From: Lachnospiraceae bacterium | Lineage (GTDB): Bacteria > Bacillota > Clostridia > Lachnospirales > Lachnospiraceae | Length of the DNA: 56,843 nucleotides | Reading direction: 5' to 3' | NCBI GenBank assembly: GCA_017524595.1 | Contig: JAFXVI010000038.1 | Location: forward strand, 1-56,843 | Part shown: in pieces, positions 1-56,843 of the stretch | Layout of the letters: every line of letters begins with the position of its first letter | Numbering within the stretch: position 1 is the first letter of the stretch | Notes under the pieces: generated by a model | Database searches by the model: none | What the model saw: the letters and a program-made list of their open reading frames with translations, nothing else | What the model was told of the DNA's origin: nothing | Position numbers and translations under genes: made by a program

Positions 1-224
1 CCGGCAGCCTTCTTAATGCCCCTGTCTATCGTATCATTGGGCATATTGTTCGCCTTGGCCTTGGCGACAACATCATGAAGCCTGGAATTATTATTGGGAT
101 CCGGTCCGCCTTCCTTTACTGCAACAGCAATTTCACGGCCTATAATGGTAAATATCTTACCTTTGGCCGCATCATTCTTCTCTTTCTTATGCTTAATGTT
201 AGCAAATTTGGAATGTCCTGACAT
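1..224 (-). CDS. yebC: YebC/PmpR family protein, C-terminus cut off by window edge
   Basis: Reading leftward from an ATG at 222-224, the frame stays open to the window edge (about 74 codons). It begins [19 protein letters not shown] and continues through a [20 protein letters not shown] stretch and a [12 protein letters not shown] stretch, which is the highly conserved N-terminal domain of the YebC family. Family members (about 240 residues) are DNA-binding regulators or, as more recently reported, ribosome-associated factors helping with difficult peptide bonds; which applies here cannot be told. The start is supported by a GAGG site 6-10 bases upstream. It follows alr by 89 bases and has its own promoter (271-299), so it is probably both read through from the operon and separately transcribed. 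Confidence 0.93.
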
Positions 225-270
225 AAAAATACCTCATTTGTTGTCTCTGAATAATTTTACACCAACTTAC

Positions 271-299
271 ATAGTAACATTTTTTATAAAAATCATCAA
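271..299 (-). promoter_or_regulatory. Sigma-A type promoter for yebC
   Basis: On the minus strand TTGATG (-35, 294-299) and TACTAT (-10, 271-276) are separated by exactly 17 bases in the AT-rich gap between alr and yebC. Predicted transcription starts about 40 bases before the yebC ATG. Seen in sequence; activity is inferred. Confidence 0.6.
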
Positions 300-313
300 G
301 TTAAATGCCCCGG

Positions 314-1438
314 CTAAACATACTTTCTGGGAACCCTGTCTGAAATACCGCATACAAGCTCATAATTGAACCTTCCAGAAAGCCTTCCAAGGTCTTCCGC
401 GGTTATACTGCATCCTCCCGAATTACCCAAAAGTACAACCTCATCATATTCTTCTGCTTCAGGGATATCAGTTACATCGACCATAAGCTGATCCATGCAC
501 ACTCTGCCAAGGATATGCGCTTTCTTTCCTCTGATAAGCACATATCCCTTATTGGATAACGAACGCGGATATCCATCGGCATATCCGACAGGAACTGTAG
601 CCACTCTCGTTTTCCTGTCAGTCCTGTATATTCCTCCATAGCTTATCTCAACGCCCTCGTCAAGTGTCTTTATAAATACTATGCTGCTCTTTAATGACAT
701 CGCAGGTTCAAGTCTTATCGTACCGGGAATCTCTTCTCCTGAAGGCCAGAGTCCATACATTGTTATCCCGGCGCGAACAAGATCCATGTTTGCCTCGGGC
801 ATTTCAAGAATGGCTGCGCTGTTGGAACAATGTCTGAATCTCGGATCAAGCCCGTGTTTTGCGCATGCATCAAGAAAATCATTAAACCTCTTAAGCTGTC
901 TTTGGGCAGATGTCTTATCCGGTTCATCAGCACGAGCAAAATGTGTAAATATACCTTCTACATCTAGCCTTTCAAATCCGGCTATCTTTAGCGCCGTATC
1001 AACGCCTTCTTCATCACACGGAACCCCTATTCTCGACATGCCGGAATCCACCTTTATGTGGATCTTACAGGGCCTGCCTGCAACGATCGCGGCTTCATTC
1101 AGCTGCCTTGCTGTTTCAACTTTAAATACAGCCGGACGTATATCCAGCCTGATCATCTCTTCGTAATTCTCAGGAAATGTATATCCCAACACCAGTATGG
1201 GCTTTCTGATGCCTCCGTCTCTTAATTTGAATGCTTCTTCCGCTGTCGCGGTAGCATATCCGAAAACGCAGTTCATCTGCTCAAGCCGCACCGCTATTTG
1301 AAGCGCTCCATGACCATATCCGTCAGCCTTGATGACCGCAAGTATCTGTGTCCCCGGTGCGATGATCTCTGCCATGTTCGAAATATTATTCTCTATAGCT
1401 CCCAAAGATATTTCGGCAGTAACTCTTCTTCTACTCAT
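314..1438 (-). CDS. alr: Alanine racemase
   Basis: 374 residues, the usual length. It interconverts L- and D-alanine with PLP, supplying D-Ala for peptidoglycan. The PLP lysine is K37 in AVIKADGYGHGA, and the second catalytic base is the tyrosine of the EISYGGIY segment; PVGYADGYPR is the conserved C-terminal domain signature. The ATG at 1436-1438 has a GGAGG site six bases upstream. The first 8 bases overlap the end of the NAD(P)HX repair gene, so the two are translationally coupled. This alr-nnr pairing is common in Firmicutes. Last gene of the citrate synthase/rex operon. Confidence 0.96.
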   Translation of the reverse strand: MSRRRVTAEISLGAIENNISNMAEIIAPGTQILAVIKADGYGHGALQIAVRLEQMNCVFGYATATAEEAFKLRDGGIRKPILVLGYTFPENYEEMIRLDIRPAVFKVETARQLNEAAIVAGRPCKIHIKVDSGMSRIGVPCDEEGVDTALKIAGFERLDVEGIFTHFARADEPDKTSAQRQLKRFNDFLDACAKHGLDPRFRHCSNSAAILEMPEANMDLVRAGITMYGLWPSGEEIPGTIRLEPAMSLKSSIVFIKTLDEGVEISYGGIYRTDRKTRVATVPVGYADGYPRSLSNKGYVLIRGKKAHILGRVCMDQLMVDVTDIPEAEEYDEVVLLGNSGGCSITAEDLGRLSGRFNYELVCGISDRVPRKYV

Positions 1439-2942
1439 CTACTGCCTCCAGACAGGTTTTTATCTCATTAATCAGGTTACTGGCCAAAAGACCCGGTTTT
1501 CCTGTCTTTGCAGCGGCAAGATCTCCGGCATATCCATGTATATAGCAGCCATACACCGAAGCATCGAGCGGACTTAATCCCCTTCCAAGAAGAGCCGATA
1601 TTATACCGAACAGACAATCTCCGATCCCGGCAACAGCCATTCCGTTATTCCCTGTTGTATTAACGAAACAATCACCTGTTTTCGATGCGATCACAGTCCT
1701 TGTGTCCTTGGTAACACAGGTAAGATTATATGTTTTGGCAACATCAACCGTATTCCCCACAATATCATTAAGCACATCTGCTTTATCCATCTCTGCAAAT
1801 CTGGCAAACTCATTTATATGCGGAGTTATTATTATCTCGCGGTCACTTTCCTTCTTGAGTGTAAGTTTATAACGTTTCAGCATATCCAGTGCATCAGCAT
1901 CAAGGATAAGTGTTCCTGTTGATTTGAAAAATGCAAATTCAAACAGTTCCTTTGCTATGCTGTCCTTGCCTATACCCGGACCTATTGCGGTAACATCCGC
2001 CCATTTTACGGATTCGGCAAGCTTCACTCTGTCCAGCTTATCCTTATATGTCTCTATCATGGCTTCAGGGAGCTTACTGCTTATAAGCTGTCTGTTATTC
2101 TCATGAGTTACGACCTTGACCATGCCCGCCCCTGTCTTAAAGCAGCTCTTTGCAGCCAAAAGCGCACAGCCGCTCATACTCTCACTTCCGGCAATGATAA
2201 GCACCTTGCCGAAAGTACCCTTATTCGAATAATCGGGACGCTTTAACAGTTTTGAACCCACTATGTCTTTTTTAGTAAGGCATTTAAGCAGCGGTGTTAC
2301 TTCGCTTAATGATTCATCCGTGATACCGATATTTGCAAGCATCAGCTTCCCTACATAATCAATACCCGGATACAGCATAAGCCCCTTCTTATAGTAAGCA
2401 AAGGTTACAGTCATATCCGCCCTTATCGCCGCTCCCATGATCTCACCCGTGGTGGCGTTTACTCCGGATGGAATATCCACTGAGACGATCTTTGCGCCGT
2501 TTTCCTTAAATGAATTGATCCCTTCAATAAACGCCGCTGTGTCTCTCTCCAGTTTGCGATTCAATCCTATGCCGAATATCGCATCAATTATCAACGTATA
2601 TTCGTCATCCTTTACCGAAGAACGCACCGGGATACCATAGCTCAAACAACCTTCATAATTCACCTTGGTTTCCGGTCCCATATGCGACGGCATGCCTGCA
2701 AGAAGGATATCAACCCTTATCTTCCTTTCATGGAGTATCCTGGCTATTGCAAAGCCGTCACCGCCGTTATTGCCGCTGCCGCATACAACAAGTACCCTCT
2801 TGAGATTGAACTTGTCATGCATTATTGCCGCAACACATTTGAGTGCGGCGCGCTCCATGAGTACAGCGGAAGGAACATGGAAATTCCTTATCGTATACTC
2901 ATCACAGCTCTTCATTTCATCAGCTGATAAAATGTATTCCAC
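1431..2942 (-). CDS. nnr: Bifunctional NAD(P)HX epimerase / ADP-dependent dehydratase
   Basis: 503 residues with two domains: an N-terminal YjeF_N epimerase domain (about 1-210, with the GSGNNGGDGFAIAR motif) and a C-terminal ribokinase-like dehydratase (about 230-500, with TPHINEFARF). Together they repair hydrated NADH and NADPH. In the dehydratase loop the usual G-S/T-GDVLAG is GIGDCLFG here: the Asp is kept, the flanking residues differ. The start is GTG (2940-2942), preceded by AAGGAG with a 7-base spacer; it lies one base after the stop of the coiled-coil gene. A repair enzyme for reduced nicotinamides next to the NADH sensor Rex is a sensible grouping. Confidence 0.93.
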   Translation of the reverse strand: MEYILSADEMKSCDEYTIRNFHVPSAVLMERAALKCVAAIMHDKFNLKRVLVVCGSGNNGGDGFAIARILHERKIRVDILLAGMPSHMGPETKVNYEGCLSYGIPVRSSVKDDEYTLIIDAIFGIGLNRKLERDTAAFIEGINSFKENGAKIVSVDIPSGVNATTGEIMGAAIRADMTVTFAYYKKGLMLYPGIDYVGKLMLANIGITDESLSEVTPLLKCLTKKDIVGSKLLKRPDYSNKGTFGKVLIIAGSESMSGCALLAAKSCFKTGAGMVKVVTHENNRQLISSKLPEAMIETYKDKLDRVKLAESVKWADVTAIGPGIGKDSIAKELFEFAFFKSTGTLILDADALDMLKRYKLTLKKESDREIIITPHINEFARFAEMDKADVLNDIVGNTVDVAKTYNLTCVTKDTRTVIASKTGDCFVNTTGNNGMAVAGIGDCLFGIISALLGRGLSPLDASVYGCYIHGYAGDLAAAKTGKPGLLASNLINEIKTCLEAVDE

Positions 2943-2943
2943 T

Positions 2944-3588
2944 TTACTGCTCCTTCTTTTCCTCTGTTGACTCCTGTTTCTGCTCGGGTTTCTTCAGGGT
3001 GGGTTCATATCTCATATCAAAAATTTCCATTACATCCGGTCCGAATATATCATGCATATATGTATAAAGATCTGCATTCTGGAATTCCCGTTCCTGCTTC
3101 TTTATGATATTCTTCTTAAGTTCTATCCTTACATTATGTATCCAGTCGGCAATTTTTTCTATCTCATCTGTATTCTCTGACAAAGTCTCATAACACAGAG
3201 CCATTGTCTGTATCATCAGCTCTTTGTTTACGCGATCTATCTCACGCGGAAGCTCCAATAGCTCATCCTCATATTGATCGATCTTTTCATTAGACTCATT
3301 TATAAGGCGTTTGCTGTCATTTACCTTCTTTTCAGCTTCTCCGTCCTTTTCATCCATGCTGCTTACGATATTATTCATAAGCTCGCCTTTGATCTTCTTT
3401 ATTTCCTTTATCTCACTGTTGAGCTTGCCCTGCCTCTTAAGAAGAGCCGTAAGTTCTTTCTCCAGTTCCTCGATTTCCGGTGTAGTGCCAGAACGCTTGA
3501 ACAGCTTATGCCATTTATTGTCAAGTATCAGAACCGGAATACGCTTATCTCCAAGAGCTTCTCTGAATTTTTCATCGGATATGGACAC
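2944..3588 (-). CDS. Coiled-coil protein of unknown function
   Basis: 214 residues from a GTG at 3586-3588 placed five bases after a perfect GGAGG; an upstream in-frame GTG at 3624 has no such site and is rejected. After a short globular start (PVLILDNKWHKLF) residues about 38-130 are a long Glu/Lys-rich heptad region, followed by a second helical part and a charged Gln/Glu/Lys tail. There is no signal peptide or membrane segment, so it is probably cytoplasmic. I recognise similar hypothetical proteins from Lachnospiraceae but no function. It sits between rex and nnr with a one-base gap to nnr, so it is co-transcribed with them. Confidence 0.8.
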   Translation of the reverse strand: MSISDEKFREALGDKRIPVLILDNKWHKLFKRSGTTPEIEELEKELTALLKRQGKLNSEIKEIKKIKGELMNNIVSSMDEKDGEAEKKVNDSKRLINESNEKIDQYEDELLELPREIDRVNKELMIQTMALCYETLSENTDEIEKIADWIHNVRIELKKNIIKKQEREFQNADLYTYMHDIFGPDVMEIFDMRYEPTLKKPEQKQESTEEKKEQ

Positions 3589-3645
3589 GTTATCCTCCTC
3601 TCTTGCAGCTGCATTAAGCATCACACTTTATTATCTTATACATAC

Positions 3646-4275
3646 TTAAGCATTACTGCTCAGGTTATAAGACAGTCTCATAAGGCTTTCTGACAGATGA
3701 ACATTTTCAACCACGATATCATCAGGCACATTAAGATCAATATGGGCAAAATTCCATATTCCCTTTATACCGTAAGATACCAGCAGTTCAGCAACCTTTA
3801 CGGCACCAGTCTTAGGTATTGTAAGAACCGCGATATCAATATCATTTTCTTTCATAAATGACTCTATCGCTTCCATTGGCTGAACCTTTATGCCCCTTAT
3901 CTCCTTATCATATATCTCCTCATTGCGGTCAAAGATTCCTTTTATTATAAAGCCTCTTTTTTCAAAATTCACATAATTAGCAAGAGCCTGTCCAAGATTC
4001 CCTGCTCCGATAAGGATAAGATTATGCTTCTTGTCAAGTCCGAGGATACTTCCTATCTCATCATAAAGATGTCTTACATTATATCCGTATCCCTGTTGCC
4101 CGAACCCTCCAAAATTATTAAGGTCCTGACGTATCTGTGATGCCGTGACCCGCATCAGACCCGAAAGCTCCTGTGAAGAAATCCTCTCCACTCCCTCGTC
4201 GTTGAGTTCTCCAAGATAGCGGTAATATCGCGGCAACCTGCTGATCACTGCCTTTGATATTTCTTTTTCTTCCAC
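3646..4275 (-). CDS. rex: Redox-sensing transcriptional repressor Rex
   Basis: 209 residues, the standard Rex length. The N-terminus (KAVISRLPRYYRYL) is the winged-helix DNA-binding domain, and ILIGAGNLGQALANY is the Rossmann NADH-binding loop; a domain-swapped C-terminal helix follows. Rex represses fermentation and respiration genes and lets go of DNA when NADH/NAD+ rises. Start is a GTG behind a GGGGTA site. It is 16 bases downstream of icd, in the same operon as (Re)-citrate synthase. I did not find a convincing Rex operator at the operon promoter. Confidence 0.96.
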   Translation of the reverse strand: MEEKEISKAVISRLPRYYRYLGELNDEGVERISSQELSGLMRVTASQIRQDLNNFGGFGQQGYGYNVRHLYDEIGSILGLDKKHNLILIGAGNLGQALANYVNFEKRGFIIKGIFDRNEEIYDKEIRGIKVQPMEAIESFMKENDIDIAVLTIPKTGAVKVAELLVSYGIKGIWNFAHIDLNVPDDIVVENVHLSESLMRLSYNLSSNA

Positions 4276-4291
4276 GTAAATACCCCGCTGT

Positions 4292-5503
4292 TTACATATA
4301 CGATTGAAGCGTTTCCCTTATTGCCTTAATAAAGTCAAGGCTGTTAAGTGCAGTAACATTCTTAAGTGTTGTGATAAGTGCAAGATCTTTAGTCATCTTA
4401 CCGGCTTCAATAGTGTCTATCGTGGCTTTTTCCAGCTTGTTGGCAAAATCAACAAGTTCCTTTATATCATCCAGTTCGCCGCGCTTTCTTAGTGCTCCGG
4501 TCCACGCAAAAATGGTAGCTACTGAATTCGTGGATGTTTCCTCGCCCTTCAGATATTTATAATAATGCCTCTGTACCGTACCATGTGCCGCCTCATATTC
4601 ATAAACCCCGGTCGGTGATACAAGCACTGAGGTCATCATTGCAAGCGAACCGAAAGCACTTGAAACCATATCGCTCATCACATCACCGTCATAGTTCTTG
4701 CAGGCCCAGATCATACCACCTTCAGAGCGCATTATCCTGGCCACGATATCGTCAATAAGTGTATAGAAGAATTCAATACCGGCTTCATTGAACTTCTCCT
4801 TATATTCATTCTCAAATATCTCATTGAATACATCCTTGAAATGATGATCATATTTCTTGGAAATTGTATCCTTGGCTCCAAACCAAAGATCCTGTTTGCA
4901 GTCAAGTGCATAATTAAAACAGCACCTTGCAAATGCCTCTATTGAAGACGTACAGTTGTGTACTCCCTGGATGACTCCACCCTTTTCATCAAATTCATGA
5001 ATAAGCTGAGTCTTACGTGTACCGTCAGGTGCTGTAAATACAAGTTCTGCCCTGCCGGCACTTTCGATAAGCATCTCTGAATTAAGATAAATATCACCGT
5101 AAGCGTGCCTTGCTATTGTTATTGGTTTCTTCCAGTTACGAACATAAGGTTCAATGCCCTTTACTATTATGGGGGCACGGAACACCGTTCCGTTAAGCAT
5201 TGCTCTTATTGTTCCATTAGGGCTCTTCCACATCTCCTTAAGATCATATTCAGTCATTCTTGCCGCATTGGGAGTTATGGTGGCACATTTAACGGCAACG
5301 CCGTATTTCGCAGTAGCATTAGCCGAATCCCTGGTCACCTGATCATCAGTTTCATTCCTGTGTTTTAATCCGAGATCATAATATTCTGTCTTTAGATCGA
5401 TAAACGGAAGCAACAATTCATCCTTTATCATCTGCCACAGTATTCTTGTCATCTCGTCGCCGTCCATCTCAACCAGCGGTGTTTTCATCTCGATCTTACT
5501 CAT
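4292..5503 (-). CDS. icd: NADP-dependent isocitrate dehydrogenase (eukaryote-like type II)
   Basis: 403 residues from the ATG at 5501-5503 ([18 protein letters not shown]); the adjacent ATG at 5506 is equally possible, and the GAGG site upstream fits both. The open frame runs further upstream only by overlapping the citrate synthase gene. Motifs such as [19 protein letters not shown], the [16 protein letters not shown] substrate loop and [13 protein letters not shown] identify the homodimeric type II subfamily shared with mammalian IDH1/2. It turns isocitrate into 2-oxoglutarate and NADPH, feeding glutamate synthesis. It follows the citrate synthase by 16 bases. No aconitase is in the window. 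Confidence 0.95.
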
Positions 5504-5519
5504 CATTATTCCTCGCTTC

Positions 5520-6947
5520 TTATTTATCTGATTTGTGTTTATTGGGCGGTACCATCTGAGGCAGTCCAAGATCGGAACATGTCTGTGAGATTATGCTTAC
5601 AAGCTCATCATTGGTCATTACCGTAACACGTCCGTTCTCGTATTCGCCGTCAACGATCTCCTTTATGCGTGTAACCAGCTCACAGTTCTTATCAAGGTGC
5701 TTATCTTCCGGAAGTTTATAATAAGTATTGATCCAGTGAGCTATGCCTGCCAGTCCGGATGTATTGGATACCGCACATAGTACCGGTCTGTTCAGAAACT
5801 TCTCCGTATCAAAAATATTATATATCTCTTCATTCTTAAGCAAGCCGTCAGCATGGATACCTGCCCTTGTAACATTGAAGTTCTCACCCACAAAAGGAGT
5901 CCTTGGTGGTATATGGTAACCAATTTCTCTCTCGTAGTACTCGGCAAGCTCAGTGATTATGGTCGTATCCATCCCATTAAGGTCTCCCTTGAGCTGCGCA
6001 TACTCAAACACCATTGCTTCAAGCGGGGTATTGCCCGTACGCTCACCTATGCCAAACAACGAACAATTCACACCTGAGCATCCGTACAGCCATGCAGTTG
6101 TCGAATTGGACACAGCCTTGTAAAAATCATTATGACCGTGCCATTCAAGCAGGTACGGATCTACGCCCGCATGTTTGTTAAGTCCGTAGATTATTCCCTG
6201 AACCGAACGCGGTATTACAGCACCCGGATAATTAACTCCATATCCCATCGTGTCACAGGCTCTTATTTTGATAGGGATCTTATACTCGTCCATCAGACGC
6301 ATCAGCTCAAGACAGAACGGAATCACATACCCGTAAATATCTGCCCTTGTGATATCTTCAAGATGACAACGCGGGCTTATTCCCTCTTCAAGACAGTCCT
6401 TGACAATATTAAGGTAATGCTCCATTGCCTGTCGCCTGTTCATCTTGAGTTTGTAGAAGATATGGTAGTCGGAACAGCTCACAAGGATACCGGTCTCTTT
6501 CATTCCTATCTCCTTGACAAGCTTAAAATCTTCCTTGCTCGCCCTTATCCAGCTCGTTATCTCAGGAAATTGATATCCCCGCTCCATACATTTGTATACA
6601 GCATCCCTGTCCTTTTTGCTATACAGAAAGAACTCACTGGCCCTTATCATCCCATTAGGGCCACCAAGTTTATGAAGATAATCATATATGGTTACTATCT
6701 GCTCTGTCGTATATGGTGCCCTGCTCTGCTGACCGTCTCTGAATGTAGTATCGGTGATCCATATCTCCTTTGGCATATTATGCGGAACTATCCTGTCATT
6801 GAATGCGATCTTGGGAACCTCTTCATAAGGAAATAGGTTTCTGAACACATTCGGCGTTTCGACATCGGCAAGGATATACATATGCTCCTCAAGTTCGAGA
6901 AGATTGTTATTTACGTTCATCCTCACTGCTCTGTTTTCAGTTTTCAT
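5520..6947 (-). CDS. (Re)-citrate synthase, DRE-TIM metallolyase family
   Basis: 475 residues. The fold is that of 2-isopropylmalate and homocitrate synthases ([21 protein letters not shown], with the metal-binding HGH), but the sequence resembles the oxygen-sensitive (Re)-citrate synthase of Clostridium kluyveri rather than LeuA: there is no LeuA regulatory domain, and icd follows directly. It would condense acetyl-CoA and oxaloacetate to citrate as the entry to 2-oxoglutarate and glutamate. The start is the ATG at 6945-6947, seven bases after GAGGTG; a TTG at 6962 is rejected because it overlaps that site. Homocitrate synthase is the main alternative. Confidence 0.88.
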
Positions 6948-6978
6948 AATGATACACCTCAATACTTTATAAAAATAT

Positions 6979-7007
6979 ATTGTATTTTATCAGACCTGTT
7001 TTTTCAA
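6979..7007 (-). promoter_or_regulatory. Promoter of the citrate synthase-icd-rex operon
   Basis: TTGAAA (7002-7007) and TACAAT (6979-6984) on the minus strand with a 17-base spacer, five of six consensus bases in each box. The -35 box overlaps the TGA stop of the upstream LRR gene. Predicted start of transcription is near 6972, leaving a 25-base leader. No Rex-like palindrome is visible here. Confidence 0.75.
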
Positions 7008-9973
7008 GAGCCCGCTTTCTTTCCCTTGTACAAAAAGAGGATCGCAGCCAGGGATATCAGTATTACAGCGAGATACCACTTGATCTGAACACTCCCAACA
7101 CTCCTGTTAAGTGTCATTATAACCGCATTCTGAATATTAGGCCCCATATTTTCAGTATTCTCAGCACTTAATATCCTGGTCTGTTCCGGTCGTACATAAA
7201 ACAGATACAGCGAAAAATGCGGTGCAACGAACCTTATCTTATCATTTCCTCCATGACTTACTATCTCTGAAGATATTTCCTCAAGCACACCGTTATCATT
7301 GATCGCTCCTACCGAGATATCCGGCGCTGTAGTGAGAGCCCCGGGTACAGGTAGTTCTATATCCACCTTCCTGCCGGACAACCTGGTTACCGGGATATTT
7401 GAAACATTATCATACATCTCTATGTTAAGCGGAGTCATAAGGACATCCGACGTGCCGTATCTTTCCATAAGAGCATGACGGCATCTGTCTGCTGCATTTA
7501 ACGCATCCTCTATCTTTATATTGTAATTTCCGTCATTACCCGATATGGCCGCAAACGGTTCATCCTTATCGGGACTTATCGAAGGATCCATATCAACATC
7601 GAGTATCACTGTACCATCATCGGTATTATCATTGTTGTCCTGAACATTTACAAGTGCAGAATTAATACTTTCAAGCATTGTATTAAGTTCCGGAGACGTG
7701 TTTCCCGTTATTGATACCCTGTTTATAACCTTATCAGTCCATTCCTGTTTTTTTTCATAAGGCTCGAAAGCTCCTGCACTGACTCCGGTCATTATATACT
7801 TCTTGTCATTTATAACAACATGCGGATCTATGAAAACATTTCCGTCAGCGTCAGTATTATCGGAATCAGACTGTATAAGCCTCAATGTTCCGCGGTCTAA
7901 ATCCCGATCGGAAGATATGGTATACACCTGGCCCCTGAAACCAAATTCATTCGGTGATAATATCGAATCATTGGAAATATCCGTATCGCTTCCGATAACG
8001 ACATTGTTATACCCCGCAAAAGGAAGGGACCTTAGATCATATGCAGACAGGCGGGTGGCAGTATTCTTATAAGAGACCGTCGGCAATTCATTACCTAGAA
8101 ATACAACTGCTCCCTCGGGATCTGCCTGATCTGCGGAAAGGCCTGACCTGTCAAAAGCACCCAGGCCTATTCTCTTTACTCCGCCGGGAACGATCACCTG
8201 TTTGAAGGCACAGTCCTTAAATGCCCTGTCCTCAATATCCGTTACCGTATCAGGTATGGAAACAGAAGTAAGACCGCTACATCCGTTAAATGCATCTTCA
8301 CCAATAGTAATAAGTCCCTGCGGAAGAGTGACCCCGGTTATCGATGTATTGCCTCTGAAGCAACCGGAACCTATAGTTTTTACTCCCCCCGGGATTGATA
8401 CATTACCACCGCCACCTCTGTAACCAAGAAGTATCCCGTCACCTGCAACAAAAAAATCATTTCCGTCTCCGCCCTTAAGCATCATATCAAGCCATGGTGT
8501 TCCGTCAAATGCTCCCAGCTCTATCCGGCTCACACTGTCCGGTATACTTACTTCCTTAAGGGCTCCGCAATTATAAAATGCCGCATAACCAATGGCGGTT
8601 GTTCCTTCAGGGATGCTTATCTTCTCTATTCCCGATCTGGCAAATGCAAAATCACCTATACTGTCAAGTCCTGATGGAATGGTAACTTCCTTAATTGCCG
8701 TATTCTTATAAAAAGACCTGTTTCCAATCCTCCTGATGCCTGACGGCAATGACGGGGAAGTATTTGTACCATTGTATTTATCAAGCGTTCCGCTCACTAT
8801 CCTATAATCCCCACCCTGTCCTGTCATGCCTGACTCATATGGAACCGAGTCCTCGCTTTCGGCGCTGTCAATATCAAAACCATAAACATGAACATCCCTG
8901 GGAAGCATGACCATCGCACTTCCGCCGACTATCTTTCCCGAAGCCAGTTCTCCGGGGATCTTATTATCAGAATAATCCGGGGTCACTGAACTGACATAAG
9001 GCATCTGATTCAGATACGTCTTCTCACCTGCCGAACCCGATACACTGACATCATACGAATTACTGCTTACCGTACCTATATAGTCCGCAAAATCTTCCTC
9101 GGATACTCCCGCCTCGGCAACCTTCCTTTTTGCCTCATCAGAGTCATAATAGTTCACCATAACATTATTGGTCAGATAAAAAGCTTTTTCATCTATATAT
9201 CCCACAGAATCCGGCAGGGAAACATTTCTAAGATTGTAACAGTCACTGAATGAATATGCCATTAATGATTCAATGTTATACGGCAATACTACATTGGTAA
9301 GACCCGAACAATTGGCAAATGCATATTCAGGTATCTCCTTAAGCTTTGAAGATAGCGAAATATCAGCAAGCTGCGGAGCACCCCAGAATGCATATTCCTC
9401 AATGCTTTCCACTGTTGAAGGCATATTATATGACCCTCTGGTCCTGCCTGCCAGATACTGAATTACCTTTTTCCCATCAATGCTGTAAAGAACCCCATCA
9501 ACACAAACGTATGATTCGTTACCGGGTGCGACCGAAATACCGGTCAGCTTTCCACATTTGGCAAAAGCCGCGGAACCTATCTGTGTACACTTCTTTGGTA
9601 TGTTAACGTACTGTAACTGCTCACAACCCGAAAAAGCGCTGGAGCCAATGGCTCTAACGCTTTCCGGTATAACAACCTGCATCAGATTGCTGCAGTTTTC
9701 AAAAGCAGCAAAATCTATATTTCTTACGCTGTCAGGGATCACAACCTTTAAAAGAGTTGAATTACCCGAAAAAGCATCTTTACCTATTGTCTGTACCGTA
9801 TTAGGCAACGTTATCATCTCATCGGAGCCTGTATATCTTACCAATGTGCTTCCGTCCATCTCGTAGTTGCCCACTTTTGTTGATGCGTACGAAGGTTCCG
9901 ACGGCATACATAATATCATGACCGATGTGATGCATAACAATATGGCAATCAGCCTTCTTAGCTTTCTCCCCAT
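7004..9973 (-). CDS. Secreted LRR (BspA-type) protein with C-terminal membrane anchor, no sorting motif
   Basis: 989 residues. A signal peptide (about 1-30: RKLRR, then a hydrophobic core ending PSYA) leads into two blocks of BspA/LRR_5 repeats (about 35-280 and 400-620), with the pattern IPxSVxxIGxxAFxxC. The middle and C-terminal parts are non-LRR. A domain ending in a HFSLYLFYV motif precedes a single membrane segment (about 965-981) and a short basic tail KGKKAGS. LRR_5 proteins are usually adhesins or surface-binding proteins. The paralogue directly upstream has the same C-terminal architecture plus TPKTG; here that motif is missing, so membrane rather than wall anchoring is likely. ATG with AAGGAG; 15 bases from the paralogue, same operon. 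Confidence 0.88.
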   Translation of the reverse strand: MGRKLRRLIAILLCITSVMILCMPSEPSYASTKVGNYEMDGSTLVRYTGSDEMITLPNTVQTIGKDAFSGNSTLLKVVIPDSVRNIDFAAFENCSNLMQVVIPESVRAIGSSAFSGCEQLQYVNIPKKCTQIGSAAFAKCGKLTGISVAPGNESYVCVDGVLYSIDGKKVIQYLAGRTRGSYNMPSTVESIEEYAFWGAPQLADISLSSKLKEIPEYAFANCSGLTNVVLPYNIESLMAYSFSDCYNLRNVSLPDSVGYIDEKAFYLTNNVMVNYYDSDEAKRKVAEAGVSEEDFADYIGTVSSNSYDVSVSGSAGEKTYLNQMPYVSSVTPDYSDNKIPGELASGKIVGGSAMVMLPRDVHVYGFDIDSAESEDSVPYESGMTGQGGDYRIVSGTLDKYNGTNTSPSLPSGIRRIGNRSFYKNTAIKEVTIPSGLDSIGDFAFARSGIEKISIPEGTTAIGYAAFYNCGALKEVSIPDSVSRIELGAFDGTPWLDMMLKGGDGNDFFVAGDGILLGYRGGGGNVSIPGGVKTIGSGCFRGNTSITGVTLPQGLITIGEDAFNGCSGLTSVSIPDTVTDIEDRAFKDCAFKQVIVPGGVKRIGLGAFDRSGLSADQADPEGAVVFLGNELPTVSYKNTATRLSAYDLRSLPFAGYNNVVIGSDTDISNDSILSPNEFGFRGQVYTISSDRDLDRGTLRLIQSDSDNTDADGNVFIDPHVVINDKKYIMTGVSAGAFEPYEKKQEWTDKVINRVSITGNTSPELNTMLESINSALVNVQDNNDNTDDGTVILDVDMDPSISPDKDEPFAAISGNDGNYNIKIEDALNAADRCRHALMERYGTSDVLMTPLNIEMYDNVSNIPVTRLSGRKVDIELPVPGALTTAPDISVGAINDNGVLEEISSEIVSHGGNDKIRFVAPHFSLYLFYVRPEQTRILSAENTENMGPNIQNAVIMTLNRSVGSVQIKWYLAVILISLAAILFLYKGKKAGS

Positions 9974-9988
9974 CGTAACTCCTTAATA

Positions 9989-12900
9989 CTATGCAGCTGC
10001 AAATGTCTCCTCGTTGTCACGTTTCATGAACATAAACAATGCAGCAGCTATAAGACCTATAACCAGAAACCACTTAGGATGGATCATATCTCCTGTCTTT
10101 GGAGTGGCATCAAGCGTACCTGCCGCTGTCAGATTGGCGGTATCAACATAAACCACATAAGGTGAAAAATGTGTGGCTGTAAAAGTCATGCACGGCACCG
10201 AATTGATCACCGTAAACCTGGGAGTCATCTTATCAAGGGTTCCTCCTGATGTACTGGCCACCTTGGCATTACCGCCATATATAGCAAGATCATCCGGAAT
10301 AGGAATGGTAATGCTTACTGATACACCTTCAGGAACGGGTGATATTTTATTGGCTCCTGTGGAATCATACAGGCTTATATCCATAGGAAGATAGCGGATA
10401 TCGTTAAGCGATCCGAACTCAGCAGTGAGTGCAGCTACAGCCGCATCATTAGCCTCCTGTGTCTCTGTGATCTTAACAACATAATTGTCAGAAGAACCGT
10501 TAACCGTTGCAGACATCTTGCCGACATCCGAAAGACCATTCGCTGTAGATATCACGTTGGTCTTGCCTCCTGCACCTGCGGTATTTGCATTCCCTGTATT
10601 TCCGGTACCGCCCTGTGCATTTGTTGCTCCTGCTGCAGGCGCAGAAGCATATCCGCTTATGACTATCGGAACGGTAGATGAATTGATCACTGACGGCGTA
10701 CTGCTCGAACTGTTGCTTCCGCTGCTTGAGCTGCTCGAGCTGGAGCTCGAACTTGAACTCGAACTGCTTGAGGAGCTGGGCGTAGGAGACGGTGTGGGCG
10801 TCGGTTTAGACGTACTACTCGAACTGGTTGAACTGCTCGAACTGCTCGAACTTGAACTCGAACTGCTAGAGGGATCCGAATTATAGTAAGCAACAAATAT
10901 TGTCGGATCCTGTGTGACCTTACTTACAGTCGAGCCATTATCAGAACGCCATTCCACAAATATATACCCTTCTCTGACAGGATCAGGCGGAAGTTCAGGC
11001 TTACCCCCCTCGGTTACATATTGTATATATGTTGGGGGATCACCTACCGGGATAGGTGTCATATCCCAATCATAAAATGATACTCTGCATCTCCCGTTAA
11101 TGGGTTCGAAAGTAATATTGTTATCTTTGGCATATCTCTCCGCCGAGCTGTCGTAATATCCACAAATAGTAGGCTCCTGCTCCTTATCAAAAGCCGATGG
11201 ACTGATATACACTTCACGGCCATAAATATAAACATAATAATCCTCTGCCAGATCTGTAAAAGCCCCCGCTTCGATATTATTGACGCTCTCCGGCAATAGT
11301 ATCTTCGTAAGATTAGGACAGTTCAAAAAACAATCCTTGGGTATGGTTTTTAATTTCTGCGAATCAGACAGATCCACATTTCTTAAATATGGACAATTCT
11401 TGAATGCGCTTGTCGCGATTTTGGTTATATCACGTAAAGTGGGATCATTCTGCGAATTTATTATCTTATTTGAAATATCAGTCAATGCCTGATTCCCGCG
11501 TCCGTAAAGCACCTCCTCGAGAGTTGTGTCTGTTCCATTGTAACTGTATATAATTCCGTTTTCACACCAATAATACGGATCTGCTTCGGTAGCATCCTCC
11601 TTATTTCCTTCTGAAGCAAAATTGACGTGCTGAAGACTGCTGTCCGGATCTCCCTCCTTCCATGGATGCTTATCCAGATCAAACAGGAACGGTCTTGTAC
11701 CTATATCAGTTACGTTCTTTGCAAAATAGACATCTGTAAGATACACATCATCCTTAAATATACCCTCCTCATCGGGAAGCTTGGAAACATGCAGCGTGAT
11801 CGAATTCACATAATTGCCGTCACTTCCCAGAGTACCCGATATGCCACGCATATATCTCTTTGTAGGATCAAGTGTATTTATGGCTTCATCCAGATAACTG
11901 ATCCCATCCGGTACTGTGATATATTTCAGATTTTCTATGATCTTCTTTTCAGTTGCCGACAGATTGGCGCCGGTCTGCCTCTTTTTTATAATATTGCTTA
12001 TATAATAATCTCCCGTTATCTTCCCTTCCTTATCATACGTGCGCCCAACCATGGTTGCCTCCGTAGGATATGTCAAAAGGGTCGTTCCAACTTCTCCTTT
12101 GGTTTTATCACTGTTATATCTTAGAGAGATATTCTCCGGATTGCCACTTATATATGTGATATAACTGTTTGATATCGGACTTACCCTGTTTCCACCGTCG
12201 CCTTTAACCGATCCTTCAGGCAGATTAAGTGCATATGAATATGGTTTATATGAAGGGTCATTAACCTTGCCTTTCATAATCAGCCATAAACCGTTAACGC
12301 TGCTGTTTTCACTCCCCAATCTGTTGATCCCTATATTATAATGTTTTGCCGCCTCTTCAATATCCTGATCTCCAAATGAATCCTGACGATAGGTCTTAAA
12401 CGCATCAGTACCTATAGAAGTGACATTAACATCGATTATTTCGTCCGAATTGTACGCATCGTCCCTGAAATCCACCTCAAGAAGCTTCCTGCACTGATCA
12501 AAACATTTACTTCCTATGGTAGTCGCTCCGTCACCACTTGTTTGCTTGAAACGAACATACAGAAGTTCGGGATCCTCGGCAAATGCCGAATCACCGACAG
12601 CGACACCCTTCGTATTAATGTACACTTCCCTGAGAGCCGGCGCGCCTTTAAAGGCACCGTTTCCTATCGAAGTAATATTATCCTGGATCGTTAATTTTTT
12701 AAGCTTGTCAGCATATTCATTGTCTGTCACATATGCACCGTCTGCTATAGCAGTTATAGCCTGATCACCTATCGTGGTAGGGATCGTTAAGGATTCTTCC
12801 GAATTCTCGGTTGGTTCAATGTGGTTTATCACTCCATCACTGAAATTGAACAGATAATCTCCCAATACCAACTCATAAATATCTTTTTCTCCATCCTTAT

Positions 12901-14506
12901 AATTATAGGTATTTGAAAACTTCTTTGCGCTAACATGAGCTGCAGCCTCCTGTGTGGCTGCCGGATAAGGAATGGGACCCTCTATAACAAATGAATCTGC
13001 CACTGTAGTCTTGTCATAGGAAGGATCTCCCTTGGTTTTTGCGTATTCCAGTGTGGAAGATGTTACAAACTGCCAGTCATCATAAGGTCTGGCGTTCCGA
13101 CTTCCTTTACCTTCGCTATTGTAATAAAACTTAAGTCTCTTTAAGTTGCCGCATCTTTGGAACATATACCTGCCCAAAGTGGATTCTGTTCCTTCACTGT
13201 ACGGAAGATTACCGTACTCCTCCGGAAGATAAACTGTTTCAAGTGAAGTACAGCCGGCAAACAGGCCTTCGTAATCAGTTCCGTCTACAGATTTAGCACT
13301 CTCAAGCTTCTTGTACATATTCATTCCGGTCATTGCACTGCAATTAGCAAATGCATAGGGACCTATCTTTATAACACCTGTAGCAACTGTAGGCTCGTTA
13401 TACTGTGCAAACATTCCGGCATGTTCATCGAGGCTGTCGTTAAGATTGGTACATCCGTAAAAGACTCCTGCGCCAAGCGTAAGATCTGATATATACGGAA
13501 GCTTTATCGAATTGAAAGCACAGCCTGCAAAAGCACCGTCTGCTATCGTTTTCAAAGCTGAACATTCTGATATATTAAAGTTACTAAGCTTGCCGCAACC
13601 CGAAAAGCATTCACGTCCTATTGAGCTCACCTTGTTTCCGATATTGATATCACTCAGATTACCGCAGCCCTTAAACGCCCTGTTTCCAAGTTTATATAAT
13701 ATCGCTTCCGGCATATTAATCTTCTGAAGCTCATTTCTGCCAATAAAAGCTTCATCACAAATATATGCAATATTACATTTATCAAAACATATATATTCAA
13801 CCTCCGGTTCTCCTTCAGTTTCCCATTTGCTTGGATCATCCGGATTCTCATCAGAGCTTTCCTTTGAAATCTTCCATATCTCGATCTTATGAAGATCATA
13901 CTGATGTCCCAGGGAATCTGTATGATTTTCGGACGTCTGGACGTATTTCTTATAAGTCCTGGATCCGCTTTCATCCTCCGGCACATAATATATCTCATCC
14001 TCATGCTGTGTGCCTTTATCATCGTAACAAACTCCGTTTGTCAGATTGATCTCGCTGGGATTATATTCGGTACTGTAACCAATGTATTGCTGCAGGGCGT
14101 GGTATTTACCGCTCTCTGAATCAGCACTCTCAGCCGGTCTTTCCACTTCGCCCATTATAAACACCGGAACCGCAAACTCACCTGTCATTCCCTCTGTGTC
14201 TATCTTAAAATATTTGTGTTCAACATTTTTCATATCATATACTGATTTGGCTTCACCCAAAGGAAACGCATAAAAAGAATTGGTGGTATCAGCCGGTATA
14301 GATGTTGCATTTTCATCTACAATAGAGTAGTTTTTTATAACATCTTCAAGACTCATCACATTTTCGGCAGGATTGACATATGCCTCTGTCTTACGCTGTG
14401 TTGGTATTAATGACACGATAAGTGCCGAAACAAGCAGTAACGAAGCTATTGTCCTCCTTGCTCTTTTCTTCAATCTGAATCTTTTCTTCTTAACGTTCCT
14501 TCCCAT
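9989..14506 (-). CDS. Large LRR (BspA-type) surface protein with TPKTG sorting signal
   Basis: 1505 residues. A long basic N-terminus and hydrophobic core (about 20-37) form the export signal. Dispersed LRR_5 repeats follow through about residue 1130, then an InlB-type B-repeat-like domain (about 1135-1205, with VREGYIFVEW), a Ser-rich stalk with a Pro/Thr interruption (about 1212-1272), and a penultimate domain ending THFSPYVVYV. The C-terminus is a complete wall-sorting signal: TPKTG at 1468-1472, a hydrophobic stretch, and the charged end MKRDNEE. The sortase gene lies 18 bases upstream in the same operon, so this is its probable substrate. ATG behind GGGGAG. Confidence 0.92.
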   Translation of the reverse strand: MGRNVKKKRFRLKKRARRTIASLLLVSALIVSLIPTQRKTEAYVNPAENVMSLEDVIKNYSIVDENATSIPADTTNSFYAFPLGEAKSVYDMKNVEHKYFKIDTEGMTGEFAVPVFIMGEVERPAESADSESGKYHALQQYIGYSTEYNPSEINLTNGVCYDDKGTQHEDEIYYVPEDESGSRTYKKYVQTSENHTDSLGHQYDLHKIEIWKISKESSDENPDDPSKWETEGEPEVEYICFDKCNIAYICDEAFIGRNELQKINMPEAILYKLGNRAFKGCGNLSDINIGNKVSSIGRECFSGCGKLSNFNISECSALKTIADGAFAGCAFNSIKLPYISDLTLGAGVFYGCTNLNDSLDEHAGMFAQYNEPTVATGVIKIGPYAFANCSAMTGMNMYKKLESAKSVDGTDYEGLFAGCTSLETVYLPEEYGNLPYSEGTESTLGRYMFQRCGNLKRLKFYYNSEGKGSRNARPYDDWQFVTSSTLEYAKTKGDPSYDKTTVADSFVIEGPIPYPAATQEAAAHVSAKKFSNTYNYKDGEKDIYELVLGDYLFNFSDGVINHIEPTENSEESLTIPTTIGDQAITAIADGAYVTDNEYADKLKKLTIQDNITSIGNGAFKGAPALREVYINTKGVAVGDSAFAEDPELLYVRFKQTSGDGATTIGSKCFDQCRKLLEVDFRDDAYNSDEIIDVNVTSIGTDAFKTYRQDSFGDQDIEEAAKHYNIGINRLGSENSSVNGLWLIMKGKVNDPSYKPYSYALNLPEGSVKGDGGNRVSPISNSYITYISGNPENISLRYNSDKTKGEVGTTLLTYPTEATMVGRTYDKEGKITGDYYISNIIKKRQTGANLSATEKKIIENLKYITVPDGISYLDEAINTLDPTKRYMRGISGTLGSDGNYVNSITLHVSKLPDEEGIFKDDVYLTDVYFAKNVTDIGTRPFLFDLDKHPWKEGDPDSSLQHVNFASEGNKEDATEADPYYWCENGIIYSYNGTDTTLEEVLYGRGNQALTDISNKIINSQNDPTLRDITKIATSAFKNCPYLRNVDLSDSQKLKTIPKDCFLNCPNLTKILLPESVNNIEAGAFTDLAEDYYVYIYGREVYISPSAFDKEQEPTICGYYDSSAERYAKDNNITFEPINGRCRVSFYDWDMTPIPVGDPPTYIQYVTEGGKPELPPDPVREGYIFVEWRSDNGSTVSKVTQDPTIFVAYYNSDPSSSSSSSSSSSSSSTSSSSTSKPTPTPSPTPSSSSSSSSSSSSSSSSSSSGSNSSSSTPSVINSSTVPIVISGYASAPAAGATNAQGGTGNTGNANTAGAGGKTNVISTANGLSDVGKMSATVNGSSDNYVVKITETQEANDAAVAALTAEFGSLNDIRYLPMDISLYDSTGANKISPVPEGVSVSITIPIPDDLAIYGGNAKVASTSGGTLDKMTPRFTVINSVPCMTFTATHFSPYVVYVDTANLTAAGTLDATPKTGDMIHPKWFLVIGLIAAALFMFMKRDNEETFAAA
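10690..10870 (-). repeat. Low-complexity Ser-codon repeat inside LRR gene
   Basis: About 180 bases made of alternating AGC/AGT and TCG/TCA serine codons (recurring hexamers such as AGTTCG and AGCTCG), interrupted by a Thr/Pro-rich piece. It is in frame throughout and encodes the wall-spanning stalk of the sorted LRR protein. Such a tract is expected to change length by slippage or recombination. Confidence 0.8.
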
Positions 14507-14524
14507 AATTCTCCCCGTACCTGA

Positions 14525-15325
14525 TCAATCGATCCTCTTTGCTACTACCACAAACCTCTCCGCACCCTCAGAATAATCGCAGGTCGAGAGTGTTATAAGG
14601 CTGTCTCCGTAATATGATTCAACGCCTGTTTCATACAGTGATTTATTGGCCATTTCCTGCATATTGGACATATATTCCTGAGCCGAATTCGCATCTATAA
14701 ATTGATAATACTTAAAGGCAACCTCAGATTCCTCATGTACTACATCATTAAATACATACATAACCCGGTACTTGCCCTTGTCGTAGAGTGTATCGAATCT
14801 TATAACCGGATGCTTATCACAGTATTTCTTATCCTTATAACTGTCCAGAGTACCAAACATCTTTCCGGACTTCATATTATGCCCGTATATGATGATATTC
14901 TGACTGCGCGGCCAGATGCTGCACTCAGCGTCAATAAATATCGACCCGTTATTATCCTTCTCCTGATCAAAGTTATGATCCAGATAATAATCCTCATTCT
15001 TAGACTGCATCACGGGATAGTCAATACCTGTGCCCTCTATCTCTATCCATCCGATTATGCTTTTATTCTTGGAATATAAAGCATTGAATTCTTCAAGCAC
15101 AGGGGGCGCATCCTCTTGTTCAACAAGATGCACGGTCGGTTTATTCTGGACGTTTATTGGTTTTTTATCCTTGAGGTCTGAAAGCTGTTCGAAATTTGAT
15201 GAAGAGTCGCCTGACATGTATATGTAAAAAGCAAAATAACCTAAACAGAGCACAGCCGCAAGGCCACAGATAAACCTTACGATACTTCTGGTCCTTGCAT
15301 TACTGTTTCTTTTGTTCCTGCCCAT
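14525..15325 (-). CDS. srtB: Class B sortase
   Basis: 266 residues. One N-terminal membrane segment (about 15-37), then the sortase barrel with catalytic His149 (IIYGHNM), Cys249 (TLSTCDY) and Arg257 (ERFVVVAKR). The TLSTC context and GWIEIEGTGIDYPVMQ segment are typical of class B. It cleaves a sorting motif between Thr and Gly and joins the protein to peptidoglycan. The likely substrate is the TPKTG protein encoded next, matching the (S/P)PxTG-type motifs reported for clostridial SrtB. First gene of a three-gene operon with the promoter at 15374-15402; AAGGGG lies just before the ATG. Confidence 0.94.
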   Translation of the reverse strand: MGRNKRNSNARTRSIVRFICGLAAVLCLGYFAFYIYMSGDSSSNFEQLSDLKDKKPINVQNKPTVHLVEQEDAPPVLEEFNALYSKNKSIIGWIEIEGTGIDYPVMQSKNEDYYLDHNFDQEKDNNGSIFIDAECSIWPRSQNIIIYGHNMKSGKMFGTLDSYKDKKYCDKHPVIRFDTLYDKGKYRVMYVFNDVVHEESEVAFKYYQFIDANSAQEYMSNMQEMANKSLYETGVESYYGDSLITLSTCDYSEGAERFVVVAKRID

Positions 15326-15373
15326 TACCCCTTAGACCCTTATCAAATAAACCCTCAGTATTATTCATCATAT

Positions 15374-15402
15374 ATAATAACTATATCTTGCGGAAAAATC
15401 AA
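15374..15402 (-). promoter_or_regulatory. Promoter of the sortase-LRR operon
   Basis: On the minus strand TTGATT (15397-15402) and TATTAT (15374-15379) are spaced by 17 bases in the 110-base gap between the CorC-type gene and srtB. Predicted transcription starts about 40 bases before the srtB ATG. The rest of the gap shows no clear hairpin terminator. Confidence 0.65.
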
Positions 15403-15435
15403 GCAAAATGTATATATGTTGTAGTTAAGGGTCAC

Positions 15436-16755
15436 TTACCCCTCTTTTTCATTTTCATCTTCCGTATCGGGTCTGCCTTCATCATCCCCCTCTTCATCCT
15501 TCGTTTCAGGCAGTTCCATTCTTATCTTCTCAATATGGTTCTTATCCATTTCAACCGTAGTAAGCTTTGTACCGTCATCAAGTTCGACAGACTCCCCGTT
15601 TTCCGGCACTCTTTCCAGCTTTTCTATCATAAGTCCTCCGATTGAATCATAATTCTCCGAGTTAAGGTCAAGATCGAGTGCGTCATTTATATCATCTATC
15701 TTAAGGGAACCATCCACAAGATACTCTCTCTCACCGACTTCTTTAATAAGATCCTCCTCGTCCTCATCGAATTCATCCCTGATCTCCCCGACTATCTCTT
15801 CAAGAAGATCTTCCAGAGTAACAAGTCCTACCGTGTCTCCGTATTCATCAAGTACAAGGATCATGCTAATATGGTTCTGCCTCATTTCGACCATAAGCTC
15901 TGATGTCTTTTTGTATTCAACCGTAAAGTTCGCCTCACGCATTATATTGCGTATATTAAAGTTATTAACGTCCTCGTAAAACAGGACGTCCTTCATGTTG
16001 ATTATTCCTATGATATTATCGGTAGACTCTTCAAAAACAGGTATTCTTGTGTATTTATGTACCTCGAATTGTTCCTTTAATTCCCAGTAACTGGCATCAA
16101 CATTAACGCATGTCATCTCGATCCTCGGGATCATGACATCCTTTGCAAGAGAATCGCCGAAGTCAAACACATTATCTATCATTTCCCGTTCTTCGGTCTC
16201 GATCACGCCTTCCTCATGGCTCGCATCGAGAATGTTACGTATCTCACCTTCCGTAAGTACTGATTTTGCCTGCTCAGGATCAATGCGCAGAATCTTAAGA
16301 AACAGACCTGAAAGCCTGTCTACTATATAAATAACAGGTGTGAGCAGCTTCATCGTGACCATGACCGGCCAGCTGAAAAACAGAGATAACTTCTCATTAT
16401 GAATGGTAGCTATGGTCTTGGGATTAATCTCTCCAAAGATCAGTATTATAAGAGTCAGAATACCTGCCGCAAGCGCAACATAGGCATTTCCAAAGATGCG
16501 TGCGGTAAAAGTCGTCACAAGTGACGAAGCGGCTATATTGACGATATTGTTCATGATAAGTACAGCACTTAACATCTTGCTTTTCTTCTCAAGCAACTTA
16601 AGCACCCGTTTAGCCCTCTTATTGCCTTCTTCGGCAAGGGTATTGAGTTTTATCTCACTCGCAGTAGTCAAAGCCGTCTCAGCGCCAGAATAGAAAGCTG
16701 ACAAGATCAATAAAACGGCCAGGACGGCTAATTGTATGACACCTTCGGTATCCAA
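15436..16755 (-). CDS. CorC/HlyC-type CNNM-CBS membrane protein
   Basis: 439 residues. Four membrane segments of the CNNM (DUF21) domain occupy about 1-190, starting with an SAFYSGAETALT motif; a CBS pair covers about 205-320 (IPVFEESTDNIIGIINMKD, DEYGDTVGLVTLEDLLEEIVGEI split between the two), then a CorC_HlyC domain and a very acidic tail. The family includes Mg2+ exporters and related ion transporters. The start is best placed at a TTG (16753-16755) seven bases after AAAGGAG; a GTG at 16764 lies on the site itself. It begins five bases after the stop of the DUF5662 gene. Confidence 0.9.
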   Translation of the reverse strand: MDTEGVIQLAVLAVLLILSAFYSGAETALTTASEIKLNTLAEEGNKRAKRVLKLLEKKSKMLSAVLIMNNIVNIAASSLVTTFTARIFGNAYVALAAGILTLIILIFGEINPKTIATIHNEKLSLFFSWPVMVTMKLLTPVIYIVDRLSGLFLKILRIDPEQAKSVLTEGEIRNILDASHEEGVIETEEREMIDNVFDFGDSLAKDVMIPRIEMTCVNVDASYWELKEQFEVHKYTRIPVFEESTDNIIGIINMKDVLFYEDVNNFNIRNIMREANFTVEYKKTSELMVEMRQNHISMILVLDEYGDTVGLVTLEDLLEEIVGEIRDEFDEDEEDLIKEVGEREYLVDGSLKIDDINDALDLDLNSENYDSIGGLMIEKLERVPENGESVELDDGTKLTTVEMDKNHIEKIRMELPETKDEEGDDEGRPDTEDENEKEG

Positions 16756-16760
16756 AAAAT

Positions 16761-17336
16761 TCACTCCTTTCTGTGAGCAATAAACTGAGCAAGCATTGCA
16801 CCCGGTCTGCCTTTAAGTATCTTCGTACGTATGTATTCAAAACACTCTTCTTCTCCCTTTTGCGCAAGCATTGTAAGCAGTTTTACAAGTAGATCGCGTG
16901 TATTCTCCTCTATATATCTTCTGGGATTCCCTTTCATATAATATTTCAGGGGATAATCATCCTTATAGTTTTCCTTATTGTATGTCTTCGATGCCGCAAT
17001 CCTGTCCATGAACATCTCAACAATATATTTATCCGGCATTCTTGCAGGAACTATTCCCAGACCATTTTGAGAACTGTAATCCATCCAGTATTCGTAATGA
17101 TGTTTGTTTCTTCCCTTATGATGAAGCCATGCGGCAGAATATCCCTTGTCTTCCCGTTCAGCATTATTCGGGCTCCTGAATCCCTGATAATATTTTGCTC
17201 CTACGAAGAACTCTGAAGGAGAATACTTACTGAGATCATGCGTTAGTCCCTGCCAGTACAGGCCTACCTTAAAACAGCCCTTTCTTACAAGCTTTCTATG
17301 CGCATTTACTGTTCTCAAATGACCTATAATATCCAT
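16761..17336 (-). CDS. DUF5662 family protein
   Basis: 191 residues from the ATG at 17334-17336 (MDIIGHLRTVNAHRKLV). It has the family's conserved polar residues (GLTHDLSKYSPSEF, WLHHKGRNKHHYEYW), whose His/Asp pattern suggests a metal site, but I know no established function. No signal peptide or membrane segment. An upstream in-frame start at 17405 would run through the preceding gene and is rejected. The gap to the zinc-ribbon gene is a single base, and the CorC-type gene follows by five bases, so the three form one operon. Confidence 0.85.
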   Translation of the reverse strand: MDIIGHLRTVNAHRKLVRKGCFKVGLYWQGLTHDLSKYSPSEFFVGAKYYQGFRSPNNAEREDKGYSAAWLHHKGRNKHHYEYWMDYSSQNGLGIVPARMPDKYIVEMFMDRIAASKTYNKENYKDDYPLKYYMKGNPRRYIEENTRDLLVKLLTMLAQKGEEECFEYIRTKILKGRPGAMLAQFIAHRKE

Positions 17337-17337
17337 A

Positions 17338-18675
17338 TTAACGGACCTCGAGCTGTAAATAATCATCACCGGGATACTCATCCATGGAAGGGGTAGCAAA
17401 CACAAGCTCTTTCTCCGGAGCTATGAATACCTGCTCAACATTCTTACCCGAATTAATGACATATTCACCGCTTGCAAAAGTTTTAGCCGATAAAGGGGCG
17501 GAATTAAGAAACGTCTCTATATCCTTGTTAAGCCTGCAATCGTTCAGAGAAAAAAAGTCATCTGTAAGCTTTATATTGTTGACAAACAGTTCGAACGTAT
17601 CACCGTACGTATCATATAGTTCATCCGAACCGGCCTCAAAACTTGTAACTGCAAGTATATAACAGTCTGACAGCTGGCCGCTAAGTTCGGATTCTTCATC
17701 TTCATAATCATATCTGACACAGAAAACAGGTACATAAAACTTGCACGAAACGGCATGATCTTCCTTGGTAAGTATCCGATAGTTCATTATCTTATCGGAC
17801 TTATATGTGCTGTTATGCTTGAATTTGGTAGTATCGGGCAGCCCGAACAGCTTTGCCAGTCCTTCTTCCGCACCATCCTCGTATGACTTTATTATGTTAT
17901 CGAGTTCTTCCGACACCGAACTTACAGCATCGGTTTCCTCAACTTCATCGATTTTCCTTGCAGTAGGATACGCCTGCTTGATTATCTCCTGCATATATGT
18001 CTCTACATCAGTAAAATCATAAAAGCTCACCTGACCGTCAAGTGCGGACTCGATATCGGCAGGGCTTAAATCCCCTCCCTGCATAGTTATATACTGGTAA
18101 TGCTGCGGCGAAGTAAAAGTAAGTTGCGCAGTATTATCATCATTAGTTGCAACAAAACTGAATACAGCAGGATAGCACCTGCTCTCCCTGCTGTCTTCAA
18201 TGGAATGTTCGACAGTGCCAAGATCCTCGGGATATACAGCCCTGAAGATCTCATGTCCTTCATCATCCTGTACAGATGTATACTTATAATATACTCCTTG
18301 ATCATCCTTTACTTCGCGTTTTTTTTCCGGTTTGGCATTACTTGAAGCTTTGCTGTTATCATTATCTATGGAATCCTTAAGCCTCTGTGCAAAAAAACTT
18401 TTGCCGGATCCCTCCTCGCCATCTTCTCCTATCCCATTTATGTACATTTGGGCGACAAAAATACCTACCAACAGGAGGATGACGACAAAGATCAGAATGA
18501 TCGCAAGGATAGCAAGATTTCTTTTACTCTCTTCCTTCTTCTCCATATCTATCTTCTCCTGCATCGGCTCCGGATATTTGCTGAAGCTTCCTTTCTGTGT
18601 CACGTCACTCCCGCATCCGATACAGATCTCCATATTATCCTCAAGCAGCATCCCACATTTTTTACAGTACTTCAT
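17338..18675 (-). CDS. Zinc-ribbon, single-pass membrane protein with extracytoplasmic domain
   Basis: 445 residues. The N-terminus is a zinc ribbon with Cys4, Cys7, Cys18 and Cys21. A single membrane helix at about 53-75 follows a Lys/Glu-rich linker. The remaining 360 residues are predicted outside the cell and contain no motif I recognise. This layout (cytosolic zinc ribbon, one helix, large outer domain) is common among uncharacterised Firmicutes surface or stress proteins. ATG with AGGAG ten bases upstream. It lies 39 bases after aspS and may be read from the aminoacyl-tRNA synthetase transcript. Confidence 0.78.
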   Translation of the reverse strand: MKYCKKCGMLLEDNMEICIGCGSDVTQKGSFSKYPEPMQEKIDMEKKEESKRNLAILAIILIFVVILLLVGIFVAQMYINGIGEDGEEGSGKSFFAQRLKDSIDNDNSKASSNAKPEKKREVKDDQGVYYKYTSVQDDEGHEIFRAVYPEDLGTVEHSIEDSRESRCYPAVFSFVATNDDNTAQLTFTSPQHYQYITMQGGDLSPADIESALDGQVSFYDFTDVETYMQEIIKQAYPTARKIDEVEETDAVSSVSEELDNIIKSYEDGAEEGLAKLFGLPDTTKFKHNSTYKSDKIMNYRILTKEDHAVSCKFYVPVFCVRYDYEDEESELSGQLSDCYILAVTSFEAGSDELYDTYGDTFELFVNNIKLTDDFFSLNDCRLNKDIETFLNSAPLSAKTFASGEYVINSGKNVEQVFIAPEKELVFATPSMDEYPGDDYLQLEVR

Positions 18676-18714
18676 ATAGCCATAACTCCTGTCTCAAACA
18701 ATACATAACAAACT

Positions 18715-20517
18715 TTATTCCGTAACATCCAGTGCCTTCTGATCGATCTTTATCCCCAGCTCCTCAAGCTGCTTATCATCGACCACATTGGGAGCCTCAC
18801 TCATAAGATCCGAAGCATCCTTTACCTTGGGAAATGCCATGACCTCACGTATGCTCTCAGCTCCCACCATAAGCATAACAAGCCGGTCAAGGCCATAGGC
18901 AAGCCCCGCATGAGGCGGTACTCCGTATTTAAAGGCATTGAGCAGGAAGCCAAATCTTGTATACGCATCCTCCTTTTCAAACCCAAGGATCTCAAACATC
19001 TTTTCCTGTATATCTGATTGATGTATCCTCACTGAACCACCGCCCAGTTCTGTTCCGTTAAGTACGATATCATAAGCCTTGGCTCTCACCCGTCCGGGAT
19101 CAGAATCCAGATACTGTATGTCTTCGTCCATGGGCATCGTAAACGGATGGTGCATGGCCTTGTAACGGTTCTCCTCTTCGCTCCACTCAAGCAGCGGGAA
19201 TTCAGTGATCCACAGGAAGTTAAATTCACCTTCCGGTATAAGACCATAGTTCTTTGCAATCTCAAGCCTTAATGCTCCGAGTACATTCCATACGATATCT
19301 TTCTTATCCGCAGCAAACAGAAGAAGATCCCCGGGCTCACCGTTCATGGCAGAAACAAGGTTCTTTAGTTCATCTTCCGTCATAAACTTTGCAAAGCTGG
19401 ACTTGTATGTACCGTCAGGAAGTACGCACAGATATGCAAGTCCCTTTGCTCCGCACCCCTTTGCGTGATCGACCAGAGCATCTATCTTCTTACGCGGCAT
19501 CTCTGCCTGGTCCTTTACATTGATGCCTCTGACGGTCCCGCCATTATCGAGTGCTCCTGAAAACACTCCGAATCCGCAGCCGCGTACAACATCAGAAACA
19601 TCCGTAAGCTCCATTCCAAAGCGCGTATCAGGCTTGTCTGAACCGAAACGATCCATAGCCTCCTGCCATGTCATCCTCTGAATCGGAAGCTTAACATCTA
19701 TATCAAGCACATCCTTGAACACCTTCGCTATGGCGCCTTCATTTACCGCGATCACATCATCCACGTCCACAAATGACATCTCAAGGTCTATCTGCGTAAA
19801 CTCGGGCTGTCTGTCAGCCCGAAGATCCTCGTCACGGAAACACTTGGCCACCTGGAAATACCTGTCATAACCCGAACACATAAGTAGCTGCTTAAATAAC
19901 TGCGGTGACTGCGGGAGAGCATAGAAGCTTCCCGGATGTATACGGCTGGGAACAAGATAATCCCTTGCTCCCTCAGGTGTACTCTTCTGTAGTATCGGGG
20001 TCTCTATCTCAAGAAATCCTTCATTCATAAAATAACTGCGGATCACATTTACGATGCGGCTCCTTAAGATGATATTCTTCTGTATATCAGGGCGGCGAAG
20101 ATCCAGATATCTGTATTTGAGCCTTAACTCCTCCTTGGTCTTGCTATCTGCTTCGATCGGGAACGGCGGAGTCTCTGCTTCCGACAGGATACGAAGCTCT
20201 GTTGCTCTTATTTCGATGGTTCCTGTCTTAAGAGCCTTATTGGCCTCGCCGGCTCGCTTCTCAACACGGCCGACAACCGCGATAACGAATTCGCTCCTTA
20301 ACTTATTGGCCTTATCGAATCCATCCGTTCCTATATCTTTATCTTCAAATATTATCTGAAGTATTCCCGAGCGATCTCTTAGGTCCGTAAATATGATCCC
20401 GCCTTTGTTCCTGCTCCTTTGAACCCAGCCCATAACTGTGACTGTCTGACCTATATCAGCCTCGCTTACTTCCGTACATCTGTGAGTCCTCTTAAGACCC
20501 AGCATTGCTTCTGCCAT
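18715..20517 (-). CDS. aspS: Aspartyl-tRNA synthetase
   Basis: 600 residues, typical of bacterial-type AspRS. An N-terminal OB-fold anticodon-binding domain (VMGWVQRSRNKGG), the class II motif 2 region FRDEDLRADRQPEF, the inserted GAD domain (about 285-415) and motif 3 near the end (GLAYGLDRLVMLM) are all present. It charges tRNA-Asp. It follows hisS by 13 bases, a pairing conserved in Firmicutes. ATG with a GGGAG site. Whether it also charges tRNA-Asn depends on residues and partner genes not judged here. Confidence 0.97.
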   Translation of the reverse strand: MAEAMLGLKRTHRCTEVSEADIGQTVTVMGWVQRSRNKGGIIFTDLRDRSGILQIIFEDKDIGTDGFDKANKLRSEFVIAVVGRVEKRAGEANKALKTGTIEIRATELRILSEAETPPFPIEADSKTKEELRLKYRYLDLRRPDIQKNIILRSRIVNVIRSYFMNEGFLEIETPILQKSTPEGARDYLVPSRIHPGSFYALPQSPQLFKQLLMCSGYDRYFQVAKCFRDEDLRADRQPEFTQIDLEMSFVDVDDVIAVNEGAIAKVFKDVLDIDVKLPIQRMTWQEAMDRFGSDKPDTRFGMELTDVSDVVRGCGFGVFSGALDNGGTVRGINVKDQAEMPRKKIDALVDHAKGCGAKGLAYLCVLPDGTYKSSFAKFMTEDELKNLVSAMNGEPGDLLLFAADKKDIVWNVLGALRLEIAKNYGLIPEGEFNFLWITEFPLLEWSEEENRYKAMHHPFTMPMDEDIQYLDSDPGRVRAKAYDIVLNGTELGGGSVRIHQSDIQEKMFEILGFEKEDAYTRFGFLLNAFKYGVPPHAGLAYGLDRLVMLMVGAESIREVMAFPKVKDASDLMSEAPNVVDDKQLEELGIKIDQKALDVTE

Positions 20518-20530
20518 TCTTCTTCTCCCT

Positions 20531-21799
20531 CTATTTTTTGAACTCGGTATTATAAAAATCCTTAATATCTTCTTCTTTATAGCCCTCTTTAATTAACTGT
20601 TCCTTCTGGAACTTCTTATTCTTATTCATCTGGGACACCAGTACTTTTATGCCCTGTTCCCTGAGTGTGGCAGCTTCTTTCATTATCTCGCAGATCCTCT
20701 CCTTAGATGCTCCTTTTTCAATAAGAAATACCTTACGGCTTACATCGTCCGGGATCTTGAAGTCCTTATCCAGAAGTATTGTTATTATCCTCTCGAATCC
20801 TATCGAAAATCCGCAAGCGCAGGTCTTCTGTCCCGTAAACTTACCTATCATATCATCGTAACGACCGCCACCGGCAACGGAACTTCCAAATTCATCCATG
20901 CTAATCTCAAATATCGTTCCCGTATAATATGACATACCTCGTACCAAAGTAGGATCAAATTCTATCTTAAAACTTGCGCTCTTTGTTGCTTCAACGCTTG
21001 CCATGATAGTCTCTAAGCTGTTCGCGGTATCATCGGGAAGTATGTCCTTAAGCGTTTCCTTTAGACTCCTTACTCCCTCAATATCCCTGCCGGTATTCTT
21101 AAACAGGTCAAGATATTTACAGACCTTTTCCTCAGGAAGTCCTGATGACACAAGAGATTCATGAACCCCCGATTCACCTATCTTATCCATTTTGTCAAGT
21201 ATGATGAATATGCCGTCAAGCTCATTATCCGGAAAGCCTGCATACTCAGCCATCGCCTTGAGTATCCGCCTGTCATTTATCCTTACAGTGAAATCCTTAA
21301 AATCTAGCCTGCCCAGAAGAGTAGTTGTAGCAAGTATGAGCTCTATCTCAGCAAGATAACTTGGATCGCCGAGTATATCAATATCGCACTGCACAAACTG
21401 GCGGAAACGTCCCTTCTGCGGATGTTCCGCGCGCCATACGCTGCCTATCTGGAGCGCCTTGAACGGACTCGGAAGTTCATTTGCATGATTTGCATAATAC
21501 CTTGACAGTGGAACGGTAAGGTCGTAACGCAACCCTGAATCCGTAAGATCATTTTCATCACTCGCATTCTCAAGATCCAGCTTCTCACCGCGCTTCATGA
21601 TCTTAAATATTAGCTTCTCATTTTCTCCGCCCTGCCTGGAACACAGGTTTTCTATATGCTCAACGCACGGTGTTTCAATATGCTGAAAACCGAAACCGCC
21701 ATAGGTTTCCTTTACAAGTTCTGTGACATAGTCACGTATCTGCATTTCCTTTGGCAGAATATCCTTCATGCCCGTAACGGGCTTCTTCACCATTGACAT
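20531..21799 (-). CDS. hisS: Histidyl-tRNA synthetase
   Basis: 422 residues. Class II core with GTGMKDILP-like start (KPVTGMKDILP), motif 2 region (GSVWRAEHPQKGRFRQF), the HisRS signature around RGMSYYTGTIFEI, and the C-terminal anticodon-binding domain. It charges tRNA-His. The ATG at 21797-21799 has GAGGTG five bases upstream; an internal ATG two codons on is less well placed. A 69-base gap separates it from hemZ and holds a small hairpin, too short for a T-box. Confidence 0.97.
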   Translation of the reverse strand: MSMVKKPVTGMKDILPKEMQIRDYVTELVKETYGGFGFQHIETPCVEHIENLCSRQGGENEKLIFKIMKRGEKLDLENASDENDLTDSGLRYDLTVPLSRYYANHANELPSPFKALQIGSVWRAEHPQKGRFRQFVQCDIDILGDPSYLAEIELILATTTLLGRLDFKDFTVRINDRRILKAMAEYAGFPDNELDGIFIILDKMDKIGESGVHESLVSSGLPEEKVCKYLDLFKNTGRDIEGVRSLKETLKDILPDDTANSLETIMASVEATKSASFKIEFDPTLVRGMSYYTGTIFEISMDEFGSSVAGGGRYDDMIGKFTGQKTCACGFSIGFERIITILLDKDFKIPDDVSRKVFLIEKGASKERICEIMKEAATLREQGIKVLVSQMNKNKKFQKEQLIKEGYKEEDIKDFYNTEFKK

Positions 21800-21814
21800 A
21801 TTTGCACCTCATCC

Positions 21815-21829
21815 GTCACCACCGGTGAC
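21815..21829 (-). promoter_or_regulatory. Small hairpin in the hisS leader
   Basis: GTCACC and GGTGAC pair perfectly around a three-base loop, ending about 15 bases before the hisS ATG, and TGTTAACA (21831-21838) lies just upstream. No U-tract follows, so it is not a terminator. It could affect translation or mRNA stability; it may also be chance. Confidence 0.3.
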
Positions 21830-21868
21830 ATGTTAACACTTGTCATTTCAACAAAACATAATAACATA

Positions 21869-23341
21869 TTATGCTGTATATGAGAAGCAGGAAAACAGCT
21901 TCCGTTTCCTTTCAAGCATTTCATCAAGCCTGTTCATATACAGATCCACATCTTTTACGTTATCACAACGCTCAATAAGACCGTCCTCATAGACACGTTT
22001 GCTTACCGTTCCCGCGCCGCAGGCGATGATCGACTGCACTTCTTCCATAATAAGGATATTGTAGATACCATGAAACCCTTCCCTTGCATAACCGACATTT
22101 TCAAAATTGCCGGCCATGTTCTTCTGACGGTACAGGTAATAGGGGGACATTCCCATCATACGTGCACCTCTGTCAGCTTCTGCCATCATTTCCGGCGTGT
22201 TAATGCTTTTTATATCTTCATGCTCTTTCAGATATTCCGCCATCTTTGCCGCACGCTTTATTGCCATGGAATGTACTGTAAGGCTTGCCGGCTCCAGCTT
22301 TCTTATCTCCTCCATCGTATGTTTGACATGTTCTATGTCCTCTCCCGGCAGTCCAAGTATAATATCTGTATTTATATTCGCAAAACCACAGTTTTTCGCA
22401 ATCTTGAATGCCTCTTTTACATCATCTATGGTGTGGCGTCTTCCTATAAGCTTAAGCGTACCCCCGTTCATGGTCTGTGGATTTATGGATATCCTGCTAA
22501 CTCCCAGCTCTTTAAGGGTCATAAGTTTTTCTTCGGTTATTGAATCCGGACGGCCCGCTTCCACTGTAAATTCAAGCACCTTGTCAAAATCAAACGATCC
22601 TTTAAGATATCCCAGCAGATCCTTAAACTGTTCACCACTTAATGTTGTCGGGGTTCCTCCACCTATATATACCGAATCAGGTGCCCTTCCCCTGACCAGT
22701 TCATGAACAAGGTCAAGTTCCTTCTTAACACAGGAAATATAATCATCAACTCTGTCCTTCCATTTTGCGATCGGATATGAAGTAAACGAACAGTAAAGAC
22801 AAGTCGTCGGACAAAAAGGTATTCCTATGTACAGGCTGTATCCGTCATAACGGTCTATCCTTTTTAATATCTCCTTTTCTTTATGAGCTATCTGAAGACT
22901 GAGTGAAATCTTTTCATCCGATATAAGATAATTATATCCAAGATACTTACTTATATGCTCATCATCCCAGCCTTTGTCAAGCATGAGCATCGGAAGCTTT
23001 ACCGGCCTTATTCCTGTAAGTATCCCCCAGGGCAGCATGCACCCGCTCTTTTTACTTACGCACTTGTAAACACAGCGTTTCAGGGCATTCTTTATATCTG
23101 CCTTTTGGGAGCCTGAAATATCCTCTTTTTCAACAGTTATATTCCCGTCTTCATTTAAAGCACAGCTTACATAAGAATCAAAAACCTTTACATCATAAAA
23201 CGAAGGAACCCTTACGGATTCCTCCATGGTTTCACCGTCCTGCAAAATACTTATGCTTATCTCTTCTTCAGGATAGAATGACTTGAGCAGCGCATAAATA
23301 TCATACTCAAGATTATCCTTATTCACCTTGACAAATATCAT
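21869..23341 (-). CDS. hemZ: HemZ-type radical SAM coproporphyrinogen dehydrogenase
   Basis: 490 residues. The radical SAM cluster motif CxxxCxxC is in IPFCPTTCLYCSF, followed by YIGGGTPTTL; the ~170-residue N-terminal extension is what distinguishes HemZ from HemN. The family is annotated as oxygen-independent coproporphyrinogen III oxidase, but many clostridial HemZ proteins occur in hosts without a haem pathway, so the substrate is uncertain. I place the start at the ATG 23339-23341, 16 bases after the MBL gene and behind GGGA; an earlier in-frame start at 23386 overlaps that gene. Confidence 0.88.
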   Translation of the reverse strand: MIFVKVNKDNLEYDIYALLKSFYPEEEISISILQDGETMEESVRVPSFYDVKVFDSYVSCALNEDGNITVEKEDISGSQKADIKNALKRCVYKCVSKKSGCMLPWGILTGIRPVKLPMLMLDKGWDDEHISKYLGYNYLISDEKISLSLQIAHKEKEILKRIDRYDGYSLYIGIPFCPTTCLYCSFTSYPIAKWKDRVDDYISCVKKELDLVHELVRGRAPDSVYIGGGTPTTLSGEQFKDLLGYLKGSFDFDKVLEFTVEAGRPDSITEEKLMTLKELGVSRISINPQTMNGGTLKLIGRRHTIDDVKEAFKIAKNCGFANINTDIILGLPGEDIEHVKHTMEEIRKLEPASLTVHSMAIKRAAKMAEYLKEHEDIKSINTPEMMAEADRGARMMGMSPYYLYRQKNMAGNFENVGYAREGFHGIYNILIMEEVQSIIACGAGTVSKRVYEDGLIERCDNVKDVDLYMNRLDEMLERKRKLFSCFSYTA

Positions 23342-23357
23342 ATGTACGATCCCAAAA

Positions 23358-23987
23358 TCACACGAACGGGTTGTTCTCCCGCTCAAATCCTATGGTCGTC
23401 TGATCTCCGTGCCCGGGATATACCTTAACGTCGTCAGGCAGGCACATAAGCCTTTCCCTAAGCGAACGTATAAGTGTAGCCTCGCTCCCTGTCGGTAGAT
23501 CGGAACGTCCGATCGAGCAGCAAAACAGCGTATCACCGCTTATAAGCAACCCTTCATCCTCAAAATAATAACAGCAGCTCCCTTTGGTATGTCCGGGAGT
23601 GGCTATCACTCTGAATCTGATCCCTTCAACATCAAGCTCCTCGCCATCCTTTAAATACCTGTTACACTTCACGGTATACAGCCTGCCTATCTGATCGGTG
23701 CAGTTATTATGAGTATCCTCACATACCTCCTGCTCTTCCTCGTAAGCATATATCTTTACCGATGCAGCCTGTCTTAACTCATTTGCCCCCATGATGTGAT
23801 CAAAATGCCCGTGCGTGAGGCATATGCCTGCAACTTCTATATCCTTGCTCTTAAGAGCGTTATAAATACCTGCGCCATCGCAGGGAACATCGAAAACAAC
23901 TGCCTTACGCGTATCATCATCATATACAAAATAACAGTTCGTCTGAACAGAACCCATACACATTCTGCCTATCTTAAGTTGTCCCAT
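23358..23987 (-). CDS. Metallo-beta-lactamase fold hydrolase (glyoxalase II-like)
   Basis: 209 residues. The metal motif is THGHFDHIMG, with further ligands in ATPGHTKGS, SGDTLF and PGHGDQT, i.e. a complete binuclear MBL site. It resembles the small YcbL/YqgX subgroup often annotated as hydroxyacylglutathione hydrolase; the thioester substrate is unknown. Its ATG overlaps the rel TGA by one base (TGATG), so it is coupled to rel translation. The rel-MBL-hemZ-hisS-aspS order is a familiar clostridial arrangement. Confidence 0.9.
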   Translation of the reverse strand: MGQLKIGRMCMGSVQTNCYFVYDDDTRKAVVFDVPCDGAGIYNALKSKDIEVAGICLTHGHFDHIMGANELRQAASVKIYAYEEEQEVCEDTHNNCTDQIGRLYTVKCNRYLKDGEELDVEGIRFRVIATPGHTKGSCCYYFEDEGLLISGDTLFCCSIGRSDLPTGSEATLIRSLRERLMCLPDDVKVYPGHGDQTTIGFERENNPFV

Positions 23988-26284
23988 CAGCCTGTTGTCC
24001 TTTCTATATCTATCACGTCATCTATCGCCTGCAGCTTATCAATAACTCTGTTAAGCTCATCTTTATTCGAAACCTCAAAAGAGATCGAAGTAGTTGCAGT
24101 TCCCTGCTTGCTGGTACGAACGTTCATTTTAAGTATTCCGACATTCTTCTCGGAAAGAACCTTTGTTATCTCGGCAAGCAGACCGTTTCTGTTAACGGAA
24201 TAAATATTTATCTCCGCAAGATATCTCTCGGATACCTTCTCGGGATTATGCTGCCATTCGGCTTCAATGAGCCTGGCCCTTTCCATCTCCGGCATGTTCA
24301 GGATATTCACACAATCGGTCCTGTGAATGGAAACGCCCCTTCCGCGTGTAACAAAACCAACTATCTCATCACCCGGGATCGGAGAACAGCACTTGGAGAA
24401 TCTCACTGCAACATCATCTATACCCTTCACTACTATACCGCTCTTGCTCTTTATCTGGATCTTACGTTCGCGGGCCTGATCATTTACGTTCTTAACCACC
24501 TCGTCATCCGATAGTATCTTCGGATGATCCTTGTTATAAAGTTCGAACATTTTGTTGACGATCTGGCCTTCCTTAAGACCACCGTGCCCTACCGCAGCGC
24601 GAACTGCATCCCAGTCCTTGAAGCCGTATTTATCCATTATCGCGCGCTGATATTCCGGTTTGTTTATACAGGCCGGATCGATGTTGTGAGTCTTGCAGTA
24701 CTCAGCCATCATCTCCCTGCCCTTTGAAATGTTCTCTTCTTTGAGCTGATTCTTAAACCACTGGTTTATCTTGTTCTTAGCCTGCGTACTCTTCACAATA
24801 TTGAGCCAGTCGCGGCTTGGGCCCTTGGAATTCTGTGAAGTGATTATCTCTATGCGGTCGCCGTTATTAAGCACATAGTCAATCGTTACGAGCTTGCCGT
24901 TTACACGCGCTCCTATCATCTTATTGCCAACCGCTCCATGTATGCTGTAGGCAAAATCGATCGTATTGGAACCGGCCGGAAGCGTCTTTACATCACCTGC
25001 AGGAGTGAAGCAGTATACCATGTCGCCGAAGAGATCAAGATCGCTTTTTAAGGTATTTAAAAATTCCTTGTTATCGGCCATATCCTTCTGCCATTCAAGG
25101 ATCTGCCTTAACCAGCTGAGCTTCTCCGCTTCCTGCTCCTCCACCTTTTTACCGCTTGAATTCTCCTTATATTTCCAATGTGCTGCGATACCGTATTCGG
25201 CGGTACGGTGCATCTCGTAAGTCCTTATCTGGATCTCGAACGGCTGGCCCGTATGACTTATAAGCGTTGTATGTAATGACTGATACATATTAGCCTTGGG
25301 CATAGCGATATAGTCCTTGAACCTTCCGGGTATCGGCTTGTACATCTCATGGATTATACCGAGTGCGGCATAACAGTCTTTTACAGTATCAACCATGATA
25401 CGTACCGCAAACAGATCATATATCTGGTCTATCGTCTTATCCTGATTGAGCATCTTCTTGTATATGCTGTAAAAATGCTTGACCCTGCCGTCGATCTCAG
25501 CCTTGATCCCCGCATTTGCAATATGCTGTCTTACTTCTTCAACTATTATCTGTACATATTTCTCTCTTTCGGATTTCCTTATGGCTATCTTGTCAACGAG
25601 ATCATAATATACATCCGGTTCAAGATACTTAAGCGACAGGTCGTCAAGCTCAACCTTCAATTTGGAAATACCAAGCCTCATCGCCAACGGAGCATATATA
25701 TCCATTGTCTCCCTTGCTATCTCCTTCTGCTTTTCAGGACTCATATGCTTAAGCGTTCGCATATTATGAAGACGGTCGGCGAGCTTCACCATTATGACCC
25801 TTATATCCTTGGCCATTGCAAGGAACATCTTCCTTAAGTTATCTGCCTGAAATTCCAGCTTATCTTCATTGTATTGCAGTTTTTCAAGCTTTGTTACACC
25901 GTCAACGATGATCGCGACATCCGAACCGAATTCCTTCTCAAGATCCTCTATCGTAAGTTCGGTATCCTCAACAACATCATGAAGCAGTCCTGCCGCTATT
26001 GATTCCTTGTCAAGTTGTAGTTCCGCAAGTATCAGTGCCACACACAAAGGATGAATAATATAAGGCTCACCGGACCTTCGAAGCTGATCCTTATGAGCCT
26101 CACTTGCCACATTATATGCCTTTTCGATCAGGGAAATATCATCGCTCGGATGGTATTTTTTGACGCATGCTATCAGATCCTGATACAGTTCTTCAGGACT
26201 CAAGTATTCCTTCATCGGCTCTATCCGGCCGTCATCAAGGATAAGCTCAGTTGTTGTGCTTAAAGCATCGTCGATTTCCTTCAT
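23987..26284 (-). CDS. relA: Bifunctional (p)ppGpp synthetase/hydrolase (Rel)
   Basis: 765 residues. Domains in order: HD hydrolase (HDVVEDT at about 102-108), the synthetase with YQSLHTTL, TGS (about 395-460), a zinc-finger/helical region with CCSPIPGDEIVGF, and a C-terminal ACT domain. It makes and degrades the stringent-response alarmone at the ribosome. The intact HD motif means hydrolase activity is expected. The start is the ATG at 26282-26284, six bases after AGAGG; a TTG two codons earlier overlaps that site. Promoter at 26328-26356. Confidence 0.97.
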   Translation of the reverse strand: MKEIDDALSTTTELILDDGRIEPMKEYLSPEELYQDLIACVKKYHPSDDISLIEKAYNVASEAHKDQLRRSGEPYIIHPLCVALILAELQLDKESIAAGLLHDVVEDTELTIEDLEKEFGSDVAIIVDGVTKLEKLQYNEDKLEFQADNLRKMFLAMAKDIRVIMVKLADRLHNMRTLKHMSPEKQKEIARETMDIYAPLAMRLGISKLKVELDDLSLKYLEPDVYYDLVDKIAIRKSEREKYVQIIVEEVRQHIANAGIKAEIDGRVKHFYSIYKKMLNQDKTIDQIYDLFAVRIMVDTVKDCYAALGIIHEMYKPIPGRFKDYIAMPKANMYQSLHTTLISHTGQPFEIQIRTYEMHRTAEYGIAAHWKYKENSSGKKVEEQEAEKLSWLRQILEWQKDMADNKEFLNTLKSDLDLFGDMVYCFTPAGDVKTLPAGSNTIDFAYSIHGAVGNKMIGARVNGKLVTIDYVLNNGDRIEIITSQNSKGPSRDWLNIVKSTQAKNKINQWFKNQLKEENISKGREMMAEYCKTHNIDPACINKPEYQRAIMDKYGFKDWDAVRAAVGHGGLKEGQIVNKMFELYNKDHPKILSDDEVVKNVNDQARERKIQIKSKSGIVVKGIDDVAVRFSKCCSPIPGDEIVGFVTRGRGVSIHRTDCVNILNMPEMERARLIEAEWQHNPEKVSERYLAEINIYSVNRNGLLAEITKVLSEKNVGILKMNVRTSKQGTATTSISFEVSNKDELNRVIDKLQAIDDVIDIERTTG

Positions 26285-26327
26285 GATCAACCTCTATCTA
26301 ATAAAGACAGACAAAAAATAATAATAT

Positions 26328-26356
26328 ATTTTATACCACAGGCCCCGATTATTCAA
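26328..26356 (-). promoter_or_regulatory. Promoter of the rel operon
   Basis: TTGAAT (26351-26356) and TAAAAT (26328-26333) on the minus strand with a 17-base spacer, in the 213-base divergent gap between rel and the ABC-F gene. Confidence 0.6.
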
Positions 26357-26444
26357 GAAATTTCAACAAATTATGAAGTTTTATTTCCTATTTTCATTAA
26401 TTTATGTTAGAATCATTAAGCTGTTTATCGTATAAATTATACTT

Positions 26445-26471
26445 ATGTTGTCCCGGGAACATCCGGGATAA
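26445..26471 (+). other. Possible leader peptide (8 codons) coinciding with a hairpin
   Basis: An ATG-TAA frame encoding MLSREHPG lies 27 bases before the ABC-F start codon. The same bases form an 11-bp stem (26446-26456 with 26463-26473, one G-U pair) with a 6-base loop. No good ribosome-binding site precedes the ATG and no U-tract follows the stem. Leader peptides regulate several ABC-F antibiotic-resistance genes; here this is only a suggestion. Confidence 0.3.
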
Positions 26472-26497
26472 CATGTTAAGTACAAAGGAGAATCACC

Positions 26498-28135
26498 ATG
26501 ATAAGTGCAAATAACGTGACCCTGCGCCTTGGCAAAAAAGCCCTGTTCGAAGATGTCAACATCAAGTTTACCGAAGGGAACTGCTATGGCCTTATAGGAG
26601 CAAACGGAGCCGGCAAATCAACCTTCCTTAAGATCCTTTCAGGAGAACTGGAAACTACAAAGGGAGATATTGCAATAACCCCCGGCCAGCGTCTGTCAGT
26701 CCTTGAACAGGATCATTTCAAATATGATGATTACACGGTCATGGACACTGTAATACTCGGCAATAAGCGTCTTTACGAGATAATGAAGGAAAAGGATGCC
26801 ATTTACGCCAAGGAGGATTTCTCGGACGAAGACGGTATCCGCGCCAGCGAGCTGGAGGCCGAATTCGCAGAAATGGACGGATGGGAAGCAGAATCAAATG
26901 CAGCCATGCTCCTTAACGGACTTGGGATAGAAACGGAATTCCACTATTGCATGATGAAGGATCTTAACGGACCACAGAAAGTCAAGGTACTGCTTGCCAA
27001 GGCTCTGTTCGGAAATCCCGACATCCTTCTGCTTGACGAGCCTACGAACCACCTTGATATGGACGCAATAGCATGGCTTGAAGAATTCCTGATAAACTTT
27101 GACAACACAGTAATAGTCGTAAGCCATGACAGATATTTCCTGAACAAGGTCTGCACTTACACGGCAGACATAGATTACGGCAAGATCCAGCTCTACGCCG
27201 GCAACTATGATTTCTGGTATGAATCCAGCCAGCTTCTTATCAAACAGATGAAGGAAGCCAATAAGAAGAAAGAAGAAAAGATCAAAGAATTACAGGAATT
27301 TATCTCCCGCTTCTCTGCCAACGCTTCCAAGAGCAAGCAGGCCACTTCCCGTAAGCGAGCACTTGAAAAGATCGAGCTTGAAGAGATCAAACCATCAAGC
27401 CGCAAATATCCTTATATTGATTTTCGTCCCGACAGGGAGATAGGAAACGAAGTCCTTACTGTTGAAGGAATATCCAAGACGATAGACGGTGTCAAGATAC
27501 TAGATAATATTTCATTTATCCTTGGGCATGATGACAAGGTGGCTTTTGTCGGCGGCAACGAACTTGCCAAGACCACACTGTTTAAGATACTGATGGGAGA
27601 ACTTGAACCCGATGAAGGAAGCTTCAAATGGGGCGTAACGACAACACAGGCGTATTTCCCCAAGGATTCAACCGATGAGTTCAATAACGACCTTACGATC
27701 ACTGACTGGCTCATGGGCTACTCTCCGGTCAAGGACGTAACCTATGTGCGTGGTTTTCTGGGAAGGATGCTCTTCCCGGGCGAAGACGGAGTCAAGAAGG
27801 TCAGGGTATTATCAGGAGGCGAAAAGGTACGCTGTCTCTTAAGTAAGATGATGATATCAGGTTCTAATATACTGATACTTGACGAACCCACCAACCATCT
27901 TGACATGGAGAGCATAACAGCACTTAACAACGGCCTTATTAAATTCCCCGGCGTTATCCTGTTTTCTTCTCATGACCACCAGTTTGTCCAGACTACTGCC
28001 AACCGAATAATGGAAATACTTCCCGATGGAACGATGATCGACAAGATCACGACCTATGATGAATATCTCGAGAGCGATGAGATGGCAAGAAAACGTTTTG
28101 TATATACAGCTGACAGGGAAGATGATGATAACTGA
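26498..28135 (+). CDS. ABC-F ribosome-associated ATPase, YbiT type
   Basis: 545 residues, two ABC domains joined by a linker (about 245-300, with RFSANASKSKQATSR), no membrane segments. It closely matches YbiT in overall plan; ABC-F proteins bind the ribosomal E site. NBD1 has a good Walker A (GANGAGKST, 34-42) and Walker B (ILLLDEPTNHLD) but its signature is degenerate (LNGPQKVKV). NBD2 has a good signature (LSGGEKVR) but a degenerate Walker A (GGNELAKTT, about 352). So one of the two composite ATP sites is canonical and the other is not. AAGGAG is seven bases before the ATG. Confidence 0.93.
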   Translation: MISANNVTLRLGKKALFEDVNIKFTEGNCYGLIGANGAGKSTFLKILSGELETTKGDIAITPGQRLSVLEQDHFKYDDYTVMDTVILGNKRLYEIMKEKDAIYAKEDFSDEDGIRASELEAEFAEMDGWEAESNAAMLLNGLGIETEFHYCMMKDLNGPQKVKVLLAKALFGNPDILLLDEPTNHLDMDAIAWLEEFLINFDNTVIVVSHDRYFLNKVCTYTADIDYGKIQLYAGNYDFWYESSQLLIKQMKEANKKKEEKIKELQEFISRFSANASKSKQATSRKRALEKIELEEIKPSSRKYPYIDFRPDREIGNEVLTVEGISKTIDGVKILDNISFILGHDDKVAFVGGNELAKTTLFKILMGELEPDEGSFKWGVTTTQAYFPKDSTDEFNNDLTITDWLMGYSPVKDVTYVRGFLGRMLFPGEDGVKKVRVLSGGEKVRCLLSKMMISGSNILILDEPTNHLDMESITALNNGLIKFPGVILFSSHDHQFVQTTANRIMEILPDGTMIDKITTYDEYLESDEMARKRFVYTADREDDDN

Positions 28136-28947
28136 TGAAACGTAAGATTCTGTTCACCGACCTTGACGGTACGTTACTAAACAGTGAAAAGAATATAAGC
28201 CCTGAGGATCTTGAAGCTATAAAGCAGCTGACAATTTCAGGGCACAAGTTCGTTATATCCACCGGCCGCCCGCTTCAGAGTGCTGTTTTGATATCAGAGC
28301 GATACGGCTGGAACGATGATGGATACTATATATCTAGTTACAACGGCGGTCTGATATATGACTGCGGCAATAAACAGACCATAATACGCCGTCCCATTCC
28401 TATCCCATATGTGCGCCATATCCTTGATGAAGCATATAAGGCAGGGCTGCACGCCCATACATATGATGATGTAAATGTTGTGTCGGAACGTGATACAAAG
28501 GAGTTCAGAGATTATACCAAAGGTATCATGGTTCCCGGTGTCGTTGTTGAGGACGTTGTCACTTATCTTAAACAGGAACCGATAAAAGTCATAGTGATCT
28601 CGCAGAAATCCCGTAAATTACTTGAAGAATTCAGGGCATATATGACCCCGTGGTGTAAGGACAAGCTCACGACCGTATTCTCAAGCCCCATACTGCTCGA
28701 ATTTGAAAACCCTTTATCAACCAAAGGATTTGCAGTCAGATATATGTGTGAACATTTCAATATTCCGATATCTGATTCCATAGCCGTAGGAGATGAAGAA
28801 AACGATATCTCCATGATAGAGGCAGCCGGTCTTGGTATCGCCATGAGCAATGCGACAGCAAATACAAAAGCCGCTGCAGATCACATTACCGTTAACGATA
28901 ACAACCACAGCGGCATTTGTGAGATCATAAACAGGTTTGTTCTTTAA
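28135..28947 (+). CDS. HAD superfamily Cof-type sugar-phosphate phosphatase
   Basis: 270 residues. Nucleophile motif FTDLDGTLLN at the N-terminus, motif II Thr in VISTGRP, Lys in the cap/core junction and motif IV GDEENDISMIEAA. The large C2 cap places it in the Cof/YidA group, which dephosphorylates sugar phosphates and cofactor precursors; the substrate cannot be read from sequence. Its ATG overlaps the ABC-F stop by one base (TGATG), giving translational coupling. Its 3' end overlaps the convergent ppk gene by four bases. Confidence 0.92.
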   Translation: MKRKILFTDLDGTLLNSEKNISPEDLEAIKQLTISGHKFVISTGRPLQSAVLISERYGWNDDGYYISSYNGGLIYDCGNKQTIIRRPIPIPYVRHILDEAYKAGLHAHTYDDVNVVSERDTKEFRDYTKGIMVPGVVVEDVVTYLKQEPIKVIVISQKSRKLLEEFRAYMTPWCKDKLTTVFSSPILLEFENPLSTKGFAVRYMCEHFNIPISDSIAVGDEENDISMIEAAGLGIAMSNATANTKAAADHITVNDNNHSGICEIINRFVL

Positions 28948-31091
28948 TCATCAACCTGTGTTTCTGGTATGAATACTCTCCCATTCTCCACGCTCTTAAC
29001 CTTCTTTATGTTTTCATCAATCCTTGCCTCAGCTTCACGACAGAACTTTTCCTGGCAGCTTAACAATTCCTTTCCGCGTTTGTCGATCCTTGAGTAACTT
29101 CCATCATCATCCATTATCCTCGCCTTAAGCGTGTCTCGCAACATTGTGTCCAATATATGGTACACTCTGTCCTTAAGATCAGGTTCTTCTATCGGGAATA
29201 ATATCTCCACACGGCGCTCCAAATTCCTTGGCATCCAATCGGCCGAACCACAATAAAGCTCGGGATTACCTGCATTTTCAAAATAGAATATCCTGCTGTG
29301 TTCAAGAAACCTACCGACTATCGATCTTACGGTGATATTCTCGCTGACACCGGGGATACCTGTTTTCAGACAGCATATCCCGCGGATGATAAGATCTATC
29401 TTAACTCCTGCCATGGATGCCTCATACAGGGTCATGATTATGTCCTTATCACACAGTGAATTTATCTTGGCTATTATCTTCGCATTTTTTCCGTCAGAAG
29501 CATTACGTGTTTCGCGCTTTATAAGTGACAGGAACCTGTCCTTAAGCCACAGGGGAGCAACACTTAACCTGTTCCAGTTAAGCGGTTCCGAATAACCCGA
29601 CAGCATATTAAAGACAGCCGTTGCGTCCTCACCTATAGGCTCAGCACAGGTGAGCAGGCCTATATCAGTATACAGTTTGGCCGTCGAATCATTATAGTTA
29701 CCCGTACCAAGATGCACATAACGCCTTATACCCTCTTCCTCGCGGCGTACCACAAGCGTTATCTTGCTGTGCGTCTTAAGGCCAACCAGTCCATACAATA
29801 CATGACAGCCAGCTTTCTCAAGCATCTTCGCCCAGATGATGTTATTTTCTTCATCAAACCTTGCCTTAAGTTCAACCAAAACGGTAACCTGTTTACCGTT
29901 CTCAGCCGCCTGAGCAAGCGCTGCTATTATTGGCGAATGACCGCTGACCCTGTAAAGTGTCTGCTTGATAGCCAGAACATCCGGATCTTTTGCAGCCTGC
30001 CTTATAAAATCAACTATCGGTTGGAAAGTCTCATATGGATGATGCAGTAGCAGATCCTTATTCCTGATCGCTGCGAATATGTCCTTATCCGGTGTGAGTT
30101 CTTCAACTGTCTGCGGTTCAAAATCAGGATCACGCAGTTCATCATAACCTTCAATACCGCATAGTTTCATAAGGAAAGTCAGATCCAACGGCCCCTGGAT
30201 CCTGTACACTGCTTCTTCCCTGCAGTTTAATTCTTTAAGGAGCACCTTCATAAGACGCTTATCTATATCATCAGCAACTTCAAGCCTTATGACCTCACCC
30301 CACTGTCTTTTCTTAAGCTGTCGCTCTATCTCTTTTAACAGATCGGCCGCCTCATCTTCTTCTATTGTAAGATCGGCATTTCTCATTATACGGAAAGGAT
30401 AGGCGCAGATGACATCATAATTGGCAAACAGCTTGCCCATATTTCTTTCTATTATCTCTTCGAGCAGAATGACTGTATCGCCTTTATCCGAAGGGAGCCT
30501 TATGATCCTTGGAAGCACCGAAGGCACCTGTACCGTCGCAAATTCACGTTCCAGCGAGTCTGGAGCTTTCCCGTCCTTTACCTTCTTGGCAACCAGCGCT
30601 CCTATATTGAGTGACTTGTTCCTGATAAGAGGGAAGGGCCTCGAACTGTCTACCGCCATAGGCGTGAGCACCGGGTAAACATTCTTCATAAAATAATCAT
30701 CAACATATTTTTTCTGTTCTTTGTTAAGGTCTTCATGCTGAAGGATCAGATGGATCCCTTCCTGTTCCATAAGAGGCATCAGTGAACGAGTCAGCGTGGA
30801 GTACTGCTTGTCAACCAACTTATGAGTAGCATCATTTAACGCATCCAGCTGCTTTGCCGGAGACATGCCTGCAATATCCGGCTTGCTATAACCCGCATTG
30901 GCCATATCCTTAAGCGATGCGACTCTTATCATGAAGAATTCATCAAGATTGGAGGCTGTTATGCCCAAGAACTTAAGTCTCTCCATTAAAGGATTGGCCT
31001 TGTCCCTTGCTTCATCAAGAACTCGTTCATCAAACAGAAGCCACGACAGTTCCCTGTTATAATAGTATTTGCTTTCGCTCAGATTTATCAT
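28944..31091 (-). CDS. ppk1: Polyphosphate kinase 1
   Basis: 715 residues, normal length. The N-terminal start YYNRELSWLLFDERVLDEA, the catalytic phospho-histidine in GLKTHSKITLVVRR, and the second PLD-like half (CGSADWMPRNLERRVEILFPI split across it) are diagnostic. It reversibly polymerises phosphate from ATP. Together with Ppx 17 bases upstream it makes a polyphosphate synthesis/degradation operon. AGAAGG precedes the ATG. Confidence 0.96.
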   Translation of the reverse strand: MINLSESKYYYNRELSWLLFDERVLDEARDKANPLMERLKFLGITASNLDEFFMIRVASLKDMANAGYSKPDIAGMSPAKQLDALNDATHKLVDKQYSTLTRSLMPLMEQEGIHLILQHEDLNKEQKKYVDDYFMKNVYPVLTPMAVDSSRPFPLIRNKSLNIGALVAKKVKDGKAPDSLEREFATVQVPSVLPRIIRLPSDKGDTVILLEEIIERNMGKLFANYDVICAYPFRIMRNADLTIEEDEAADLLKEIERQLKKRQWGEVIRLEVADDIDKRLMKVLLKELNCREEAVYRIQGPLDLTFLMKLCGIEGYDELRDPDFEPQTVEELTPDKDIFAAIRNKDLLLHHPYETFQPIVDFIRQAAKDPDVLAIKQTLYRVSGHSPIIAALAQAAENGKQVTVLVELKARFDEENNIIWAKMLEKAGCHVLYGLVGLKTHSKITLVVRREEEGIRRYVHLGTGNYNDSTAKLYTDIGLLTCAEPIGEDATAVFNMLSGYSEPLNWNRLSVAPLWLKDRFLSLIKRETRNASDGKNAKIIAKINSLCDKDIIMTLYEASMAGVKIDLIIRGICCLKTGIPGVSENITVRSIVGRFLEHSRIFYFENAGNPELYCGSADWMPRNLERRVEILFPIEEPDLKDRVYHILDTMLRDTLKARIMDDDGSYSRIDKRGKELLSCQEKFCREAEARIDENIKKVKSVENGRVFIPETQVDD

Positions 31092-31108
31092 GATCCTTCT
31101 CCCTTATC

Positions 31109-32647
31109 TTATAATGCGTTAAGTCTCTTCTTTATCCTGATCACCGGCTTAACGGAAAATACTTCTTCGAAGAAATCCGACTTTCTTGAGAAGAATCCCT
31201 TCTCCAGTGCAAAATCCTCATCTGAATCTATGGTTATGATAAGCTCATCATCCCTTATCGTCGTCTTGACTCCGGCAAGCTTTACCCTGTAACTCCTGCA
31301 TATTCCGTCAGCTACCCTGAATATGGCTGTAAGCTTTGCCATTGTAAGATAAGTATTCTTATTTAGCATGACAGATGAATCCGTCTCTTTATAGTACTTA
31401 AATTTCACCTTGTTGAATCGCACGATATTTGCGATTATCTCCCGTTCAGTATTTGACAGGCCAAGCATCTCCGTAGCCATTATGATATCATAACCGCACT
31501 CGGCTGCCGCCTCGAGGCTTACATATTTCCCACAGTCAGAAAGCATTGCTGCGACCCTTAAGAGCAGCCTCTCTCTCTTACCCATTCCATGAAGCTTCTT
31601 TGTATCATCGAAGATACTCAATGCCACTTCTTCAACCAACATGTTCCTTTCAAGGTTTCCGCCATAACGCCTGCACATCTCTTTAGCTGCCGCCATAATA
31701 TCCCTGTCAAAATCACGCTTTACAGACAACAGTTTGTTCATCTCGGCGTACTCATAAGCCATACCGTCCGACAGACTGACTCCCGGTGCCCAAAGGGTCT
31801 TGGCTTTCATCATCTCTGTCATCTTGCTAAGCAGTACTATGGACTGCGGTATAAGCCTTGCGCTCTCTTCATCTATGCTTAAATGTCTCGCTATATATTC
31901 AACAGATTGTCCCCTGAACCTGTAGATAAGTGCGATGAAATCCTTATATGAAATGATATCCTTATTATCATTTACCTTTCGCATGGCCTGTGAGACGTAA
32001 TCATCGATTATGATGATGTTATGTATCTTGCGGTCACCAAGATATAGGGTCTTGAATGAATCCAGCTGATTATCTATCAGTTCACCAAGCAACTGCACAT
32101 AATCTATCGTCTTAGCCTGAAGTGACGAAAGCATATCTTTCACACGGAGTATACCAAGCCGGATATTCTGGGTGGTAATGAGATTATCCTTGTTAAACAG
32201 TGATATCTGAATACTTCCTCCGCCTATATCCACTATTGCCGTACTCTTCTTCATGATCTCTGTAAAGGTTTCGCTCTTACTCGCAACAGCCTTAAGATGC
32301 ATAAAACGCTGCTCGGAGTTACTCAGTACTTCCACTGATATACCGGTACGTAGCTTGATCTGTTCAGTTACGATCATTGTATTCTCGGTCTCTCGTATGG
32401 CGCTGGTCGCATAAGCCTTGTATGCATCCACTTTATACGCCTTCATAACCTTGTTAAATTCACTGAGCACGTCACACAACTCATCCATCCTCACCGGATT
32501 AACCTTACCGGTATGATAAGTATCAGTACCTAATTCAATCTTTCTCCTCAGATGGTCGATCTGCTTTAGGCCCTTCTTCTCTGATATCTCGAATATCTTC
32601 ATGGCAACTTCATATGAGCCCACGTCGATCGCAGCGAATGTTTTCAT
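31109..32647 (-). CDS. ppx: Ppx/GppA-family exopolyphosphatase
   Basis: 512 residues. The actin-like ATPase fold is shown by AAIDVGSYEVAM at the N-terminus and AIVDIGGGSIQISLF (about 138-152); the C-terminal ~200 residues are an HD-like helical domain (LSDCGKYVSLEAA). It would release phosphate from polyphosphate ends and/or hydrolyse pppGpp; a rel gene lies 5 kb away. The ATG overlaps the DUF815 gene's TGA (ATGA). Confidence 0.9.
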   Translation of the reverse strand: MKTFAAIDVGSYEVAMKIFEISEKKGLKQIDHLRRKIELGTDTYHTGKVNPVRMDELCDVLSEFNKVMKAYKVDAYKAYATSAIRETENTMIVTEQIKLRTGISVEVLSNSEQRFMHLKAVASKSETFTEIMKKSTAIVDIGGGSIQISLFNKDNLITTQNIRLGILRVKDMLSSLQAKTIDYVQLLGELIDNQLDSFKTLYLGDRKIHNIIIIDDYVSQAMRKVNDNKDIISYKDFIALIYRFRGQSVEYIARHLSIDEESARLIPQSIVLLSKMTEMMKAKTLWAPGVSLSDGMAYEYAEMNKLLSVKRDFDRDIMAAAKEMCRRYGGNLERNMLVEEVALSIFDDTKKLHGMGKRERLLLRVAAMLSDCGKYVSLEAAAECGYDIIMATEMLGLSNTEREIIANIVRFNKVKFKYYKETDSSVMLNKNTYLTMAKLTAIFRVADGICRSYRVKLAGVKTTIRDDELIITIDSDEDFALEKGFFSRKSDFFEEVFSVKPVIRIKKRLNAL

Positions 32648-33957
32648 ACCAATCTAACCCCCTGTAGATAATCTATGAACTGGACAGCCGTCCTGCCGGA
32701 TAAACCTCCATGCGCCAGTTCAAATCGTCCCGCCTCAAGCAACAGTTCTTCTTCAGGCATATCTATCCCATGCCTTTCTGCCAGCACCTTGACGATGTTA
32801 TTGAACTCCTTCCTGTCAGGCTTACTGAAATATATCGTTGTGCCGAAACGGTATACGAGTGAGAGCTTCTCCTGCATGGTATCCGATTTATGTATCCCGT
32901 TATCGACCTTTACATCGTCACGGTCATTCCATGTCTCCTTGATAAGATGCCGCCTGTTTGATGTCGCATATATAAGTATGTTGCCGGGCTTCTTTTCAAG
33001 ACCGCCCTCAATGACAGCCTTAAGGTACTTGTAATCGGTCTCGAATTCCTCAAATGAAAGGTCATCCATGTAAATGATGAACCTGTAATTCCTGGTCTTG
33101 ATCTGCGCTATTATATCGTTTATATCCCTGAACTGATGCTTATATAATTCAATGATCCTAAGGCCCCTGTCATAATACTTATTCATTATACCCTTGACCG
33201 CGCTTGATTTTCCTGTGCCCGCATCACCAAACAACAGACAGTTGTTCGCAGGACGCCCGGCAACAAATGCCTCGGTATTTTCGATAAGTTTCTGCTTGGC
33301 GATCTCATAACCTACAAGATCCTCAAGATAAACATGTGCTATATTGGTTATCGGGCTTATCACTACATTATCATCCGCATCATGTTCCACACGAAAAGCC
33401 TTATGCAGCCCGAACTTGCCGACTCCGAAATCCTTGTAAAACGAATCTATGATATCCTTAAATTCCTGCGCACATGATGCCTGTGCCAGTGATACACCAA
33501 GTTCACATATACGATCCCTGACACGCTTGTTAAACATACATCCGGAACCTTCCGCACTGTGATAATCACTTATAAACGGCAGACATCCGGCAGCAAGGTT
33601 CTCGTCGATCCCTGAAAAATCATAATCAAACATTTCCTTGAAAATGGAAAAATCATGAAGCGCAACTTCACTTAACGTACCCTCTGCTCCGCCCTTAAGT
33701 TCAGCTGCCATTGAATAAGAATTCTCATTATTGGCAAGAAGATATGTAAGATACATATGCCACAGATTACCCTTATACCCGTGGCTTGCAGCAAGATCTA
33801 TAAGCCTGTGTACTATATTGAACAAAAGAGCGCGGTAATGCTCATTCTCCTCTTCATCATAACCGAATTCATATTCATAAATAAGCTCCGACATATCTGC
33901 CAGTATATCGCCATGCTTAAAATTCCTGTACAAAAGAAGTTCCTTATCTCTGAGCAT
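32644..33957 (-). CDS. DUF815 AAA+ ATPase
   Basis: 437 residues. An N-terminal ~180-residue helical domain precedes the DUF815 ATPase with Walker A LLFGDAGTGKSSAVKG and a Walker B-like IIYMDDLSFEEF. Family members are uncharacterised AAA+ proteins with no assigned role. It is the first gene of the ppx-ppk1 operon and overlaps ppx by four bases, so a link to polyphosphate handling is possible but unproven. ATG after GGAGG; promoter is part of the palindrome at 34002-34031. Confidence 0.9.
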   Translation of the reverse strand: MLRDKELLLYRNFKHGDILADMSELIYEYEFGYDEEENEHYRALLFNIVHRLIDLAASHGYKGNLWHMYLTYLLANNENSYSMAAELKGGAEGTLSEVALHDFSIFKEMFDYDFSGIDENLAAGCLPFISDYHSAEGSGCMFNKRVRDRICELGVSLAQASCAQEFKDIIDSFYKDFGVGKFGLHKAFRVEHDADDNVVISPITNIAHVYLEDLVGYEIAKQKLIENTEAFVAGRPANNCLLFGDAGTGKSSAVKGIMNKYYDRGLRIIELYKHQFRDINDIIAQIKTRNYRFIIYMDDLSFEEFETDYKYLKAVIEGGLEKKPGNILIYATSNRRHLIKETWNDRDDVKVDNGIHKSDTMQEKLSLVYRFGTTIYFSKPDRKEFNNIVKVLAERHGIDMPEEELLLEAGRFELAHGGLSGRTAVQFIDYLQGVRLV

Positions 33958-34001
33958 ATATCCTCCGAAAAATGTGATGTCATGAATTGTTTATAAAAAA
34001 T

Positions 34002-34010
34002 ATTATAACA
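34002..34010 (-). promoter_or_regulatory. Extended -10 promoter for DUF815-ppx-ppk1
   Basis: On the minus strand TGTTATAAT, an extended -10 (TGn plus perfect TATAAT). No good -35; the position is taken by the divergent promoter's -10. Left arm of a 30-base palindrome. Confidence 0.6.
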
Positions 34011-34022
34011 TATTTGCAGATA

Positions 34023-34031
34023 TGATATAAT
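34023..34031 (+). promoter_or_regulatory. Extended -10 promoter for the DUF5050 gene
   Basis: TGATATAAT, an extended -10 with perfect TATAAT on the plus strand; right arm of the same 30-base palindrome (34002-34031). Predicted transcription starts near 34038, about 37 bases before the start codon. Confidence 0.6.
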
Positions 34032-34074
34032 ACTATTGAGGGAGAATTTTAACATTTAAAAAGGGGGGATGAAT

Positions 34075-35145
34075 ATGGCACGTCAGAAGAATAACGCCAA
34101 AACTGTGATCATAATCGTAATGCTGCTCGCCATTGTGGCCGGCATAATTTCCGTCACGCTATACATTAAATACAACAGCCGTGTTCCGGATAATCCGCCG
34201 GGTACACTGGGCAACACGGGCGGCAACATAAATAACGAAGGCCTGTTCTGTCAGGATGGAAATAAGGTTTATTTCAGTAATACCCTTGATAACAATTACA
34301 TATATTCAATGGATCTTGACGGTAGCAACCAAAAGCTTGAACTTGCCATTTCCGCCAAGTACATTAATTCTGCCGGCAAATATCTCTATTATAACCAGAT
34401 AGATACATCCACTGATCTTGTATACGGCTTTACAGGCAATGTCCACGGGATATACAGGTATAAGAAAGATTCCTATGACCAGACAAAAGGATTTGACAGG
34501 ACTGCGGCAGGACAGACAATTCTTATAGATAACTATGTATATTACCAGCATTATGATAATAATAACGGCATGACCCTCTACCGCTGTTCAACAAATGACA
34601 GTGATAAAGGCGAGGTCCTTAAGGAAATAGTCAACCCATGCTGTGTCATTAACGGAGACATTTATTATCCGGATCAGAACAACTATTTCAAACTTAATGT
34701 TTTTAATACCGGTACACTCAAGTCCTCTCCTTATTTAAATGAAAGAATGTATAACCCGGTATATTCAAACGGATATATCTATTTCATAGACATATCAAAC
34801 GGATACTGCTTAAGCAGATACAGCTTTGACAATCACAGCGTCGAGAATCTGACTGCCGACCGCGTTGACGTCTTCAATATTCTTGGCGATGTGATCTTCT
34901 ACCAACGTAATGCCGAGGACACACCTGCAGTAATGCGCATGAGCTCGGACGGTTCCAATTCTGTTATGATCGCGATGGGGAATTACAGCAATATAAACAT
35001 GACTACCGCTTACACCTACTTCCATGCATACGGAGATCCGATGGATATGTATCGTGTGAGTACGACAGGCAATCCAAGGCCCGAAGTTTTCAGGCCTGTG
35101 ATAGCCGAAAAGAAGGCAAATAAATTCAAGTTCAAGAGTGACTAA
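34075..35145 (+). CDS. DUF5050 membrane-anchored beta-propeller-like protein
   Basis: 356 residues. A basic N-terminus and one helix (about 9-31) anchor the protein; the outer part is a series of repeats of the form YFSNxxDNxYIYSMDLDGSN, typical of DUF5050 six-bladed propeller-like domains. Function unknown; ligand binding at the surface is a guess. The second ATG (34075) is chosen because a GGGGGG run lies six bases upstream of it but abuts the first ATG. Transcribed alone, ending at the hairpin at 35200-35238. Confidence 0.8.
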   Translation: MARQKNNAKTVIIIVMLLAIVAGIISVTLYIKYNSRVPDNPPGTLGNTGGNINNEGLFCQDGNKVYFSNTLDNNYIYSMDLDGSNQKLELAISAKYINSAGKYLYYNQIDTSTDLVYGFTGNVHGIYRYKKDSYDQTKGFDRTAAGQTILIDNYVYYQHYDNNNGMTLYRCSTNDSDKGEVLKEIVNPCCVINGDIYYPDQNNYFKLNVFNTGTLKSSPYLNERMYNPVYSNGYIYFIDISNGYCLSRYSFDNHSVENLTADRVDVFNILGDVIFYQRNAEDTPAVMRMSSDGSNSVMIAMGNYSNINMTTAYTYFHAYGDPMDMYRVSTTGNPRPEVFRPVIAEKKANKFKFKSD

Positions 35146-35163
35146 TCAGGAAACAGATCTTGA

Positions 35164-35502
35164 TCATATACATGAAATGATTATACCTGTAACAACAATG
35201 ATCAGTCCGAGAAGCTTCCTCGGGCTGATCTTTTCTTTAAGGATAAAATAGCCAAGAAGCGATATCCACAAATAACCGGTAGTTTCAAGTATCGGTCCGA
35301 CCGACATCGGAATACCCCTGTACGCAAAGATCGTGATAAGCGTTGCCGCAAAAAAGATGCCGTAAGCGATAATTACCCTGGGATTTAAGTACTCCCTTAT
35401 CCTGCTGTCATATTTCTTATTCGCACTGGACTTAAGTATTATCTGGGATATCGATGATATAAATACAGAAAAGATATAAATGAATACATAACGAGGATTC
35501 AT
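35164..35502 (-). CDS. Small four-helix DMT/SMR-like transporter subunit
   Basis: 112 residues with four predicted helices, the size and topology of EmrE/SMR and ArnE/ArnF half-transporters (e.g. PILETTGYLWISLLGYFILKEK with the conserved KE near helix 4). It overlaps the larger partner upstream by four bases (ATGA), which suggests a heterodimer. Possible roles are drug export or flipping of a lipid-linked sugar; nothing in the sequence decides. Its last third carries on the opposite strand the terminator of the DUF5050 gene. Confidence 0.8.
   Translation of the reverse strand: MNPRYVFIYIFSVFISSISQIILKSSANKKYDSRIREYLNPRVIIAYGIFFAATLITIFAYRGIPMSVGPILETTGYLWISLLGYFILKEKISPRKLLGLIIVVTGIIISCI
35200..35238 (+). 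terminator. Rho-independent terminator of the DUF5050 gene
   Basis: A 12-bp stem (35200-35211 with 35219-35230, one G-U pair) with a 7-base loop is followed by TTTTCTTT on the plus strand. It lies 54 bases after the DUF5050 stop and wholly inside the convergent DMT coding sequence. No U-tract on the minus side, so it should act one way. Confidence 0.8.
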
Positions 35503-35990
35503 GCTCCGGCTTCCTCCTCTGTATCATTGCAATTAAGGTCTGATCCATTTGTTTTATCAATAACGGCTGTTTTTTCTTTCTCGGCATCATCTTCATCGCC
35601 GGTCACGACAAGATAGACACCTGTTATTATTATCAATGCACCCGCTATCCTCGTAAATGTGATCTTCTCATCAAAGATCAGAAGACCCCAGATTATCCCC
35701 CAGATGACCATCACCGCCTTATTGGCATAAGCTGTAACTATGGGCATCCGTTTGATTATCTGCTGCCATGCCACGGCATAAATAAACATTATGATAAGAA
35801 TACCTGCATAATACATAAGCCATTTGGGCGATAATGCCTGCATAAACGCTGTAAAGTCAGCCGCTTGTGTATAATCTCCGATCTTAAACGACGGCGGTCT
35901 TTGAGCCGACGCAAGCTTTGAAAAGACTGCAGACACCGAAAACAGTGCAAGAATGATATGCAGATATACAAAATACTTGATATTCTTCAC
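35499..35990 (-). CDS. Small DMT/SMR-like transporter subunit, larger partner
   Basis: 163 residues, four predicted helices with an expanded loop after helix 1 (about 28-50) and a charged C-terminal tail of about 35 residues rich in Glu/Asp. The IIWGLLIFDEKITFTRIAG segment resembles the EamA/DMT helix 3-4 region. Start is GTG at 35988-35990, seven bases after AGGAG and two bases after the stop of the preceding gene; a TTG at 36011 has no site. Paired with the 112-residue subunit that follows. Confidence 0.8.
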   Translation of the reverse strand: MKNIKYFVYLHIILALFSVSAVFSKLASAQRPPSFKIGDYTQAADFTAFMQALSPKWLMYYAGILIIMFIYAVAWQQIIKRMPIVTAYANKAVMVIWGIIWGLLIFDEKITFTRIAGALIIITGVYLVVTGDEDDAEKEKTAVIDKTNGSDLNCNDTEEEAGA

Positions 35991-35992
35991 GA

Positions 35993-36898
35993 TCAGGCTC
36001 CTGCCTTGCAAGAGATGATCCAGGGCGCAGGTTGCTGCTCATAATTATGCCTGCTGTTAACCTTGGATACCGAAATCTGTATGATATCGGGATCGGAAAT
36101 ACAGAACCGCTTGCAGTAATCAACCATTGAAGCTGCCAGTACAAAATCAAGCGTATATATAACGAATTCCATCCCGGGATTGAGCTTAAGCATGGTCTCT
36201 ATTTCCTTCTCCATACTCGCCGAAGCTACAAGCATAGTAACATCCGGAACCGGGAGGCCCTTCATGCTGTCATCATCAACATGATCGATGATCGTAACGT
36301 TATTGATACCGAACTGCTCCATATTTTCCTCAAGAGCCTTTCTGTCATTTCCGTTATATTCAACAGCTATTATGGAACCCTCACCGTCAAGGATCGCCGA
36401 CTCGACAACTATTGATTCTCCCGAGATGACACAGATATTCTTGCCCTCTTCTATGCGCATCTTAGACAGGATCACGGAACGTATCTCCTCTCCAACATAC
36501 TTTACCGTGCCCTTGGCTAGCGTGCTATTATCGATACCGAACTTATAGGTCGATCTTGCGCTGGGATTTAGTACAAGCATACCGGCGGAGGCATTGATAC
36601 CACGGTCGATCATCTCAGACACAAGATTCTTCTTGATAGGACCCACCGGATCCGAACCCTCGTTATATATTACGGTACATTCGCCAAGGCCGGCATTATA
36701 CATGCGGTAGAAAATGTCTGCGTGTCCTGCTTCCGTAAACACAAGCACACATCTGTGTACTTCACACGCAGGTATCAGATTCTTGTTCTTCTTTGTGATA
36801 TCAAGTATCTTAACATGTTCAAGATCAACATCGGTATTATCCGAAAAATACTGCAGCCATTCAATAATGCTCTTGTTGTTAAACAATGCCTTTCCCAT
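35993..36898 (-). CDS. CbiT-like (precorrin-6B methylase-like) protein, degenerate SAM loop
   Basis: 301 residues from the ATG at 36896-36898, seven bases after GGAGG; an earlier in-frame ATG at 36913 precedes that site. The C-terminal half has the layout of CbiT/CobL methyltransferases (an MIDRGI-MLVLNPSARSTYKFGIDN segment, then a Rossmann start and IIAVEYN acidic ribose-binding Glu), but the glycine-rich SAM loop GxGxG is ISGES here. The N-terminal half could be a remnant CbiE-like fold. No other cobalamin gene is near, so a role in B12 synthesis is doubtful; a repurposed or inactive relative is as likely. It has its own promoter. Confidence 0.65.
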   Translation of the reverse strand: MGKALFNNKSIIEWLQYFSDNTDVDLEHVKILDITKKNKNLIPACEVHRCVLVFTEAGHADIFYRMYNAGLGECTVIYNEGSDPVGPIKKNLVSEMIDRGINASAGMLVLNPSARSTYKFGIDNSTLAKGTVKYVGEEIRSVILSKMRIEEGKNICVISGESIVVESAILDGEGSIIAVEYNGNDRKALEENMEQFGINNVTIIDHVDDDSMKGLPVPDVTMLVASASMEKEIETMLKLNPGMEFVIYTLDFVLAASMVDYCKRFCISDPDIIQISVSKVNSRHNYEQQPAPWIISCKAGA

Positions 36899-36928
36899 TA
36901 GTATTCCTCCCATAAAAAAGATAATTTG

Positions 36929-36957
36929 ATTATATCACAGTACCCGGGTTAAGTCAT
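36929..36957 (-). promoter_or_regulatory. Promoter for the CbiT-like gene and transporter pair
   Basis: On the minus strand ATGACT (36952-36957), 17-base spacer, and an extended -10 TGATATAAT ending at 36929. It starts right at the end of folC, in a 60-base gap, and gives a leader of about 24 bases. Confidence 0.65.
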
Positions 36958-36958
36958 T

Positions 36959-38242
36959 TCATTGATCATTGGATTGTAACAATTTATTAAGACCATAACG
37001 TATCGCACCCGCCATGTACAATGAGCCGAAAGCCACTACAGGTTCAGTTCCTTTTGACAACTTAAGTGCCTTATCTATACCTTCAAAAACCGTATCACAG
37101 GTAACAGCCGTAAATCCTCGTTCCTCAATACAGCGGCTAAGATCAGAAGCCTTGAGCGCACGGGAACTGTCTACTGTAACACATACGAAGAGAGATGCAT
37201 ATGGAATAACACTGTCGATCATTTCTTCGTAGTTCTTATCAGCAAGCACACCCATCAGAAATACAGATTTTTGTCCGTTAAGAAGGAGCCCGAGACTGTC
37301 TGCCAAAGCCCTTGCGCACTGCGGATTATGCCCTCCGTCAAGGATAAACAGCGGTGTCTTGCTAAGTACTTCAAGTCTAGCCGGCCATATGACTTCAGAA
37401 AGGCCGTCATGTACCGAAGCTTCAGGTATGTTAAAACCACGCTCCCTTAATACTTCTATCCCCGTTAGAACTAATGCCGCATTGTGAAGCTGGTGAGGTC
37501 CGATCAGAGACAGGTAATATTCTTCATCATCCCATGAAAAACGCTGTCCGTCTATTGTCGAATCGATCAGTCTCAGTTTTGAAAAGTCAGATATCCTAAG
37601 AGGCACACGCTTTTCCCTGCATACCTTCTCTATGGTTTCGTTGACCTTATCTGCACCGTCATAACAGATGCAGGAACACCCCGCCTTAATTATCCCGGCC
37701 TTGGTAAGCGCTATCTCTTCAAGAGTAGATCCCAGATACTCTGTATGCTCGAGACCTATATTGGTAAGGACCGCCAACTCAGGGGCATCAATTACATTCG
37801 TGCTGTCAAGCGCACCACCCATGCCCACCTCGAAAACAACTATATCGCATTCTTCTTCATAGAAATACTGTATCGCGATAGCCGTTACCAGTTCAAACTG
37901 ACTTGGATGATCCTCCATTTTATCTGCGATATCTCGAACTTTCTCTGTAACAGATGCAAGTCTGTCCCCCGATATAGGAATCCCGTTTATCTGTATACGT
38001 TCATTGAATGTCTCAATGTATGGCGAAGTATAAAGGCCCGTTTTAAACCCTGCCTTCCTAAGAATGGAAGCAAACATTGCGCAGGTGCTTCCCTTTCCGT
38101 TACTTCCCGCAACATGAATGAACTTTAACTTTTTCTGCGGATCCATAAGCTCATGAACAAGTTGCCTCGTCCTGTCAAGCCCAAGCCTCACAGCGCTCCA
38201 TCCATAACTTTCAATATAAGCAATAGCTTCTGACTCTGTCAT
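36959..38242 (-). CDS. folC: Folylpolyglutamate synthase / dihydrofolate synthase
   Basis: 427 residues. Mur-ligase fold with P-loop VAGSNGKGST (44-53), the second motif VFEVGMGGALDSTN and the C-terminal GGHNPQCA motif. It adds glutamates to (dihydro)folate, trapping it in the cell. The start is the ATG at 38240-38242, overlapping the TGA of folT by four bases; a start 48 codons earlier lies wholly within folT. Direct coupling to the folate transporter subunit supports the call. Confidence 0.94.
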   Translation of the reverse strand: MTESEAIAYIESYGWSAVRLGLDRTRQLVHELMDPQKKLKFIHVAGSNGKGSTCAMFASILRKAGFKTGLYTSPYIETFNERIQINGIPISGDRLASVTEKVRDIADKMEDHPSQFELVTAIAIQYFYEEECDIVVFEVGMGGALDSTNVIDAPELAVLTNIGLEHTEYLGSTLEEIALTKAGIIKAGCSCICYDGADKVNETIEKVCREKRVPLRISDFSKLRLIDSTIDGQRFSWDDEEYYLSLIGPHQLHNAALVLTGIEVLRERGFNIPEASVHDGLSEVIWPARLEVLSKTPLFILDGGHNPQCARALADSLGLLLNGQKSVFLMGVLADKNYEEMIDSVIPYASLFVCVTVDSSRALKASDLSRCIEERGFTAVTCDTVFEGIDKALKLSKGTEPVVAFGSLYMAGAIRYGLNKLLQSNDQ

Positions 38243-38748
38243 CCGATCACCTTCTTTATCTGTGGCAGTACAATCTTCCAGATCAAAACTATACCTGCAA
38301 ACTGCACCGGAATAAGTATGGAGCATTGGATCAGCCTCGTATAAAGAAGCGGCATATAAGGTGATCCGTACAGTATTGAGATCCAAAGGGAGTTGATCAA
38401 AAGACCAAGGATAAGCTGATTGATGAGGACTGCCAGTAATATCCGCACAAAAGATTGTTTTTTATACAGGAACAATCCTAACACTACTCCCGTCAAAAAA
38501 GCAGTGGCTGTAAAACCAGGAAAATATGCACCGATAGGGAATAAGATCGCTCCGACAAAATCACCCAGTGCAGCAACCAGCCCCGCCCAAAGCGGTCCCA
38601 TTAGCATTGCTGCAAGTGCTATCGGTACGAAATTGAAGCCAATCTTTAAATTCCATGCATTAACTGAAAGAAAACGTGAAAGAACCACTTCCATGGCTGT
38701 AAACATTGCAATAAATGTAATATATCTGGGCTTGAACTCAGCAAACAT
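38239..38748 (-). CDS. folT: ECF transporter substrate-binding subunit, folate type
   Basis: 169 residues, six predicted helices. The N-terminal ITFIAMFTAMEVVLSRFLSV and the NFVPIALAAMLMGPLWAGLVAALGD stretch (split here) are typical of the S components of ECF importers, folate family. It would share an ATPase/T module encoded elsewhere. Overlap with folC supports folate as substrate. ATG seven bases after GAGG; 14 bases after metA. Confidence 0.9.
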   Translation of the reverse strand: MFAEFKPRYITFIAMFTAMEVVLSRFLSVNAWNLKIGFNFVPIALAAMLMGPLWAGLVAALGDFVGAILFPIGAYFPGFTATAFLTGVVLGLFLYKKQSFVRILLAVLINQLILGLLINSLWISILYGSPYMPLLYTRLIQCSILIPVQFAGIVLIWKIVLPQIKKVIG

Positions 38749-38762
38749 TATCCATCCTCATC

Positions 38763-39686
38763 CTATTCTTCGTGTATTTTATTAAGTTCATACGGCGTGG
38801 ACTGATAAACATAATAATTCAGCCAATTGGTATACAGAAGCTGTCCTGTCGAACGCCAGTTAACGACAGGAGCTTTCTTTGGATCATCATCCGGGAAATA
38901 GTTCTTTGGGATCTTTGGATTCAGGCCCCTCTCAAGATCCCTGTAATATTCATCCTTAAGTGTATTCGAATCATATTCCGAATGGCACAGAACGAAGAAC
39001 TTACGGGAATTCTCGGTCTTTACAATGGTAACGCCGGCCTCATCGGAATAAGCCATGAGTTCAAGCTCGGGGATCGCTTCTATATCCTCCCGTTTTACAT
39101 ATATCTCCCTTGAATGAGGAGCGTAAAATATATCATCAAAGCCACGGAACAGAGGCGCATTGGGCTTAAGTTTATAATGCGGATAGATACCGGACAGCTT
39201 CTCCTCATAATACTCGTGCATTATCCCGTAATGATGATAAAGACCTGCAAAAGCACCCCAGCACAGGAAATATGTGCAATGTACATGTTTCTCTGCCCAG
39301 TCCATTATCATACACAGTTCGTCCCAGTAAGCAACATCCTCATACTTCACATATGCAAGCGGAGCACCGGTGATTATAAGTCCGTCAAACTTCTCATCCC
39401 TGATCTGGTCAAAAGTTATATAAAACGAATCCAGATGATGAGTATCCACATGAGTCGGCGTATAACTGCTTGTCTGTAACAGCTCCACATCCACCTGAAG
39501 CGGCGAATTACTGAGCTTCCTTAAAAGCTGCGTCTCAGTAATCTCTTTATTGGGCATGAGATTAAGGATGAGCATCTTAAGCGGACGTATGTCCTGATGC
39601 ATCGCCCTGTTCTCATCCATAACAAATATATTCTCTTCTTCAAGGATCCTCTGCGCCGGAAGATCGCTCTTGACTTTTATCGGCAT
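38763..39686 (-). CDS. metA: Homoserine O-acyltransferase MetA (acetyl or succinyl)
   Basis: 307 residues, co-linear with E. coli MetA. The catalytic residues are in place: Cys142 (FLCWGAF), His235 and Glu237 (CHSEYDS). It activates homoserine for methionine synthesis. Residue 111, which sets acyl-CoA choice (Gly in succinyl-, Glu in acetyl-transferases), is Ala here (TGAPLAYV), so the donor is not predictable by the usual rule. Start is the ATG at 39684-39686 behind GGAGGA; upstream in-frame sequence runs into the repeat element at 39701-39729. Confidence 0.93.
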   Translation of the reverse strand: MPIKVKSDLPAQRILEEENIFVMDENRAMHQDIRPLKMLILNLMPNKEITETQLLRKLSNSPLQVDVELLQTSSYTPTHVDTHHLDSFYITFDQIRDEKFDGLIITGAPLAYVKYEDVAYWDELCMIMDWAEKHVHCTYFLCWGAFAGLYHHYGIMHEYYEEKLSGIYPHYKLKPNAPLFRGFDDIFYAPHSREIYVKREDIEAIPELELMAYSDEAGVTIVKTENSRKFFVLCHSEYDSNTLKDEYYRDLERGLNPKIPKNYFPDDDPKKAPVVNWRSTGQLLYTNWLNYYVYQSTPYELNKIHEE

Positions 39687-39700
39687 CTTTCTCCTCCTAT

Positions 39701-39729
39701 GGGACACGGGGACGGTTCTTCTGTCCTCA
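39701..39729 (+). repeat. 29-nt repeat, copy A (between ligA stop and metA)
   Basis: Begins GGGACACGGGGACGGTTCTT on the plus strand and continues CTGTCCTCA. It matches copy B (41521-41549, opposite strand) at 27 of 29 positions, with the first 20 identical. It includes the ligA stop codon and ends 15 bases from the metA start. Confidence 0.85.
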
Positions 39730-41685
39730 TTTCTCCCCTGCAATTTCCATAAAATCAGCTTCCGTGATTATCCTGACATTTAATTCTTTGGCTTTCTTAT
39801 TCTTTGATGAATTGGAATTAATATCATTGTTTATAAGGTAATCCGTCTTGGCACTTACGGAACCGCTCACCTTGCCGCCCTTGCTTTCGATGAGTTCCTT
39901 TAAGGCATTTCGGTTCTCGAAATGTTCAAGAGAACCGGTAATAACAAAAGTCTTGCCGTTTATCGCCTCGTTACCTGTATCAAGCTCCGGGATCTCAATC
40001 GAAAGCTCCTTAAGCAGCTCATCAAACTCCCTTAAATGCTTCTCATCACCGAAATAATCCGTGAAACTCCTTGCTATGACTTCTCCCACTCCGTCTATCG
40101 CACCAAGTTGCTCTATAGATGCGTGCTTAAGCCTATCAATATCATAGTCAAACTCACGGCAGATAATCTTAGCGTTAGATAATCCGACATTCAGTATTCC
40201 AAGACTGTATATAAGCTTAGGAAGCTGAACCTTCCTTGCCTGATCAATGGCTGTTATCAGATTATTATATGATTTCTCGCCAAAGCCTTCAAGTTTACAT
40301 AACTCTTCTTTGTGCCTTGATAACCTGAAAATATCAGCAAATTCATGAATATATCCTTCGCCTATGAACTTCTCAAGTGTCGATTCGGACAGTCCGTCTA
40401 TATTCATCGCATCACGGCTTACAAACAGGGTGAACAGCTTTATCTTCTTGGCCGGGCATTCCGGATTAACGCAGTACAAAGCCTCGGTATCGTTGATCCT
40501 GCGTATTTCAGTGCTGCCACCGCAGGCAGGGCACTTTGACGGTATCTTCACACTTCCACTCCGCGTAAGGTTATCAGCTATCTGTGGAATTATCATATTT
40601 GCCTTGTATACAGTTATTGTATCACCGATTCCAAGTTGTAATTCCTTAACGATACTGACATTATGCACGCTTGCACGCTGCACCGTCGTTCCTTCAAGCT
40701 CAACTGGTTCAAATATTGCCACAGGATTAATAAGACCTGTCCTGCTCGGACTCCATTCAATCTCAAGCAGTTTAGTCTCACGAATCTCATCCTGCCATTT
40801 AAACGCTATTGCATCCCTTGGGAACTTGGCTGTCCTTCCCAATGACCGTCCGTATTCGATATCATCATAGGTAAGGACCAGGCCGTCTGACGGGATATCA
40901 TTATCCTTAACGGCATCCGCATAATATTGTATCCTGTCCAATATATCGGACGCATTAACAAGATGATATTCTACTGTTTCAAATCCCTGTTTATTTAAAA
41001 ACTCCATTTGGGCCCTGCGTGAATTGTGAAAATCAACCCCGTCAGCTTTTACAAGAGTAAATGCATACAGTCTTACATTTCTTTTGGCAGTGATCTCATT
41101 ATTAAGCTGTCGTACAGAGCCAGAGCACAGATTCCTTGGATTTTTATATCTTGCGTCCACATCCTCTATCTGAGCATTGATCTTTTCAAAATCAGAATAA
41201 CTTATCACGGCCTCTCCGCGAAGTATGAGCTCTCCCTTATACTGTATTACATGAGGAAGATTGACAAATGTCCTCGCATTCCCAGTTATGACCTCTCCTA
41301 CTTCCCCGTTACCGCGTGTTACGGCCTTTACAAGCTTACCCTCATTATATGTGAGGACAATCGTAAGTCCGTCAAGCTTCCATGAAAGCAGGCCATCCAT
41401 GTCCTTAAGCCAGTCTTTAAGCGCCTCTCTGTCCTTTGTTTTATCAAGACTCAGCATAGGACTTTCATGGCGCTCCTTGGGCAATTCATCGACCGCCTCA
41501 TATCCTATGTTGACAGTAGGTGAGGACGAAAGAACCGTCCCCGTGTCCCGCTCAAGAGATACGAGTTCATCATAGAGTCTGTCATATTCATAATTGCTCA
41601 TTATCTCGCGATCCTGCGCATAATAAGCTCTGGAGGCCTCATTTAATATTTCTATTAGTTCTTTCATCCTGTCCATTGAATTCAT
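39727..41685 (-). CDS. ligA: NAD-dependent DNA ligase
   Basis: 652 residues. N-terminal Ia domain, adenylation domain with the nucleophile K103 in SWKLDGL, OB fold, four-Cys zinc finger (CPACGG ... CVNPECPAK), HhH domain (GFGEKSYNNL, AIDGVGEVIARS) and a C-terminal BRCT (about 575-650). It seals nicks in replication and repair. Residues 45-54 (ERDTGTVLSS) are encoded by copy B of the 29-nt repeat; the segment fits the family alignment in length, so function is not disturbed. The stop codon lies in copy A. AGAGGA precedes the ATG. Confidence 0.96.
   Translation of the reverse strand: MNSMDRMKELIEILNEASRAYYAQDREIMSNYEYDRLYDELVSLERDTGTVLSSSPTVNIGYEAVDELPKERHESPMLSLDKTKDREALKDWLKDMDGLLSWKLDGLTIVLTYNEGKLVKAVTRGNGEVGEVITGNARTFVNLPHVIQYKGELILRGEAVISYSDFEKINAQIEDVDARYKNPRNLCSGSVRQLNNEITAKRNVRLYAFTLVKADGVDFHNSRRAQMEFLNKQGFETVEYHLVNASDILDRIQYYADAVKDNDIPSDGLVLTYDDIEYGRSLGRTAKFPRDAIAFKWQDEIRETKLLEIEWSPSRTGLINPVAIFEPVELEGTTVQRASVHNVSIVKELQLGIGDTITVYKANMIIPQIADNLTRSGSVKIPSKCPACGGSTEIRRINDTEALYCVNPECPAKKIKLFTLFVSRDAMNIDGLSESTLEKFIGEGYIHEFADIFRLSRHKEELCKLEGFGEKSYNNLITAIDQARKVQLPKLIYSLGILNVGLSNAKIICREFDYDIDRLKHASIEQLGAIDGVGEVIARSFTDYFGDEKHLREFDELLKELSIEIPELDTGNEAINGKTFVITGSLEHFENRNALKELIESKGGKVSGSVSAKTDYLINNDINSNSSKNKKAKELNVRIITEADFMEIAGEK
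41521..41549 (-). repeat. 29-nt repeat, copy B (inside ligA)
   Basis: Reads GGGACACGGGGACGGTTCTT then TCGTCCTCA on the minus strand, i.e. along the ligA coding strand, encoding part of residues 45-54. Inverted with respect to copy A at the other end of ligA. Confidence 0.85.
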
Positions 41686-41756
41686 AATTTTATCCTCTTA
41701 CAATTATGTTTTGTCGTCCGTAAAGCCATGACTGTTTCACTTGAAAATGGCTGAAA

Positions 41757-42473
41757 TCAAAATGCGCCACACATGCGCTTAAGTGTTCTTATCTCATCCT
41801 CACTTAAATTCCTGTATTCTCCGGATTTAAGTTCTCCCAGCTTTATATTCATAACGCGTGTTCTTGTAAGCTTTCGTACCCTGTATCCAAAGGTTTCACA
41901 CATCCGCCTAATCTGTCTGTTGAGCCCCTGTGTAAGTATGATCTCAAATGAATCATCAGTAAGGCGAGTCACCTTGCATTTATTGGTGGTTACACCAAGT
42001 TCCTCTAAATACACACCCTTGGACAACTGATATAAGGAAGCGTCTGTTATTGTTTTATCAACCGTAACTTTATACTCTTTCTCATGCTCATTACGTGATC
42101 GCATCATCGCATCGATAAGGTCACCGTCATTGGTCATTATGAGCAGGCCCTCCGAATCCTTATCCAGCCGTCCGCTGTATGTGATACGTTTGGGATATGA
42201 AAGATAATCTATTACATTACGCTCCTCTGACTTTTCGGCCGTGCATACGATACCCCGTGGCTTATTAAACGCAAGATACACTTTCTCATCAATACCTGAT
42301 ACTTCCCTGCCGTCTACAGTCACAGACATTCCGGGCACTATTTTCATCCCGTTCTCAGCCACAACACCGTCAACCATGACCGCGCCCCTTGCTATCAGCT
42401 CATCTGCGCCACGTCTCGAACAGATTCCACATTCTGCAAGATATTTATTTATACGGATTCCTTCCTCACTCAC
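41757..42473 (-). CDS. rluF: RluF-type 23S rRNA pseudouridine synthase
   Basis: 238 residues. N-terminal S4 RNA-binding domain (1-60, INKYLAECGICSRRGADELI), catalytic Asp104 in SGRLDKDSEGLLI, and the KIVQGLNRQIRRM-type motif (ILTQGLNRQIRRMCETFGY). The best match by eye is RluF (E. coli U2604) rather than RluB/RsuA, given the EHEKEYKVTVDK and RTRVMNI segments. GTG start with AGGAG six bases upstream; 23 bases after the last pilin gene, so possibly read from the pilin promoter. Confidence 0.9.
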   Translation of the reverse strand: MSEEGIRINKYLAECGICSRRGADELIARGAVMVDGVVAENGMKIVPGMSVTVDGREVSGIDEKVYLAFNKPRGIVCTAEKSEERNVIDYLSYPKRITYSGRLDKDSEGLLIMTNDGDLIDAMMRSRNEHEKEYKVTVDKTITDASLYQLSKGVYLEELGVTTNKCKVTRLTDDSFEIILTQGLNRQIRRMCETFGYRVRKLTRTRVMNIKLGELKSGEYRNLSEDEIRTLKRMCGAF

Positions 42474-42496
42474 TTATGACTCCTGTTATCTTATCA

Positions 42497-42952
42497 TTAT
42501 CTGATCTCCAGATGATCAACCTCCGGCACTTTGTTTGAGCTGAGCGTTACAATAGTTACAAGATTCGTATCAAGCTCCACCTGAATATCGTGCTGATATG
42601 TTTTTGACTTGAGCCTGCCATTTATCTCATCAAGATCATCAACCTGTAAAAATCCCTTTACCTCATCTACAAAATCGGTATACGCAAGACCATTAAGCGA
42701 TGACAGATTCATCCTGGAAAAGCCTGAAAGCGGCCTGTCCGTAACATACTCATCTGCCACGGCAGCTGCCACTGCGTCATGCACAGCCTGTGCTATCTGC
42801 TCATCCGTAGCAACTCGCGACTTCTCAACAAACTTCAAATACCAAGGTATAAGAAAACCTACCAGAACCGCCATGATGGCTATTACAATGATAAGTTCCA
42901 GTAAAGTAAAACCCTTATTTAAATTGTCCGGCTTCAATCTATCTTTATTCAT
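42497..42952 (-). CDS. Type IV pilin-like protein (class III signal, short form)
   Basis: 151 residues. A 14-residue leader ends in KG, followed by FTLLELIIVIAIMAVLVGFL: the prepilin peptidase site with Phe+1 and Glu+5 and the hydrophobic assembly helix. The ~115-residue outer domain is closely related to that of the protein at 51122-51583 (shared GFxxxN, FLQVDDL and KSKxY blocks). No Cys in the outer domain. Own promoter with the -35 in the tail of the preceding terminator. The ATG lacks a strong ribosome site, unusual for this genome. Could be a minor pilin or pseudopilin. Confidence 0.88.
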   Translation of the reverse strand: MNKDRLKPDNLNKGFTLLELIIVIAIMAVLVGFLIPWYLKFVEKSRVATDEQIAQAVHDAVAAAVADEYVTDRPLSGFSRMNLSSLNGLAYTDFVDEVKGFLQVDDLDEINGRLKSKTYQHDIQVELDTNLVTIVTLSSNKVPEVDHLEIR

Positions 42953-42984
42953 AGTATGTATCTTGAATCACACAACTGTATACT

Positions 42985-43013
42985 AATGTATCATAATCCG
43001 GTTAAAAGTTCAA
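42985..43013 (-). promoter_or_regulatory. Promoter of pilin gene 42497-42952
   Basis: TTGAAC (43008-43013), 17-base spacer, TACATT (42985-42990) with a TG one base ahead, on the minus strand. The -35 box lies in the U-tract of the terminator at 43011-43044. It closely resembles the promoter at 44776-44804. Confidence 0.65.
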
Positions 43014-43044
43014 AAACAAGAAACCGCCAATGTGGCGGTTTCTT
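43011..43044 (-). terminator. Terminator after the TPR-like gene
   Basis: An 11-bp perfect stem (43018-43028 with 43034-43044) and 5-base loop, followed on the minus strand by GTTTTTG. It lies 25 bases past the stop at 43069. Confidence 0.85.
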
Positions 43045-43068
43045 CAACATCCAATATATACCATACTT

Positions 43069-44010
43069 CTATTTCATCAGATTCAGATAATCCCTTCCAG
43101 TCTCTACACATTTTCTCTCATATTCATCATACAGCGGCTCAACCTGTTCAGCAAGCCTATCATACTTGTCTTCAATACTCTTCTTATATGTCGGGTTCAA
43201 AAGGCATCTGTAGTACATCTTAATAAGATTGCCGCGTAACCCCGAGCCATCATCAAGTATTGAATGCCCCAGTCTTGAATAATAGTCATTAACATCACTT
43301 ACATAATGCACATCACATTCCAGATAATAGTTGAGCGAACGCTCTCTGTCATCCAAATGATAATATATCTCTCCAATATACATACACAGTTCGGTATAAA
43401 GCATTGACCTCTTATCATGCTTATCCAGTTCTCCAAGAAAGAGCTCCAATGCCTCCTCATACCTCATGAGCCCCATTAAGCGCCTGGTATACTGCATGTC
43501 AAAATCATCCGTAACCCTTCCCGTCTCACGCTGTCCATTCCACACCAGAAGACTTGTGATCACGCTTTCCACGTCCTGCTCTACACCATTTAACATAAGC
43601 CCTATTACCGGATTAAACTCTTCGCTGTCATGGATCATCACATTGTAATTTTTCAATTCTTCATTCAGAGTATTCCTAAGCTTTGCAAGCATATACGGAT
43701 TGGCATACGGCTCAACCTTAAGTGCTGCTCTGATCCTCATGATAATATACCGCATCAGCTGCCCAGCCGGCGTGTCCTCTGAAATCACAGCCAGCATATC
43801 CTCCCTGATATCACTGAATACATCCTCATGATCAAGTCCGAAAACACTACCGTCATTCAAAGAAACACATACAGAACTTGGCATCCCCGATGCAGCAAAC
43901 ACATTGCTATCAAGAAAATAAATCTCTTTGCTGACATACATGTTTTGGATCTTTGTCAACATACCTGCATATTGAAGTTGTAATGTATGGGATAATTTAA
44001 AGAAAAGCAT
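43069..44010 (-). CDS. Uncharacterised TPR-like protein in pilin cluster
   Basis: 313 residues from an ATG (44008-44010) preceded by GGAG; in-frame TTG (44040) and ATG (44022) starts upstream have no site. Mostly helical, no signal peptide or membrane helix, so cytoplasmic. The C-terminal half holds paired helices with a TPR-like rhythm (YEEALELFLGELDKHD, LYTELCMYIGEIYYHLDDRERSLNYYLECD split here). I do not recognise the family. It follows a pilin gene by 41 bases and shares its transcript, so a role in regulating or assembling the pilin-like proteins is inferred from position only. Confidence 0.7.
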   Translation of the reverse strand: MLFFKLSHTLQLQYAGMLTKIQNMYVSKEIYFLDSNVFAASGMPSSVCVSLNDGSVFGLDHEDVFSDIREDMLAVISEDTPAGQLMRYIIMRIRAALKVEPYANPYMLAKLRNTLNEELKNYNVMIHDSEEFNPVIGLMLNGVEQDVESVITSLLVWNGQRETGRVTDDFDMQYTRRLMGLMRYEEALELFLGELDKHDKRSMLYTELCMYIGEIYYHLDDRERSLNYYLECDVHYVSDVNDYYSRLGHSILDDGSGLRGNLIKMYYRCLLNPTYKKSIEDKYDRLAEQVEPLYDEYERKCVETGRDYLNLMK

Positions 44011-44051
44011 ATTCAACTCCATAAAATCACATAAGAACAAATAATGATCAA

Positions 44052-44741
44052 CTACTCCGCATAAGCGTCACATGGTACTGGCCAGAGACGGAAACATGGC
44101 CAGCCTCCTCTTGCCGAACCGTCGGCAGTCCATATTTCAAGTTGACCCGTCTTGGCATTCTTACATATCCTCCACCTGTCAACTTCACCATATACTTTCT
44201 TTTCTTTTGCAGCCAATGGATGCACTCCGACCTTTGTTATCTTATATTGAGGAACCATGATCTTGTTTTTCATCTTTCCGACGCCTTCTCTCTGCCATTT
44301 CTGTGCAGTCGCTGTATCAACATGCATGATCCCCAATTCTTCATTAAGAGCATCATAAATATTCTTACCATCACTATTCTTGGGACTATTCTGAAACGTG
44401 GTACCGGAAAACATTCCGAAATCCTCACTGGATATAAGGGCATATACCTGATATCTGCCCTCTCCTGCCACCTGCTCATCAACCCATACAGATACGCCCT
44501 TGCTCTTAGCCTGTGAATCAAACACATCATAAAACTCAGGATTATCCATAAGAACACGCTCAAATGCATGTGCAATGGTTTCTGCATTATCTATGTCTGT
44601 AGCTCTTCTTGATTTATCCAGGAATCTAATATATTGAGGGACAATTACAGCGACAAGAACTGCCATTATGGCCATGGCTATAATCAACTCTAACAAAGAT
44701 ATCCCCTTATTATCCACTTTATTAAAATGAATTGACTTCAT
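44052..44741 (-). CDS. Type IV pilin-like protein (class III signal, long form)
   Basis: 229 residues. A 13-residue leader ends in KG, then ISLLELIIAMAIMAVLVAVIV with Glu+5: Ile replaces the usual Phe at +1. The outer domain ends in a conserved block also found in the protein at 44830-45477 (VDRWRICKNxxxGxxEIW ... PCFRLWP), with two Cys that probably form a disulfide. The two are clear paralogues in tandem. Own promoter (44776-44804) and shared transcript with the TPR-like gene. No homology beyond the N-terminal helix to named pilins is evident to me. Confidence 0.87.
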   Translation of the reverse strand: MKSIHFNKVDNKGISLLELIIAMAIMAVLVAVIVPQYIRFLDKSRRATDIDNAETIAHAFERVLMDNPEFYDVFDSQAKSKGVSVWVDEQVAGEGRYQVYALISSEDFGMFSGTTFQNSPKNSDGKNIYDALNEELGIMHVDTATAQKWQREGVGKMKNKIMVPQYKITKVGVHPLAAKEKKVYGEVDRWRICKNAKTGQLEIWTADGSARGGWPCFRLWPVPCDAYAE

Positions 44742-44775
44742 AACAAAATACCTTAATACCCAAATTCCCTATATT

Positions 44776-44804
44776 ACTGTATCACAATCAGATAAAAAGG
44801 TCAA
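44776..44804 (-). promoter_or_regulatory. Promoter of pilin gene 44052-44741
   Basis: TTGACC (44799-44804), 17-base spacer, TACAGT (44776-44781) with TG one base ahead. The -35 box overlaps the U-tract of the terminator at 44803-44827. Confidence 0.65.
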
Positions 44805-44827
44805 AAAAAGCAGGCAAAAGTGCCTGC
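44803..44827 (-). terminator. Terminator after pilin gene 44830-45477
   Basis: Perfect 7-bp GC-rich stem (44810-44816 with 44821-44827), 4-base loop and seven consecutive T on the minus strand; two bases after the stop codon. Confidence 0.9.
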
Positions 44828-44829
44828 TC

Positions 44830-45477
44830 CTATTTTGTATATATATCATCCGGACTCGGCCATACACGATAACATGGTTTACCGCCATAACTCTTGCCAT
44901 CACGCAGATCGTATGCCGACCACACTTCAATTCTCCCGTTATCCTTGCGTTTACATACTCTCCATCTGTCAATCTTCGTATTACCATCAGGTCCGACAAC
45001 TTTATAGTTTGGAACCAAAATCTCATTCACATAAGTTGCTGTATCCTTTTTCCCTTTTGTCTCATACATAACGCCCATCTCTTCATTAATGATATCATAG
45101 AAACATTTACCACTACTTAGCGGGCGTTTAAAAGCGTCTGTTCCTCCTGAAAAAAAACCCTTTGTTTCAGTGGATAATATCAAGTATACTTTATACCTCT
45201 CATTTACACCTTCTACCGTTGCATTTACAGTTGTTTCAAGGCTTTTCCAATTTGTATATATCTGATATGCATCCTCATCATAGACGAAAGCCCTCTCAAA
45301 TGCCTCTCCTATCTTCTGGGCATTCTCAACATCTGTGGCCTGACGTGATCTATGTACGTATTTCATATATTGCGGAGTAATGAAACCAACAAGTATCGCT
45401 AATATTGCAATAGCAATGATCAGTTCCAACAATGTAATACCCTTATTTGATTTCATCATTTCACAAAATCTTTTCAC
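44830..45477 (-). CDS. Type IV pilin-like protein (class III signal, long form)
   Basis: 215 residues. A 13-residue leader ending KG, then ITLLELIIAIAILAILVGFI with Glu+5 and Ile+1. Paralogue of the protein at 44052-44741, sharing the C-terminal RWRVCK ... PCYRVWP block with two Cys. GTG start with AGGG seven bases upstream. It is a single-gene unit with its own promoter (45551-45578) and a strong terminator, so it can be expressed at a level different from its neighbours, as a major pilin would be; that is inference. Confidence 0.88.
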   Translation of the reverse strand: MKRFCEMMKSNKGITLLELIIAIAILAILVGFITPQYMKYVHRSRQATDVENAQKIGEAFERAFVYDEDAYQIYTNWKSLETTVNATVEGVNERYKVYLILSTETKGFFSGGTDAFKRPLSSGKCFYDIINEEMGVMYETKGKKDTATYVNEILVPNYKVVGPDGNTKIDRWRVCKRKDNGRIEVWSAYDLRDGKSYGGKPCYRVWPSPDDIYTK

Positions 45478-45550
45478 CGATCATCCCTCATAATCCGTTT
45501 CAACATTGTTTTTAATCATTTCATTATTTATATCGACTACACAAATAAAC

Positions 45551-45578
45551 ATATTAACAGAATTATAATCTAAATCAA
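45551..45578 (-). promoter_or_regulatory. Promoter of pilin gene 44830-45477
   Basis: TTGATT (45573-45578), 16-base spacer and TAATAT (45551-45556) with TG one base ahead, on the minus strand. The -35 overlaps the stop codon of the Wzy-like gene. Leader about 67 bases. Confidence 0.5.
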
Positions 45579-47884
45579 GTCGAATTTTCATTGCTATCAG
45601 TTACTCTTTGCCATGTCACACCCTTTAATGTTCCTTCCTGCCCCTTTTCCATAACAAGCCATGACTGAATCAGCCAACAATCCACTCCAATACCAAAGTC
45701 TACACCATCACATAGATCACCGTTTTCATCAAACATGCTTCTATATACATCGACATCGCATATATCCATTTCACCTCCGTATGCATTTATCGTTATTTTG
45801 CATACTTTATAGTCCATATCATATGGCACGGGATCTATATGAAGCCTATAAATCCATTTATATTTTCCCGAATAAAGGTTTATCATCCTGTCTTGATCGA
45901 TTTTAAAGGGATTATCGCCGGTTCCTGCATGGAATGTCCTTTTCTTTCCTCCAAGAACAATATCACCGATATCATTCGTATCCAGGCCCTGTGCCTTAGC
46001 CTCATCTTTCATATCAAGCGAGTATACTGCCGTACAATATTCACTCACATTGTATCCAGCCATTTTAAGTGCATTAATCACACCCTCATCATTGGTATAC
46101 AAGGCATGCGAATCCGAAATCTCTGAATACAAAAAACCACTGTTTAAGAAAACAGGGGAATCAAGCTCTTTATCAACCAGGACCGTTGTGTTTTTATATC
46201 TTGCGAGTTCTTCGCCATCGTATAATGACCTACTTATGCCGTCGTACCTTCTATGATACAATTCTCCAAGCCTGTCAACATATATCTTACCGACTTTCGA
46301 ATTAAGCATAACTTCAAAGGGAGCAGAATCACCATCGGGCAAAGAGGCATATTTTTCTATAACCGAATCAATCCTGTATGTCAACCATACGAAAGTCAAT
46401 ACAAGGAACATGACAGATATCGTTATCGCAGCTTTAAGTGAAATACCAGTTCTGACATGACACATTTTACCGGCCCAAAAACGAGAAACACCTGATATCG
46501 CAATTGTCAAAAGCAACTCAATGGCAAGTATGGCAATAAACACATATGCCTGATCGTTTATGCTGAGAGTAAGCAATCTGAGTCGTGGTACCAGCAATAA
46601 AATAATAATGAAAGCAGCTATTAGGCTGGCTGCAAAAAAGCCTGCTTGGATTGTCTCATAATGCTCATTATCATGTATTCTGTCTGCAGACTCTTTTCCC
46701 TTATTGTCAGATTCTTCTTTTCCCTCCGTAAGCGCTGCAAAAGGCAGAATGATAAATATATTATAGAATACCTGCATAAAATGATGCTCCGACATTGCAT
46801 GAACAGCGATCAGTGTAAGTGCCATAACCATACGGCGTTCTCCACTTTTTATCGCCCTTCTTGTCATCAATATCCATAGAAACGACATGATAAGCCATAT
46901 AACTATTCCATAATAAATAAACAGCCTTATATAACTGCTGTCGATAAAGAAATAATCTGCATGATTATATGTGGAGCCCCCGGCTCCTATCTGCTTAAAC
47001 GGGGCTCCAAACGCAGATATTCCATTTTCCATAAATGCTCTTACAGGCTGGGAAAATCTGTGTGTAAAATTATCGTCGAGAAAAATCGCAAAAGCATATC
47101 CCTTATAATATGACCATGTAATAAATATCATGATAAATCCAGCCAACGGAAATACCGCCTGCATGACAATGTCTGCCACACACTTTATGCATCTTATGTA
47201 TTTATGTTTATCTGCATAACGTTTTTCAACAATTCCATATATTATCAAAACTGCAAAAACAGCACTGCATATAATACCCGTTGTGCTATAAGCAAGATAA
47301 TAAGCCACCACAAATGTAAGAGCCGGAAAAATCAGCGACAGTTCATCCGAAAGCCCCTTCCATAAAACCCATAACGATATTATAAGGAAGAAGATTATAG
47401 AGGCAAAATCAGTAGGATATCTTATCCCCATAGAACTCCTGATATGCCCTTCCTTTATATACACAAGGTCTGGTATGAATCCGCATAACGCAGCAATGAT
47501 CGTACATAGAACTACACTTCCGACTGAAATAAGATATACTCTTAATATCTTCCTGTAATTGATACCTATGCATCCCAGAGTCATAACCCCAAGCGTTGCA
47601 AAATGCTCCACATCCCAGCTCAATGTATATATAACATTAATGAACACAGCACACCAGACCAGCTTATCTTTATAGTGTGGAATTATCCTTATAATGACTA
47701 CTACCGATATAAGAACTGATAGCATATTATCAAGAGCATCCGGAATCTGAAATGTGAACATAGTTATCCCAAGAGTCATAACCCCAAGGTATATTGCACA
47801 CAAGCACAGAAATACAGGCTCTGTGAGCTTATCACACTTTTTCCTTATTACTTCATCATTTAAATACCTAGATATCATACCCAT
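45575..47884 (-). CDS. Polytopic membrane protein, Wzy/O-antigen-polymerase-like, with outer C-terminal domain
   Basis: 769 residues. Ten or more helices in about 30-430 with a large loop after the middle helices (around AFMENGISAFGAPFK), then three more helices (about 450-560), then a ~210-residue soluble C-terminal part. The layout and the polar loop residues recall oligosaccharide repeat-unit polymerases and O-antigen ligases, but I see no decisive motif. Its start overlaps the GT-C gene; I use the ATG at 47882-47884 behind GGA. Cotranscribed with the GT-C and FAD genes, so it probably acts on the same glycan. Confidence 0.65.
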   Translation of the reverse strand: MGMISRYLNDEVIRKKCDKLTEPVFLCLCAIYLGVMTLGITMFTFQIPDALDNMLSVLISVVVIIRIIPHYKDKLVWCAVFINVIYTLSWDVEHFATLGVMTLGCIGINYRKILRVYLISVGSVVLCTIIAALCGFIPDLVYIKEGHIRSSMGIRYPTDFASIIFFLIISLWVLWKGLSDELSLIFPALTFVVAYYLAYSTTGIICSAVFAVLIIYGIVEKRYADKHKYIRCIKCVADIVMQAVFPLAGFIMIFITWSYYKGYAFAIFLDDNFTHRFSQPVRAFMENGISAFGAPFKQIGAGGSTYNHADYFFIDSSYIRLFIYYGIVIWLIMSFLWILMTRRAIKSGERRMVMALTLIAVHAMSEHHFMQVFYNIFIILPFAALTEGKEESDNKGKESADRIHDNEHYETIQAGFFAASLIAAFIIILLLVPRLRLLTLSINDQAYVFIAILAIELLLTIAISGVSRFWAGKMCHVRTGISLKAAITISVMFLVLTFVWLTYRIDSVIEKYASLPDGDSAPFEVMLNSKVGKIYVDRLGELYHRRYDGISRSLYDGEELARYKNTTVLVDKELDSPVFLNSGFLYSEISDSHALYTNDEGVINALKMAGYNVSEYCTAVYSLDMKDEAKAQGLDTNDIGDIVLGGKKRTFHAGTGDNPFKIDQDRMINLYSGKYKWIYRLHIDPVPYDMDYKVCKITINAYGGEMDICDVDVYRSMFDENGDLCDGVDFGIGVDCWLIQSWLVMEKGQEGTLKGVTWQRVTDSNENST

Positions 47885-49520
47885 CAATTCCAAATTTCTT
47901 AAGACAATCCTTACGTACATATATTTGCCGGCTGAATGTTGCCGTCTTATTCTTCCCCATATAATACCCCTTCATTTCAGCCACATCAACATAATCACCT
48001 AAAGATATCTCATCATCGTATACAAGCTTAAGTGCCGGTGTTCCTACCAACACTTCCGGTATCCCGCAAGCATGCCATAATCTGTATGCTTCAAGATTCT
48101 CTTCCTTGGATGAACACAGGTGTGATGCATATCCTTTCCTGTGGTCTCTCGCATTATGGTTAAAAAAAATATTATCATCAAAATACGGAAGTATCGCAAC
48201 TGCGTCCAATGTATTCTCACTTTCCAGATAATCGTAGTCCATCATAACGTTATCCGGAGCATCACTTCGCATATCCCAACTTATCATAATAGCTGCGTTT
48301 TCCATATTATGTTCCTTGATAAAATCTGCAATAGCCTTTGACTCACTATATGGAAGCCTTACATCATCTATGCATATCTTCATGCAATATCCGGCTGAAA
48401 AAGCCACGATTACGATCGGAAGCACCTTAAATGCGCACACGATCAAAGCAATATCCTTCTCACCCAGACGGGAAAACATTACATTTTTAATCTTTAAACA
48501 TCTGTCGCTTATAAATGAAATATCATATACTGCCCATATATAACTGCACAGCCAGATCATGCCTATTCCGGTATGGTTACCGGAGCCATAAAAGCACATA
48601 AATAAAATGTAAAACAGATATGGAACAATATAATACTTTATATCTCTTCTCTTTGATATAAGAATGATGATCCCCAAAATGAATAGTGTTGTTATAAGTC
48701 CGGGGATCGTATCAACAATCCCCATCGTTTCCCAAGTTGGAAGTCCGGTCACCGAAATAAAAGTATCTCCCGGAAGCACAAAAATAAAATACAAAAGCTT
48801 TCGTATTAAATAATTGTTTGAAACATTTCCCAACGCATATACATCACTAAACGGAATTATCAAGTACACTACGGGTAATACTGCAACAAGCAGAACAAGG
48901 AGCGCATACAGCCTTATGTCTTTATGAATATCCCTGAATCTATTACTTCTATATTCAGCTATAATATCCAATAACCAGCATATACTTATTCCTCCTGCGA
49001 TCAATATGCCATAGATACTGGTAAGACACAGAAGGTACAGGCCTCCTGCAAAACGACATGGTTTTGTTTTTCTGTTTTTGAAAGACATTGCTATAAGGAC
49101 GCATGATAATTCAAGTACACAATATGTCCTGCTGATAACTCCATATTGATAAAAGAAAAAATACGTAAAAGGTAATATATATCTTATCACCTTGGGAAAT
49201 GGAGATTTGAACACTATAAGTAATACCGTTAACACCGAGAAGATCAGAGATATACCCTTAAGACCAATCAGATAAGGCACGCCGAGCTTGGCCGGAACAG
49301 ATAGTATAAGCGACCACAGCGGCGGATGACCCTCTGTATGAGGCAATACTGTCATGATCTCCCTGTATGTTGCAGTCTTTCCAATTTCCCATGCCTGTGC
49401 CTCATCGAACCATGGTTCATGGAAAAAAGATACTATAATAAATAAAACCATATACAGAATAACAACGGCGATTTCAATACCGCCAGCGTTAAATATGTTT
49501 GATAGCTTACCTCTCCTCAT
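47868..49520 (-). CDS. GT-C fold membrane glycosyltransferase
   Basis: 550 residues, about eleven helices. The first outer loop has [13 protein letters not shown] and a TEGHPPLW motif, which match the Asp/Glu catalytic loop of GT-C enzymes that use polyprenyl-phosphate sugars (ArnT/PMT-like). The C-terminal ~150 residues are outside. It would transfer a sugar to a surface glycan or protein. The ATG at 49518-49520 follows AAGGA and overlaps the end of the FAD gene by 14 bases; earlier in-frame starts lie deeper in that gene. Confidence 0.82.
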
Positions 49521-51117
49521 GGTATTCCTTCTCGGTATTAACATTCCATAATGCAGTCTGATCTGTACTTCCGCCAAGTATAAGCTTTAGTGCCTCAAAC
49601 GATGTCATCATAGAGTGATCCATATTATTGTACCTGTGCTGCCCGTTTCTTCCAACGCAATATAGATTGCTTATAGTCTTAAGAAACTCTGTCAGCTTAT
49701 TCATCTCACTATAGGTATCAAAGTATGCAGGATAGGCTTTCTTAACCCGTTCAAGATGAGTGTCTATCACATCCTCCGGCCTGTCGATGATACCTATCCT
49801 CACCATTTCAGATATACCCATTCTGGCAAAGTCATTATCAGACATATTCCAATATTCATCGCCTTCGTTTACAAAATATTCAAGCCCTAGCCATACGGTA
49901 TTATCCAGGTCTTCTACCATATAGGGTGACCAGTTATTATATATCTGCATCCTTCCCATGCGCACACGTCTGTCCTGAATGTATATCCAGCAATCCGGTA
50001 CTATATTGGATACCGTCTTCATATCGGTAATGTTTTTAAGCTTTAGTTTGGAAACAAGCACTCCAAGAGTCATATAATCCCGATACGGCAGGCCCGCAGC
50101 AATACGGGCAGGTTCAGCCGGCACATCATTCATACCCTCTATAAGTTCACGGACAGGCATGGAAGAAATAACATAATCTGCAGTGAGCCTGACTTCCTGT
50201 CCATCCTTTATATAAACCACATCTTCAATCCTTTTATCTCTTAGTCCAAACCTTACAGCTCTGGCCCCTTTTATAATCTTACCGCCATTCTTTTCAATCT
50301 CTGCGGCTACCAGCTCCCAAAGCTGTCCCGGACCAAACTTAGGATATTTGAACTCCTCTATAAGCGATGTCTCAACCTTTCGGTTCCTTACATCAAAAGT
50401 TCTGCCTAATACATCTCTTAATATCGCAAAAATGGATAAACCCTTTACCCTCTGTCCTCCCCAGGAGGCATCTATCTCCCTTGGATGCCGCCCCCAGATG
50501 TTCTCCGTATAATATTCGAAAAACATTGAATACAGCTTCCTTCCAAAACGATTAATATAAAAATTCTCAAGATTATCCTCCGGACGCTTATGAAGTATTG
50601 AGATAAGATATGAGAAGCCTACCTTTATAGTGTTACCAAAACCCATATTTTTAAAGGTGGCCATTGAAAGGCTTATCGGATAGTCATAGAATTTATCATC
50701 AAAAAGTATTCTTGAAACGCGCCTCCTAAACAGCATCACTCTGTCTGTCTGCTCAGGATCACTGTTCTTATTATAACCGTCAGGCTCAGTATTTTCTCTT
50801 GAACCCGAATTTACTGAAGCCAGATAGGATTCAACAGCATTTCTACCCATGGCCGCATCATCCTTTGCCTCGGATGTCTGCATAGGCATTATCTCGTCCC
50901 ACCACTCATTAACTTCGGGAATCTTGGAGAAAAACCGATGGCCGCCCATATCCATACGGTTTCCCTTATAATTTACCGTCTTGGATATTCCGCCAATATC
51001 TTCCGTTTCCTCAAGCACGATAATTTCAAAATTTTCATTTTTAACAGCAAGTTCATATGCCGCAGTCAACCCTGCCGGACCTGCGCCAATAACAATTACC
51101 CTTTTCACTACACACAC
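49507..51117 (-). CDS. FAD-dependent oxidoreductase, UDP-galactopyranose mutase/amine oxidase type
   Basis: 536 residues. N-terminal FAD-binding [18 protein letters not shown], the ribose-binding Glu in [14 protein letters not shown], a [11 protein letters not shown] motif and a C-terminal [17 protein letters not shown] flavin contact. The family lies between Glf-type mutases and protoporphyrinogen-oxidase-like proteins, and usually occurs in polysaccharide loci. The gene starts five bases after a pilin gene and overlaps a glycosyltransferase gene, so a sugar nucleotide substrate is likely. Start GTG at 51117 (or GTG three codons on); the ribosome site is weak. Confidence 0.82.
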
Positions 51118-51121
51118 TCGT

Positions 51122-51583
51122 TTACTTTATTATCAGATCATCTACTGATCCTGGAACATTAGAAGATACTGTTACGGTTACTTTCTGTGTGGCACCATCA
51201 ACCCTGACCTTAATATCTTCATTACTGTATGCCTTGGATTTGAAACGATTCTTTATGGTTCCCAAATCGTCAACCTGAAGGAACGATTTGATTGTGGCAA
51301 CAAATTCAGTATACGGTTTATCCGTGTAACCTGAAACACCTATCTGCTCAATATTGATATCCGAAAAACCATCAAGCGGTCTTTCCTCGATATTCTCATC
51401 AGCCATCGCAACCGTTACTGCATCATGTACTGACGTAGCAATCTCTATATCTGTTTCCATACGCGATTTTTCAACATACTTAATATATTGCGGTGCAAGT
51501 AACGCAACCAGTATAGCCATTATTGCAATAACTATTACTAATTCTACCAATGAAAAACCTTCATTCCTTATCTCTTCATCCAT
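51122..51583 (-). CDS. Type IV pilin-like protein (class III signal, short form)
   Basis: 153 residues from the ATG at 51581-51583. A 9-residue leader (ends EG), then [20 protein letters not shown] with Phe+1 and Glu+5. The frame opens further upstream to an ATG at 51661, but that ATG lies inside the terminator stem, so the shorter form is chosen; GGAG is 11 bases ahead, rather far. Paralogue of 42497-42952 (VEKSRxxTD, GFSxxN, FLQVDDL and KSKAY blocks). The next gene, for the FAD enzyme, starts only five bases after its stop, so pilin and sugar enzymes share a transcript. Confidence 0.85.
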
Positions 51584-51630
51584 GTGGCATGCAACTCCAT
51601 TAATATGAGAATAAAAACCTTCAATCTCTA

Positions 51631-51661
51631 AAATGGGTTGTCTGTACAACAGGCAACCCAT
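51631..51661 (-). terminator. Probable terminator after the pilin-like gene 51677-52144
   Basis: Stem of 7 + 4 pairs (51634-51640/51642-51645 with 51649-51652/51654-51660) broken by one A-C mismatch on the minus strand, 3-base loop, followed by TTTTAG. The U-tract is short, so partial read-through to the pilin gene is likely. On the plus strand the stem is continuous with a G-U pair. Confidence 0.55.
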
Positions 51662-51676
51662 ACATTTTATTTCAAG

Positions 51677-52144
51677 TTAAAACATAACATCCCCATGCTC
51701 ATTAGGAGCAGTTGATCTGACAGTAAGATGTATCTCCTTACTGTCCTCATACATATAGATAACATATCTGCTTCCCTTAAATGCCTCTGATTTAAAACCT
51801 TCGCCTTCCAGCTCTTCAAGACTTGACACATCCAGTCTCTTACACAGTTCTTCATTAAATTCCTGCAGAGTACTCATCTCACTAAAATCACTAAGTGAAA
51901 TATCCCATAGGGCAGTAGGCATATTTGAAAGGCTTTCATCTTCCACAATTGACTGCATGGCCGAATAAACACGCTCTATTGATTTAATATCCCTATCTAT
52001 ACGTTTTTTTTCCGCATATTCCTTAATCTTAGGCATAGAAATATATATTATCACTGCCGCAGTAACGGTTATCAGGGAAAGAACTATCGTCAGTTTAAAA
52101 AATAAACTGTATTCCTTAACCTCCTTCTGACTTATTATTCCCAT
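51677..52144 (-). CDS. Membrane-anchored pilin-like protein lacking the prepilin peptidase site
   Basis: 155 residues. One N-terminal helix (about 15-35) followed by KIKEYAEKKRIDRDIKSIERVYSAM (broken here for reading as KEYAEKKRIDRD) that parallels the [11 protein letters not shown] helix of the pilins, and a C-terminal block (SSLEELEGEGFKSEAFKGS) that parallels their [17 protein letters not shown]. But there is no Gly before the helix, no Phe/Ile+1 and no Glu+5. So it looks like a pilin relative that stays in the membrane unprocessed. ATG with AGAGG five bases upstream; nine bases after the giant gene's stop. Confidence 0.72.
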   Translation of the reverse strand: MGIISQKEVKEYSLFFKLTIVLSLITVTAAVIIYISMPKIKEYAEKKRIDRDIKSIERVYSAMQSIVEDESLSNMPTALWDISLSDFSEMSTLQEFNEELCKRLDVSSLEELEGEGFKSEAFKGSRYVIYMYEDSKEIHLTVRSTAPNEHGDVMF

Positions 52145-52153
52145 GATCACCTC

Positions 52154-55100
52154 TTAATCCAGGTCAAAAACTTCAGTCCTTACAATATTTGCAGCCGCCG
52201 TGGATGTCATTGTTGAATTCACACCTGTTTTCGAATTAGTAACACTGTCTGTTGCGACCACAAACAGATTTATAGTATTCTTAAGGTTAGATCCTGATCC
52301 CATGAATGCACCCATAGCATCCATCGCAAATGAAACCTTATGAACAGCTCCATTCTTAAGATTATTAAGATCCCCCTCCAAAATAGCGCCTGTTTCAGGA
52401 TCCATATATGTCACACTGGTTGTATCAACCGGAAGCTCCTTTACAGTATACTCATTAGTATTATACCTGATAGTTGTCGCACCGGTTGTTCCGGCGGGAA
52501 CTTCATAGTAGAACTTGGCACTCATCGTATGTGACACGAACTCTGCATTCTGAACAAGGCTCACCTGTTCAGGCATAAAATAGACATCCTTGGTAACACC
52601 GATAATCTCCCCTTGGTCGGCATGCTGGGAAATATCAAGCTGTTCATCATATGTAATATAAATATTGTCAGTATTCCTCTTGCCCGCATATCCTTCCTTA
52701 AACGTTATATCAGGAGCATGTAAGCCTGATCTGTAGGCAGCAACTATAGTATTTATGAACAGCTTCATCTCATTTTCGGAATCGCCCTTCATAACATCTG
52801 AATGCCCTACTCCACTATAGGTTACATTACCCTTATTATAGATATAATAATTATTTCGTACATCACCCGGAGACATTGCATACATATCCGCCGGCTTGCC
52901 GTTTTTAGCCTCATCATCAACAAGACCCGAATCATCAAGACAATACCAGACTACAATATCACTCTCACCGTCAAAATCATCATCCGCTGTCACATCAAGC
53001 TGGAACCACTGCTCATGTGTATTAGCCACCGGGAATTTATCCGGCAGTTTGTAAGGATACTCCGTGATCTGACCGCCATTAACCTTCTTAACACTCATAT
53101 CGTAGTACTGACCGACAGTATGTATATGATGCCTTTTATCATATGAATCACAATTAGGATCAACATCACTTCCATTCTCAGGATTTCTGTAATTATCTAT
53201 CCATCCATAATCATCATGAGTATGATCGATATCCTTAAGATTTGCCAATGGCTCCGTAACGTTTTTGTTCGGAGAGGCTTTCTCATATACGTCCTTATAT
53301 TGTGTTCCAAAATATCCACTAGTATTTATATTGCCATAAGTAAATCCATGTATCTGCGAACTGGTGATCTTATTGCTGTCCGTACGGGAAGTTCTGGGCT
53401 TATATATACTGTCATGTACATACGTTCCATCTTTCGCCTCATTCAGCACATTATATCTATCCATTCCAACAAGATTTCTAAGCTTTTCGTTGCACTCATA
53501 ACCGGTATTGGCACTGTATGTATCCAGAAGCCTTATACCATTATATACAGTACCGCTACTGTACCCATTCTCATCCACCAATGTACTCATCATCGATGTA
53601 CAGTCATGAGTAAACAAAATGCTGTGTCCTGAATTAACAAAATCTTTTATAGCTTCTACAGCTATCATATTCGGTGCTACATAGCAATCACCAAATCCCA
53701 TTATTACCATATCATAAGCTGCAATCGCATCGCTGTACTCCTGTTTGATGGAATTACGAAGCTCCTCATCGTATCCGTTTATCTCAACACTCATTTGGTT
53801 ACGTCTTGTCGTATTAAGAGTTCTAACCTGAGCATCGTTTATTCTATACCTTGCTCTGACCCTTGCGCTGTATGTTGGCGACATCGCACTGAATTCCGTT
53901 GATGTTACCGTTGTGATCTTGATATCATAAGGCACACAGTTATCTGTAAGAAGATCATAGAACTTATTCCCGCTCCCTGCTTCATACTCTTGCTGCATAT
54001 TCCAGGTAGAATGATATACGCCTTCAATCTTCTGTATCCAGCCATCTCTTCTTAATGATACTTCATAATTATCACCATGCTTTAAATTGCTTCGTTCCAA
54101 ATAAGACGCATTCCCTTCATTGGAACCTCTTCCATTATCAACTGATTCAACGTCAACAGAATTAATCTGGAGAACCTTGATCTCAGGCTTGGTATTTGAC
54201 ATCTGATAATATCCGGTAGCATTTGCACGCCTTAACGTATTACCTGATTGCTTTACTACAATACGCCACGGAATAACACCTGCCTGTGAGCCTGACAAAC
54301 GGTAAGTACCATAATAAGTCACTCCCGGTCGTACCGCATATGTTCCTCCTGTTTTAGATATTACTTCACCGGAATCTGAATTGACTAATCTCGTGAAATC
54401 CACGCTCTCCTGAGTAGCAGAATATTTTCCATCAGCATTTACGTCTATATATAGGTTAACATAATAATCATCAGTTGCACTTACAGCGCCCTTGTTATCT
54501 ATACTGAAATTGAACGGTACATAAAAATATCCATCTTCTGTATCTTTATATACATTCTGTGTTGTTGTCATTGAAGCTGCGGCATTTCCATACATAGTCA
54601 GCTTTGGTTTAGAAAGATTCAGATAGAAATCAAATAATCCCGGTGAAAGATTAGATAACTTAAATACATTATCTTCATTCATCACGCTCTCTATAAAACT
54701 GTACATATATGATGCCGTGTCAACCTTGCATTTATTTATACTATATGTTTGATCCGTGTTCCTGATGAAGAAAGAATCATCCATGACTATAGGAAAGCCT
54801 GCGTTAACGAAGTCTTTAAGCGCATTGACCTTCTCCTGCGTTATATCATTTCCGCCATACCTCGTCTTATATACATCCCTGTCATTACCAGTCTTTATTA
54901 CCATCGCGGACTTTACGCCCCCATTGCCCTTAGTACCGCTCACATACTCATTATCGAGCATTCCAGCAAGATGAATCTGCATGTATGCATAATCGCCGAC
55001 GTTGGAATAAACTAAGCCATCCATATTAAGATCATTGTAATCTGTCATCTTCACCTGGGCATTGTAATCCTCCTGCGTTGCCCTCCCTGCCGTCACATCT

Positions 55101-56843
55101 TCAGTCTCTATGCTTCTCGTATTCATCTTATCGGTATTCATACCAAAATAGATCATATCATAATCGACATTGATGTCCTCAATACGACCTATGAATTGAG
55201 CAGTAGTCATTTGGGTGACTATTATTTTGGCTCCATCCTGATCAATAAGCGGATTATCCCTGTCTCCGTGAACGAAAAGCTTGGAGCCTACAATATTACC
55301 GTTATCATCTACTTCTTCAGATTCCGTAGACAGATCATAGGATGCGCATGGCTCTATCTCCAAAATACGCATTTCTCCCTTATGCTCGCCTGCCGCACGT
55401 TTTTTTCTGAAACCGATGATATAACGTATTGCAGTAGCTTCTGAAATGGTCTTATCAAGCTCCTTGAGCTTCTCTGCCTTGCGATACAGGTTCTCAGTTT
55501 CAACATCTGTCAGTACATCAGCAAAGCCCGCCTTTATTTCCTCAGAATTAAACGCTCTCATGAGCTTATCATTTAATAAGCATGTATATATACCTGTAGA
55601 CTGATTATCTAATTTGCGGTTATATATGTATACATTCTCATTTACAAAATGATTATCATTGCCGCTGAGTGTAATTGCGTCGCTGGATACAGAAAGACCA
55701 TTTACATCATAAAATTCATCGCTTATAGAATATAATGTATTGAAGCACTTATACATATCATCATGTGACAGCCTCAGCTTCTTAATCAGATCGGATGCAA
55801 CCGGTTCTCTGACATAGGTAGTTGAGTTTTCAGACAGAGTCTCATAATCCGTTACTATTCTGTAATCTCCTATTATCGGAATACGGCTCTCTACTATCAG
55901 ACCAAGTATGTTCCTGAACGATCTGACACTTAAATCATTATCGCCATAAGAATAATTATCAAACGAATCTCCTATACAATATTGTGCATCACCAGACATC
56001 ACAGCAATAAACCTTGCTGAAGTAATATCCTCCGCTGTAACTTTGGAAGCGGGCCTGGTATAGACTTCAACAGGCAGCTTATCACACTGCTCACCGGCAT
56101 CTCTGTCAAGGATATTTCTCTTAAACCACTCATTATTGGTAATATTTATTTTGTAATATATTTCAGCACCACGGATATGATACGGCTTAATATCAGCATT
56201 ATTTTGCCAAAACCTCAATGCTGTCTTTTCACTCATAAAACTGTAATTACCATTACCAAAATCATAATCATATATGAAAAGATCTTCAGGGCACTCATCA
56301 CGTACAACAATCACGCCACGACCGGTAATATTAGGCACAAGCGCCCCCTTTTCAGAAGATATATCAATAATATACTGTGCTCCGGTATCCTGTTCGCATG
56401 GTCTGAAATTATTAACACTGTAAAAGTCCTGATTTTGCAGTGTATCTGTATACTCAAAACCAAGGATATAATACGATGCGGCACCTCTTTGTTCATTTAT
56501 AGACGCTTCTTCTTCATTTTCGCCTGTATTATCACCTTCTGCTAAATCCTGGGCTTCATTATCCTCCGAATCTTGCAATACTGTTTGATCACCATCAAAT
56601 ACAACTTCGTCTTCGCGCTCATCAAATGCACCGGTTCCATCTTCTATAACTATACCATTATCTTCTCCTGCATTAACAGCTTTGGCGTCTTCCTTAAGTA
56701 TCTCGGCATCTCCAGGACCAGCATCCTTAGGCGATATCACACCTTTCCCATCATCTAACGCAGACAGGGTTACTGTTGGTGATGCTGATGAAAATGTATC
56801 TTCATTCTCATGCTCCTCTGTGGTAACGCTGGTTGCAGAAAAG
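52154..56843 (-). CDS. Giant secreted DUF5057-type protein, N-terminus beyond window edge
   Basis: At least 1562 residues; the frame is open to the right edge, 34 codons beyond the first possible internal start (GTG at 56740), so the true start is outside. The first ~130 residues seen are acidic and low in complexity (a linker), then a non-repetitive region. Two similar Rossmann-like blocks occur: YDMIYFGMNTDKM ... LKDFVNAGFPIVMDDS (about 575-715) and YDMVIMGFGDCY ... IKDFVNSGHSILFTHD (about 1040-1085), the pattern of DUF5057. EF-hand-like DVNADGKYS and DLNMDGL loops suggest calcium. No C-terminal sorting motif or helix. It heads the pilin/glycan operon, so a surface or pilus-tip role is plausible. 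Confidence 0.72.
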   Translation of the reverse strand, partial: FSATSVTTEEHENEDTFSSASPTVTLSALDDGKGVISPKDAGPGDAEILKEDAKAVNAGEDNGIVIEDGTGAFDEREDEVVFDGDQTVLQDSEDNEAQDLAEGDNTGENEEEASINEQRGAASYYILGFEYTDTLQNQDFYSVNNFRPCEQDTGAQYIIDISSEKGALVPNITGRGVIVVRDECPEDLFIYDYDFGNGNYSFMSEKTALRFWQNNADIKPYHIRGAEIYYKINITNNEWFKRNILDRDAGEQCDKLPVEVYTRPASKVTAEDITSARFIAVMSGDAQYCIGDSFDNYSYGDNDLSVRSFRNILGLIVESRIPIIGDYRIVTDYETLSENSTTYVREPVASDLIKKLRLSHDDMYKCFNTLYSISDEFYDVNGLSVSSDAITLSGNDNHFVNENVYIYNRKLDNQSTGIYTCLLNDKLMRAFNSEEIKAGFADVLTDVETENLYRKAEKLKELDKTISEATAIRYIIGFRKKRAAGEHKGEMRILEIEPCASYDLSTESEEVDDNGNIVGSKLFVHGDRDNPLIDQDGAKIIVTQMTTAQFIGRIEDINVDYDMIYFGMNTDKMNTRSIETEDVTAGRATQEDYNAQVKMTDYNDLNMDGLVYSNVGDYAYMQIHLAGMLDNEYVSGTKGNGGVKSAMVIKTGNDRDVYKTRYGGNDITQEKVNALKDFVNAGFPIVMDDSFFIRNTDQTYSINKCKVDTASYMYSFIESVMNEDNVFKLSNLSPGLFDFYLNLSKPKLTMYGNAAASMTTTQNVYKDTEDGYFYVPFNFSIDNKGAVSATDDYYVNLYIDVNADGKYSATQESVDFTRLVNSDSGEVISKTGGTYAVRPGVTYYGTYRLSGSQAGVIPWRIVVKQSGNTLRRANATGYYQMSNTKPEIKVLQINSVDVESVDNGRGSNEGNASYLERSNLKHGDNYEVSLRRDGWIQKIEGVYHSTWNMQQEYEAGSGNKFYDLLTDNCVPYDIKITTVTSTEFSAMSPTYSARVRARYRINDAQVRTLNTTRRNQMSVEINGYDEELRNSIKQEYSDAIAAYDMVIMGFGDCYVAPNMIAVEAIKDFVNSGHSILFTHDCTSMMSTLVDENGYSSGTVYNGIRLLDTYSANTGYECNEKLRNLVGMDRYNVLNEAKDGTYVHDSIYKPRTSRTDSNKITSSQIHGFTYGNINTSGYFGTQYKDVYEKASPNKNVTEPLANLKDIDHTHDDYGWIDNYRNPENGSDVDPNCDSYDKRHHIHTVGQYYDMSVKKVNGGQITEYPYKLPDKFPVANTHEQWFQLDVTADDDFDGESDIVVWYCLDDSGLVDDEAKNGKPADMYAMSPGDVRNNYYIYNKGNVTYSGVGHSDVMKGDSENEMKLFINTIVAAYRSGLHAPDITFKEGYAGKRNTDNIYITYDEQLDISQHADQGEIIGVTKDVYFMPEQVSLVQNAEFVSHTMSAKFYYEVPAGTTGATTIRYNTNEYTVKELPVDTTSVTYMDPETGAILEGDLNNLKNGAVHKVSFAMDAMGAFMGSGSNLKNTINLFVVATDSVTNSKTGVNSTMTSTAAANIVRTEVFDLD

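Follow-up and report, generated by a model that had tools for sequence, protein, structure and literature searches.

The window, a stretch of 56,843 nucleotides, is the whole of contig C84 of a Lachnospiraceae MAG with a completeness of 60%. Between positions 42497 and 56843 it carries the following features.

42497..42952, minus strand: pilin with GFTLLEL (N_methyl, E 2.5e-08)
43018..43044, minus strand: intrinsic terminator-like hairpin of 12 pairs with a T run, after the TPR gene
43069..44040, minus strand: TPR-like protein (weak TPR_2 match, E 0.021, below cut-off)
44052..44741, minus strand: pilin with GISLLEL (N_methyl, E 2.7e-06)
44802..44829, minus strand: intrinsic terminator-like hairpin with a T run, after pilin 44830
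44830..45477, minus strand: pilin with GITLLEL (N_methyl, E 3.4e-07; 39-40% identical to the next pilin)
45575..47920, minus strand: Wzy/O-antigen-ligase-like membrane protein, extended by an extra domain at the C-terminus
47868..49577, minus strand: multi-membrane-segment glycosyltransferase, member of T4P-associated family A2
49507..51117, minus strand: FAD-dependent oxidoreductase of the PRK07208 family (NF005546, E 7e-230, NCBIfam)
51122..51661, minus strand: pilin with GFSLVEL (N_methyl, E 1.4e-06; 53% identical to pilin 42497)
51633..51661, no strand assigned: hairpin of 13 pairs between the first two pilin genes
51677..52150, minus strand: divergent pilin-like protein with no recognisable prepilin cleavage site (BLAST)
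52154..56843, minus strand: 3' part of a giant secreted DUF5057 protein (PF16480, E 8e-44)

All genes named in the original prediction, which had described five pilin-like genes, a giant secreted protein and FAD, GT-C and Wzy-like genes packed on one strand, were found on the minus strand. The TPR-like gene is also present, with its domain match below the cut-off. Four of the five pilins (42497, 44052, 44830 and 51122) are recognised by Pfam N_methyl with E values from 2.5e-08 to 2.7e-06. The fifth (51677-52150) has no N_methyl match, but BLAST aligns it with pilin 51122 (22% over 147 aa, E 4e-07) and so marks it as a divergent pilin; a 54% identical copy lies likewise directly after DUF5057 in G012, a genome of the same genus. 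The true start of pilin 51122 is probably the ATG at 51583, as read by eye. Its stop lies 4 bases before the FAD gene, close to the five bases first given, and the serial overlaps of the FAD, GT-C and Wzy-like genes were confirmed from the ORF coordinates. It is probable, as had been proposed, that the glycan genes share a transcript with pilins. The terminator-like hairpins suggest three transcription units, and a single transcript for every gene is thus not required. Hairpin 44802..44829 was listed by the scanner on the plus strand, its minus-strand T run being read from the sequence, and is followed by a promoter-like TTGACC-17-TACAGT. Scanner totals for promoters and terminators showed no excess over shuffles, and a motif common to the regions upstream of pilins 42497 and 44052 (GATTRTGATACA) was not above chance (2 found versus 1.18 expected).

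The window contains no PilB, PilC or PilD because the contig ends there, and the earlier idea that pilus machinery is absent was not supported. The last 20 bases at the right end of C84 (56824..56843) overlap exactly with the 3' end of C71, another contig of this MAG. On C71 lie PilB-PilT-PilC-PilA-PilD-PilMN-PilO and four minor pilins, which places the machinery directly upstream across the contig break. Since C84 stops within the DUF5057 gene, the full protein needs C71. An open frame continues across the overlap, giving a DUF5057 protein of 1,957 aa, compared with 1,982 aa in G009 and 1,993 aa in G012. A single contig of G012 bridges the join with PilO, minor pilins, DUF5057 and a window-type first pilin, while a single contig of G009 has the identical order from PilB through DUF5057. 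The genes listed above are, on this sequence evidence, almost certainly the 3' half of one continuous T4aP locus starting on C71. The full order is PilB-PilT-PilC-PilA-PilD-PilMN-PilO-minor pilins (I/V-like, K-like, H-like, J-like)-DUF5057-pilins-FAD-GT-C-Wzy-pilins. The machinery, the gene order, the in-frame overlap and the same order in relatives can all be read directly from the DNA, and the surface fibre originally proposed is supported as a type IV pilus, a fibre of the kind that can be retracted.

Individual machinery assignments on C71 are as follows. PilB matches T2SSE (E 3e-135), has an MshEN domain and scores 614 bits with TIGR02538, under the cut-off of 675.65. The retraction ATPase PilT scores 461 bits with TIGR01420 (cut-off 319), and the platform protein PilC, the peptidase PilD and PilM match T2SSF (E 4e-61), Peptidase_A24 (E 3e-16) and PilM_2 (E 6e-13), respectively. 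PilN may correspond to the C-terminal portion of PilM, and the PilO-like protein, with no Pfam or NCBIfam match, was named from its position. Of the four minor pilins, all but the K-like one have N_methyl; the minor pilins also match GspH and PilV models weakly, under the cut-offs of those models. Minor pilins of the GspK/PilX type lack Glu at mature position 5. The K-like pilin had Glu at this position in 0 of 39 rows with the site placed (two of the 39 placements look wrong, and 3 of the 42 rows had no placed site).

DUF5057 is present in 80 family genomes. Of the 40 DUF5057 loci surveyed in the family, 37 have a K-like minor pilin no more than 5 genes upstream and 36 have a pilin immediately upstream. 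In diderms, the pilY1 gene comes after the minor-pilin set; DUF5057 occupies this place, just downstream of the set, in those 37 loci. The co-conservation on which the original prediction would stand or fall thus exists between DUF5057 and the minor-pilin set, and not with the FAD/GT-C/Wzy cassette, found in 0 of the 40 other family DUF5057 stretches. An N-terminal hydrophobic segment of its own was identified in 44 of 47 DUF5057 proteins. The genus has a second T4P subtype, in which the same place is taken, at 6/6 operon ends seen, by a protein of ~830-940 aa; the profile of these six proteins is related to the DUF5057 profile (hhalign 98.9%, E 1.4e-17, 123 columns). The single DUF5057 protein of G061 gave no match to the ~900-aa profile (0.5%), and a scan of genome contigs with a single DUF5057 protein returned one locus only. 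Alignment was used to check the conservation of two Asp-rich loops, DxNxDG and DxDxDGxxD, the second being complete in 11 of 20 aligned copies, while 4 copies have a broken version and 5 lack it. Both loops resemble calcium sites. An AF2 model of the DUF5057 core with one relative (pLDDT 32.6) was too poor for a fold reading, including that of the beta-propeller with a calcium site that marks PilC/PilY1 proteins at the pilus tip, and solved structures yielded no useful sequence match.

Monoderm T4aP are described for Ruminococcus albus, Clostridium and Streptococcus sanguinis (PMC6916266, PMC10628169). The locus shares with these PilB, PilT, PilC, PilD, PilM and GFxxxE pilins in one locus; it differs in having four H/I/J/K-type minor pilins followed by a giant non-pilin protein, where S. 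sanguinis has PilABC (PMC10191384), and in the glycan genes within the locus. The literature on diderm T4aP describes a tip adhesin, PilC/PilY1, and tip proteins of that type (PMC10191384, PMC4471445). DUF5057 resembles PilC/PilY1 in being a large secreted protein, other than a pilin, whose gene follows the minor-pilin set, and in its two Asp-rich loops. However, it stands there with no sequence match to the PilY1 family: at E<=0.1, Pfam returned only DUF5057 and DUF1638 (E 0.045) for the part encoded in the window.

GT-C glycosyltransferases are multi-TM proteins whose first outer loop bears an acidic motif. The protein encoded by 47868..49577 probably has a GT-C fold. A simple hydropathy count gives it 6 hydrophobic segments, and H53, E54, D58 and E59 are invariant. 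Neither Pfam nor NCBIfam matches it, there is no useful sequence match among solved structures, and a model of the protein alone (pLDDT 40.7) provides no structural support for the fold. Full-length GT-C occurs in 8 of 397 family genomes, against the 80 with DUF5057. Together with the lack of the cassette in the other DUF5057 stretches, this indicates that GT-C glycosylation is not general to this pilus. Six of the seven other family genomes with a full-length copy have GT-C 1.7-24 kb from a T4P PilC, the seventh having no PilC match. Two of the six copies lie between PilB and PilC and one at the operon end; the position varies, with GT-C inside or at the end of the T4P operon in G127, G436 and G111, and linkage to T4P loci extends to several other genera. 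DUF5057 is carried by 4 of the 7 (one-sided Fisher p 0.03). The linkage statistic for GT-C and PilC omitted G011 (met via its own pilus genes), G436 (same genus as G127), the window genome (the query) and G248 (no PilC match); the version counting G011 gives 4e-08. In G342 and G314, housekeeping-like genes lie between GT-C and the pilus genes, and the linkage there may therefore be loose. Eight divergent relatives fall on the far side of a 100/100 branch, in a tree with long branches for which the tree tool warns of possible false joins, and 0/8 are on a contig with a PilC match. The FAD gene adjoins GT-C genes in G187 and G360 and is one gene apart in G210; in G360 and G210 these are divergent GT-C genes, away from T4P. 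As to neighbouring proteins, a 779-aa protein beside GT-C in G127 found no support as a YfhO relative (hhalign 1.2%), nor did a 488-aa protein beside GT-C in G436 as a second GT-C (0.15%). Separately, elsewhere in the genus, T4P or pilin genes have other membrane glycosyltransferases (YfhO, GtrII) beside them.

The Wzy-like protein has no match to an O-antigen-ligase domain (Pfam E<=0.1, NCBIfam E<=0.01), the only Pfam/NCBIfam match being at chance level (Ribosomal_S12, E 0.025), and no useful sequence match among solved structures. Relatives occur in 25 of 298 other family genomes, with one in G011. A role as a pilus-specific transferase was rejected on the basis of four neighbourhoods of relatives (G011, G153, G211, G215). 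All four, judged by eye on the N-termini, look like polysaccharide clusters, and they lie on contigs other than that of PilC or in a genome with no PilC match. A further genome, G171 (L237), likewise has no PilC match. The TPR-like protein was likewise rejected as a pilus part, since matches in 37/37 genus genomes, mostly longer paralogues 20-25% identical, show that it is not pilus-specific. In G307, a 26% identical TPR protein lies after DUF5057.

Pilin glycosylation by TfpO/PilO, TfpM, PglS and PglL is described in PMC12645811. As with TfpO, TfpM and PglS, a membrane transferase gene is found here close to pilin genes. In contrast to all four transferases, the window GT-C belongs to a different family, and neither Pfam nor NCBIfam has a model of this kind that the Wzy-like protein matches. 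A C-terminal Ser is absent from all 5 window pilins and from PilA, which ends in Thr; a TfpO-type target is therefore absent from the window pilins. In the Gram-positive R. albus, the T4 pilin GP25 is described as a glycoprotein (PMC3796261), a precedent in a monoderm.

Most likely, the locus encodes a T4aP of a monoderm whose tip protein is DUF5057, together with a pilus-associated glycosylation module that is rare and varies between lineages. We assign the joint reading, in which the sugar module acts on the pilus, a probability of roughly 0.6. The four minor pilins would prime the fibre, while the DUF5057 protein would cap it, by analogy with PilY1 capping the diderm PilHIJK complex, and could mediate adhesion. 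The FAD enzyme and GT-C would form a lineage-specific module adding sugar to the extracytoplasmic part of the pilus, with the pilins as the most likely acceptor, a putative polyprenyl-linked donor and the Wzy-like protein as a possible polymerase or ligase.

It is possible, if rather doubtful, that the FAD, GT-C and Wzy-like proteins instead build or decorate a surface glycan (teichoic-acid-like or capsule), having come to share the pilus locus and its transcript by insertion only, and leaving the pilus unglycosylated. The polysaccharide clusters around the Wzy-like relatives and the FAD-GT-C neighbourhoods lacking T4P (G360, G210) fit this view. In addition, the stretch from PilC to the pilin gene in G026 and G019 houses an unrelated MCP and MatE gene, and the operon therefore does take up unrelated genes. 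Against this, close GT-C relatives, unlike the divergent group, go with T4P in several genera and at varied positions, which in G127, G436 and G111 are within the operon or at its end. A T2SS-like pseudopilus exporting the giant protein or a glycan is very unlikely: despite the weak GspH and PilV matches and the pilin genes adjoining a giant secreted protein, a PilT-family ATPase, PilA and the T4aP set are present, DUF5057 mostly has its own N-terminal hydrophobic segment, and the glycan export initially suggested found no support. That the C71/C84 join is a coincidence and the window pilins a separate locus lacking machinery is scarcely credible, since the short overlap and incomplete MAG are set against the open frame, the right protein length and the bridging G012 contig.

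A broader reading is also possible, though at rather less than even odds: DUF5057 and its ~900-aa cousins may be the monoderm PilY1 counterpart across Lachnospiraceae, conserved at the pilus tip and displayed by a minor-pilin complex of the H/I/J/K type, and the previously unmodelled GT-C family a dedicated, often swapped pilus glycosyltransferase. If true, monoderm pili would gain a PilY1 equivalent and a testable candidate adhesin, and the pilus-associated GT-C family would offer a genetic handle on monoderm pilin glycosylation, with R. albus GP25 as precedent.

On its minus strand the window, which is the entire contig C84 of a metagenome-assembled genome (MAG G000; 1.73 Mb, 110 contigs, 59.9% complete), carries the gene run of the original prediction. 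The order is a giant DUF5057 gene, a pilin-like gene (51677), a pilin (51122), a PRK07208 FAD enzyme, two multi-TM proteins (GT-C and Wzy-like), two pilins (44830 and 44052), a TPR-like gene and a further pilin (42497), followed by two genes that we take from their sequences to be rsuA- and ligA-like. The N-methylation motif is found in four of the pilins; 51677 lacks it, but aligns with the pilin that follows it (22% across 147 aa, E 4e-07). The relative G012 has a copy 54% identical to 51677, there too directly after DUF5057.

The PilB/PilC/PilD machinery, said to be missing, was absent only as an artefact of assembly. Contig C71 of the same MAG holds a type IV pilus (T4P) operon consisting of PilB (with an MshEN domain), PilT, PilC, PilA, PilD, PilM(N), a PilO-like protein and four minor pilins, heading to the contig end. 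There, the last ORF is open, the final 20 bases are the first 20 of the window's reverse complement, and the frame runs on across the overlap to give a 1,957-aa DUF5057 protein. A single contig of G012 spans the junction, with PilO, minor pilins, a DUF5057 of 1,993 aa and a homologue of the window's first pilin; a single contig of G009 carries PilB through a DUF5057 of 1,982 aa plus a pilin. The gene order is identical in G038 of the same family, and similar in G061 (same taxonomic order, other family), where it is rearranged with PilD first and PilM and PilN separate. The overlap, the open frame and these gene orders therefore establish a single T4P locus cut by the assembly.

Elsewhere in the MAG, contig C43 (L006, 1087-5322) has a second small T4F-like cluster with a PilC-like protein (26%), four small proteins and a PilT-like ATPase (52%). 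Other features of the window are:

7004-15325, minus strand: a pair of large surface proteins with BspA-type leucine-rich repeats (PF13306, E 4.5e-94 and 1.3e-54); a sortase gene (PF04203, E 1.3e-15) lies directly upstream
34069-35145, plus strand: DUF5050 protein (PF16472, E 6e-70)

The genes from DUF5057 through pilin 44830 are linked by short gaps or overlaps, save for a 97-base gap before pilin 44830 and a hairpin ahead of pilin 51122. Terminator-like hairpins, the first with a T run after pilin 44830 and a second after the TPR gene, suggest three transcription units: DUF5057 to pilin 44830, pilin 44052 to TPR, and pilin 42497 onwards. This reading rests on hairpin position and quality, because the scanner totals were not above those of shuffles.

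The DUF5057 profile (PF16480) matched 7 of 80 relatives searched and 80 of 397 family genomes, the window's genome counted in both, and none of 14 control genomes. We compared 40 further loci from those 80 genomes, one per genome and mostly better-scoring. Co-conservation with DUF5057 held for the minor pilins, a K-like minor pilin lying at most five genes upstream in 37/40 loci, and failed for the glycan genes: FAD, GT-C, Wzy, YfhO and GtrII profiles matched 0/40 stretches (GT2 matched in one), which extend only some kilobases beyond DUF5057 and in most cases leave out the region upstream of PilB. As the YfhO and GtrII profiles were each built from two sequences, weak relatives may escape. 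One stretch belongs to G127, whose GT-C sits on another contig. A pilin is immediately upstream of DUF5057 in 36/40 loci. Neither count includes L067 (which lacks upstream sequence), L077 (a stretch without pilus genes) or L082 (a short DUF5057 copy directly after PilB-PilT-PilC), and L059 drops out of the immediate-neighbour count only. In L077 (7112-20000) the lone DUF5057 gene precedes apparent topA and flagellar rod/basal-body genes, as read from N-termini, and DUF5057 seems to be trailed by a similar succession of gene lengths in several of the 40 loci.

A hydrophobic N-terminal segment is present in 44/47 DUF5057 copies. Among 20 aligned copies, an Asp-rich loop reads DxNxDG in 19 and DxDxDG in the remaining one; another, DxDxDGxxD, is complete in 11, broken in 4 and absent in 5. 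Such loops resemble calcium sites. The genus has a second T4P subtype, and at the six of its operon ends seen the position of DUF5057 is held by a probably secreted protein of ~830-940 aa. A profile built from these six proteins matched that of DUF5057 across 123 columns (98.9%, E 1.4e-17); the single G061 DUF5057 protein did not match it (0.5%). According to passages of PMC10191384, PilC/PilY1 caps the tip PilHIJK in diderm pili, and Streptococcus sanguinis has PilABC instead. Position, size and secretion lead us to infer that DUF5057 is a pilus tip protein.

The GT-C protein found matches in 15 of 299 family genomes, the window's own among them, and its profile in 16 of 397, eight of them full-length at >690 bits (G000, G111, G127, G342, G248, G187, G314 and G436).

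Distance from full-length GT-C to T4P PilC
G436: 1.7 kb, between PilB and PilC
G127: 2.6 kb, between PilB and PilC
G342: 5.9 kb, intervening genes read as housekeeping
G111: 10.7 kb, following the J-like pilin at the end of the operon
G314: 14.9 kb, intervening genes read as housekeeping
G187: 24.0 kb

The PilB, PilC and pilin genes of G187 share one strand and lead into a glycan cluster with GT-C and FAD; G248 gave no match to PilC at E<=1e-15. Against random placement, GT-C/PilC proximity gave a Fisher's combined p of 3e-07 over five genera besides the window's, leaving out G011 (met via its pilus genes, with GT-C directly after its 901-aa protein), G436 (G127's genus), the window's genome (the query) and G248. 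DUF5057 occurs in 4 of the 7 other full-length GT-C genomes (G127, G342, G314, G436), compared with 79 when all 396 other family genomes are counted (p 0.03; both searches appear to draw on the same genomes), and shares a contig with GT-C in G342, G314 and G436. A 100/100 branch separates off the eight weaker relatives, in a tree whose branches are long and whose inner order is unsettled; none of the eight is on a contig with a PilC match.

Away from pili, a PRK07208 FAD gene adjoins a divergent GT-C gene in G360 (L213) and lies one gene from another in G210 (L214), which suggests a general FAD-GT-C partnership. In G111 (L207, 5791-9301), a 633-aa multi-TM protein is directly upstream of PilB, at the operon end opposite to GT-C, with a GT2 two genes further up.

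Across T4P regions from 18 same-genus genomes, own included and many regions partial, six have a membrane glycosyltransferase (GT-C, YfhO or GtrII) next to T4P or accessory pilin genes; none of these types was seen in the regions covered from the other 12.

Pilus-adjacent glycosyltransferases within the genus
G000, G011: GT-C
G009: YfhO
G003: YfhO fragment, on a contig other than PilB's
G006, G016: GtrII, just ahead of PilB

In G012 a pilin gene and the TPR gene flank a GT2 gene. Between PilC and a pilin gene lie a chemoreceptor (MCP, MCPsignal) in G026 (L172, 16178-17656) and a MatE transporter in G019 (L175, 5264-6643); insertions are therefore not glycan genes alone. A third T4P type, its PilB ~40% identical, occurs in G009 (L180, contig C58), with several GFTLVEL pilin genes, and in G036 (L179, contig C183).

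Counting the window's own, 26 of 299 family genomes hold a match to the Wzy-like protein. All four neighbourhoods viewed (G011, G153, G211, G215) read as polysaccharide clusters away from PilC, which is on other contigs in G011, G153 and G215 and absent from G211. The best reading of the window's protein is a Wzy/ligase-type protein that was recruited to the pilus locus.

The genomes show directly that a set of T4aP genes is present, how it is ordered and that it is conserved. PilB would extend the pilus and PilT retract it, with minor pilins priming the fibre and DUF5057 presumably capping it. The FAD enzyme may prepare a sugar donor, GT-C would use a polyprenyl donor to place sugar on pilins outside the membrane, and the Wzy-like protein might extend or transfer the chain; the pilins as acceptor are the weakest step. 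Ruminococcus albus GP25 is described in PMC3796261 as a 25-kDa glycoprotein type 4 pilin. Neither 'glycosyl' nor 'PilY1' occurs in the main text of Imam et al. 2011 (PMC3244431). None of the papers searched contains 'DUF5057', and among those found on T4P in relation to glycosylation, to Clostridia and Lachnospiraceae, to R. albus or to PilY1, no title or opening of an abstract described this arrangement. The pilus core is ordinary; the value for follow-up is in the placement of DUF5057 and in the T4P-linked GT-C family.
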